From Verrucomicrobiota bacterium (lineage in GTDB: Bacteria > Verrucomicrobiota > Verrucomicrobiia > Opitutales > UBA953), in contig VHCL01000014.1 of assembly GCA_016871725.1 (NCBI GenBank), positions 1 through 40,508 of the forward strand: a stretch of DNA of 40,508 bases, read 5' to 3'. Made by a program: the position numbers and the translations under genes. This document shows, piece after piece, positions 1 through 40,508 of this stretch. Under the pieces are notes generated by a model that saw only the letters and a program-made list of their open reading frames with translations, was not told the DNA's origin and did no database searches. Position 1 is the stretch's first letter; every line of letters begins with the position of its first letter.

Positions 1-1973
1 GCGACGTCCCGGAGCAAGGGCTGCCGGAGCAGCGCCTGGTTGCGGGTCATGATGATCCAGTCCGAACCGTAGAAGCCGGCGTCCTCGTAGGCCGTGTCGT
101 TGTCGTCGATGGTGATGGCGGGGAAGCCGATCTTGTCGGCGATCCGGTAGACGACCGGGTGGAGGTCGAGGTAGCGGTTCGAGACGTGGACGACGATGAC
201 GCCGTCGGGCTTCAGGTGACGCTGATAGTGGTCGAAGGCCTCGAGGGTCAGGAGGTGCACCGGGATGGCGTCGCTGCTGAAGGCGTCGAGCACGATGACG
301 TCGTATTGCTGGTCGGCCTCGCGTTCCATCGAGAGGCGCGCGTCGCCCATCACGAGCTCCGTCTTGGCCTGCGATTCCTTCAGGTAGGTGAAGGTGCTCG
401 TCGCCAGACGGGCCACGTCGTCGTTGATCTCGTAGAAGCGGAAGGTGTCGCCCGGGCGGCCCCAGGCGGCCAGGGTGCCGCAGCCGAGCCCGATCGCGCC
501 CACGCGCCGTCCGCCGGCGGGCTTATGGCTGCGGAGCAGTCGGCCGATGCCGCTGGTCGAGGTGTAGTAGCTGCTGGGGAAGGTGCGTTTCTCCGGGTCG
601 ACGTATTGCAGGCCGTGGATCGTGGCGCCGTGCTGCAAGGTGAGGTGGTGGAGGTCGGCGTTGCCCGTGTCGTTGTCGTTGACCTTGAGCACCCCGTAGA
701 AACCACGCGTGGTCGAGAGCGAGCCGCGGAGGGAGGTCGTCGCGACGTCGGCGAGGCCGTAGCCCAGCGCCGCCAAGGCGAGCAGCGGGAGCGCCCAGGC
801 CCAGCGGGCCCGGCCTTCGCGGAACGGCCGGGCCGGGTCCTGACGGAGCACCAGGAGGACGAGCGCCGCGGTCAGGAAAAGCGCGAGGTGCAGTTCGAAG
901 TAGTCAGGGAAGACGAAGGGTGCGACGAGCGCGACGAACAATCCGCCGGCGGCGCCGCCCGCGGAAAGCGAGAGGTAGAAGCCGGTCAGATGGCTGGCGC
1001 CGGGCCGCAGGCGGTAGACCTCGCCGTGGCAGACCATGCAGGCGACGAACATCGTGCCGAGGTAGAGCGTGGCCAGCGGCGTGATGTCGGGATGCGATTC
1101 CGCCTGGTAGAGGTTGTGCGTCACCAGGCCGAGGAGGCCGAGGAGCAGCGGGAGCCAGAAGCCTCGGTGATACCAGCGCGGGCTGTCGAAGCTGATGATG
1201 AAGGAAAGCAGGTAGAGGCTCAGCGGGAGCACCCACAGGAAGGGCACCACGGCGATGTCCTGGCAGAGTTTGTTGGTGATCGCGAGGAGCAGCATCACGC
1301 CGCAGGCGGGCAGGGCGAACCACAGCAGTTTGCGCCAGGCCGAGGCGGGCGCTTCCTCTTCCGCTTGCTTGGCCGTCTCACCGTCCGCCGCGGCGGACTT
1401 CCAGACCTTGAGGCCGCACCAGGCCGTGAGTCCGGCATAGACCGCCAGTCCCCAGGACCAGCCGTCGGCCTGCGCCTGTCGGCTCAGCTGGGGTTCGAGG
1501 TAGAAGGGGTAGATCAGCAGGGCGAGGAGCGAGCCGACGTTGGACAGGGCGTAGAGGCGGTAGGGTGAGACGCCGGGATGGGCTTTGCTGAACCAGGCCT
1601 GCAGGAGCGGGCCGGTGGCGGACAGGACGAGGTAGGGGAGTCCCAGGCAGCCGAGGAGCAGCAGCAGGATGTGGCCGGCGGCGTTCGAGCCATCGGTCGG
1701 CTTCCATGCGTCGCCCGGGGTGATCGGCAGCAACGCCACGGCCAGGCCGAGCAGCACGAGATGCGTGATGACCTGCCGGCGCGGGGTCAGCCGGCTGATG
1801 CTGAAGTGCGCGTAGGCGTAGCCGCCCAGCAGGAGCAGCTGGAAGAACAGCATGCACGTCGTCCAGACGGCCGGGCCGCCGCCGAACCAAGGCAGGATGA
1901 AGCGCGCGATCAGCGGCTGGACGAGGAAGAGCAGGAAGGCTCCCCAGAAGATGGTCAGGCTGAAGGCGAACAT
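1..1973 (-). CDS. Membrane protein fused to a spermidine-synthase-like methyltransferase fold (3' end beyond window)
   Basis: The reading frame is open from the ATG at 1973 to the left edge, giving 657 visible codons without a stop. Residues 1 to about 450 are a series of hydrophobic segments, beginning MFAFSLTIFWGAF, so this half sits in the inner membrane. The C-terminal half has the spermidine-synthase Rossmann fold: a nucleotide-binding GLGCGTL at 495-501, an acidic YEINDD at 514-519, and LDAFSSDAI from 562. Fused proteins of this kind are common in PVC and other bacteria and are usually labelled spermidine synthase-like. Their substrate is not established, and the membrane half argues against ordinary soluble SpeE. 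It follows the P450 gene after 87 bases and may be co-transcribed. The leader before the ATG has no Shine-Dalgarno sequence. Confidence 0.85.
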   Translation of the reverse strand, partial: MFAFSLTIFWGAFLLFLVQPLIARFILPWFGGGPAVWTTCMLFFQLLLLGGYAYAHFSISRLTPRRQVITHLVLLGLAVALLPITPGDAWKPTDGSNAAGHILLLLLGCLGLPYLVLSATGPLLQAWFSKAHPGVSPYRLYALSNVGSLLALLIYPFYLEPQLSRQAQADGWSWGLAVYAGLTAWCGLKVWKSAAADGETAKQAEEEAPASAWRKLLWFALPACGVMLLLAITNKLCQDIAVVPFLWVLPLSLYLLSFIISFDSPRWYHRGFWLPLLLGLLGLVTHNLYQAESHPDITPLATLYLGTMFVACMVCHGEVYRLRPGASHLTGFYLSLSAGGAAGGLFVALVAPFVFPDYFELHLALFLTAALVLLVLRQDPARPFREGRARWAWALPLLALAALGYGLADVATTSLRGSLSTTRGFYGVLKVNDNDTGNADLHHLTLQHGATIHGLQYVDPEKRTFPSSYYTSTSGIGRLLRSHKPAGGRRVGAIGLGCGTLAAWGRPGDTFRFYEINDDVARLATSTFTYLKESQAKTELVMGDARLSMEREADQQYDVIVLDAFSSDAIPVHLLTLEAFDHYQRHLKPDGVIVVHVSNRYLDLHPVVYRIADKIGFPAITIDDNDTAYEDAGFYGSDWIIMTRNQALLRQPLLRDV

Positions 1974-2060
1974 GGCGGGGTATGCGTCTATAACCCCGCC
2001 GGCAGGCGAAGGTTGGGGTGAGCGAGGCTTAATCTGGCCGCCGGACGCTGGCAATCCCGT

Positions 2061-3227
2061 TCAGGCCCGGGGCCGGAACCTGAGCACCAGCGATTCATAC
2101 CCGAGCTTCCGTTCGTAGGAGTGCTCGGTCTCGGTGCGCTCTTCGGCCGAGACGATCTCCATCCCGTCGACGAGCTCGACGCATTTCTGGAGCAGCGTGC
2201 GCAGGAGCAGGCGGGCGTGCGGGGCGCCGAGGCAGAGGTGTTCGCCGAAGCCGAACGAGAGGTGCGGATTCGGCTTACGGTCGATCCTGAAGACGTCCGG
2301 CTCAGGGAAGACCGACTCGTCGCGGTTGGCGGAGGCCCAGCCGAGCGAGACGCGTCCGCCGGCGGGGACCTGCTCCCCGTGCACGGACGTGGCGACGGGG
2401 CAGACGCGGCCGATGTGCGTGAGCGGCATGAAGAAGCGGAAGAACTCCTCGCCGGCGTGGACGATCCGCTTCGGGTCCTCGCGCAGGTAGGCCAGGGCTT
2501 CCGGGTTGGCGGCGAGATGCCCGAGGGCGCAGGCGATGGTGTGGATGACCGTGTCACGGCCGCCGGCGAAGGTGAGGTTGGCGAAGCCCATCATCTCTTC
2601 GCGCGTGAGCGGGCGGCCTTGGAAGCGGGCCTGCGCGAGCGCGCTGAAGAAGCAGCGTCCGGGCGTCCGGCTGACCGCGTCGAACTTGCGGGTGAGGTAA
2701 TCCTCGAGCTCGACGCCTTTCTTCAGGCCTCCGCGCACGCGGAAGACGTGGACGCCCCAGCCGATCCAGGTGTCGGCCTCGCGTTCGTCGGTGTCGAGCA
2801 GGTAGGTGAGGGCGCGGGCCTGGATGGGCAGGGCGAAGCCGTGCACGATCTCGGTCGTCTCGCGGGCGAGGGCCGCGCGCAGCATCTCGTCGATCAGCGC
2901 CTCGACCTTGGCGACCATCTCCGGGAGCTTCGGCCGCTGGAAGTAGGGCTCCGCGATGGTACGGTATTCTCCGTGCACGGGCGGGTCGGTCTCGATCGGC
3001 AGCTGGCGCATCGAGCGGGCTTCCTCTTCCGAAGGGATCGGCACGCGGAAGGGCGCGTCGGAGCTGAAGGTCTTCCAGTCCTTGGCCGCCTGCCGGACTT
3101 CAGCGTGGCGCAGGATCATCGGGATCTGCTCGCCTTGGAACTCATAGCGCGCGACCGGTCCGGCCTCCCGCTTCGCCTTGAAGGGGTCGGAAGGCTTGTG
3201 GCCGAAGGGACATCTGCCGCCGAACAT
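2061..3227 (-). CDS. Cytochrome P450 (soluble bacterial type)
   Basis: This 388-residue protein has the full set of P450 signatures and the usual length of a soluble bacterial P450. The I-helix motif is AGGRDT at 221-226, with the acid-alcohol pair D225/T226. The K-helix ExxR is E261/R264. The heme loop is FGFGEHLCLG at 325-334, with Cys332 as axial ligand. DPPVH at 81-85 matches the conserved DPPxH of many class I enzymes. There is no signal peptide or membrane anchor, so it is cytoplasmic and needs ferredoxin-type electron donors; none is encoded here. It starts 7 bases after the PVC-type dehydrogenase stop, so the two are probably one transcript. The substrate cannot be read from the sequence. 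In this polysaccharide setting, oxidative O-demethylation of a methylated sugar is possible, as known for marine Bacteroidota P450s, but that is inference. Confidence 0.93.
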   Translation of the reverse strand: MFGGRCPFGHKPSDPFKAKREAGPVARYEFQGEQIPMILRHAEVRQAAKDWKTFSSDAPFRVPIPSEEEARSMRQLPIETDPPVHGEYRTIAEPYFQRPKLPEMVAKVEALIDEMLRAALARETTEIVHGFALPIQARALTYLLDTDEREADTWIGWGVHVFRVRGGLKKGVELEDYLTRKFDAVSRTPGRCFFSALAQARFQGRPLTREEMMGFANLTFAGGRDTVIHTIACALGHLAANPEALAYLREDPKRIVHAGEEFFRFFMPLTHIGRVCPVATSVHGEQVPAGGRVSLGWASANRDESVFPEPDVFRIDRKPNPHLSFGFGEHLCLGAPHARLLLRTLLQKCVELVDGMEIVSAEERTETEHSYERKLGYESLVLRFRPRA

Positions 3228-3234
3228 ATCCGGA

Positions 3235-5790
3235 TTATTTGGAGTTCTTCGCCTGCGCCGTCTTCTTGGCCGGCGGGCGGAGTTCGTCGGCGGTCCAGGA
3301 GTTGGGGTGGTCGGCGCTCTGCTTACGCACGCCGGCGACGAACTTGGCGTCGACGGGCGAGGCGTTGTGCTCCCACTCGCGACGGATGTAGGTGAGCACG
3401 CTCGCGACGTCCTCGTCGTTCAGCATGCCCATCGGCGGCATGGAAAGGTCCCAGGTGCGGTTGCCGACCTTGATCGGTCCGCCGAGGCCGTTGAGGACGA
3501 TCTTGGCGGTGACGTCCGGCTTGCCGAGCACCCAGTCGCTGTCGACGAGGGGCGGGGCGAGGCCGTCCAGGCCGTAGCCGTGCGGTTGGTGGCAGGGGGC
3601 GCAGAGCGAGGTGAAGATGACCTTGCCCTTTTCGAAGCGGGCCAGTTCGGCCTTGGTGAGGGCGGTCACCTTGGGGGCGGCCGGGGCGCCGGGCTTGCCC
3701 AACCAGGCGAGCCGGGAGGAGAGCGAGGTCAGGTTGGCGAGACCGCCGGCGGATCTCACCGAGGCGCGCAGCTGGGCGAGCGGCGCGGGCTCGGCGCTGA
3801 GCCAGATGGTCTTCAGCGGCGAGGTCTTCTTGGTCTTCGCGTCCCGGATGGTCTGATCGAGACCGCCGAGGACCGCGTCGCGCAGGTTGGTCCGGTCGTC
3901 GAGCGTCACGGCGACGGCGAGCATCTGTTCGAAGGGCCCGCCTTTGCCGGCCTGCGAGACGAGCGCCGCCAAGGCTTCGAGCACCGGTCCCGTCTCGGTC
4001 AGGTTGGCGCGGTCGGCCACCGCGGCGACGGCCTGCGCGAGGGCGACCTCCCGGCCGCGGGCGCCGGAGAGGGCGCCTTCCCGGATGAGCGGGTTCTTGC
4101 CATGACGGGCGAGCAGTTCGGCCAGCGTGCGGTCGGCGGCCGGCTGATTCGCGGCCGACAGGCGGATCGCGAGGTGGGCGAGCACGAGCGGCGCGGGGTC
4201 GTCCTTCGCGGCCAGCAGGTCCGGCAGCAGGTCGGCCGAAGCCAGGCGCACGGCGGCGGCGCGGACCTGCGCGTCATCGTCCTTCAGGGCGGCGCGGACA
4301 TCGTCCGGGGTGACGGCGCCGAGGCCGTCGAGCGTCCAGAGCGCGTGCAGGCGGGCGAAGGCGGGGGCGGTCGCGTCGGCGCGGAGGGCGCGCAGGGCGG
4401 GGACGGCGGTCGCGTCGCCGCCCTCGACGAGCAGGCGCTGGGCGGTGTCGCGCACCCAGCCGTTCGGGTGGCTGAGGCGCGTCACGCGGCCGGCGACGTC
4501 CTTGGGCAGCGCGGTCTTCTGCGGGGCCGGACGGTCGTCGCGCACGATGCGCCAGATGCGGCCTTGGTTGACGGGGGTCTCGAGCTTGCGCGCCTTGATG
4601 TTGGCCAGCAGGTAGTGCGTCAGGAAGCCCGGGTGCTGGAGCATGCCGCGGTACATGTCCACGACGTAGAGGGCGCCGTCCGGACCGTTGGCCATCATCA
4701 CCGGGCGGAAGCGTTCGTCGGTGGACGTCAGGAACTCCGTGCCGGGATGGGCGTCTTCGGCGGTGATCACGCCGTCCTTCTCCGTGAGCTTGAGGCGCTT
4801 GATCAGGTTGGACGACGGCTCGGGGACGAAGGCGTCGCCGCGGTATTCGGCCGGGAAGGCGTCGCCGCGGTAGACCACGGCGCCGCAGGTGGAGGTCGCG
4901 CGCGCGAGCGTGCCGTCGGCGCGCAGGGTCTTCGGGTCGTAGCCGCGGTTCACGCCAGGGGTCGGGTGCGAAGGGTAGACCGACTGGTCCTTCATCACCT
5001 GGAAGTTCACCGAGGAGGCCGTGCGGAGCAGCGGATTGCGGGAGAAGGCGGCGGCGGGGAGCAGGTCGGCGCGGAGGAGGTCGGAGTTATAGTTGAAGAA
5101 CAATCGGCCGGCGTCGTCCTGACAGAGGCCCCACTGGCCGCGGCCCAGGCCGGGCCCGCGCTGCCACGTGTCGCCCAGCGCGCGGAAGCTCACGCCGTAG
5201 CCTGCGGAGTAGATGCGGTTGTCCATCGCCCAGGTCGGCGTGTTGGCCATGTGTTCGGGCTGGCCGCCGAAGGTGCCGTAGTCGTCGGCCACGACCGTGC
5301 GGGTCTCGGCCTTGCCGTCCCCGTCGAGGTCGCGGCAGAAGAAGAGTTTCGGCGGTTCGGCGACGAGCGCTCCGCCCCTGACCGGCATCACCCCGCGCGG
5401 CATCACGAGGTCGTCGGCGAAGGGCGTCGCGCGGTCCATGCGGCCGTCGCCGTCCGCGTCGGTGAGCAGGGACACGCGACCCATGGGTTCCTTCTCCGTC
5501 GTGCCGTCGACGTCGCGCATGTACCCGCGCATCTCGACCACGAACATCCGGCCCTGGTCGTCGAAGCTGATCGCGACGGGCGTCTCGATCATCGGCTCGG
5601 CGGCGACGAGTTCGATGCGGAAGCCGGCCGGCAACCGGAAGGTCTTCAGGGCCTCCTCGGGCGAGAGCGGGGCGGGGGCGGGCAGGTCGAACTTGAGGGT
5701 GACGTCCTTGGGGCCGGCGTTGCCCTTGTTCAGGGCGAAGGCAGGCGCCGCTCCGACAAGCAGAGCGAGGACGGCAAGCGGGGTCTTCAT
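3235..5790 (-). CDS. PVC-type membrane-bound dehydrogenase with beta-propeller, HEAT-like repeats and C-terminal cytochrome c
   Basis: I chose the ATG at 5790 because it begins a clean signal peptide (MKTPLAVLALLVGAAPAFA); an in-frame TTG at 5829 only adds residues before it. The mature 851-residue product has three parts. Residues about 35-430 form a beta-propeller of the PVC dehydrogenase family, with repeated DxDGDG-type loops such as DADGDGRMD. Residues about 430-690 are alanine/leucine-rich HEAT-like repeats. A cytochrome c domain carries CAPCH at 730-734 and a likely distal Met in MPPM near 784-787. Such proteins are exported and very abundant in Planctomycetota and Verrucomicrobiota; they are thought to oxidise sugars and pass electrons to the heme, but substrates are mostly unknown. 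The C-terminus is a lysine-rich tail (AKKTAQAKNSK). The P450 gene follows after 7 bases. Confidence 0.9.
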   Translation of the reverse strand: MKTPLAVLALLVGAAPAFALNKGNAGPKDVTLKFDLPAPAPLSPEEALKTFRLPAGFRIELVAAEPMIETPVAISFDDQGRMFVVEMRGYMRDVDGTTEKEPMGRVSLLTDADGDGRMDRATPFADDLVMPRGVMPVRGGALVAEPPKLFFCRDLDGDGKAETRTVVADDYGTFGGQPEHMANTPTWAMDNRIYSAGYGVSFRALGDTWQRGPGLGRGQWGLCQDDAGRLFFNYNSDLLRADLLPAAAFSRNPLLRTASSVNFQVMKDQSVYPSHPTPGVNRGYDPKTLRADGTLARATSTCGAVVYRGDAFPAEYRGDAFVPEPSSNLIKRLKLTEKDGVITAEDAHPGTEFLTSTDERFRPVMMANGPDGALYVVDMYRGMLQHPGFLTHYLLANIKARKLETPVNQGRIWRIVRDDRPAPQKTALPKDVAGRVTRLSHPNGWVRDTAQRLLVEGGDATAVPALRALRADATAPAFARLHALWTLDGLGAVTPDDVRAALKDDDAQVRAAAVRLASADLLPDLLAAKDDPAPLVLAHLAIRLSAANQPAADRTLAELLARHGKNPLIREGALSGARGREVALAQAVAAVADRANLTETGPVLEALAALVSQAGKGGPFEQMLAVAVTLDDRTNLRDAVLGGLDQTIRDAKTKKTSPLKTIWLSAEPAPLAQLRASVRSAGGLANLTSLSSRLAWLGKPGAPAAPKVTALTKAELARFEKGKVIFTSLCAPCHQPHGYGLDGLAPPLVDSDWVLGKPDVTAKIVLNGLGGPIKVGNRTWDLSMPPMGMLNDEDVASVLTYIRREWEHNASPVDAKFVAGVRKQSADHPNSWTADELRPPAKKTAQAKNSK

Positions 5791-5817
5791 GCTGAGAGGG
5801 AAGACAGGCCAAACGTG

Positions 5818-5830
5818 CCGGGGTTGCAAG
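5818..5830 (-). promoter_or_regulatory. Copy 1 of upstream motif CTYGCAACCYMGG
   Basis: Read on the minus strand the 13 bases are CTTGCAACCCCGG, ending 27 bases before the chosen start of the PVC-type dehydrogenase. Near-identical 13-mers lie upstream of the sialate O-acetylesterase-like gene (7424-7436) and the DUF1549/DUF1553 gene (12152-12164). It may be a regulator site or promoter element; function is inference. Confidence 0.3.
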
Positions 5831-5847
5831 GCGAACCCCCGGCCGAC

Positions 5848-5863
5848 ACCGCCGGCAGGCGGT
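5848..5863 (-). terminator. Hairpin directly after the stop of the O-acetylesterase-like gene
   Basis: ACCGCC (5848-5853) and GGCGGT (5858-5863) form a perfect 6-bp stem with a 4-base loop, one base after the stop codon at 5865. No T-run follows on the minus strand, so it is not a classical Rho-independent terminator. It could mark the 3' end of an mRNA or slow decay. The 13-mer CCGCCGGCAGGCG inside it also occurs at 1996-2008, after the P450 gene. Confidence 0.4.
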
Positions 5864-5864
5864 C

Positions 5865-7400
5865 TTACTTGGCCGGCCAGTCGTCGGTGCGGAAGCTCGT
5901 CGCGGGCAGGCCGGCCCCGTTCACGAGGTTGCAGTCGGGGTTCTCGGCCCAGGCGTAGCGGGCGGCGACGGGGGAGGGCAAGTCCGCGCTGCTGACGACC
6001 ACTTCCGTGCCTTCGAGGCGGGCGGTGGCCGTTTTCCAGACCTTGTCGGCTCCGGCGAGGCGGAATCCGCGGACCGGACCGCCGTCGCGGGTCTTGAGTC
6101 CGTCGGCGTGGCGGAAGGAGATCCGGATCTCCTTGCCGTCGACCTTATGGCCGGCCGGCAGCGGGCCGCAGATCGCGGGCACCTGGCGGTCATAGACCGT
6201 GGCGAGGGCCCAGTAGGAGAGACGTTTGCCGACGTCCTGCTTGTTCTTGGGGTGGATGTCCTTGGGGTCGCCGATGTCGAGGGTGACGGCCATGCCGGTC
6301 TTCGGCAGCGCGAGCACCTTCATCATCGATTCGCGCACGCGCGGCCAGCTCTCCGAGTCGGAGTTCCGGTAGTTGGGCAGCTGCACCCACGCGAAGGGGA
6401 CTTCGTCCTGCCAGAGGGCGCGCCAGCTCGTGACGAGCTGGGACAGCTGCTTCTCGTAGAGCCCGGGGTTGCCGGCGTTGCCTTCGCCCTGATACCAGAG
6501 CATGCCGCGGAGCGTGTAAGGGGCGAGGTTGGCGACCTTGCCGTTGTAGAGGCCGGCGGGTCCGCCCTTGAACCGGCGCATGGCCAGCGGGTCCTTGGGG
6601 GCGGGCGTCACGAATTCCTTGCCTTCCTTCTTCGCCTTGGCGACGGCGGCGCGCCAGACGGCCAGCTGCTTCGCGTGGAGTTCGCCGGCCTTGCTTTCGT
6701 CGAAGGCGAGGTAGTCCTTCAGCCTGTTGTCGTAATTCGCCTTCGTCTCCGGGTCGGACGACTGCGTCTCGGCGGCGACCCAGGATTCGATGGGCGTGCC
6801 GCCGACGGAGGTGTTGATCAGGCCGACCGGCACGCCGACTTCGCGGTGGATCTCGCGGCCGAAGAAATAGAGCACCGCGGAGAAACGGCCGACGGTGTCA
6901 GGCGCGCAGGCGCTCCAGGCGCCTTTGCCTTCGGCCTGGGGTTTTTCGGCGTGGCTCGAGGATTCCTGGTAATGACGGATGAGCGGGAACTTCGCGGCGG
7001 CCTTCTCGGATTCGAAGCGGTTCGAGGACTGGACGGTCATCGCCATGTTGGACTGGCCGGAGCCGAGCCAGACTTCGCCGACGAGGACGTCCTTCACCTC
7101 GAGCCGATGGCCGTCCTTGCCGACGACGGTCAGCGTGCGCGGTTCGGCCGAAGCGGCGAGGGCGTCCAGTTTGAGCATCCACTTGCCGTCGGCGCCCGCG
7201 GTCGCGGACTTCGACTGGCCGGCGAAGCTCACGGTCACGGCTTCGCCCGCGTCGGCCCAACCCCAGACGGCCACGGGCTTCTCGCGCTGGAGGACCATGT
7301 GGTCCGAGATCGGCGCGGCCAGGCGGAAGCCGGCGGCGAAGAGGGAGGCTCCGCCGAGGAAGACGGTCAGCAGGAGGGCCAGGAAGCGAGGGGTGCGCAT
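5865..7400 (-). CDS. Sialate O-acetylesterase-like SGNH esterase (SASA family)
   Basis: This 511-residue exported esterase starts at the ATG at 7400, with signal peptide MRTPRFLALLLTVFLGGASLFA. The nucleophile block is GSGQSNM, with the catalytic serine at 117 and Asn118 in the GQSNM signature of the carbohydrate esterase SASA family. WYQGEGN at 302-308 is a conserved block, and DIHP at 381-384 carries the Asp/His of the catalytic dyad (D381, H383). A beta-sandwich N-terminal part (residues 25-105) precedes the esterase fold, as is usual in the family. Relatives remove acetyl groups from sialic acids or xylan and other glycans. With no other sialic acid genes here, deacetylation of a plant or algal polysaccharide is more likely. 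It lies between the DUF1501 gene and the PVC-type dehydrogenase gene, all in the same direction. Confidence 0.9.
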   Translation of the reverse strand: MRTPRFLALLLTVFLGGASLFAAGFRLAAPISDHMVLQREKPVAVWGWADAGEAVTVSFAGQSKSATAGADGKWMLKLDALAASAEPRTLTVVGKDGHRLEVKDVLVGEVWLGSGQSNMAMTVQSSNRFESEKAAAKFPLIRHYQESSSHAEKPQAEGKGAWSACAPDTVGRFSAVLYFFGREIHREVGVPVGLINTSVGGTPIESWVAAETQSSDPETKANYDNRLKDYLAFDESKAGELHAKQLAVWRAAVAKAKKEGKEFVTPAPKDPLAMRRFKGGPAGLYNGKVANLAPYTLRGMLWYQGEGNAGNPGLYEKQLSQLVTSWRALWQDEVPFAWVQLPNYRNSDSESWPRVRESMMKVLALPKTGMAVTLDIGDPKDIHPKNKQDVGKRLSYWALATVYDRQVPAICGPLPAGHKVDGKEIRISFRHADGLKTRDGGPVRGFRLAGADKVWKTATARLEGTEVVVSSADLPSPVAARYAWAENPDCNLVNGAGLPATSFRTDDWPAK

Positions 7401-7423
7401 GCCTATCTAACAATGGAAACCCA

Positions 7424-7436
7424 CCTAGGTTGCGAG
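7424..7436 (-). promoter_or_regulatory. Copy 2 of upstream motif CTYGCAACCYMGG
   Basis: On the minus strand this reads CTCGCAACCTAGG and ends 24 bases before the ATG at 7400. It matches the copies at 5818-5830 and 12152-12164 in at least 11 of 13 positions. Function unknown. Confidence 0.3.
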
Positions 7437-7452
7437 AATAGAGCAGAGCAGA

Positions 7453-7595
7453 AGGGGTAGGGGTGGGGGCAGGGGCAGTGAATCACTACGACGCAACGAC
7501 GCAGAAACTGCGGATGCGTGCGCCATGCAGCACAGATCTGACCCGCTGGTCGCGGATATCTGCCTACCCCAACCCCTATCCCTACCCCTGCCCCT
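7453..7595. repeat. Inverted pair of AGGGGN hexamer arrays around an 84-base centre
   Basis: This element fills most of the gap 7401-7607. On the plus strand 7453-7478 holds four hexamers of the form AGGGGT or AGGGGC (one GGGGGC). On the minus strand 7595-7566 holds five hexamers of the form AGGGNT, AGGGGC or TGGGGT. The two arrays face each other, so they can pair into a long GC-rich stem. The minus-strand transcript leaving the DUF1501 gene would meet the G-rich array first, which could also fold as a G-quadruplex. The centre holds two tandem copies of ACGACGCA (7488-7503) and a small hairpin, CGCAG-AAA-CTGCG (7500-7512). The plus-strand array matches 21080-21105 in 24 of 26 positions. Confidence 0.8.
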
Positions 7596-7607
7596 ATGTT
7601 GTCTCCA

Positions 7608-9029
7608 CTACGCCAACAACTTCTTCACCACGTGGCAGGGCTCGACTCCGGTGAGGCGGAAATCCAGGCCGGCGTTGCGGAAGGTCAGGCGCTCATGGTC
7701 GATGCCGAGGCAATGGAGGATGGTGGCCTGCAGGTCCGGCACGCGGACCTCGTCCTGGACGATGTTGAAACCCATCTCGTCCGTCGCGCCGATCGTCTGG
7801 CCGCCCTTGATGCCGCCGCCGGCCATCCACATCGAGAAGGCCTGCGGGTGGTGGTCGCGGCCTTGGCTGCGGCCGAGCGAGACGCTGGATTCCACCATCG
7901 GAGTGCGGCCGAATTCGCCGCCCCAGACGACGAGCGTGCTGTCGAGCAGGCCGCGGCGCTTGAGGTCCTTGACGAGCGCGGCGGAGGCCTTGTCGGTCTT
8001 CGCGCAGTTGTTGCGCACGTTGCCGGCGACGTCGCTGTGCGCGTCCCAGCCTTCGTTGTAGATGTTGATGAACCGTACGCCGCGCTCGACCATGCGGCGG
8101 GCGAGCAGGCAGGCGCGGGCGAAGGACGGCACCTTCGGATCGCAGCCGTAGAGCTCGAGGGTCTCCTTGCTCTCGGTGGAGAGGTCCATGAGGTCGGGCG
8201 CCGAGGTCTGGAGGCGGTACGCCATCTCGTAGTTGGCGATGCGCGTGGCGATCTCGCTGTCGCCGTCGAGGCGCAGGCGACGGTCGTTCATCGCGTTGAT
8301 GAGCCCGATGGTGTCCTTCTGCGTCGCCGGATCGATGCCCGCGGGCGTGCCGGTGTTGAGGATCGCGTCGCCGGTGTTGCGGAAGCGGGTGCCCGCGTAG
8401 GAGCTCGGCAGGAAGCCGCTGCTCCAGCAGGCCGCGCCGCCGCTGATGCCCGCGCCGGTGCTCATGACCACGAAGGAGGGGAGGTCCTTGGCTTCGGAGC
8501 CGAGGCCGTACGTGATCCAGGAGCCCATGCTCGGCCGTCCCGGCTGCGAGAAGCCGGTGTTCATGTAGATCTGCGCCGGCGCGTGGTTGAACTGGGTCGT
8601 CCGGCAGGACTTCACGATGGCGATGTCATCGGCGATCGAAGCGATGTGGGGGATCATCTCCGAGAGTTCGGCGCCGGACTGGCCGTGGCGGGCGAACTTG
8701 TAGCGCGGGCCCAGGACGGCGGCGTCCGGACGGATGAACGCGTAGCGCTGGCCGTTGATGATCGAGGGCGGGAGGGGTTTGCCTTCCAGCTTGGCCAGCT
8801 CGGGCTTGTGGTCGAAGAGCTCGAGCTGCGAGGGCGCGCCGGCCATGAAGAGGTGGATGACCGCCTTGGCCTTCGGCGCATGGTGCGGCAGGCCGGACAC
8901 CTGGCCCGAGCCGGCGGCGGCGAGGCGGCCGAGGGCGCCGTCGGCCATCAGGGAGGCGAGGGCGATCTTACCGACGCCGAGGGCGCATTCCTGGAAGAAG
9001 TATCGGCGGGTGACGTTGGGGCGGGACAT
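7608..9029 (-). CDS. DUF1501 Tat-exported protein, partner of the upstream DUF1549/DUF1553 cytochrome protein
   Basis: The 473-residue protein starts at ATG 9029 with an RRYFFQECALG segment that resembles a twin-arginine export signal. The rest is the DUF1501 fold, related to the alkaline phosphatase/sulfatase superfamily. Typical blocks are present: LFMAGAPSQLELFDHKP near residue 60, GWDAHSD in the middle, VVWGGEFGRTP, and GRDHHP near the C-terminus, where the histidines and acids could bind metal. It has no CxPSR sulfatase signature. In Planctomycetota and Verrucomicrobiota the DUF1501 gene almost always follows a DUF1549/DUF1553 gene, as it does here after 105 bases of repeat-filled DNA. 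The biochemical role is not known. I am sure of the family and make no claim on the reaction. Confidence 0.93.
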   Translation of the reverse strand: MSRPNVTRRYFFQECALGVGKIALASLMADGALGRLAAAGSGQVSGLPHHAPKAKAVIHLFMAGAPSQLELFDHKPELAKLEGKPLPPSIINGQRYAFIRPDAAVLGPRYKFARHGQSGAELSEMIPHIASIADDIAIVKSCRTTQFNHAPAQIYMNTGFSQPGRPSMGSWITYGLGSEAKDLPSFVVMSTGAGISGGAACWSSGFLPSSYAGTRFRNTGDAILNTGTPAGIDPATQKDTIGLINAMNDRRLRLDGDSEIATRIANYEMAYRLQTSAPDLMDLSTESKETLELYGCDPKVPSFARACLLARRMVERGVRFINIYNEGWDAHSDVAGNVRNNCAKTDKASAALVKDLKRRGLLDSTLVVWGGEFGRTPMVESSVSLGRSQGRDHHPQAFSMWMAGGGIKGGQTIGATDEMGFNIVQDEVRVPDLQATILHCLGIDHERLTFRNAGLDFRLTGVEPCHVVKKLLA

Positions 9030-9037
9030 GGAAGGAA

Positions 9038-9065
9038 GAGTATGGAGTTTCGAGTATCGAGTATG
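9038..9065. repeat. Heptamer tandem repeat, unit GAGTATG/C
   Basis: Four directly adjacent 7-base units start at 9038, 9045, 9052 and 9059. All begin GAGT; units 1 and 4 are GAGTATG, unit 3 is GAGTATC and unit 2 is GAGTTTC. The array lies 8 bases upstream of the DUF1501 start, within its mRNA leader or promoter region. Confidence 0.85.
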
Positions 9066-9103
9066 GGGCCGAAAAGGTGTCGGGATATCAGGGTTATCGG
9101 TCT

Positions 9104-9124
9104 GTCATCTGTCATCCGTCATCG
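9104..9124. repeat. Heptamer tandem repeat, unit GTCATCN
   Basis: Three adjacent units start at 9104, 9111 and 9118. Each is GTCATC followed by T, C or G. A weaker copy, GTTATCG, lies at 9093-9099. This is a second array with its own unit in the same 105-base gap, ending 10 bases before the stop codon of the DUF1549/DUF1553 gene. Confidence 0.8.
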
Positions 9125-9134
9125 ACTCTTCACT

Positions 9135-12101
9135 TCACGGATGCACGATGCTCTCGTCGAGGTTGAGGGCGGCGCGGGCGAGGGCCGTCCAGACGTCCTT
9201 GTCGGCGACCTTGCGGGCGCGCTGGGCGTCGACGAAGGCCTGCAGGGTCTTCAGCTCGTCAGGCGCGGGCGGGCGGGTGACGCAGCGGCGCAGGATGAAG
9301 GTGATGCGGCCGGCGTCATCGGTGGCGGCGGCCATCGCTTTCGCGCCGAGGGCGCGGGCCGCTTCCATGAACATCTCGTCGTTGAGCAGGGTGAGGGCCT
9401 GGAGCGGGCTGTTGGAGACGTCGCGACGGGCGATGCACGCCTCACCGGTGGGGGCGTCGAAGGTCGTGGCCATCGCGAACGGCGCGGTGCGCTTGATGAA
9501 GGTGTAGAGCGAACGACGGTAGCGGTCTTCGCCCTCGCTGGGCTTCCAGTCGATGCGACCGTACGTGCCTTCGCTGGTCACGCTGGCGGGCTGGGGCGGA
9601 TAGACGCCCGGACCGCCCATCTTGAAGGAGAGCAGGCCGGCGGCCTGAAGCGCGCCGTCGCGGATGACCTCGGCGTCGAGGCGGAAGCGGCTGCCGCGCG
9701 CGAGCAGGAGGTTCTCGCGGTCCTTCTCGGCGAGCTCCGGGGTGACGCGGGAGGACTGGCGGTAGGTGGCGCTGGTGACGATCAGACGGTGCAGCTTCTT
9801 CATCGACCAGCCGGTGCGCTGGAATTCGACGGCGAGCCAGTCGAGCAGCTCCGGATGCGTCGGGGCTTCGCTCTGGTAGCCGAGGTCCTCGAGCGTCGGC
9901 ACGAAGCCGCGGCCGAAGAAGGCCTGCCACTGGCGGTTCACGGCCACGCGGGCGGTCAGCGGATTCTCGGGGGCGAAGAGCCAGCGGGCGAAGGTCAGGC
10001 GGTCGGCCGGGGCGTCCTTGGGCAGTCCGGGCAGGAAGGCGGGCACGCCGGGCTTCACTTCTTCGCGCGGGCTCAGGTATTCCCCGCGGTGGTAACGGAC
10101 GGTCGTCCGCGGATTGGAAGGGGGACGTTCGCGCATGACGAGCGTGGGCTGGCCGCGCGGGATGCGCTTGCGCAGGGCGGCGAGGGCCTTGGCGTGCGTG
10201 GCGACTTCCGGCGCGGTCTCGAGGAAGCGCATGCGCAGGGCGTCCCGGTCCTGCGGGGCGGCGCCGGCGAGCATGGCTTCGATCGCCGCGGGGTGGCCGG
10301 TGGCGGTGGCCTGCTCGTCGGTGGTGACGGAGAGGCGGAAGTGGCCGAGCGAGCAGGAGAAGTGCTTTTCGAACAGCATCTTCAGCGTCCAGCCGGCGGG
10401 CAGGTCGGTGGGCTTGGCGAAACGGAAGACGGCGGTCTGGCGCTGGCCGTAGCCGCCCAGCACCTGCCAGCCGCTCGACATCTCGCCGTCCAGCGCGGCC
10501 GAGGCGTTGTTCTTCTTCCGGGCCGCCTTGCCTTTCGCCTTCGCTTTGGCCTTGGGCGCGGCGGCGGCGTCGCTGATGCGGTCCTCTTCTTCGTCGTTCG
10601 TCGCGAAGGCTTCGCCGAATTCGAGCCGCCGGTCGCCATGCCAGGCCTGGAGTTCGCTGAGGAAGAAGCCGCCGAGCGGTCCTTCGTAACTGGTCAGGCC
10701 CGGCCCGTCGTTGGGCAGGGAGGGGTGGTCGGCGACTTCGAGCCGGATCGCCGTGACGCCTTTGAGCGGCCGGTCGAAGGTCAGGTCGTAGACGTCGCTC
10801 TTGGTGCTGTCGCCGCCGCCGAGGATGAAGCCGTCCGGCTGGACCTCGAGTTTCGGCATCGTGGTCTGCAGCTTGGCCGGGCGGAGGACTTCCCATTTCG
10901 AGGCCTTGGGAGCTTCGGCGGCGATCCAAGCGTCGACCTTGGGGTCGAGGGCGGCGACGCCGCCGGGGAACTTGCCGGGCAGCGCGGCCTCGGCCTCGGC
11001 GATCTTCCGCGCGTGTTCGGCGACCTGCTTGGCGTGGTCGGGCGCCGGGATATGGTAGGTCGGTTCGTCGGCGTTGTTCAGGAGCGCCATGACGCCGTAG
11101 TAATCCGTGTGCAGGATGGGGTCATACTTGTGGGTATGGCACTGGGCGCAGTTCATCGTCAGCCCCATCCAGGCCGCGCCGGTGGCGCCGACGCGGTCGA
11201 CCATGGAGTAGAAACGATACTCGTTGGGGTCGGCGCCGCCTTCTTCGTTGAGCATCGTGTTGCGGTGGAAGCCGGTGGCGATGAGGTCGTCGGGCGTGGC
11301 GTCGGGCAGCAGGTCGCCCGCGAGCTGCTTGATGCCGAACTGGTCGTAGGGCAGGTCGGCGTTGATCGCCTTCACGACCCAGTCGCGGTAAGGCCAGATC
11401 GTGCGCGGGCGGTCCTTCTCGAAACCGTTGGTGTCGGCGTAGCGGGCGAGGTCGAGCCAGCGGCGCGCCCAGCGTTCGCCGTAGCGCGGCGAAGCGAGCA
11501 GGCGGTCGACGAGTTTCTCGTAGGCTTCGGGCGACTTATCCTGGACGAAGGCGTCGGCCTCTTCGGGAGTGGGAGGCACGCCGGTGAGGTCCAGAGTCAC
11601 GCGACGCACGAGGGCGAAGCGGTCGGCCTCGGGCGAAGGCTTCAGGCCGGCCTGGGCGAGGCGAGCGCGCACGAAGGCGTCGATCGGATGGACGCCGGCT
11701 TGCGGCAGGGGCGCCTGCTTCGGCGCGGAGAAGGCCCAGTGCGGCTGATAGACGCCGCCTTCCGCGATCCAAGCCCGCAGGACCGCCTTGTCCTTGGCGG
11801 ACATCGGCTTCTTCGCTTCCGGCGGCGGCATGATGTCGTCCGGGTCTTCGGAGAAGATGCGATGGATGACCTCGCTCTTGTCAGGCTGGCCCGGGACGAT
11901 GGCGAGTTCGCCCGACTTGCCTTTGCCATGGGCGGAGTCGGCGAGGTCGAGGCGGAGTTTTCCTTTGCGCGCCTGTTCGTCCATGCCGTGGCAGGCGAAG
12001 CAATGCTGGGCCAGGATGGGTCGGACTTCGCGGTTGAAGTCGACGGCCGAGGCCGCGGCGGCGGCCAGCGCGAGGACGAGGGGGGAGCAAAGGCGGGACA
12101 T
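9135..12101 (-). CDS. Planctomycete-type cytochrome protein: PSCyt1 + DUF1549 + DUF1553
   Basis: The 988-residue exported protein has a signal peptide (MSRLCSPLVLALAAAAASAV). A cytochrome-like PSCyt1 domain follows, with CFACH at 34-38 and PPPEAKKPM further on. DUF1549 covers about 135-345 and contains a second heme-type motif, CAQCHTHKYDP, with its CxxCH at 318-322. Residues about 400-595 look like a discoidin-type beta-sandwich, which could bind carbohydrate. DUF1553 covers about 695-960. A lysine/alanine-rich stretch (516-533) interrupts the beta-sandwich. The family always travels with DUF1501, whose gene follows here. It is thought to act outside the cytoplasm on complex substrates, probably in redox chemistry; no reaction is proven. 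The ATG at 12101 has the leader GACACCCC with no Shine-Dalgarno sequence. Confidence 0.93.
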   Translation of the reverse strand: MSRLCSPLVLALAAAAASAVDFNREVRPILAQHCFACHGMDEQARKGKLRLDLADSAHGKGKSGELAIVPGQPDKSEVIHRIFSEDPDDIMPPPEAKKPMSAKDKAVLRAWIAEGGVYQPHWAFSAPKQAPLPQAGVHPIDAFVRARLAQAGLKPSPEADRFALVRRVTLDLTGVPPTPEEADAFVQDKSPEAYEKLVDRLLASPRYGERWARRWLDLARYADTNGFEKDRPRTIWPYRDWVVKAINADLPYDQFGIKQLAGDLLPDATPDDLIATGFHRNTMLNEEGGADPNEYRFYSMVDRVGATGAAWMGLTMNCAQCHTHKYDPILHTDYYGVMALLNNADEPTYHIPAPDHAKQVAEHARKIAEAEAALPGKFPGGVAALDPKVDAWIAAEAPKASKWEVLRPAKLQTTMPKLEVQPDGFILGGGDSTKSDVYDLTFDRPLKGVTAIRLEVADHPSLPNDGPGLTSYEGPLGGFFLSELQAWHGDRRLEFGEAFATNDEEEDRISDAAAAPKAKAKAKGKAARKKNNASAALDGEMSSGWQVLGGYGQRQTAVFRFAKPTDLPAGWTLKMLFEKHFSCSLGHFRLSVTTDEQATATGHPAAIEAMLAGAAPQDRDALRMRFLETAPEVATHAKALAALRKRIPRGQPTLVMRERPPSNPRTTVRYHRGEYLSPREEVKPGVPAFLPGLPKDAPADRLTFARWLFAPENPLTARVAVNRQWQAFFGRGFVPTLEDLGYQSEAPTHPELLDWLAVEFQRTGWSMKKLHRLIVTSATYRQSSRVTPELAEKDRENLLLARGSRFRLDAEVIRDGALQAAGLLSFKMGGPGVYPPQPASVTSEGTYGRIDWKPSEGEDRYRRSLYTFIKRTAPFAMATTFDAPTGEACIARRDVSNSPLQALTLLNDEMFMEAARALGAKAMAAATDDAGRITFILRRCVTRPPAPDELKTLQAFVDAQRARKVADKDVWTALARAALNLDESIVHP

Positions 12102-12223
12102 GGGGTGTCGCCGGAGGGGTCGGCGTCGGGTATTCAGACAAGCCTTACCGCCCGGGGTTGCGAGTCATTAGCAGGCAGGTTTGACGGTTGCGGGGCGGGA
12201 GGCGCCTCGCATCCTGCTCCGTC
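12102..12223. promoter_or_regulatory. Divergent intergenic region between the DUF1549/DUF1553 gene and the plus-strand hydrolase
   Basis: This is the only divergent gap in the window, so it must hold promoters for both directions. It contains TTGACG on the plus strand at 12181-12186, which looks like a -35 box, but I see no convincing -10 at the right distance. A small inverted repeat, CGCCG (12109-12113) with CGGCG (12121-12125), lies just upstream of the minus-strand start. Confidence 0.45.
12152..12164 (-). promoter_or_regulatory. Copy 3 of upstream motif CTYGCAACCYMGG
   Basis: On the minus strand this reads CTCGCAACCCCGG and lies 50 bases before the ATG at 12101. It differs from copy 1 by one base and from copy 2 by two bases. 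Confidence 0.3.
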
Positions 12224-13288
12224 GTGCGGCCCCTCGCCCTCATTTTCTGTCTTATCGCCGCAGGGGTGTCCGCCGCCGAAGGGTCGCGGCCAGGCGATGG
12301 GCAAGGTCTGCGGGAAAAATGGCAGCGGGCGCTGGGTGCCCCGCGGTCGGCTGTCGGCCCGGCCGGCATGGCGGAGCGGGTCGAATCCTTCGAGACGCCG
12401 GATTTCCGGGCGCAGCTTTTCCGCCAGCGCACCGGCCCGGAGACCTGGCAGCGTGTCCTGATCCTGAAGCCCCTCCGGCTCGAGGGCCGGACCGCCGGAG
12501 TCGTCGTCCCGTTCTATGATCCCGACCGGATGTGCGGTTACGATCTGCGGTCAAAGCAACGGCTCGGGCCGGAGCGGAACACGGCGTTCTTCGGGTTGCA
12601 TCTCGTCCGGCAGGGCTACGTGGTCGCCGCGGTCGAGGCCTACCCGTTCAACCTGCTGACGCCGGATGAGCAGAAGGCGAGCAAGGGCGGGATGGGCGTC
12701 TGGCGCGACGCCGCGGCCAAGCTCGCCCGGCAAGAGCCCGGTTGGACGGGCATGGGCAAGCTCACCCATGACACGCGTCTGACGGCCGACCTCCTGGCGG
12801 CGGATGCGCTGGTCGACCCGGCCCGGCTCGCGGTGATGGGGCATTCGCTCGGCGGCAAGATGGCCTTCTACGCCGGATGCCTCGATCCGCGCTTCAAGGC
12901 GATCGTCGCGAGCGATTTCGGGCTGGCGTGGGATTCCTCCAACTGGGGCGACGCTTGGTATTTCGGCGACAAGCTGAAGGCCATGCGCGCGGACGGGCTT
13001 TCGCAGGAACAGCTGCTCGCCTTCCATGCTCCGCCTTTCTTCCTGATTGCCGGGCAATATGACAGCGAAGCGACGTGCGGCCCTCTGTTGGCGGCGGCCC
13101 GCCAGACGCGGGCACTCGCGGGCCGGGCAGGCGACCTCGAGATGTTCGACCATCATTCCGGCCACCAGCCGACCTGGCTGGCATTGAAGGCCGCCTATGC
13201 CTGGCTGGCGCGACGGATGGAGATGTCCGCGCCCGACTTCGCGCACCTCGACGCGCTCGCCCGCGAGCAGGCGAAGGCAGGCAAGTAG
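12224..13288 (+). CDS. Exported alpha/beta hydrolase (dienelactone hydrolase / acetyl xylan esterase-like)
   Basis: I prefer the GTG at 12224, which gives a tidy signal peptide (VRPLALIFCLIAAGVSAAEG) and 354 residues; a TTG at 12188 would add twelve arginine-rich residues. The nucleophile elbow is GHSLGG, with the serine at 208 in this numbering. An acidic residue in AGQYDSE and a histidine in DHHSGHQPTW near the C-terminus complete a plausible triad. The stretch DALVDPARLAVMGHS is typical of secreted PVC hydrolases that act on carbohydrate esters. It is the only plus-strand gene in the window. It diverges from the DUF1549/DUF1553 gene and converges on a sulfatase gene, with only 4 bases between the two stops. 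Substrate unknown; a sugar or feruloyl/acetyl ester is a reasonable guess. Confidence 0.85.
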   Translation: MRPLALIFCLIAAGVSAAEGSRPGDGQGLREKWQRALGAPRSAVGPAGMAERVESFETPDFRAQLFRQRTGPETWQRVLILKPLRLEGRTAGVVVPFYDPDRMCGYDLRSKQRLGPERNTAFFGLHLVRQGYVVAAVEAYPFNLLTPDEQKASKGGMGVWRDAAAKLARQEPGWTGMGKLTHDTRLTADLLAADALVDPARLAVMGHSLGGKMAFYAGCLDPRFKAIVASDFGLAWDSSNWGDAWYFGDKLKAMRADGLSQEQLLAFHAPPFFLIAGQYDSEATCGPLLAAARQTRALAGRAGDLEMFDHHSGHQPTWLALKAAYAWLARRMEMSAPDFAHLDALAREQAKAGK

Positions 13289-13292
13289 GCGC

Positions 13293-14717
13293 TCACTTCT
13301 TTTGCTTCTTCCCGCCGCCCTTGGTCGGTCGGAGTCCGACTTCCTGGCCGCGGTCGGCGGGCATGGAGCGATGCCAGGCCAGGATGGCGGCCGAGAGTCT
13401 CGCCACGACGGCGGGTTCGCGGGAAGCGAGGTCGATCGTTTCGCCGGGGTCCTTCGAGAGGTCGTAAAGGAGCGGCTTGGTGCCGTCATATTCGCAGAGC
13501 AGCTTCCAGTCGCCCTCGCGGATCGCGAGGTCCGGCTGGGCGTCGGGGAGGGCCGGTGGCCAGTTCTTGCGGTCGGGCGGACGTCGCCAGCAGATCGTGC
13601 CGGGATGGGAGGCGGCCGGGCCGCCCAGGAGCGTCGCTGAGAGGTCGGCGCCGTCGAGGCCGGCGGGCGAGGGCAGGCCGGCGAGGCGGGCCAGCGACGG
13701 CGCCAGGTCCATGGCGGCGAAGACCGAGGCCGCATCCGCTCCTCCGATGCGTTCCTTCGCCATGCGCCCAGGAGCCCAGACGACCAAGGACGACCGCAGG
13801 CCGCCTTCGAAGAGCTGGGTCTTGTGGCCGCGGAACGGACCGGCCGACCCCGCGCCGGGTTCCGGTCCGTTGTCCGAACACACGACGAAGATCGTGTTGT
13901 CGCGCAGCGCGGGGTCATCCCTCACCCGCGCGAACAGGCGGCCGAGCTGGCGGTCCATCTCCTCGAGCACCGCGAGGTAGATCCGATGTTTCTCCGGCGA
14001 CCACTTTTCGAGCGGCGGGAAGTAGGGGCTGTGGACGTCGTCCGGCCAGAGGTCGACGTAGAAGGGCTGACGCTTCGCCGCGGCGGCGTCGATGAACCGG
14101 ACGGCGGCGTCCACGTAGCCGGAGGTGATCTTCGAGCGGTCCATCCACGTCGCCGGCCCGCCGAGGCGCTCGGCGTCGGCCCAGAGCCTCTTCGGCTCCT
14201 TGTCCCCGGGCTTCAGCGTCAGCGGGAGGAGCTTCGGCCCCATGCCCTCGAAGTTCGTCAGGGACGCGTCATAGCCGTAGGCCTTGATCGGCGGGGCGTC
14301 GGCGACGTCACGCTGGCCGCCGAGGTGCCATTTGCCGAAGTGGCCGGTGGCGTAACCGCCGGCCTGCAGCGTGCGGGCGAGGGAGGGTGCCTGCGGATCC
14401 AGCCATTGGGCGTTGCCTTTGGCCTCGTTGGCCGCGCGGAATTCAAGGAAGGAGTTGATCCGCCAGCGCTGCGGGTATTGGCCCGTCACGAACGCGCATC
14501 GCGAGGGCGAGCAGATCGGCGAGTTCACGTAGAACTGCTTGAAGCGCAGGCCTTCGGCGGCGAGCCGGTCGATGTTCGGGGTCTTGGCTTCCGTGTTGCC
14601 GAAGCAGGAGAAGTCGCCCCAGCCCATGTCGTCGATGAGCACGAAGACGAAGTTGGGTTTCGTCGGTTCGGCGGCGCCGAGCAGCAGGGCGGAGGCGAGC
14701 AGGCAGAGCAGACGCAT
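13293..14717 (-). CDS. Exported S1-family sulfatase, Cys-type (CSPSR)
   Basis: The 474-residue product has a signal peptide (MRLLCLLASALLLGAAE) and the type I sulfatase fold. Metal-binding DD is at 29-30. The formylglycine signature CSPSR is at 69-73, so Cys69 must be converted to formylglycine by an enzyme not encoded here. GKWHLGG, DDVHSP and VVCSDNGPEPG supply the remaining metal and sulfate-binding blocks. It is expected to hydrolyse sulfate esters on a polysaccharide outside the cytoplasm. The protein ends in a basic tail (KGGGKKQKK). Its ATG is 3 bases after the stop of the preceding sulfatase gene, so the two are translationally coupled. The stop converges with the plus-strand hydrolase 4 bases away. 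The exact sulfated sugar cannot be told from sequence. Confidence 0.95.
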   Translation of the reverse strand: MRLLCLLASALLLGAAEPTKPNFVFVLIDDMGWGDFSCFGNTEAKTPNIDRLAAEGLRFKQFYVNSPICSPSRCAFVTGQYPQRWRINSFLEFRAANEAKGNAQWLDPQAPSLARTLQAGGYATGHFGKWHLGGQRDVADAPPIKAYGYDASLTNFEGMGPKLLPLTLKPGDKEPKRLWADAERLGGPATWMDRSKITSGYVDAAVRFIDAAAAKRQPFYVDLWPDDVHSPYFPPLEKWSPEKHRIYLAVLEEMDRQLGRLFARVRDDPALRDNTIFVVCSDNGPEPGAGSAGPFRGHKTQLFEGGLRSSLVVWAPGRMAKERIGGADAASVFAAMDLAPSLARLAGLPSPAGLDGADLSATLLGGPAASHPGTICWRRPPDRKNWPPALPDAQPDLAIREGDWKLLCEYDGTKPLLYDLSKDPGETIDLASREPAVVARLSAAILAWHRSMPADRGQEVGLRPTKGGGKKQKK

Positions 14718-14720
14718 GGC

Positions 14721-16067
14721 TCAGCGCACGCCCGAGGGCACGGCGTCCTTGAGCAGTTCGGCGAGCCGGGCGCGCATGGCCTTGACCCGTTCCGGCTGGG
14801 CTTCGGCCAGGTTCTTGGCTTCGGAGGGGTCGGCGGAGAGGTCGTAGAGCGCGACCGACTCATATTTGCCGGCGGACTTCTTGCCTTTCTTCTTGCCGGA
14901 CGGCGCGACGTCGTCGGCTCCGCCAGCCACGATCAGCTTCCAATCGCCCATCCGGACCGCGGCGCGGGCGGGGCCTTGGGTCGACACCGAGAGGATGGCG
15001 TCGTGGGGCGAGGCGGCCTGCTTCGTCAGCATCGGCCAGACGTCGAGCCCGTCGATCGGCAGCTTCTGTTCGAGGGAGCCGCCGGCCTGCTTGATCAGGG
15101 TCGGATACCAGTCGACCATGTGCATCGGCTGGCGGATGCGCTGTCCGGCCGGAATGCGGCCCGGCCACGTGGCGAAGGCCGCGGCGCGGACGCCCCCTTC
15201 GAAGATCGAGCCTTTGAAGTCGCGGAGCGGGGTGTTGTCGCCCGGGGGCGGGCCGCCGTTGTCGCTGGAGAAGACGATGAGGGTGTTCTCGAGGCGGCCG
15301 GCCTGCTGCAGCGCCGCTTCGATCTGACCGACGGCCTCGTCGACCGCGGCGAGCATGCCGGCGAGCTTCTGACGGTTGCCTTTCAGATGGGCGTAGGGCT
15401 TGAGATAGCTGTCCGGGACTTGGAAGGGGCTGTGGACGCCGTTGAAGGGCACGTAGAGGAAGAGCGGTTTCGCCTGGTCGGCCGAGGTCACCACCTTGCA
15501 GGCCTCCTTGGCGATCAGGTGCGTCGTGTAGCCCTCTTCCTTGAGCGGCGCGCCGTTGCGATACCAGTCGAGCTTGTTCATCCGTTCGTGGGTGAAGTAG
15601 TCGAGCATCCCGAAGAAGTGGCCATACTGGTGGTCGAAGCCGCGGGCGTTGGGCTGGTAGGCTTTCTCGAATTCGCCGAGGTGCCACTTGCCCGTGAGGG
15701 CGGTCCGGTAGCCGGCCGAGCGCAGGGCGTCGGCCAGCGTGCGTTCGGCCAGCGGCAGGCCCCAGCCGGCTCCCGGTGAGACGATCGTGTAGACCCCGGT
15801 ATGCGTCGGGTAGCGTCCGGTCATCAGCGTGGAGCGGGTCGGCGAGCACACCGGCTGCACGTAATGGTTCTCGATGATCGCGCCGCCGCGGGCGAGCCGG
15901 TCGATGTTCGGCGTCTTGATCTCCTTGCCGCCGTTGAAGCCGCAGTCGGCGAAGCCGAGGTCATCGATCAGGAAGAAGATGATGTCCGGCTGCTTCGGCC
16001 GGGTCTGGGCGGAGCAGAGGGCCGTGCAGAGGCACGCGAGGCCGGTCAGGAAGGCTCGGGGAAGCAT
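14721..16067 (-). CDS. Exported S1-family sulfatase, Cys-type (CSPTR), arylsulfatase B-like
   Basis: This 448-residue sulfatase starts at ATG 16067 with signal peptide MLPRAFLTGLACLCTALCSA. DD at 35-36 binds the metal, CSPTR at 74-78 carries the formylglycine cysteine, and GKWHLGEF, HSPF and SSDNGGPPPG follow in order. The GVYTIVSPG and GFDHQYGHFFG segments resemble arylsulfatase B / N-acetylgalactosamine-4-sulfatase relatives, but PVC sulfatases are too diverse to name the substrate. A lysine/glycine-rich loop lies at about 391-401. It is the first of two coupled sulfatase genes and lies downstream of the FAD oxidoreductase. The start codon is partly inside a hairpin (16066-16090), so translation may be controlled there. 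Confidence 0.95.
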   Translation of the reverse strand: MLPRAFLTGLACLCTALCSAQTRPKQPDIIFFLIDDLGFADCGFNGGKEIKTPNIDRLARGGAIIENHYVQPVCSPTRSTLMTGRYPTHTGVYTIVSPGAGWGLPLAERTLADALRSAGYRTALTGKWHLGEFEKAYQPNARGFDHQYGHFFGMLDYFTHERMNKLDWYRNGAPLKEEGYTTHLIAKEACKVVTSADQAKPLFLYVPFNGVHSPFQVPDSYLKPYAHLKGNRQKLAGMLAAVDEAVGQIEAALQQAGRLENTLIVFSSDNGGPPPGDNTPLRDFKGSIFEGGVRAAAFATWPGRIPAGQRIRQPMHMVDWYPTLIKQAGGSLEQKLPIDGLDVWPMLTKQAASPHDAILSVSTQGPARAAVRMGDWKLIVAGGADDVAPSGKKKGKKSAGKYESVALYDLSADPSEAKNLAEAQPERVKAMRARLAELLKDAVPSGVR

Positions 16068-16090
16068 GGGGTGTCCACAGTGAACCCCAT
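16066..16090 (-). promoter_or_regulatory. Start-codon hairpin of the CSPTR sulfatase gene
   Basis: ATGGGGT (16066-16072 on the plus strand) and ACCCCAT (16084-16090) are perfect 7-base inverted repeats with an 11-base loop. In the mRNA the 3' arm contains the first two bases of the start codon at 16067. This would hide the start unless the stem is opened. No Shine-Dalgarno sequence is present. Confidence 0.5.
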
Positions 16091-16117
16091 CGGCTCCCGA
16101 AGGTTGAGCCTAAAAGC

Positions 16118-18187
16118 TCACTTCTTGGCCGGGAGCCACTGCACGGCGTCGACGATCACGTGGCCGTCGGTGCCGGCGTTGCCGATCTCGACCCAGCCGG
16201 CCTGGCCGGCGGCGAACTCGAAGGTGCCGACGACGTGGAAGAGGCCCTCGACGGCGGGCTTGAGCTTCTGGTTCACGAGCACCTTGGTCTCGCCTGCGGC
16301 ATGACGGATGGTCACCGGGACGTTCGTGGCGCGGTTGCCGTTCATGCTGTAGGAGATCGCCACGCGGTAGGATCCGGCGGCGGGCAGGGTGGGGACGTAG
16401 CGGGCGGTCATCGCGCCTTTCTCGGCGTTGCCGTCGTGGCGGTAACCGTCGCCGACATAGCGAGGGCTCGTATGGCCCGGCGAGTCGAAGCCCTTGAGGG
16501 CGGCGGCGGTGTCGTCCACGATGACGCCCGGGAGCTTGGCCTTGTCCACGCCGTGGGCGCCGCCGGTCGCGGCGGCGGGGATGAAGTCGAGGACCTGGCC
16601 CGCGGCGAGGAGGCGTTCCTTGAGCGCGCCATAGTCGACGGCCTGGACGCTGGTGCCGCGCTCGATGGCGAGGCCGGCGGCCGTCGCGGCGGACTGGCCC
16701 ATGACCATGAAGACGGGCTCCATGCGGATCGAGCCGTAGGCGATGTGGCTGGCGCTCAGGCAGACCGGCACGAGGAGATTGGTGCACTCGGAGGCCTTCG
16801 GGCGGATGCTCCGGTAGCTGACGGGGTAGGGCTTGCTGCCGACCTGGACGTCCCCTTCGTTGCGGACGAAGCCTTCCTTGGTCACGAACCGCTGGATGTG
16901 GTGCGAATCCATGTTGTAGGCGCCCATGCCGACGGAGTCGTCGATGACCTCGGTGCGGCGGCAGTTCTTCTCGGACATCACGTAGTCGGAGACCATGCGG
17001 CGGGCTTCGCGGACGTAGAGCTGGCGGGGCCAGTTGCCGTTGTCCAGGAACTCGTCCTTCGCCAGGCCGAGCCGCTGGAACGCCAGGCGCATCTTCTCCG
17101 GCACGCGGGGATGATGGGCGTAGGTCCACATCAGGCCTTTCTGCCAGTCCTCGTGGGCCTGCCAGATCTTGGCGCGCGTGGCGTAGTCGGCCTCGGCGTA
17201 ATCCCAGTTCTGGCCGATGAAGTCGGTGCTGATCGCGAAGTTGTTATTGGTGTCCGTCTTCCGGTTGGGCATCGGCGTGGGCGCCCAGGAGTGGCGGTCT
17301 TCGCCGGCTTCGACGTTACGGAGGGCCAGCTCATACCAGCGCTCGTCGTAGTTGGCCGGTTTCTCCCAGTCGCGGCGGTTCTCCGGGACGTCCGTCGTGC
17401 ACATGCGGAAGTTGTAGGCCTGGACCTTGCGGTCTCCCGAGCCGTCGGGGCCGGGGATATCCTTCTCGATGCCGGGCAGGAGGCCGCTCGAGGGGTCGCC
17501 CTTCTTCACGTAGGGGTCGACCTCGACCTTGAACTGGTGGGAGCGCGCGTGGCCGACCTGGACGCCGTTGAGCGTCTCGCCGTAGGTCGCGTTGGCTTCG
17601 CGGCCGACATGGTAGCTGACGCCGGCCTTGGCCATCAGGTCGCCTTCGTAGGTGGCGTCGATGAACATCTTGCCGGAGAACTCGCGGCCGCTTTCCATGA
17701 CGATCTTGACGATGCGCGTGCCGTCCTTGACCACGCCCTTCTTCAGGTCGAGGCGTTCGCCGTAGACCACCGTCACCTTGTCGCCGGCGGCCTTGAGCAT
17801 CCGGTCGTAGATCGCCGAGGCCACGTGCGGCTCGAAGGTCCACATCGTGCCTTCGTCGGCGATGTTGCCGTTGGGACGGCGCGCGAAATAGGCCTCGCGG
17901 GTCTGGTGGACCCACTTGGCGGGGTCGGCGTAATACGAGCCGACGGCCGCGTAGAACTCCCGGGAGAGTCCGCCGATCGCGCGCTTGTTGCCGATGTCGG
18001 TGGCGCCGAGGCCGCCGGTCGTCAGGCCGCCGAGGAACTTCGTCGGCTCGATGAGGACGGCCGTGCGGCCTTCGCGGGCGGCCTGGATGGCGGCGGTGAT
18101 GCCGCCGGACGTCCCGCCGTAGATGACGATGTCCTGGGCGGGGAGGGCGGCGGTGAGGCCGAGCAGGGCGAGCAGCAGGGAGCGCAT
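16118..18187 (-). CDS. Exported FAD-dependent oxidoreductase with golvesin-like C-terminal domain
   Basis: The 689-residue protein begins with signal peptide MRSLLLALLGLTAALPAQ, followed at once by a Rossmann FAD-binding motif (VIYGGTSGGITAAIQA, about residues 20-36). A long FAD-oxidoreductase domain runs to about residue 550 and includes FIDATYEGDLMAKAG, the usual second FAD block of this family. The last ~130 residues (YVGDGYRHDGNAEKG through VIVDAVQWLP) match a golvesin-type beta-sandwich found on secreted enzymes. Such proteins in PVC and Bacteroidota sugar loci are predicted to oxidise sugars or tailor polysaccharide units; activity is rarely shown. It may provide keto sugars for the DUF1080 proteins, which is inference. 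It ends in PAKK. The start has CCCCC directly before the ATG. Two sulfatase genes follow. Confidence 0.88.
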   Translation of the reverse strand: MRSLLLALLGLTAALPAQDIVIYGGTSGGITAAIQAAREGRTAVLIEPTKFLGGLTTGGLGATDIGNKRAIGGLSREFYAAVGSYYADPAKWVHQTREAYFARRPNGNIADEGTMWTFEPHVASAIYDRMLKAAGDKVTVVYGERLDLKKGVVKDGTRIVKIVMESGREFSGKMFIDATYEGDLMAKAGVSYHVGREANATYGETLNGVQVGHARSHQFKVEVDPYVKKGDPSSGLLPGIEKDIPGPDGSGDRKVQAYNFRMCTTDVPENRRDWEKPANYDERWYELALRNVEAGEDRHSWAPTPMPNRKTDTNNNFAISTDFIGQNWDYAEADYATRAKIWQAHEDWQKGLMWTYAHHPRVPEKMRLAFQRLGLAKDEFLDNGNWPRQLYVREARRMVSDYVMSEKNCRRTEVIDDSVGMGAYNMDSHHIQRFVTKEGFVRNEGDVQVGSKPYPVSYRSIRPKASECTNLLVPVCLSASHIAYGSIRMEPVFMVMGQSAATAAGLAIERGTSVQAVDYGALKERLLAAGQVLDFIPAAATGGAHGVDKAKLPGVIVDDTAAALKGFDSPGHTSPRYVGDGYRHDGNAEKGAMTARYVPTLPAAGSYRVAISYSMNGNRATNVPVTIRHAAGETKVLVNQKLKPAVEGLFHVVGTFEFAAGQAGWVEIGNAGTDGHVIVDAVQWLPAKK

Positions 18188-18266
18188 GGGGGTTGCGTCG
18201 ATGTCAGCCGAATCCCTCCGGCCTGCAATCCCGTTCCGCGGAGTCAGCCGTCTCGCGGTATTCTCC

Positions 18267-19037
18267 CTACTCCAACCTCAAGCCTCCGAACTCGGCATGG
18301 CAGGGGCGGTCGGGCGCCCAGGAAAGGTCGTTGCCGCCGTGGAAGGTCTCGAAGAGGACTTTGTCGGCTTGGATGGTCGGCGTCTTGCGCCAGACCATCG
18401 TCCGCGCGGCGACTTCGGCCGAGGTATCCCCGAACGTGACTTTGAGTTCAAGCAGGCCGTCGGCCCGTTCGGGATGATTCAGGCGTACGCGTAGGCGGAT
18501 GTTGACGTCCTGATCGCGGGGGAGGAGGAAGGTCTTGGGCAGGCTGAAGCTATCGCCATAATCCTTGGTCTGGCCGGCATGGTAGGCGTAGGCCTCCATG
18601 CGTCCGTCGGCCCGCCACATCGGGCGCACGGAGAATCCGTTCAGGCCGTCGGCCTTCCGGCCGCCGGTGGTCTTGCCGGGGCCGCCGCCGAGGCCCGGCA
18701 ACTTGCCGCCTTTCTTCCAGTCGAAATCGGGCGAGAAGCGGACCACATAAGAGAGGACGACTTCGTCGCGACTTTCGAAGGACTGATTCCAGGCCGCGCC
18801 GCCTTCGGAGGGGCCGATGCGTCCGGGTGCGTAATCGATGCGCCAGCGTTTGCCGTCGGGACGGGCAACCACGCTGACCCTTCCTTCGCTGACGCCGTCC
18901 TCCCACGGGCAGCCGGGCCATTCGGCACGCCAAGCTTGGGTGTCATAGGCGCCGGGTGCGGTGAACGGGTTGCAGGGAATCTGGGCTGAGGCGAGGGCCG
19001 CGCACAGCATCAGGGCGCTGATCAACGAAAGATTCAT
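18267..19037 (-). CDS. Exported polysaccharide lyase 14-like protein
   Basis: I take the ATG at 19037, which opens a signal peptide (MNLSLISALMLCAALASAQ) and gives 256 residues; an open frame continues upstream to 19124 but adds no recognisable leader. The core is the jelly-roll of PL14-like alginate or glucuronan lyases: RFSPDFDWKKGGKLPGLGGG at about 99-118, followed by FSVRPMWRADG and AYAYHAGQTKDYG. The family cleaves uronic acid chains by beta-elimination. This is the main hint that the target polysaccharide contains uronic acid. The stop is TAG. The gene lies 31 bases after an SGNH hydrolase gene and before the FAD oxidoreductase gene. Family assignment rests on the KGGKLPGL signature from memory; related lyases without lyase activity exist. 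Confidence 0.75.
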   Translation of the reverse strand: MNLSLISALMLCAALASAQIPCNPFTAPGAYDTQAWRAEWPGCPWEDGVSEGRVSVVARPDGKRWRIDYAPGRIGPSEGGAAWNQSFESRDEVVLSYVVRFSPDFDWKKGGKLPGLGGGPGKTTGGRKADGLNGFSVRPMWRADGRMEAYAYHAGQTKDYGDSFSLPKTFLLPRDQDVNIRLRVRLNHPERADGLLELKVTFGDTSAEVAARTMVWRKTPTIQADKVLFETFHGGNDLSWAPDRPCHAEFGGLRLE

Positions 19038-19068
19038 GATCCTGAGATGAGTTCTTCGGCCGAAGGTC

Positions 19069-19926
19069 TCACCGGCCGATCGCCGGCTTGAGCAAGGGCT
19101 CCAGGCGTGCCGCGTAGACGGCATAGCCCTCGAGGGACAGGTGAATATTGTCCGGGGTGAAGAGCGCTTTCTTGATCGTGCCGTCGGCGTTCAGGAAGTC
19201 CTTCGTCAGGTCGAGCATCTTGATCTTCGGGTCGGCGCCGAGGTTCAGTCTGTCGATCTCGGCGTTGGTCAGCAGGATGTCCTCGTAGAAGCGCACCTTG
19301 GGCGCATGGCAGGGCAGGATCTTCACGACGATGAGCGCGGCGTCCGGGAATTTCTCGCGCAGGTTGCGGGCGCACGCTTCGACGCCCTTGGCTGCGGCGG
19401 CGACGCCGGTCTCGGGCGTGAAGAACATGTTGTTGTTGCCGATCATCAGCACGACGGCCTTCGGTTGCAGGCCGTCGACGCCGCCATGGTCGAGGCGCCA
19501 GAGCACGTTCTGCGCCTTGTCGCCGCCGATGCCGATGTTGATCGTCTTGGCGCCCGGGAAGGCCTTGAGCCAGGCGGCGTTCAGCACGCCCTTGTCGAGC
19601 GGGCTGCCCCATTGCTGGGTGATCGAATCGCCGACGAGCAGGACGTCGCATGGGCCGGCGTTCTTGCGGACATGGTCGACCAACTTCGCATGCGTGTCGA
19701 CCCACGAGGTGCCGCCCCAAGAACCGGCGGAAGGCACGGCCGGCCAGAGGTGCGGGAGGTGCTTATTGATCTCGCGGCCGGGTCGGCGTTCGAATTCCGG
19801 CTTGGCGATGAAAGCGCTTTCTTCCGCCGTCAGCGGCCAGCCTGTCGGCTGAGGATCCGCCGGCTTGTGTGCGTATTCAAGGCCCAGCAAAGGAGCGGCC
19901 AGCAAGAAGCAGACGGCGCGGCACAT
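19069..19926 (-). CDS. Exported SGNH/GDSL hydrolase (acetylhydrolase-like)
   Basis: The ATG at 19926 opens a signal peptide (MCRAVCFLLAAPLLGLEYA) and gives 285 residues; a longer in-frame extension to 20313 only overlaps the esterase gene and is rejected. Block I is VGDSITQQWG with the nucleophile in GDS at 99-101. Block II is the Gly of NIGIGGD. Block III is GNNN at 163-166 and block V is DNIH at 259-262. The fold matches the PAF-acetylhydrolase-like GDSL_2 group, which in polysaccharide loci removes acetyl groups from sugars. It lies 11 bases after the putative esterase gene and 31 before the PL14-like gene, so these look like one transcript. Confidence 0.9.
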   Translation of the reverse strand: MCRAVCFLLAAPLLGLEYAHKPADPQPTGWPLTAEESAFIAKPEFERRPGREINKHLPHLWPAVPSAGSWGGTSWVDTHAKLVDHVRKNAGPCDVLLVGDSITQQWGSPLDKGVLNAAWLKAFPGAKTINIGIGGDKAQNVLWRLDHGGVDGLQPKAVVLMIGNNNMFFTPETGVAAAAKGVEACARNLREKFPDAALIVVKILPCHAPKVRFYEDILLTNAEIDRLNLGADPKIKMLDLTKDFLNADGTIKKALFTPDNIHLSLEGYAVYAARLEPLLKPAIGR

Positions 19927-19937
19927 GGCGATAGGTC

Positions 19938-21068
19938 TCAGCGAGGCTGATAGCCCTGCCAGAGCCATTCGAGGGCGGCGGGCAGGAGCTGGGGGCGGGC
20001 GTTGCCGATGCCGTGGCCGGAATCCTGGCAGAAGTAATACTGGTAGGGGTAGCCCTTGGCTTTGAGGACCTTGGCCATGCGGTGGTTGGCCTCGACCCAG
20101 TCGTGCATGCCGTCGCGCATGACGTTGGGGTTGTAATTGTCGCGGTCGCCGACGGCCAGATAGATGCGGATGGGCTTGCGTTCGCTGTTCGGGATCAGGG
20201 TTTCGTGGAAATCCCAGGCGCCGCCCGGGGTCTTGGGGTCGAAGGGCCACTGCTGGTTCACGAAGGTGCCTGAGGTGGTGAGCACGCGGCGGAACCATTC
20301 CGGGTGATACCACGCCATGATGAGCGCGGCGGAGCCGCCGGAGCTCGACCCCATGGTGGCTCGACCTTCGGGGTCGGTGGTCAACTTCACGCCGAAATTC
20401 TTTTCCACGAGGGGGAGGATCTCATGCTGGATATATTCGGCGTAGAGGCCGGACATGGTGTCGTATTCCTTGCCGCGTTCGTGGCCCTGGGCGTCGCCGC
20501 CGCCGTTGGCGATCTGCACCATGATGAGCGCGGGAATGCGCTTCTGGGCGATCAGGTTGTCGAGGATGCGAGCCGTGTTGAGGTCCGGCTTGCCGAGGCC
20601 CGGGCCGTCGTGCGTGACGAGCAGGGGAGCGGCGGTGCCCGGGACGTACTGGGCCGGGATGTAGACGGTGATGGTGCGTTTGTAGTCGATCGTGTGCGTC
20701 TTGACGATGAGGGTCTTGGGGTTGTTCGGATCCGGCACGCCGAACTCTTCGCGCGCGATACCCGGGTTGAAGCGCTGCGTGGTCTTCGAATCGATCTGGA
20801 ACTGCTGGATCTTGCCCTGGGGCACGCCCTCGACGGCCTTGGTCTCCGGGGCGGCGACGTAGGTCGGGCCGACGAGATAGTTGCCGTCCTTGAGCGAGGT
20901 CTTGTCGCCGAGCTTCACGAACTCCGGCGCGCCCGGGGCGTCGAAGGCGCGGGTGGGCGGCGTCGGGCGGGCTTGTTTCTTGGGCGCCTGTTGGGCGGCC
21001 TTGGGCTTGTCAGCCGCGGTGAGCGCCGCCAGCGGAGCCAGCAGCAGGAGGGCGAGGAGGGAGCGCAT
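19938..21068 (-). CDS. Exported putative esterase (enterochelin esterase / feruloyl esterase-like)
   Basis: I place the start at ATG 21068, where a signal peptide begins (MRSLLALLLLAPLAALTAAD). A longer frame to 21200 runs through the repeat DNA and reads as a PYPYPHPYPY string, so I reject it. The 376-residue protein has a lysine/proline-rich linker at 21-38, then an alpha/beta hydrolase of the putative esterase family. The nucleophile motif is GSSSG at 240-244 (Ser242), with HDGPG as likely oxyanion region and H352 in SGHGIGNA. Relatives hydrolyse acetyl, feruloyl or siderophore esters. In this locus, removal of acyl decorations from a polysaccharide is the best guess. Its leader contains an AT-rich stretch and a pyrimidine-rich repeat. 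Confidence 0.88.
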   Translation of the reverse strand: MRSLLALLLLAPLAALTAADKPKAAQQAPKKQARPTPPTRAFDAPGAPEFVKLGDKTSLKDGNYLVGPTYVAAPETKAVEGVPQGKIQQFQIDSKTTQRFNPGIAREEFGVPDPNNPKTLIVKTHTIDYKRTITVYIPAQYVPGTAAPLLVTHDGPGLGKPDLNTARILDNLIAQKRIPALIMVQIANGGGDAQGHERGKEYDTMSGLYAEYIQHEILPLVEKNFGVKLTTDPEGRATMGSSSGGSAALIMAWYHPEWFRRVLTTSGTFVNQQWPFDPKTPGGAWDFHETLIPNSERKPIRIYLAVGDRDNYNPNVMRDGMHDWVEANHRMAKVLKAKGYPYQYYFCQDSGHGIGNARPQLLPAALEWLWQGYQPR

Positions 21069-21078
21069 GGTTTTTAAA

Positions 21079-21106
21079 TAGGGGTAGGGGTGGGGGTAGG
21101 GGTAGG
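21079..21106. repeat. Hexamer tandem repeat, unit TAGGGG
   Basis: Nearly five units of TAGGGG, one changed to TGGGGG, end 10 bases upstream of the esterase start at 21068. It is almost the same array as 7453-7478. On the mRNA strand it reads as C-rich, G-free DNA, so it could also act as a Rho-loading site. Confidence 0.85.
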
Positions 21107-21117
21107 ATGACGATACC

Positions 21118-21141
21118 GTGCAAAGGTGCAAAAGTGCAACG
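21118..21141. repeat. Octamer tandem repeat, unit GTGCAANN
   Basis: Three adjacent 8-base units start at 21118, 21126 and 21134. Each is GTGCAA followed by two variable bases (AG, AA, CG). A degenerate fourth unit, GTGAGACT, may follow at 21142. Confidence 0.8.
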
Positions 21142-21189
21142 GTGAGACTCGGTTCGAGCTGGCAGGTGATTGTGTGCTGAGTGTCTGGC

Positions 21190-21221
21190 CAACCATTCAA
21201 CGGATCAACCGGTCAACTCTG
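21190..21221. repeat. Octamer tandem repeat, unit CAACNNNN
   Basis: Four adjacent 8-base units start at 21190, 21198, 21206 and 21214. Each begins CAAC; the second halves (CATT, GGAT, CGGT, TCTG) vary. The array ends 8 bases before the stop codon of the downstream-lying sulfatase gene. With the two arrays above it fills much of the 161-base gap 21069-21229. Confidence 0.8.
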
Positions 21222-21229
21222 TCTCGAGC

Positions 21230-22858
<1,629 letters not shown>

Positions 22859-22879
22859 GGGGATAAAAGCAAATTACGG

Positions 22880-22904
22880 GGCAAAGCAGGCTGAGGGCAA
22901 AGAC
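22880..22904. repeat. GGCAAAGCA-type repeat shared with 31764
   Basis: GGCAAAGCA (22880-22888) and GGCAAAGAC (22896-22904) flank a 7-base spacer. The 12-mer GGCAAAGCAGGC at 22880-22891 recurs exactly at 31764-31775, also in a gap upstream of a minus-strand gene. Confidence 0.6.
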
Positions 22905-22907
22905 GGA

Positions 22908-22945
22908 AATGGGGTCAGGCCCCATTAATAGGGTCTGACCCCATT
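22908..22945. repeat. REP-like palindrome (AATGGGGTCAGRCCC arms)
   Basis: Arms at 22908-22922 and 22931-22945 are inverted repeats matching at 14 of 15 positions, with an 8-base loop. Each half is itself partly palindromic (GGGGTCAGGCCCC). The element lies 20 bases after the DUF1080 stop. From memory, GGGGTCAGACCCC palindromes occur widely in bacteria as REP-type elements mobilised by IS200-like (RAYT) transposases; none is encoded here. On the minus strand it could also end the DUF1080 transcript, but only a very short T-run follows. Confidence 0.7.
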
Positions 22946-22965
22946 ATGGCCGGAGGGTTCGGCGC

Positions 22966-23751
22966 TTACTTCTTGGCCGGGGCCTTCTTGGCGGGCGGGT
23001 TCTTGCCCTGGGCGCTGACGACCTTGGGCTTGTCGATCTTCTTGGCGCCGGCGGGGAGGGCGGCTTGGTCGAAGGGCAGGACAGGACCGTCTTCCAGGAC
23101 TTTGAGCAGGACCTGCTTCACGTAGGTCTTATGCGGATTGCCGGCGTGGAGCTGGATCGCGATGAGGCCTTCGAGGGCGCGGCCCTTCTCGTCGTGGTCG
23201 ATGAAGACCGAGGTCGTCCGGCCGTTCACCTTATGTTCGAGGCGATTGCCGCGGGCGATCACCGTGAACTCGTTGTATTGGGAGATGTCGGCCTGCACGC
23301 GCGGGCGTTCGCCGACCTGCCAGCGCTGGCCCGTCGGGTCCATCACCACGTCGACGCCGTTATAGCCGAAGATCCCGCGGCCGCGTTCTTCGTAGGTCAT
23401 GGCCGTATGGACGTCGGTCGGATGGACGTCGCACTGGTAACCGAGGATCGTCCAAGGCGTGACTTCAGGCAGGCGGCGGCTGCGGTATTGGACGCCGGAG
23501 TTGTTGTCGCCGACCACCTTGACCGTCGCGCGCAGTTCGAAGTCCTTCACCTTGCCGTTCCAGATCAGGAACGAGTTCGTCTTCGGCTTGCCGACTTCGC
23601 TCGTGCCCACGATCACGCCGTCCTCGACGGCCCAGAGTCCGGGTTCGCCGTCCCAGCCGGAAAGGTCCTTGCCGTTGAAGAGCGGCGTGAAGCCTTCCTG
23701 GGCGAAGGCGGGCAGGGTGAGGGTGAGTAGGAGGAGACTTAGGGTGTTCAT
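22966..23751 (-). CDS. Exported DUF1080 protein (3-keto-disaccharide hydrolase family)
   Basis: The 261-residue protein has signal peptide MNTLSLLLLTLTLPAFA followed by the hallmark GFTPLFNGKDLSGWDG of DUF1080 (PF06439). The beta-sandwich domain spans about 18-215, with NNSGVQYRSR and GYQCDVHPTD as conserved blocks. Members of this family are now described as acting on 3-keto glycosides, cleaving sugars first oxidised at C3. The tail is lysine/proline-rich (PPAKKAPAKK). It starts 7 bases after the DUF1552 stop, so it shares a transcript with the DUF1592 and DUF1552 genes. That linkage suggests the redox pair could make its keto substrate; this is inference. A second DUF1080 domain occurs at 36007-37320. 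Confidence 0.9.
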   Translation of the reverse strand: MNTLSLLLLTLTLPAFAQEGFTPLFNGKDLSGWDGEPGLWAVEDGVIVGTSEVGKPKTNSFLIWNGKVKDFELRATVKVVGDNNSGVQYRSRRLPEVTPWTILGYQCDVHPTDVHTAMTYEERGRGIFGYNGVDVVMDPTGQRWQVGERPRVQADISQYNEFTVIARGNRLEHKVNGRTTSVFIDHDEKGRALEGLIAIQLHAGNPHKTYVKQVLLKVLEDGPVLPFDQAALPAGAKKIDKPKVVSAQGKNPPAKKAPAKK

Positions 23752-23758
23752 GAGAGGG

Positions 23759-25045
23759 TCAGGCGGTCAGTTCCTTGAGGGTGCCATTGCTGTCGCCGTG
23801 GCTGTCGACCTTCACGCCACTGCCCCGCAGGAGGGTGAGCCAGAGATTGCAGAGCGGGGTGCTCTTGCCTTGGAGGGCGATATGCCGGCCGAGGCGGATG
23901 CCGGCGCCGCCCCCGGCGATCAGCGTGGGGCAGTTGTCTAGGTAATGGATCGTGCGGATATTGCTGCCGTACGCGATCGTGGTGTGGTCGAACAGGCTGG
24001 AGCCGTCGGCTTCCTTCGTGGCCTTGAGCTTGGCGAAGAGACCGGCCAGCAGCCTGCTTTGCTCGAGGTCGCGTTTCTGCGAAGCTTCCATGCGTTCGCC
24101 CGGGGCGTAGTGGCTCATGTCGTGCGAAGCCACCTTCACGCTGAGGCTGGCGAGGAGGGAGCTGACCGGCTGACGATAGGTGAGGACGCGGGTGCTGTCG
24201 GTCTGGAGCGCCGCGACGATCAGGTCATACATCACCTTGATCTCGTCCTTGCCGGCGAGGCCAGGCTTGGGCGGAGGGAAGGGCGCCTTGGCCTTGGGGC
24301 GGTCCAGCCATTGTTCGTCCTTCGAGAGCCGCAGTTCGATGTCGCGGACGCTTTGGAAGTATTCCTCGAGCTTGTCGGTATCGGCGCGCGAGAGGCCGCG
24401 ACGGACGCGGGCGGCGTCTTCGAGCACGGCATCGAGCACGCTGCGCTGCTGGGCGAGCAGCGCCTGGCGTCGGGCGAGCGGCATGGTCTCGTCGGAGAAG
24501 AGACGATGGTAGGCGGCGACCGGGTTCTCGTGCCCGGCCAGCGGCTTGCCTCGCGCATCCCAGGCCATCGAGCCGGGGCCGTGTCCGGAATCGCTGGCGT
24601 TGGCGCAGTCGAGCCGGATGGAGCCATAACGCGTGTCCATGCCGAGCTTGGCGGCGGCGACCTGGTCGGCGGAGATGCCGTTGTGGAAGCTCTGCCCGGG
24701 CTGCGCGTAGCGGTTGGCGCCGGTCAGCCAGAAGGTGCTGCCCCAGTGGGCTTCATCGCTGAACTTGTTCGCGAGGCCTTGGACGATCGTGAAATCTTTC
24801 TTGTGTTCGGCCAGCGGGGCGAGTCCGGCGGGCAGGGCGTAGTCGGCTCCGGTATCCTTGAGGGACGGGAACCAAGTCTCATTGGTCACCCCGTAGCCGA
24901 AGCCCAGGAAGACCATGCGCTTCGGTTGGCTGACAGGCTTCTCGGCGGCGAAGGCCTTGAAGCCCAGCGAGCTCAGCGCGGGCAGGGCGATCAGCGTGCC
25001 GGCGGCGCGGAGGAAGTGGCGTCGGCTGAGGTCGGTTCGGCTCAT
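23759..25045 (-). CDS. DUF1552 Tat-exported protein, partner of the upstream DUF1592 protein
   Basis: The 428-residue protein starts at ATG 25045, overlapping the stop of the DUF1592 gene by 4 bases (ATGA), so translation is coupled. SRRHFLRAAG at 8-17 is a twin-arginine signal. The rest is DUF1552: FGYGVTNETWFP, GADYALPAGLAPLAEHKKDF, TFWLTGAN, DSTRVLTYRQP, and HDMSHYAPGE with conserved histidines in the middle of the protein. The family is distantly related to DUF1501 and always accompanies DUF1592-type cytochromes in Planctomycetota and Verrucomicrobiota. No reaction has been shown. Tat export suggests it folds, perhaps with metal, before leaving the cytoplasm. Confidence 0.92.
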   Translation of the reverse strand: MSRTDLSRRHFLRAAGTLIALPALSSLGFKAFAAEKPVSQPKRMVFLGFGYGVTNETWFPSLKDTGADYALPAGLAPLAEHKKDFTIVQGLANKFSDEAHWGSTFWLTGANRYAQPGQSFHNGISADQVAAAKLGMDTRYGSIRLDCANASDSGHGPGSMAWDARGKPLAGHENPVAAYHRLFSDETMPLARRQALLAQQRSVLDAVLEDAARVRRGLSRADTDKLEEYFQSVRDIELRLSKDEQWLDRPKAKAPFPPPKPGLAGKDEIKVMYDLIVAALQTDSTRVLTYRQPVSSLLASLSVKVASHDMSHYAPGERMEASQKRDLEQSRLLAGLFAKLKATKEADGSSLFDHTTIAYGSNIRTIHYLDNCPTLIAGGGAGIRLGRHIALQGKSTPLCNLWLTLLRGSGVKVDSHGDSNGTLKELTA

Positions 25046-28000
25046 TTGGTTTGGAAAGTCTCGGAGAGGATGAGCGCGCGGAGGAAGGCGGCCATCTGAT
25101 AATCCTTGGCCTGCGCCTCCGTGAGGATGGCCGTGGCGAGCGGTTCGTCGAGGAAGCCGAACGGACGTCCCAGGCCATACTCCACGAGAGACTCGGTGAA
25201 GCCGCGGCCGAACTTCTCAGGATGGGCGGCGATCTGGTCGCGGAGCTCAAAGTAGTCCTTGAAGCTCGATCCCTTGTAGAAGGCGCCGGCCGGGCTGATC
25301 GGCCAGGTCTTCCGGCCGACCCCCCTCTTCTCGTAGGTCTCGGTCGTCCGCCATTTGCCGGTGGCGTTGAAGTTCTCCAGTCCGAAGCCGAGGGGGTCGA
25401 TCTTACGATGGCATTGGGCGCACTGAGGTTGCTCCTGGTGCGCGGAGAGGCGTTCGCGGGTAGAGAGGAGCTTGTCTTCGAGGCGATTAAGCTGCGGGAC
25501 GTTCGGCGGGGCAGGGGGCGGCGGTTCGTGCAGCAGCTTGCGCAGGATCCAAGCACCTCGTTCGACCGGGCTGGTGTCGCGGCCGTTACTGCCCATAGCC
25601 AGGATGGCGGCCATGCCGAGCAGGCCGCCGCGCGGCGAATCCTTGGGCAGCTTCACCTTGCGGAAGGCGTCGCCGCTGACCTCGCTCAATCCGTAGTAAT
25701 CGGCGAGCAGGCCGTTGATCACCACGTAGTCGCTCTTGAGCAGGTGGTGGAGGCTGTCCCCCTGGCGCAGGATGTGGTCGATGGTCTGATAGACCTCATC
25801 ACGGGCGGCCGCCTTGGTGCTGTCGTCGAAATCCTTGTGGAGCTTGGTGTCGAACTGGAAGAAATCCAGGCGGTTCATTCCGAGCCACTGGTGGGTGAAG
25901 CCGGTCACGAAGGCGGCCGACTTGGGGTCGGCGATCAAGCGGTCGACCTGCGCGCCCAGGATGACGGGCTCGTGCAGGGTGTTCTTCTCGGCGAGGCGCA
26001 GGAGCTCGGCGTCGGGCGGGGCGCTCCAGAGGAAGTAGGACAGACGGGAGGCGAGTTCGAGGTCGTCGAGCCGGCGGGATCCTTTCCCGGGGTTGGGTTC
26101 GGAGAGATAGAGAAAGCCGGGAGAGGCGAGGATCACGCTGAGCGGTTCACGCAAGGCGCGCTCGTGGTCGAGCCCGCTCTGACGGCCGGCGCGGTAGATG
26201 CCCATGAGCCGGTCGAGGAAGGGCTGCTCGGCGGAACGTCCGCGGAAGGCGCGTCGGGCGAAGTCGGCCAAACAGGCGCGCGCCTGATCTTCGTCCGTCC
26301 GGCCGGCGCCGCGGGTCAGGACCGGCGTCGGGCCGGCGGCTTTTCCTTCGGCCGTCAGGGGGCCTTCCCATTCGACCCAGTCGATCCAGAGCGCCGGAGG
26401 CGGACCCATGCCGGTCTCCTTCCGGGCGGCCTGATAGCGCTCCAAGTCCAATTTGACCTCACGCTTCTCGCGCAGGATGAACGTCCGCGGGCTGTCGGCC
26501 GTGACGTTCACGCGTAGTTCCATCACCTGAGGGTCCGTGGTGGTGCCGGTCACCTCACGGGTCTCGAGGAGCGTGAAGTCCTCCTCGCCGGAGAGTCGCG
26601 TCCCGACGGCCAGGTAGCGTCGTTCCTTCGGGGCGTCCGGGGTCGCGCCGATGCGGAGTCGTAGGACGTATTCTCCCGGCAGGACCGTCGGGGTCACGTG
26701 CTTGGTCTTGAGCCAGCCCGAAGGCTGATCGGGCGGGAGCGTGATGGCTTCCTCCTTGTGGACGTTGTGAATGGTCAGGTAGGCGCCCGTCTTCGTGAGC
26801 GGATCTTCCAGGTAGCGACGGAAGCTAGGTCCATTCTCCTCGAAGACCTTGATCCGAAATTTCGCCGCCTGCGCGTCGGGGATGTCTTTCTGCGGCTTGC
26901 CCGTGGCGAGGAACGCCTGCGCCGCTTCGTGGCCTCCCTTGACATAGCCTTTGTAGGTCCCGCCGACCATCGCGTTGGCGTGGAGTTCGACCTCGCGCCT
27001 CTGCTTGTGGTTGGCCCTCTGGCCGTCGACGTTGGTGATTTCGATCCAGTCGATCCAGAGGGCGAACTCTGGCCCGACGCCGTTGCGCCGGAGGGCTTCC
27101 CCGAAGATCTGGTGGGCCCGCTCATTGGAGTCGAAGGAGCCGCGTTCGCGGAGGAAGAATCCGCGGCTTCCCCCGGTGGTGATCGTCACCGGGATCTCCA
27201 GGACCTGCGGCCGCTCCATCGTGCCGGTCACCGCATGCGTGCTGGCGACCGCGCCATGCATCGGGCCGAACTCGACGAAATGCCGTGACTTGGGCGTATC
27301 GGCGGTGGCGGCGATGCGGACGCGGACATGATAGCGGCCGGCCGGCCAGTCTCCGGGGACGTTGAAAGGCTGGTAAGGGTTGGCGAAGACGTCCTCGTAG
27401 GTGAGGAAGGAGCCTGTCTTCGTCGCGGGGTTGGCCAGGTAGGCCCGCTGGTGGGGAGCGTAGTGCACCCAATTACGCCGGCCTTGCTCGTCCGCATGGA
27501 TCGCATCGAGGTAGCCGAACTTCTCCGGGCTGGGCGCGCCCGGGATGCGCTGCCACTGGTAATAGCGGTAGGTGGCGTCGCCTTTCTTCTCGGCCGCGAG
27601 GGCCGCGACGATGGGGCTGTTTTCGGGGCGGGCCGCCGCCTCATCGACCGCCTTGGTCCAGGCGACGTAGCGTTCATGGCAGTCGACGCGGTCGGCGTAG
27701 GACTTGGTGATGCGCGGATTCGCGTAGGCCTCGGCTTCGGTCCGGATCGTCAGGGCCTTCGTCGGGGCGAAGCGGATGAAATGTTCGTCGATCGCCTGAC
27801 GTCCGAGCGCCAGATAGCGTTCGAACTGGTCCGAGGACATGAAGAGCGAGGCTCCCACGGTGTCGAAGGCCCCGGCGCCGCCGTCGGCGGGCAGTTCGTT
27901 GACGGGCAGGTCGACGCCGAGCAGGTCGCGGAGGGTGTTCTTGTATTCGCGGCGGTTGAGGCGGCGCATCGTGATCCGGCCATGGGCGTCGCCGATGGTC

Positions 28001-28326
28001 TTCCGCGCGGTGACGAGCGTGCCCGAGAGCATCTCGAGGAAATCGGCTTTCGCGACCGGAGCCGGTTGCTTGGAGTCGTCGGGCGGCATCTCCCCCGAGT
28101 TGACCTGGTTCAGGATCTTCTGCCAGCGGTCCGCGAGCTGGACCGTATCGAGCTTCAGGGCGATGTCGTCGAGGCGGAGCTTGCCTTTCTGCTTGTCCGC
28201 GTTGTGACATTCGACGCAGTATTCCTTGAGGAAAGCGCGATGCTTCTCGTCGATGCGCGCCTCCGGAGGCGCGCCGAAAGCCAGCGCGGCGAGGAAGGGG
28301 AGGAGGATGAGACGACGCAGGGGCAT
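25042..28326 (-). CDS. DUF1587/1592/1588/1585 cytochrome protein with two tandem carbohydrate-binding-like modules
   Basis: This 1094-residue protein is far longer than its 770-residue relative at 31813. The signal peptide is MPLRRLILLPFLAALAFGA. A cytochrome-like region has CVECH at 37-41. DUF1587 covers about 115-180 (MRRLNRREYKNTLRDLLGVD). Residues about 295-430 and 504-655 are two similar beta-rich modules, each with a TKTG start, an RLRIGAT/RVRIAAT strand, a VTGT turn, a PQVxE block and an FxLRE strand, and each ending ALWIDWxE. DUF1595 and DUF1592 follow (about 680-880), then DUF1588 with a second heme-type CAQCH at 969-973, then DUF1585 to the end. It is exported and likely redox-active on a bulky substrate. 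The following DUF1552 gene overlaps by 4 bases. The start is ATG 28326. Confidence 0.93.
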   Translation of the reverse strand: MPLRRLILLPFLAALAFGAPPEARIDEKHRAFLKEYCVECHNADKQKGKLRLDDIALKLDTVQLADRWQKILNQVNSGEMPPDDSKQPAPVAKADFLEMLSGTLVTARKTIGDAHGRITMRRLNRREYKNTLRDLLGVDLPVNELPADGGAGAFDTVGASLFMSSDQFERYLALGRQAIDEHFIRFAPTKALTIRTEAEAYANPRITKSYADRVDCHERYVAWTKAVDEAAARPENSPIVAALAAEKKGDATYRYYQWQRIPGAPSPEKFGYLDAIHADEQGRRNWVHYAPHQRAYLANPATKTGSFLTYEDVFANPYQPFNVPGDWPAGRYHVRVRIAATADTPKSRHFVEFGPMHGAVASTHAVTGTMERPQVLEIPVTITTGGSRGFFLRERGSFDSNERAHQIFGEALRRNGVGPEFALWIDWIEITNVDGQRANHKQRREVELHANAMVGGTYKGYVKGGHEAAQAFLATGKPQKDIPDAQAAKFRIKVFEENGPSFRRYLEDPLTKTGAYLTIHNVHKEEAITLPPDQPSGWLKTKHVTPTVLPGEYVLRLRIGATPDAPKERRYLAVGTRLSGEEDFTLLETREVTGTTTDPQVMELRVNVTADSPRTFILREKREVKLDLERYQAARKETGMGPPPALWIDWVEWEGPLTAEGKAAGPTPVLTRGAGRTDEDQARACLADFARRAFRGRSAEQPFLDRLMGIYRAGRQSGLDHERALREPLSVILASPGFLYLSEPNPGKGSRRLDDLELASRLSYFLWSAPPDAELLRLAEKNTLHEPVILGAQVDRLIADPKSAAFVTGFTHQWLGMNRLDFFQFDTKLHKDFDDSTKAAARDEVYQTIDHILRQGDSLHHLLKSDYVVINGLLADYYGLSEVSGDAFRKVKLPKDSPRGGLLGMAAILAMGSNGRDTSPVERGAWILRKLLHEPPPPAPPNVPQLNRLEDKLLSTRERLSAHQEQPQCAQCHRKIDPLGFGLENFNATGKWRTTETYEKRGVGRKTWPISPAGAFYKGSSFKDYFELRDQIAAHPEKFGRGFTESLVEYGLGRPFGFLDEPLATAILTEAQAKDYQMAAFLRALILSETFQTK

Positions 28327-28366
28327 CGTGGGGACGCCTGATAGTTGTCGGACGGCGGGATAATTC

Positions 28367-28398
28367 CAGCCCGCTCTGCGCCGGGCTGCTTTTATTTT
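28367..28398 (+). terminator. Intrinsic terminator facing the plus strand
   Basis: CAGCCCG (28367-28373) and CGGGCTG (28382-28388) form a perfect 7-bp stem with an 8-base loop, followed at once by CTTTTATTTT. This is a good Rho-independent terminator for plus-strand transcription, yet no plus-strand gene precedes it. It could stop antisense transcription entering from the DUF1592 gene. Read the other way, the A-rich stretch may be part of the promoter for the DUF1592 gene at 28326. Confidence 0.55.
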
Positions 28399-28441
28399 CA
28401 GTCGATTAACCGCGCCGGGCAGGTTTCGCCGGGCCTGGTTC
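28380..28441. repeat. Three copies of a GCCGGGC-led 14-mer
   Basis: GCCGGGC occurs at 28380, 28414 and 28428; the last two are exactly 14 bases apart and directly adjacent as 14-mers. Each is followed by a T-rich end (TTT or GTTY). The copies lie 54-115 bases upstream of the DUF1592 start and could be regulator sites. Function is inference. Confidence 0.4.
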
Positions 28442-28459
28442 CTCTCGTGGCCTTATCCC

Positions 28460-28494
28460 GCAAGTGGTGCGAGGAAGGCCGTCGCGCCACTTGC
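28460..28494 (-). terminator. Long hairpin after the GH71/99-like gene
   Basis: GCAAGTGGTGCG (28460-28471) and CGCGCCACTTGC (28483-28494) pair at 11 of 12 positions around an 11-base loop, 25 bases past the stop at 28520. No T-run follows on the minus strand. It separates block B from block C and is a candidate 3'-end structure. Confidence 0.45.
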
Positions 28495-28519
28495 TTGCCG
28501 AGGCGATCAGCCCGACGCC

Positions 28520-30259
28520 TCATCCTCCGAAACGATAGTTGAAGCGGGCGTTCGGAGCCGTGTCGCCATGGTCGAGTAAATCCATGCCTTCGCCGGAATC
28601 AGGGACGTTATCCGTCCATTTGAAATCAAAGCGGACGGCCGTCCCTTCGGTCAGTCCCAGCAGTCGTTTGTCGACCGCCAGGTGGAGTTGGTCGCGACCG
28701 ACCTGCAGGCGGGCTTGGCCGTGGGGCACCCAGCGTCCGCCATCCCATTTCTCCACGGTGGCGATGTCCGGCGACTTCCGGGCTTGGTTGAGGCGGTAGT
28801 CGTAACCGAGCCTCCCGGTGCGGGAATCCTGATCGGTATCCAGCCAAAGGGTCATCCAATCCGGGTCCTGTGATGAGGTGAGCGTGCCGCGGGCGGAAGC
28901 GTGGAAGAAGATCGTCCGCGCGTCTTGCGCGACCTTGAACGAATCAAGGTCGTTGCGTCCGGTCTTGTTGACGTAGCGACCCGCATCCCCGACGCCTCCG
29001 AAATCCCGATGCGTCACGTCGTTGATGTCGTCCAGGTAGGCCGGGTTGACTTGCTGCCATTGCGCGAAATCCCCCGGGACGGCGATGGTCCTGTCGGGGC
29101 CGGGTTGCGGAGGTTGACGGGCGCCTTTGTAGCGTCGGATGTTCGCGGCGAGCTGCCAGTAATAGTTGTCGCCGTAACCGCCTTTCATCGGTTCGAGGTC
29201 CCGGCTGAACTCGGCGTCGTAAAGGTCCACGAAGAACGTCTGGCCGACGGGCAGGATCTTCCCGTTGAAGCCGATGACCCCGTCGCCGAGGAAGCGTTGC
29301 GCGACCCATTCGTTCCAACCGGTCACGAAGACGAACTGCGGCGCGAGCGGCAGGGCATGGCGCCATTGTTCGTCGAAGTAGAGACCCTCTCCGGAGCGTG
29401 TCTGGCCGGGGGGCGGCTGCTTGCTCCCATGGAAGCTCCGGCCGATGTTGCCGGTCGGATGCTGGCTGACGCCCACCGGCACCGCCTCAGCCTTGTCGGG
29501 ACGCTCGTGCCAGCCGGCGGTCTGCGGGGCGAAATCCAGCCACGGCCAACGGTCCTTGCCGTCGCCGAACCAGGTCTGCCCGCGGCTCCAGGCCCAGGAG
29601 GTGCGAATCGTGAAGAAATCGCGCACTTCCGGCGGCAGCCCCTCGGTCGGGGTGAGGAGCAAGGGTTTTCCTTGCCAGCGGAACCATAGGTCGGCGTAGC
29701 GGCCCGGCTGATAGAAGGTCTTCCAGAGGTGGGTGACCGTCGGGACGTGGTGCGCGTAGGCGAACAGCGCGAACTGAGGCACCTTGCGTCCTTCGGCCTT
29801 CATTTCGGTCAGCACCTTGCAGAAGGCCTCGCGCTCGGCGTCGTAGGTCAGCGCGTTGGTGACGTCCAGGACGAGCATGTCCACGCCGGCGTCGGTCAGC
29901 ATCTGCACGTGCTTGCGGATGATCCAAGGGTCGTCCGGCCGGTAGTAGCCGAACCTTGGTTCGCCCCAATAATGCGCCGCCTGGACCGGGCCCCACTGCG
30001 GGTTGGTCGGGTTGGCGGCGAGGATCTTGGAGATGTCATGCACCTGCTTCGTCCCGAAGGCGGCGTGCCAGTTGAAGTAGAACATGCCCACCGTCCGGTC
30101 CGGCTTCGGGGCCCCGGCTTCGGTCGCGGTCGGCAGCTTGCGATGCAGGGCGTCGGCGGCCACCCATGTGTCCGGCTGGGTGTCACGGAAGCGCGCCTCC
30201 TCTCCTGCCACGATGGCGAAGCAGACGGTCAGGAGGCCTGGGGCGATGAGCCATCTCAT
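28520..30259 (-). CDS. Exported GH71/GH99-like (WbsX-type) protein with C-terminal CBM9-like domain
   Basis: I start at ATG 30259, which begins a signal peptide (MRWLIAPGLLTVCFAIVAGEE) and gives 579 residues; an upstream GTG at 30340 adds a leader without signal character. Residues about 55-375 look like a (beta/alpha)8 barrel of the GH71/GH99/WbsX group. Conserved features are VGMFYFNWH, HYWGEPRFGYYRPDD, AGVDMLVLDVTN and GWNEW at about 314-318. Residues about 395-579 form a beta-sandwich with DPDWMTLWLDTDQDSRTG, resembling CBM9/DOMON-like carbohydrate-binding domains. Such enzymes may cut alpha-linked mannan or glucan chains, but PVC members are not characterised. It follows the DUF1552 gene after 90 bases containing a hairpin. 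It is the only glycoside-hydrolase-like gene in the window. Confidence 0.7.
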   Translation of the reverse strand: MRWLIAPGLLTVCFAIVAGEEARFRDTQPDTWVAADALHRKLPTATEAGAPKPDRTVGMFYFNWHAAFGTKQVHDISKILAANPTNPQWGPVQAAHYWGEPRFGYYRPDDPWIIRKHVQMLTDAGVDMLVLDVTNALTYDAEREAFCKVLTEMKAEGRKVPQFALFAYAHHVPTVTHLWKTFYQPGRYADLWFRWQGKPLLLTPTEGLPPEVRDFFTIRTSWAWSRGQTWFGDGKDRWPWLDFAPQTAGWHERPDKAEAVPVGVSQHPTGNIGRSFHGSKQPPPGQTRSGEGLYFDEQWRHALPLAPQFVFVTGWNEWVAQRFLGDGVIGFNGKILPVGQTFFVDLYDAEFSRDLEPMKGGYGDNYYWQLAANIRRYKGARQPPQPGPDRTIAVPGDFAQWQQVNPAYLDDINDVTHRDFGGVGDAGRYVNKTGRNDLDSFKVAQDARTIFFHASARGTLTSSQDPDWMTLWLDTDQDSRTGRLGYDYRLNQARKSPDIATVEKWDGGRWVPHGQARLQVGRDQLHLAVDKRLLGLTEGTAVRFDFKWTDNVPDSGEGMDLLDHGDTAPNARFNYRFGG

Positions 30260-30312
30260 GCCCTTCAGACTGCCGGGTGCCGGCGTTTCCTCAACGCGGG
30301 TCGTCTCATCCG

Positions 30313-30332
30313 GACGCAGATAAGTCTGCGTC
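30313..30332 (-). terminator. Perfect 8-bp hairpin after a DUF1552 gene
   Basis: GACGCAGA (30313-30320) and TCTGCGTC (30325-30332) form a perfect stem with a 4-base loop, 17 bases after the DUF1552 stop at 30350. No T-run follows. It may be an mRNA-processing or stabilising hairpin between the DUF1552 and GH71/99-like genes. Confidence 0.5.
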
Positions 30333-30349
30333 AGAAGCACATTTCAGCC

Positions 30350-31720
30350 TCAGGCCAGCGGCAGGACGCCGGTGCTGTCGCCGAACTGGTCCTTCTTCAC
30401 GCCCATGCGTTCCATCAGGGCGCGGTGCAGGTTGCACATCGGGGTCTTCTTCGGGGAGATGAGGCGACGGCCGGAGCGGATCGTGCCGGCGCCGCCGCCC
30501 GCGAGGAGCAGGGGGAGGTCGTCGATGTCGTGCTTGTTGCCGTCGCGGATCGAGCAGCCGTAGAGCAGCTGGCAGTTGTCCAGGACGGTGCCTTCGCCCT
30601 CCTTGAGGGAGTCGAGCTTGTCGCAGAACGCCGCGAACTGGGCGACGTTCCATTCGATCACCTTGGTGTACTGGGCCATCGTGGCGGCGTCGTTCTGGTG
30701 GTGCGAAAGCCCGTGCCAGTAGTTCGTGACGCCGTCGAGGAAGTCGAAACGGCGGCCGGACTGGGCGTCGCCGATCATGAAGGTGCTGATGCGGGTCGAG
30801 TCGGTCCAGTAGGCGAGCGCCAGGATGTCGAGCATCTGCCTCACGTGTTCGCGGTGGTCCTGGGGGATGCCGGGGCCGGGGCGCGGGATGTCGAAGCGGC
30901 CGGCGTTGATCCAGCGCTTCTGGGGCTTGAGCGAGTTCTCGATGCGCTTCTCGACGGCGCGGACGGACTCCATGTATTCGTCGAGCTTCACCTTGTCGGC
31001 GGCGCTGATCTTCCCCTTGAGCAGCCAGACGTCCTCGCTGACGGCGTCGAGCACGCTGAGGTCGTCGCGCTGCAAGGCGTTGGTCACGGCCGGCTGGTTC
31101 GGATTGAAGCCCGAGACGACGGGGCCGGCGGAGGCCGTGCGGAAGAGGCGGTCGAAGGCGAGCTGCGGGACGATCTCCTTGGGGACGGGCGTGTGCGGGT
31201 CGCGCCAGGCGAGGTGCGAGCCGTAGAGCATCGCGAAGCCGCCGCCGGCGTTGTCGACGCCGGAGCGCGTGGGCTCCAGGCCGAGTTCGAAGCTGGGGAG
31301 AGGCGTCTGGTTGCCGATCTCGGCGGCCATGACCTGGTCGGCGGAGACGCCGCCGACGTCGATGTCGCTGCCGGCGTTGCGCTTCACGAAACCGCCATGG
31401 AGCCAGGCCGGCACCTTGGGCCAGTGTCCGTTGCGTCCGGCGGTGCGCTGGTTGGTGAGGTTCTCCAGCAGGAGGAGCTTGTTCTTCACGCCCTTGAATG
31501 GGGCGAGGGTCGGGGACAGTTCGAACTGCTCGGCGTTGCCGGCCGGTCGCCAGCGTCGCTCGTTCACGCCGTTGGGCATGAAGAAGTAGCCCGTGCGCAG
31601 CGGCGGCTTGGCGAGGCGTTGGTCCGCCCGCGCCGCGGGGGTCATCGCCTCCATCAGCGGGAGCGCCAGGGCGGCGCCGCAGCCGCGGAGCATCGTGCGT
31701 CGGGAGATGGGGCGGAACAT
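30350..31720 (-). CDS. DUF1552 Tat-exported protein (second copy)
   Basis: The 456-residue protein starts at ATG 31720. ISRRTMLRGCGAALALPLMEA is its twin-arginine signal. DUF1552 blocks follow: GYFFMPNGVNERRWRP, LLLLENLTNQRTAGRNGHWPK, SADQVMAAEIG, WTDSTRISTFMIGDAQSGR, and NYWHGLSHHQND with the conserved histidines. It is only moderately similar to the copy at 23759, so the two pairs look like old paralogues rather than a recent duplication. The DUF1592 gene lies 92 bases upstream in the same direction, as expected of this obligate pair, with two tandem-repeat arrays in the gap. It is exported folded through Tat; the reaction is unknown. Confidence 0.92.
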   Translation of the reverse strand: MFRPISRRTMLRGCGAALALPLMEAMTPAARADQRLAKPPLRTGYFFMPNGVNERRWRPAGNAEQFELSPTLAPFKGVKNKLLLLENLTNQRTAGRNGHWPKVPAWLHGGFVKRNAGSDIDVGGVSADQVMAAEIGNQTPLPSFELGLEPTRSGVDNAGGGFAMLYGSHLAWRDPHTPVPKEIVPQLAFDRLFRTASAGPVVSGFNPNQPAVTNALQRDDLSVLDAVSEDVWLLKGKISAADKVKLDEYMESVRAVEKRIENSLKPQKRWINAGRFDIPRPGPGIPQDHREHVRQMLDILALAYWTDSTRISTFMIGDAQSGRRFDFLDGVTNYWHGLSHHQNDAATMAQYTKVIEWNVAQFAAFCDKLDSLKEGEGTVLDNCQLLYGCSIRDGNKHDIDDLPLLLAGGGAGTIRSGRRLISPKKTPMCNLHRALMERMGVKKDQFGDSTGVLPLA

Positions 31721-31728
31721 CGGTCGAA

Positions 31729-31758
31729 AGGGCTGGGGACAGGGCCAGGGCTAGGGAT
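31729..31758. repeat. Hexamer tandem repeat, unit AGGGNN
   Basis: Five adjacent hexamers start at 31729; four begin AGGG and one GGGG, and the last two bases vary (CT, AC, CC, CT, AT). It is a looser version of the AGGGGT arrays at 7453 and 21079 and ends 8 bases upstream of the DUF1552 start at 31720. Confidence 0.75.
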
Positions 31759-31763
31759 AGTGT

Positions 31764-31808
31764 GGCAAAGCAGGCGGGGAAGGCAAATCAGGCAAGGTCG
31801 GTAAGCGC
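31764..31808. repeat. Nonamer tandem repeat, unit GGCAAANCA
   Basis: Five 9-base units start at 31764, 31773, 31782, 31791 and 31800. Units 1 and 3 are GGCAAAGCA and GGCAAATCA; the others are more degenerate. The first 12 bases recur at 22880-22891. Confidence 0.6.
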
Positions 31809-31816
31809 GGGCTTAC
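31801..31816 (-). terminator. Small hairpin overlapping the stop of a DUF1592 gene
   Basis: GTAAGC (31801-31806) and GCTTAC (31811-31816) form a perfect 6-bp stem with a 4-base loop that includes the TAA stop at 31815-31813. No T-run follows, so termination is doubtful. Confidence 0.3.
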
Positions 31817-34125
31817 TGCGGCTCTTTTTCGTCCTTCTGGGGCTTCTTGGCCTTGGCTTCGGCGAGGGCGAGCTCGTTGCGGTTGCGGAAAGGGGTGCTC
31901 AGGACGATCTCGCGCAGGAGGGTCTGGGACTTGAAGCCGTCGGCTTCGAGCCGGTCGACGATCTGCTCGATCGTGCCGTCGTCGCGGTCGACCAGGCTGC
32001 GGCCGAGGGAATAGCCGAGGAGCTTGGACGTCATCTGGCGGGCGAAGTCACGCTTGCGGGTGAGCAGCAAGGCCTTGAAGGCGTTGAGGTCCTTGAAGGC
32101 CTGGCCGGAGGCGGTGACCCCGGAGGCGTCGATCGGCTTGCCCTTCTCGTCGACGTCGCGCCAGCGGCCGATGCGGTCGAAATGTTCGAGCGAGAAGCCG
32201 ATCGGGTCGATGACGTTGTGGCAGGAGGCGCAGGTGGCGTCGGCGCGATGGACTTCCAGTTTCTCGCGGAGGGAAAGGCTGGAGGCCTTCTTCTTGGCGG
32301 TGCTGGCGGCTTCGAGCGGCGGCACGTTCGCGGGCGGGGCGGGCACCGGCGTGCCCATGAGCGTGGTGAGCACCCAGGCGCCGCGGAGCACCGGGCTGGT
32401 GCGGCGGCCGGGTGAGGTGAGCATCTGGACGGCGCCGAGGCCGAGCACGCCGCCGCGGAGGTTGTCCTTCAGGATGACCTTGCGGAACTGGTCGCCCTTC
32501 ACGCCGGGGATCCCGTAGTAGTCCGCGAGGCGTCCGTTGATGAAGCTGTAGTCAGCGGAGATCAGTTCGAGCAGGCTGCGGTCGCCGCGGAGGAGGTGGT
32601 CCATCATCGCGACGGCCTCCTTGCGCATGTCGGCGCCGACCTTGTCGTTGTAGATGCCCTTCGAATCGGCCGCCTCGGGTGACAGCGGCACCGTCTCGCC
32701 GACGGCCTTTGTGCCGAGCCATTGTTCCGTGAAGTTGCGGATGAACGAATCGGCCTTCGGGTCGGCCAGCATCCGCTTCAGCTGGGCTTCGAGGGTGGCC
32801 GGCGCGTTCAGCTTGCCGGCGTCGGCCAGCGCGTCCAGTTCGGCGTCCGGGGTGCTGTTCCAGAGGAAATAGGAGAGCCGGACGGCGAGTTCGTGGTCCG
32901 ACACCGGGCGCAGGCCCGGCTCGACGTGGTCGCGCTCGGCGCGGAAGAGGAAGCGCGGCGAAGCGAGGATGCCGCGCAGGGCGAGCTTCATCGAGGTCTC
33001 GAAGTTCTCGCCGCGCGAAGCCGAGCGGTCGAACAGCGTCAGGTTCTTCGCGACATCCTTCTCCGTCACCGGGGTGCGGTAGGCCAGGCGGGCGAATTTC
33101 TGCAGCAGCCCGGAGGCGACGGCGCGGCGTTCGGCGGGGGATTTGCCGGCGAGCGTGGCCGTGCTGACGTCGCCCAGGAGGCGCCGGTGCGCCTCGCGGC
33201 GTTCCGGGGTGACGGCCTTGGGTTTGTCGACGAGCTCCAGGCCCGCGATCTCGACGTCGCCCTGTTCGGCGACGAGCGTCAGGCGATGGGGGCCGCGGAA
33301 GAACTGGAGCTGCACGTCGGTCGCGGTCGGTGCGCCGGGTGCGAACTCGACGGACTGGGCCGCGATGCCGTCGACCTTCAGGAGCAGCCTGGCCTTCGCG
33401 GCGCCGAGGGCATGGGCGCGCAGCGTCAGCACGTGCGGGGCCTTCATCGTCACCGGGAAGGAGACGGAGGCCTCCTCGCCGGACTTGAGGCGCCCTCCGC
33501 CCGACACGCCGGCGGCGCGCTCGAAGTCGGTCGGCACGAACCGGCGGCGGGTCTCCGGCACGATGACGGACTCGTCGACGATCGCTTCGGCGGCGTCGAG
33601 ATAACGTTCCATCAGGATGACCGGGAGGAAGAGCGTCTCGCCGTTGTTGTCGAAACCCTCGCCGCCGCCGCCGTCGGACGGGAAGGTCTGCGAGAACTTC
33701 ATCTTCAGGCCGAGGAGGTCGCGGATGGTGTTGTCGTATTCGAGCCGGTTGAGGCGACGGGCCGTCACCGTGCCGGCATAAGGCCCCATCTCCTTGGCGG
33801 TCTCGCGCAGGACGCGTTCGAGCCAGTCGGCGACCTGGCGGCGTTCGGTCTCGCTCGGCTGGTCGTCCTTGGGCGGCGGCATGGTCCGGTTGCGCAGCTG
33901 TTCGACCGCGCTGCGGAGGTGGCCCCGGCGGGTGTTGATCTGGCTGAGTTCCTTGACGGCCAGGAAGTCGGCTTCCTTGCCGGCCTTATGGCACTCCGAG
34001 CAGTAGAGCGAAAGGAGGGGGCGGATCTCCGACTTGAAGTAAGCCGCGTCCTCCGGCGTCACGGCCCCGGCCGCGGCGAAGGCGCCGAGGAGCAGGGAGG
34101 TCAGGAGGTGGCGACGGACAGACAT
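31813..34125 (-). CDS. DUF1587/1592/1588/1585 cytochrome protein (second copy, usual length)
   Basis: I use ATG 34125; an in-frame TTG directly before it adds only one residue. The 770-residue exported protein has signal peptide MSVRRHLLTSLLLGAFAAAGA. A cytochrome-like region carries CSECH at 42-46. DUF1587 is near 115-180 (ARRLNRLEYDNTIRDLLG). A single beta-sandwich linker follows, where the relative at 25042 has two modules. DUF1595 and DUF1592 cover about 310-545 (RLSYFLWNSTPDAELD). DUF1588 contains a second CASCH at 632-636, and DUF1585 ends the domain chain. The C-terminus is charged (AEAKAKKPQKDEKEPQ). The pair partner, DUF1552, follows after 92 bases. It is likely an extracytoplasmic redox protein; reaction unknown. 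Confidence 0.93.
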   Translation of the reverse strand: MSVRRHLLTSLLLGAFAAAGAVTPEDAAYFKSEIRPLLSLYCSECHKAGKEADFLAVKELSQINTRRGHLRSAVEQLRNRTMPPPKDDQPSETERRQVADWLERVLRETAKEMGPYAGTVTARRLNRLEYDNTIRDLLGLKMKFSQTFPSDGGGGEGFDNNGETLFLPVILMERYLDAAEAIVDESVIVPETRRRFVPTDFERAAGVSGGGRLKSGEEASVSFPVTMKAPHVLTLRAHALGAAKARLLLKVDGIAAQSVEFAPGAPTATDVQLQFFRGPHRLTLVAEQGDVEIAGLELVDKPKAVTPERREAHRRLLGDVSTATLAGKSPAERRAVASGLLQKFARLAYRTPVTEKDVAKNLTLFDRSASRGENFETSMKLALRGILASPRFLFRAERDHVEPGLRPVSDHELAVRLSYFLWNSTPDAELDALADAGKLNAPATLEAQLKRMLADPKADSFIRNFTEQWLGTKAVGETVPLSPEAADSKGIYNDKVGADMRKEAVAMMDHLLRGDRSLLELISADYSFINGRLADYYGIPGVKGDQFRKVILKDNLRGGVLGLGAVQMLTSPGRRTSPVLRGAWVLTTLMGTPVPAPPANVPPLEAASTAKKKASSLSLREKLEVHRADATCASCHNVIDPIGFSLEHFDRIGRWRDVDEKGKPIDASGVTASGQAFKDLNAFKALLLTRKRDFARQMTSKLLGYSLGRSLVDRDDGTIEQIVDRLEADGFKSQTLLREIVLSTPFRNRNELALAEAKAKKPQKDEKEPQ

Positions 34126-34133
34126 CAAGGACA

Positions 34134-34159
34134 GGATAGGGCCGAAACTGCGGATAGGG
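34134..34159. repeat. GGATAGGG direct repeat and a 12-mer shared with 7504
   Basis: GGATAGGG occurs at 34134-34141 and 34152-34159. Between them, GAAACTGCGGAT (34144-34155) is identical to 7504-7515 in the centre of the inverted element. The gap 34126-34220 thus carries pieces of the same repeat stock. Confidence 0.55.
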
Positions 34160-34187
34160 ATGAGACAGCGGGCAGGGTCGAAGGTTT

Positions 34188-34205
34188 GGGCCAGCTTTCT
34201 GGCCC
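34188..34205 (-). terminator. Perfect 7-bp hairpin after the propeller lipoprotein gene
   Basis: GGGCCAG (34188-34194) and CTGGCCC (34199-34205) form a perfect stem with a 4-base loop, 15 bases after the stop at 34221. It is followed by AAACC rather than a T-run on the minus strand. It probably marks the end of block A's transcript. Confidence 0.5.
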
Positions 34206-34220
34206 TAGTCCTGGCCTGCC

Positions 34221-35168
34221 TTACAGCGCGAGGAAGACCAGTTCTCCCGCCTTGCTGTCCGGGACGATGAGCACGCCGGCCTTTTCGTCGAGGAAGTGGT
34301 CGGCGGCGGCCTTCAGGCCTTGACCGAGTTCCTTGGGGGCCGAGCCGTCGGCTTCGTAGCGGGTGACGCGGCCGGTCATGACTTCGGAGACGTAGAAGCG
34401 GCCCTTGGAGTCATGCACGAGGCCGTCGCCGGAGCGGTGGCCTTTGGCGAGGGTCTTCCACTTGCCCTTGTTGTATTCGAGCACGTCGCCCGTGAAGAAC
34501 TCGGCGATGCGGATGCGGCCGTTGGCCATCACGTCGATGCCGTTCGGGTTGAGCATCTTCGGGGTCGGGGCGATGACCTCGGTGACCTTGCCTTCGAGCG
34601 TGACCTGGAAGACGCGGGCGACGACCGGGATGGCCTTGTGCTCAGGGCTGCCGACGGCGAAAAGCTTGCCGTCCGGACCACGCATCTTGGTCACTTCACC
34701 CATGTCGGTGATGAGCACGCTCTTCTTGTCGGGCGAGACGACGACGTCGTTGAGGAAGGTGGGCTTGGTCGGGAAGACGTCCGGTCCGGCGAGCAGGGTC
34801 TTCTTGCCCTTGGCGTCGATCGACCAGACCTTGTCGAAGTCGGCGGTGATGAGACGGTTCGCGACGAAGACGATGCCCTTCGGGTCGTCGAGGCCTTCGG
34901 TGAGGACGGTCACCTTGTCGCCGTCGACCTTGACGATCTTGCCGTCGCCGTCGCCGGCCTTGCGGGAGGCGCCCATGAGGGTGACGAAATACTTGCCGGC
35001 GAAGCCCTTGGTCACGCTCTCGGGCGTGGCGCCGACGGCGAGGTTACGCTGGGTCGGGACGGCCGCGGCGGGCACGGCGGCGGGCGCGGGCTTGGCGGGG
35101 GCGGTTTCCTGGGTCTGGCAGCCGACGAGGGCGAAGCCGACGAGGAGGGCGAGCAGCGGGGTCTTCAT
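34221..35168 (-). CDS. Beta-propeller lipoprotein (SMP-30/gluconolactonase-like)
   Basis: The 315-residue protein has a lipoprotein signal, MKTPLLALLVGFALVGC, with the lipid-anchored Cys at 17 in the lipobox LVGC. A proline/alanine linker follows to about residue 40. The rest is a six-bladed propeller of the SMP-30/NHL type, with blades such as DDPKGIVFVANRLITAD, PNGIDVMANGRIRIAE and SGDGLVHDSKGRFYVSE. Members hydrolyse sugar lactones or bind ligands; the metal-binding acids cannot be placed with confidence. It would sit on the periplasmic face of a membrane. It is the last gene of block A, 42 bases after the TauE/SafE gene, and is followed by a strong hairpin. A faint AAAGG lies before the ATG, the nearest thing to a Shine-Dalgarno site here. 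Confidence 0.8.
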   Translation of the reverse strand: MKTPLLALLVGFALVGCQTQETAPAKPAPAAVPAAAVPTQRNLAVGATPESVTKGFAGKYFVTLMGASRKAGDGDGKIVKVDGDKVTVLTEGLDDPKGIVFVANRLITADFDKVWSIDAKGKKTLLAGPDVFPTKPTFLNDVVVSPDKKSVLITDMGEVTKMRGPDGKLFAVGSPEHKAIPVVARVFQVTLEGKVTEVIAPTPKMLNPNGIDVMANGRIRIAEFFTGDVLEYNKGKWKTLAKGHRSGDGLVHDSKGRFYVSEVMTGRVTRYEADGSAPKELGQGLKAAADHFLDEKAGVLIVPDSKAGELVFLAL

Positions 35169-35210
35169 GAGGCCTTTATTTCCGCTTTGCCGCCGAGCGG
35201 AGTCAAGCGG

Positions 35211-35981
35211 TCAGCCGACGATCAGCCAGACGGCGGCGAAGGCCGTCAGCCAGGCCAGGACGGACTCGAAGGCGTCCTGCTTGATGCGCTTCAGGATCTG
35301 CCAGCCGAGCACGATGCCCGCGATCACCCCGGGCAGGAGCACCAGATTGGTCATGAGTGACGGTCCGGTGACGAGGCCGAGGTTGCCGCTGAACGGCAGC
35401 TTGAACAGGTTGATGAACAGGAAGAAACGGCAGAAGACGCCGAGGTGCTCCTTCTTCTCCAGCCGCTGCGCCAGGAGGTAGACCGTCATCACCGGGCCGG
35501 CGGCGTTCGCGAGCATCGTGGCGACCCCGGCCACGCCGCCCATGCCCCAGGTGAAGGTGCGGTGGCGCGTCAGGGCGAGGAGCTGCTCGCGGCGATGCCG
35601 CAGGACGACGTTGAAGGCGAGCAGGGCGAGGATGATGACGCCGATGACGATGCGGGCGGAACCGTTGTCGACCCGATCGAGCAGGAACCAGCCGGCGAAC
35701 ACGCCGACGACCGCCGCGGGGATCATCGGGACGATCTGCCGCCAGCTCCCGCCGCGGCGGTTGAGGAGGTAGCCCATCAGGTCGGCGACGATGAGCATCG
35801 GCAGGACGATGCCGACCGAGGGCTTGGCGTCGAAGATCTTGGCCATGATGACGACGTTGAGCGTCGCCGTGCCGGCCAGGCCGGACTTCGAGAGGCCGAT
35901 GCACAGGGCGCCGAACAGCGCGAGCAACAGGATCCACCCGTCGGCCGGCAGCAGGGTGTGGCTATGGATCCAGTCGAGCAT
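35211..35981 (-). CDS. TauE/SafE-family anion exporter
   Basis: The 256-residue protein is almost wholly hydrophobic with about eight membrane segments. GLSKSGLAGTATLNVVIMA near residues 29-47 is the first conserved repeat of the TauE/SafE family, and GVAGVATMLANAAGPVMTVYLL near 150-171 is the second, as expected for its internal duplication. The family exports sulfite, sulfoacetate or related anions, although many members have other substrates. Placed next to a sulfatase gene and within an island of four sulfatases, export of sulfate or sulfite released from polysaccharide is an attractive role, but this is inference. It lies 25 bases after the SGNH-DUF1080 gene. Confidence 0.9.
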   Translation of the reverse strand: MLDWIHSHTLLPADGWILLLALFGALCIGLSKSGLAGTATLNVVIMAKIFDAKPSVGIVLPMLIVADLMGYLLNRRGGSWRQIVPMIPAAVVGVFAGWFLLDRVDNGSARIVIGVIILALLAFNVVLRHRREQLLALTRHRTFTWGMGGVAGVATMLANAAGPVMTVYLLAQRLEKKEHLGVFCRFFLFINLFKLPFSGNLGLVTGPSLMTNLVLLPGVIAGIVLGWQILKRIKQDAFESVLAWLTAFAAVWLIVG

Positions 35982-36006
35982 CGGCCGCAGTGAGTCGGAG
36001 ACCGGC

Positions 36007-37320
36007 TCAGCGGGCGAGCGTCTTCACGCGCAGGCGGCGGTATTCCATCTGGCCGCGGTCGCCCTCGAGGCCGATGGGGCCGGTCGCCGGCAGCTTGAGG
36101 GCGGCTTCCAGGACTTCGCCGTTGCAGGTGGCGTGCGCGACGCCGCCTTTCACGACGACGACGAGTTCGTTCCAGTCCTGGGGCTTGTAGCGCTTGAGGT
36201 CCTTGTAGGGGCCGGCGACGAGGAAGTCGCGGCATTGGAGCTGCGGCTTGCGCAGGTAGACGCCGCTGTCGGCGTTAGGGGTGGCGCGGAATTCGAGGCG
36301 CAGCTCGAAGTCCTCGGGGAATTCGCGGGTGGTCCAGAGCGCCTGGATCCGGCGGCCTTCGGCGGGCGTGGTGATCACGAGGCGGCCGTTGACGGCGCGG
36401 TAACGTCCGTCGGCGCTCTCGGTGCGGCCGTCGAAAGATTCGTCGGCCTTAACCTCCACGAACAGCGGGGCGCCGGGCTTGGGCGCGCCCTTGCGGGGAG
36501 GCGTGGCGCGGTAGCCCCAGCCGGTCAGGTCCTTGCCGTTGAAGAGGCTCACGAAGCCTTCCTCCGGCTTGAAGTCGTCGGCCGACGTGTCGAGGTGACC
36601 GAGCGTCGCGAACACCGGACGTAGCGCCGAGGCCCACTTCGCATAGCCGGCGGCGTTGAGGTGGAGCAGGTCGGGGAAGATGGAGGGAAGGGCGTCGCCT
36701 GCGGCGTCCGCGAAGAGGGCGTAGGTGTCGAGGACCGTGAACTGCGGGTCGCCTTTCACCGCGTCCGCGAAGAGTTCGTTGACGGCGAGGATGGTCTCCT
36801 TCGGGCGCTTCTTCGTGGCCGAGCTCGGGAAGATGCGGCAGACGATGACGGGCATCCGCGGGTCGTGGGCCTTGAGCGCGGCGACGATCTTCCGGAAGTT
36901 GCGGCCGATGGCGTCGGCCGGCACCCCGACCTCGATGTCATTCGTGCCCATCAGCAGCACGACGGCCTTGGGATGGAGCGTGAGCACGTCCTCCTTGAGA
37001 CGGAGCAGCATGCCTCGGGTCGTGTCGCCGCCGATGCCGCGGTTGGCCAGTTTCATGCCTTCGAAGGCTTTCCGGAAATCAGTGCCCCAGCCTTGGGTGA
37101 TCGAATCGCCGAAGAAGACGACCGCGCCTTGGTCCTTGGCGACCTCCGTCGCCCATTGCGGCCGGATCGTGTTCCAACGCTTCACGTAGCCGTCGTAGCG
37201 ACGCAAGGCGCCTTCGCCGGGCAGCGCGGCCTCGGCCGCGGGCGCGGGCAGGGCGAACGACGCCTGATCGGCGGCGGTCAGCGAGAGGACCGAGAGCAGC
37301 AGTGCAAGGAACGGGCGCAT
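36007..37320 (-). CDS. SGNH esterase fused to a DUF1080 domain
   Basis: This 437-residue exported protein joins two catalytic-type domains. After signal peptide MRPFLALLLSVLSLTAAD, the SGNH hydrolase has GDSITQGWG with GDS at 71-73, a glycine block in NRGIGGD, GTND at 125-128 and DLLH at 217-220, all intact. A DUF1080 domain begins at FVSLFNGKDLTGWGY (about 256-270) and runs to the end. SGNH enzymes of this PAF-acetylhydrolase type remove acetyl groups; DUF1080 is linked to cleavage of 3-keto glycosides. The fusion suggests deacylation and cleavage of the same unit. It is 15 bases after the sulfatase stop and 25 before the TauE/SafE gene, so it shares their transcript. Confidence 0.92.
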   Translation of the reverse strand: MRPFLALLLSVLSLTAADQASFALPAPAAEAALPGEGALRRYDGYVKRWNTIRPQWATEVAKDQGAVVFFGDSITQGWGTDFRKAFEGMKLANRGIGGDTTRGMLLRLKEDVLTLHPKAVVLLMGTNDIEVGVPADAIGRNFRKIVAALKAHDPRMPVIVCRIFPSSATKKRPKETILAVNELFADAVKGDPQFTVLDTYALFADAAGDALPSIFPDLLHLNAAGYAKWASALRPVFATLGHLDTSADDFKPEEGFVSLFNGKDLTGWGYRATPPRKGAPKPGAPLFVEVKADESFDGRTESADGRYRAVNGRLVITTPAEGRRIQALWTTREFPEDFELRLEFRATPNADSGVYLRKPQLQCRDFLVAGPYKDLKRYKPQDWNELVVVVKGGVAHATCNGEVLEAALKLPATGPIGLEGDRGQMEYRRLRVKTLAR

Positions 37321-37335
37321 GGTGAGGAGATGAGC

Positions 37336-38871
37336 TTATTTGGCCTTCTTGGCGGCCTTGGCTTTGGTCGCACCGGCCTTGGGGAAGCGGATGACTTCGA
37401 CGTCGTTCTTCTGCGGTTCGCCGGGGGTGGAGCGCCCGTCGGCGATGAGTTTCTCGAGCAGGGCTTTCATCTCGGCGACTTTCTCCGGCATCGCGGCCGC
37501 GAGGTTCTTGGTCTCGCCGAGGTCGGCGTCGAGGTCGTAAAGCTGGGCGGGTTGGGTCGGGATGTATTTCCACCGGCCGAGGCGCAGGCCGGGCGTGCCG
37601 GCCGAGGCGCAGCTGATCGCGTGGTCGCGGGTCGGCGCGGACGAGCCTTTCAGCAAGGGCAGGAAGCTGAAGCTGTCCTCGGCGGCGTTCTCCGGAAGCT
37701 TCGCCTGCAGCATCTCGGCCACGGTCGCGATGAGGTCGGCCTGGTGGACGAGCCGGTCGCAGGTCGAACCCGGCTTCACCGTCCCGGGCCAGCGGACGAT
37801 GAAGGGCACGCGATGGCCGCCCTCGTGGACCGAAGTCTTGTAATCGCGCAAGGGCCCGCTCGGGAAGTGACCTTGTTTCTCGAGGTCTTTCGCGCCCACG
37901 TAGGCGGCGAACCCGTTGTCGCTCGTGAAGAGCACCACGGTGTCCTTGGCGGCCCCGCTGGCTTCCAGCGCCGCGAGCACCTTGCCGACCGCGGCGTCGG
38001 TCTCCATGATGAGGTCGGCGGCCGCGTTGTTGAGGCCGCTCCGGCCTTGCCATTCCGCGTTCACCGCCAGGGGCGTGTGGGGCGTGGTCAAGGGCAGGTA
38101 CAGCAGGAACGGTTCCTTGCGCGCGGATGACTCCGTGATGAAGCGGCAGGCGCGTTCGGTGAGGGCAGGCAGGATCCCTTCCAGCTTCCATTCGGGCAGG
38201 GCGGGGCCGGGAAGGCTCGCGAGATGGTTGCGGAAGAGCTCCTTGGGCAGGAACACGCACGGAGCGCCGACGGTGCGGTCGTTCTCGATGAAGCAGTAGG
38301 GCGGCCAGTTGGGGACGTCCGTCCCGAAGTAGGCGTCGAAGCCCCGCGTCGTCGGCCCTCCGGGGATGGGCTGTGTGAAGGCCTTCGTCCAGGCGGCGCG
38401 GTGGGCTTCGGTGGCCGGCTCGGCGGACGCTTCCCGGGTGCCGCGGAAGAGGCGTGCTTCGTCCTGCGAGATGGGCCAATCCCAGCCGAGGTGCCACTTT
38501 CCGATCGCGGCGGTCCGGTAGCCGTGCTGCTTGGCGAGTCCGGCGACGGTGAGCCGGCCGGGAGCGATCAGCGGTTCGCCGAACACGCCGACGATGCCGG
38601 TCTGCAGGCGGGTGCGCCAGTGGTAGCGACCGGTGAGAAGGGCGTAGCGCGAAGGGGAGCAGACGCCGGAGGAGGAATGCCCGTCGGTGAAGCGCATCCC
38701 TTCGGCGGCGAGCTTGTCGAGATGCGGCGTCGGGATCTTCCCGCGGGACGGATTGTAGGCGCGGACGTCGCCGTAACCGAGGTCGTCGGCCAGGATGACG
38801 AGGATGTTCGGCTTACGCGCGTCAGCCGCACACAGGGCCAACGGGAGCAGCAAGGAGAGCAGCAGTCTCAT
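37336..38871 (-). CDS. Exported S1-family sulfatase, Cys-type (CSPSR), arylsulfatase A-like
   Basis: I start at ATG 38871, where signal peptide MRLLLSLLLPLALCAAD begins; the frame continues upstream to 39030 but that part overlaps the glycosyltransferase gene and lacks signal character. The 511-residue enzyme has DD at 29-30, CSPSR at 71-75, GKWHLGWDWP, TTPHTPLAV and FTSDNGFAAYVG. The IPTPHLDKLAAEGMRFTDGHSSSGVCSPSR context is that of common PVC arylsulfatases. It needs formylglycine maturation of Cys71. The tail is basic (TKAKAAKKAK). The gene begins 4 bases after the glycosyltransferase stop, and the stop codon sits in the loop of a hairpin that covers the sulfatase start. Confidence 0.95.
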   Translation of the reverse strand: MRLLLSLLLPLALCAADARKPNILVILADDLGYGDVRAYNPSRGKIPTPHLDKLAAEGMRFTDGHSSSGVCSPSRYALLTGRYHWRTRLQTGIVGVFGEPLIAPGRLTVAGLAKQHGYRTAAIGKWHLGWDWPISQDEARLFRGTREASAEPATEAHRAAWTKAFTQPIPGGPTTRGFDAYFGTDVPNWPPYCFIENDRTVGAPCVFLPKELFRNHLASLPGPALPEWKLEGILPALTERACRFITESSARKEPFLLYLPLTTPHTPLAVNAEWQGRSGLNNAAADLIMETDAAVGKVLAALEASGAAKDTVVLFTSDNGFAAYVGAKDLEKQGHFPSGPLRDYKTSVHEGGHRVPFIVRWPGTVKPGSTCDRLVHQADLIATVAEMLQAKLPENAAEDSFSFLPLLKGSSAPTRDHAISCASAGTPGLRLGRWKYIPTQPAQLYDLDADLGETKNLAAAMPEKVAEMKALLEKLIADGRSTPGEPQKNDVEVIRFPKAGATKAKAAKKAK

Positions 38872-38883
38872 GGGGTCACCCCA
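38869..38883 (-). promoter_or_regulatory. Stop-in-loop hairpin coupling the glycosyltransferase and sulfatase genes
   Basis: In the mRNA the 15 bases read TGGGGTGACCCCATG. TGGGG pairs with CCCCA around the 3-base loop TGA, which is the glycosyltransferase stop. The second arm includes the A of the sulfatase ATG. A ribosome finishing the first gene would melt the stem and free the start, so coupling is likely. No Shine-Dalgarno sequence is present. Confidence 0.5.
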
Positions 38884-40508
38884 CCTTGGCCCGTCGGGCG
38901 CACCAGGCAACCCACATGTCGCGGAGCGCCTGTTCGAGGCGGCGGGTGAACCCTTCGGCGTCGAGCAAAGGCGAGGCCTGCATCCGCGCGCGCAGTTCCG
39001 GCCGCAGGAGGGCGAGGCGGGCGGGATCACGGGAGAGCGCGACGGCCCGGGCCACGTAAGCGTCCGCGTCCGGGACCGCCAGTTCGGCCAGACCGATGTT
39101 GGTGAGCAGGCTCAGTCCGGCCCGGCCGAGGTTGCGTTCGCCCACGAGCGAGACCACCGGCACGCCCATCCAGAGGGCGTCCAGCGTGGTCGTCATCCCG
39201 GCGTAAGGGAAGGTGTCGAGGGCGACGTCGATCTCGGCGTAGCGGCTCAGCAGGGCGCCTTGGGATAGCTCCGGGGTCAGCGGCACGTAGTCGAAGAAGA
39301 GGATCCGGTCGGCGGCCACGCCCATGCCCGCCAGTTTCGCCACGATGTTCCGACGGTGGGAGCCCTGCTTGGCGAGGAGACGCAGGCGCGAGCCGGGGAC
39401 GGCTTCGAGGATCCGCGCCCACGCCCGCAGGACCTGGTCGTTGATCTTGCACGTGTTGTTGAGCGAGCCGAACGTGAAGCCTTGGCCGGCGAGGCAGGGC
39501 GGCGGGGTGATCTCCGGGTATCCCGCCGGGGGCTCATAGCAGGTCCAGCAGTCGGGAAGCAGGCACGCCTGCTCGGCGGGGTCGGCCAGGAGGTTTCCTC
39601 CGGGCGGCTCGAGGAAGGCGTCGGTGAGCCGATAGTCCATCGTCGAGAGTCCGGAGGTCTCCGGGTAGCCCAGCCAGGACGCCTGGACGGGGGCCGGCTT
39701 GAGGGCGAAGACTTCGAGGCGGTTGTCCGACGTGTGCAGGCTGACGTCGACGAGGATGTCGATACGGTCTTCGCGGATCATCGCGGCGACCTCGGCGGGC
39801 GGGACGCCGCCGATCTCGCGCCAGCCGGCCGCGGCCGCGCGGAAGGCCCGGCCGAACTCGTCCGCGGGCGCGGCCGAGTAGCCGAAGATCTCGAAGCCCT
39901 CGGCCGCGTGCCGGCGGAAGGAGGGCAGCAGGGCGCGGCCGACGACGTGGTCGCGGAAGTCCGCCGACACGAAGCCCACGCGCAGACGGCGGCCCGGCTC
40001 GGGAGGATTGGCGTGCGCGGGCGGCCGGGCCGGGACGAAGCGCTGGTTCCAACGCGCATGCTCGGCGCGCAGGTCCGCGGCCGTCGTGGCCGGATCATAA
40101 TGCATGATCAGGATGAGGTTGCTGTGCACCGACGCGGAGGTCGGGTCGAGTTCGACGCACTGCCGGAGACGGCGCACCGCTTCGCCGGCCTCCCCGAGCT
40201 CCTTGTGGATGACCGCAAGGTTGTTGAGCGGCACCGGGTGGGTGGGCTGGGCCGCGATGGCCTGACGGAAGCAGTCCGCCGCTCCGTCGAGGTCGCACTC
40301 CTCCTGCAGGAGGGCGCCGAGGTTCGTGGCGACGCCGAAGTGCGTGGGCCGGCGAGCGAGGACCTCGCGGTACCAGGCGCGGGCTTCGGCCCGCTCACCT
40401 CCCGCATGCAGGGCGATGCCCAGCTGGAGTTCCGCGTCGGGATTCTCGGGGTGCAGGCGCAGGGAGGTCCGCAGGCTGGCCGCCGCCTCCGCGTGCCGGC
40501 CGAGGGCG
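38876..40508 (-). CDS. TPR protein with SPINDLY/OGT-type (GT41) glycosyltransferase domain, 5' end beyond window
   Basis: The frame is open from the right edge to the TGA at 38876, giving 543 visible residues; the start lies outside the window. The first ~150 visible residues are TPR repeats (for example NPDAELQLGIALHAGGERAEARAWY and PVPLNNLAVIHKELGEAGEAV). The GT41 catalytic part then shows GFVSADFRDHVVGRALLPS, DILVDVSLHTSDNRL, LGYPETSGLSTMDYRLTD, FGSLNNTCKIND with the nucleotide-sugar lysine, and DTFPYAGMTTTLDALWMGVPVV. These match O-GlcNAc or O-fucose transferases. There is no exported-domain signature, so it is probably cytoplasmic and glycosylates proteins. Its sugar donor and targets are unknown. 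It leads directly into the sulfatase gene of block A. Confidence 0.92.
   Translation of the reverse strand, partial: ALGRHAEAAASLRTSLRLHPENPDAELQLGIALHAGGERAEARAWYREVLARRPTHFGVATNLGALLQEECDLDGAADCFRQAIAAQPTHPVPLNNLAVIHKELGEAGEAVRRLRQCVELDPTSASVHSNLILIMHYDPATTAADLRAEHARWNQRFVPARPPAHANPPEPGRRLRVGFVSADFRDHVVGRALLPSFRRHAAEGFEIFGYSAAPADEFGRAFRAAAAGWREIGGVPPAEVAAMIREDRIDILVDVSLHTSDNRLEVFALKPAPVQASWLGYPETSGLSTMDYRLTDAFLEPPGGNLLADPAEQACLLPDCWTCYEPPAGYPEITPPPCLAGQGFTFGSLNNTCKINDQVLRAWARILEAVPGSRLRLLAKQGSHRRNIVAKLAGMGVAADRILFFDYVPLTPELSQGALLSRYAEIDVALDTFPYAGMTTTLDALWMGVPVVSLVGERNLGRAGLSLLTNIGLAELAVPDADAYVARAVALSRDPARLALLRPELRARMQASPLLDAEGFTRRLEQALRDMWVAWCARRAKVG

Follow-up and report, generated by a model that had tools for sequence, protein, structure and literature searches.

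The window, by which we mean the whole 40,508-nucleotide stretch of DNA analysed here, from a lake bacterium, carries on its minus strand a gene for a DUF1592-family protein of 1094 residues that, judged from its sequence, is probably an exported cytochrome. Its place in the DUF1592 (PSCyt3/PSD4) family is evident from the domain order PSD3-PSD5-PSD4-PSCyt3-PSD2 together with the CxxCH motifs, and PSCyt1, PSD3, PSD5, PSD4, PSCyt3 and PSD2 each score above the Pfam cut-offs. All core domains are thus present, in the same order, as in the planctomycete-type PSCyt/PSD group with PSCyt3 (DUF1587-DUF1595-DUF1592-DUF1588-DUF1585). Approximately 500 residues between PSD3 (ending at 181) and PSD5 (starting at 682) match no Pfam family; the module found in this gap is covered by no Pfam or NCBIfam model. 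The features are as follows.

25042..28326, minus: DUF1592-family protein, 1094 aa, CxxCH at residues 37-41 and 969-973
28075..28218, minus: PSCyt1 cytochrome domain, residues 37-84 (Pfam PF07635, E 4e-8)
27784..27966, minus: PSD3 (DUF1587), residues 121-181 (Pfam PF07626, E 8.5e-22)
27028..27756, minus: module of type A, residues 191-433, predicted beta-jelly-roll with a helical insert after strand 1
26356..27015, minus: module of type B, residues 438-657, predicted fold as in module A
26698..26742, minus: loop specific to type B, residues 529-543, candidate ligand loop
26098..26283, minus: PSD5 (DUF1595), residues 682-743 (Pfam PF07637, E 1e-14)
25687..26070, minus: PSD4 (DUF1592), residues 753-880 (Pfam PF07631, E 3.8e-39)
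25339..25632, minus: PSCyt3 (DUF1588) with the second CxxCH, residues 899-996 (Pfam PF07627, E 1.1e-34)
25054..25272, minus: PSD2 (DUF1585), residues 1019-1091 (Pfam PF07624, E 2.1e-16)
23759..25045, minus: DUF1552 (HXXSHH family) partner gene, whose start shares 4 bases with the stop of the DUF1592 gene
22966..23751, minus: next gene, 3-keto-disaccharide hydrolase family protein (PF06439)

The initial annotation had proposed a duplicated module in the 1094-residue protein, with residues 295-430 and 504-655 aligning block by block. When the two halves of the insert are aligned locally, residues 291-429 pair with 500-652 at a score of 218. None of 2000 shuffles scored above 69 (mean about 33, sd 5): the two-copy repeat is real. 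All six motif blocks (TKTG, R-x-R-I-A/G-A-T, VTGT, PQV-x-E, F-x-LRE and ALWIDW-x-E) are in register between the copies, and modules A and B share 35% identity (BLASTP). The proposed limits hold as the core of the alignment, but not as the extent of the unit. Because both copies begin with an R-x-E-x-E strand and a helical hairpin – as seen in the family alignment with the inserts of relatives and in the structure model – the units are longer, running from about 191 to 433 (A) and 438 to 657 (B) and taking up the space from PSD3 to PSD5. In a plain pairwise alignment of the two copies the leading strand and hairpin give no significant signal.

Structure prediction gives both segments one fold, not two unrelated ones. 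In a full-length AlphaFold2 model (38 sequences, mean pLDDT 81) the copies (193-432 and 440-655) show the same order of elements – first a strand and long helices, next several consecutive strands, and finally a helix followed by one more strand – with pLDDT mostly around 90 in the module regions; module B modelled alone from 56 module sequences reached pLDDT 92.9 and pTM 0.88. In a structure search with the full-length model, the matches listed were filled by the modules. With VIA-align, the structure nearest to module B is the CBM6 of an agarase (2cdo/2cdp, Z 9.5 over 115-119 residues at 3.2-3.3 A), with further matches to CBM36 (1w0n, Z 8.8) and CBM35 (2w47, Z 8.4); the structure nearest to module A is the CBM35 of a GH26 mannanase (3zm8, Z 10.0), ahead of Xylanase J (6kjl, Z 9.7) and the CBM6 2cdo (Z 9.3). 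Structural neighbours are mainly CBM35, CBM6 and CBM36 (Z 8-10, about 106-123 residues, 2.8-3.9 A), many of those of module A sharing 14-20% identity. The aligned residues (approximately 110-120) are far fewer than the module length and are spread over the whole module range, a pattern that fits a jelly-roll into which the helical hairpin has been inserted. Jelly-rolls other than CBMs (Eph receptor EphA2, binary-toxin and BcsB domains) rank among the matches too, Foldseek E-values are modest, and a Z near 8-10 over so common a fold indicates fold class, not function. As to fold class, the models give good support to a CBM6/35/36-like beta-jelly-roll in which a long helical insert follows strand 1.

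The likeness to CBM35, CBM6 and CBM36 may extend to an E-x-E in the first strand and an Asp in the last, while the helical hairpin and the lack of a sequence-profile match set the module apart: a search of 56 modules gave no CBM family match in Pfam at E up to 1, which places the module outside known CBM families by sequence. AA9/GH61 oxidases also matched weakly (E 0.0044 in the PDB; E 0.017 in Pfam, for 4 of the 56 modules). These matches were taken as chance, since they span some 50 residues and the structural matches listed include no AA9 protein.

Across modules, the E-x-E of the first strand and the W-x-D-W of the last strand are nearly invariant, as are the equivalent positions E445, E447 and D649 in B and E197, E199 and D426 in A. 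At the level of sequence, the two motifs resemble the structural calcium site of CBM6/35. Type B has in addition the loop 529-543, the least confident part of the module B model, in which W538, K540, K542 and H543 are each at least 90% conserved among type B modules. In CBM6/35/36 domains an aromatic binding platform lies at the loop edge or the concave face; W538, the residue considered for it here, is invariant in the type B loop and absent from types A and C. The basic residues of this candidate ligand loop would suit anionic sugars.

To establish how widely the module occurs, one genome per species was scanned for ALW[IV]DW[VI]E and hits were confirmed against module B, giving 178 stretches, and a set of 80 loci was retained from them; the sequences derive mostly from metagenome bins. 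Each of the 83 frames bearing the module encodes a DUF1592 protein with flanking PSD3 or PSD5/PSD4 regions (7 miss one flank, each cut by a contig end): within the set scanned, the module is restricted to DUF1592 proteins. It is present in 33 of 273 genomes of the order and, at a strict cut-off, in 11 of 387 genomes drawn evenly from the phylum. A tree of 217 modules splits types A, B and C, and types were assigned by membership in that tree. The 75 complete arrays (the window's included) come from Verrucomicrobiota, Planctomycetota and one member of the Kiritimatiellota, hold one to five copies, and are nearly always ordered as zero to four A, then B, then at most one C: AB 25, ABC 16, B 9, AAAB 8, AABC 6, AAB 5, A 3, AAABC 2 and AAAAB 1. 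A sister family of the same order has AABB and ABB arrays, so the A-B-C order is a strong tendency and not a law. The genus of the window itself has AB, ABC and AAB forms plus single-A paralogues. Lengths from PSD3 to PSD5 are stepped (about 145-300, 487-544, 714-789, 979-1064 and 1276-1299 residues, with few in between), and spacing is nearly constant (256-264 residues from A to A, 224-231 from B to C).

In this tree the window's module A clusters with type A modules from other lineages, and its module B likewise with those of type B. A recent duplication was rejected on this ground: the types separated before the lineages did. What had been described as a duplicated module is indeed a pair of related tandem modules; the copies, however, are not equivalent, being two old types in an array of one to five. 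The array itself is, from these sequence comparisons, old and positionally fixed in type, and its copy number changed often: on a core-domain tree (71 proteins, modules excluded) copy number changes at least 26 times and the presence of C at least 11 times. Averaged over pairs, identity is 0.43 in the A module adjoining B, 0.70 in B and 0.64 in the core; among proteins having C it is 0.74 in C and 0.69 in the core. Type A thus diverges faster than the redox core, and B does not. Since loci were chosen by similarity to type B, that choice itself accounts for part of the near-universal presence and strong conservation of B and biases its identity upward; it does not explain the low value of A.

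The same slot is occupied in other DUF1592 proteins as well. Relatives of the module were found in single-slot proteins with hhalign probabilities of 100% (L145 type), 95.5% (L022 type) and 94% (second gene of L108). The 771-residue protein of the window (31813-34128) has, as described from the outset, a single shorter segment of about 150 residues in this position; profile comparison detected no module homology in it, nor in some other single-slot proteins. A sugar-binding-like domain is likely to be a common occupant of the PSD3-PSD5 slot, having been multiplied in the module-bearing branch.

A DUF1552 partner gene lies directly beside 60 of the 68 module genes whose neighbourhood was decidable, and DUF1552 genes also adjoin those of the planctomycete-type PSCyt/PSD group. 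The window's own genome has five genes of each family, DUF1592 and DUF1552, which share contigs and lie near each other. In the partner encoded at 23759..25045, which has a Tat-like signal, HDMSHY replaces the family signature HxxSHH. Among adjacent DUF1552 proteins whose motif could be read, 51 of 53 have HxxSHY, and within the window's own genome the partner of the module protein alone has it; beside module-free DUF1592 genes the motif is HxxSHH in 3 of 3 readable cases, a small control set, and the DUF1552 profile was seeded with an HxxSHY protein. HxxSHY possibly marks a subfamily of DUF1552 partners.

Within the window are four sulfatases, a PL14 lyase, esterases, two 3-keto-disaccharide hydrolase domains and a GH99-like protein. 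The sulfatases, lyase, esterases and 3-keto-disaccharide hydrolases form a dense cluster at 13293-23751 and 35211-39030, which also has an FAD oxidoreductase with a Golvesin domain and a TauE exporter and is probably a sulfated-polysaccharide locus. The order with the 3-keto-disaccharide hydrolase gene is kept in several relatives of the same genus, and such a gene is near few relatives outside it. The suggested survey of module number against neighbouring CAZymes gave no usable trend, either for sulfatases or for 3-keto-disaccharide hydrolases: 12 of 47 genes have sulfatases within 6.5 kb downstream, and how many modules a protein has makes no clear difference to this. The GH99-like protein (28520-30340), which has an extra C-terminal region, stands between two DUF1592 units; in the fetched loci no relatives of it were found near module genes at the threshold used. 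Elsewhere in the window, 7608-12101 encodes a second planctomycete-type cytochrome system (PSCyt1-DUF1549-DUF1553 with DUF1501), and a cytochrome P450 gene (2061-3227) lies near the carbohydrate cluster.

Taken with fold and neighbourhood, it is somewhat probable that the modules bind polysaccharide and so feed a periplasmic oxidoreductase composed of the cytochrome and DUF1552. The DUF1592 protein would be exported, and its modules would bind a polysaccharide or its oligomers, here – judged by the neighbouring genes – probably sulfated or containing uronic acid. The modules would hold the polymer near an active centre comprising the PSD4/PSCyt3 region and the DUF1552 partner; this centre would oxidise the sugar, the electrons would reach the respiratory chain by way of the two hemes, and the neighbouring 3-keto-disaccharide hydrolase may cleave the oxidised product. 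Type B, conserved and adjoining the core, would have a fixed job (contact with the core, or a shared ligand), while the diverging type A copies, added and lost, would tune avidity or choice of ligand. More tentatively, the modules may form a new carbohydrate-binding family, confined to planctomycete-type cytochromes, whose copy number and type A sequence make up an evolvable specificity cassette, serving a new class of heme-linked periplasmic polysaccharide oxidation by DUF1592/DUF1552 pairs; this larger claim is possible, and we hold it loosely.

The main rival to sugar binding is the docking of a partner protein: the modules would act as a scaffold that holds the DUF1552 partner or packs on the PSD core, the jelly-roll serving protein contact, as it does in some of the fold matches (EphA2, BcsB). 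Such a role would account for a conservation of type B close to that of the redox core (0.70 vs 0.64), for the invariant W/K/K/H loop of type B, and for HxxSHY in partners of module proteins and not beside module-free genes, which suggests matched partners – although the HxxSHY link may reflect shared ancestry only. One to five copies with the same kind of partner are nevertheless hard to square with a single docking site, and type A outpaces the core in divergence (0.43 vs 0.64); we consider docking unlikely.

Two further explanations dispense with binding altogether. Were the modules passive spacers, fixing how far the redox domain extends from its anchor on a membrane or polymer, copy number would count and sequence would not; near-constant spacing and the frequent changes in copy number are what such spacers should show, but many residues and motifs are nearly invariant over all types and phyla, and types hold fixed positions for which a spacer has no need, making this a very improbable account. 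That the repeat is a chance resemblance or an assembly artefact, a concern where most sequences are metagenome bins, has a negligible probability: the alignment score is far above the shuffles, both copies have one fold, and artefact is refuted by the same arrays in many independent assemblies, in the isolate Rhodopirellula maiorica SM1 and in the complete chromosome CP036272.

Carbohydrate-binding modules in PSCyt proteins are already known. A study of freshwater Verrucomicrobia genomes reported some PSCyt genes with various CBMs, CBM_6 among them, and noted conserved neighbours, including sulfatases, around PSCyt genes of unknown function, for which a role connected with carbohydrates was suggested (PMC5615132). 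What is new here is an unnamed tandem module in one to five copies: unlike the CBM-bearing PSCyt/PSD proteins, the segment has no Pfam CBM match. The literature searched, with partial coverage, contained no description of the module or its copy-number series, and among the papers found none establishes a ligand, enzymatic activity or function for a DUF1592 protein. The placing of jelly-rolls head to tail within a single protein recalls the tandem CBM arrays of glycoside hydrolases such as CBM22-CBM22 of Xyn10C (4xup), but the present array is in a cytochrome protein and lies between two core domains, not at a terminus.

DUF1592/DUF1552 systems abound in Verrucomicrobiota and Planctomycetota, and the module – a defined, expressible unit of 215-250 residues whose fold suggests ligand binding – offers a handle on them: its ligand may lead to the substrate of the enzyme. 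The series from one to five copies is in effect a natural experiment on avidity. Multiplication also takes another form: genomes G472 and G567 have up to seven single-module DUF1592 genes, most within about 150 kb, so that here whole genes have multiplied, whereas in other genomes it is the modules.
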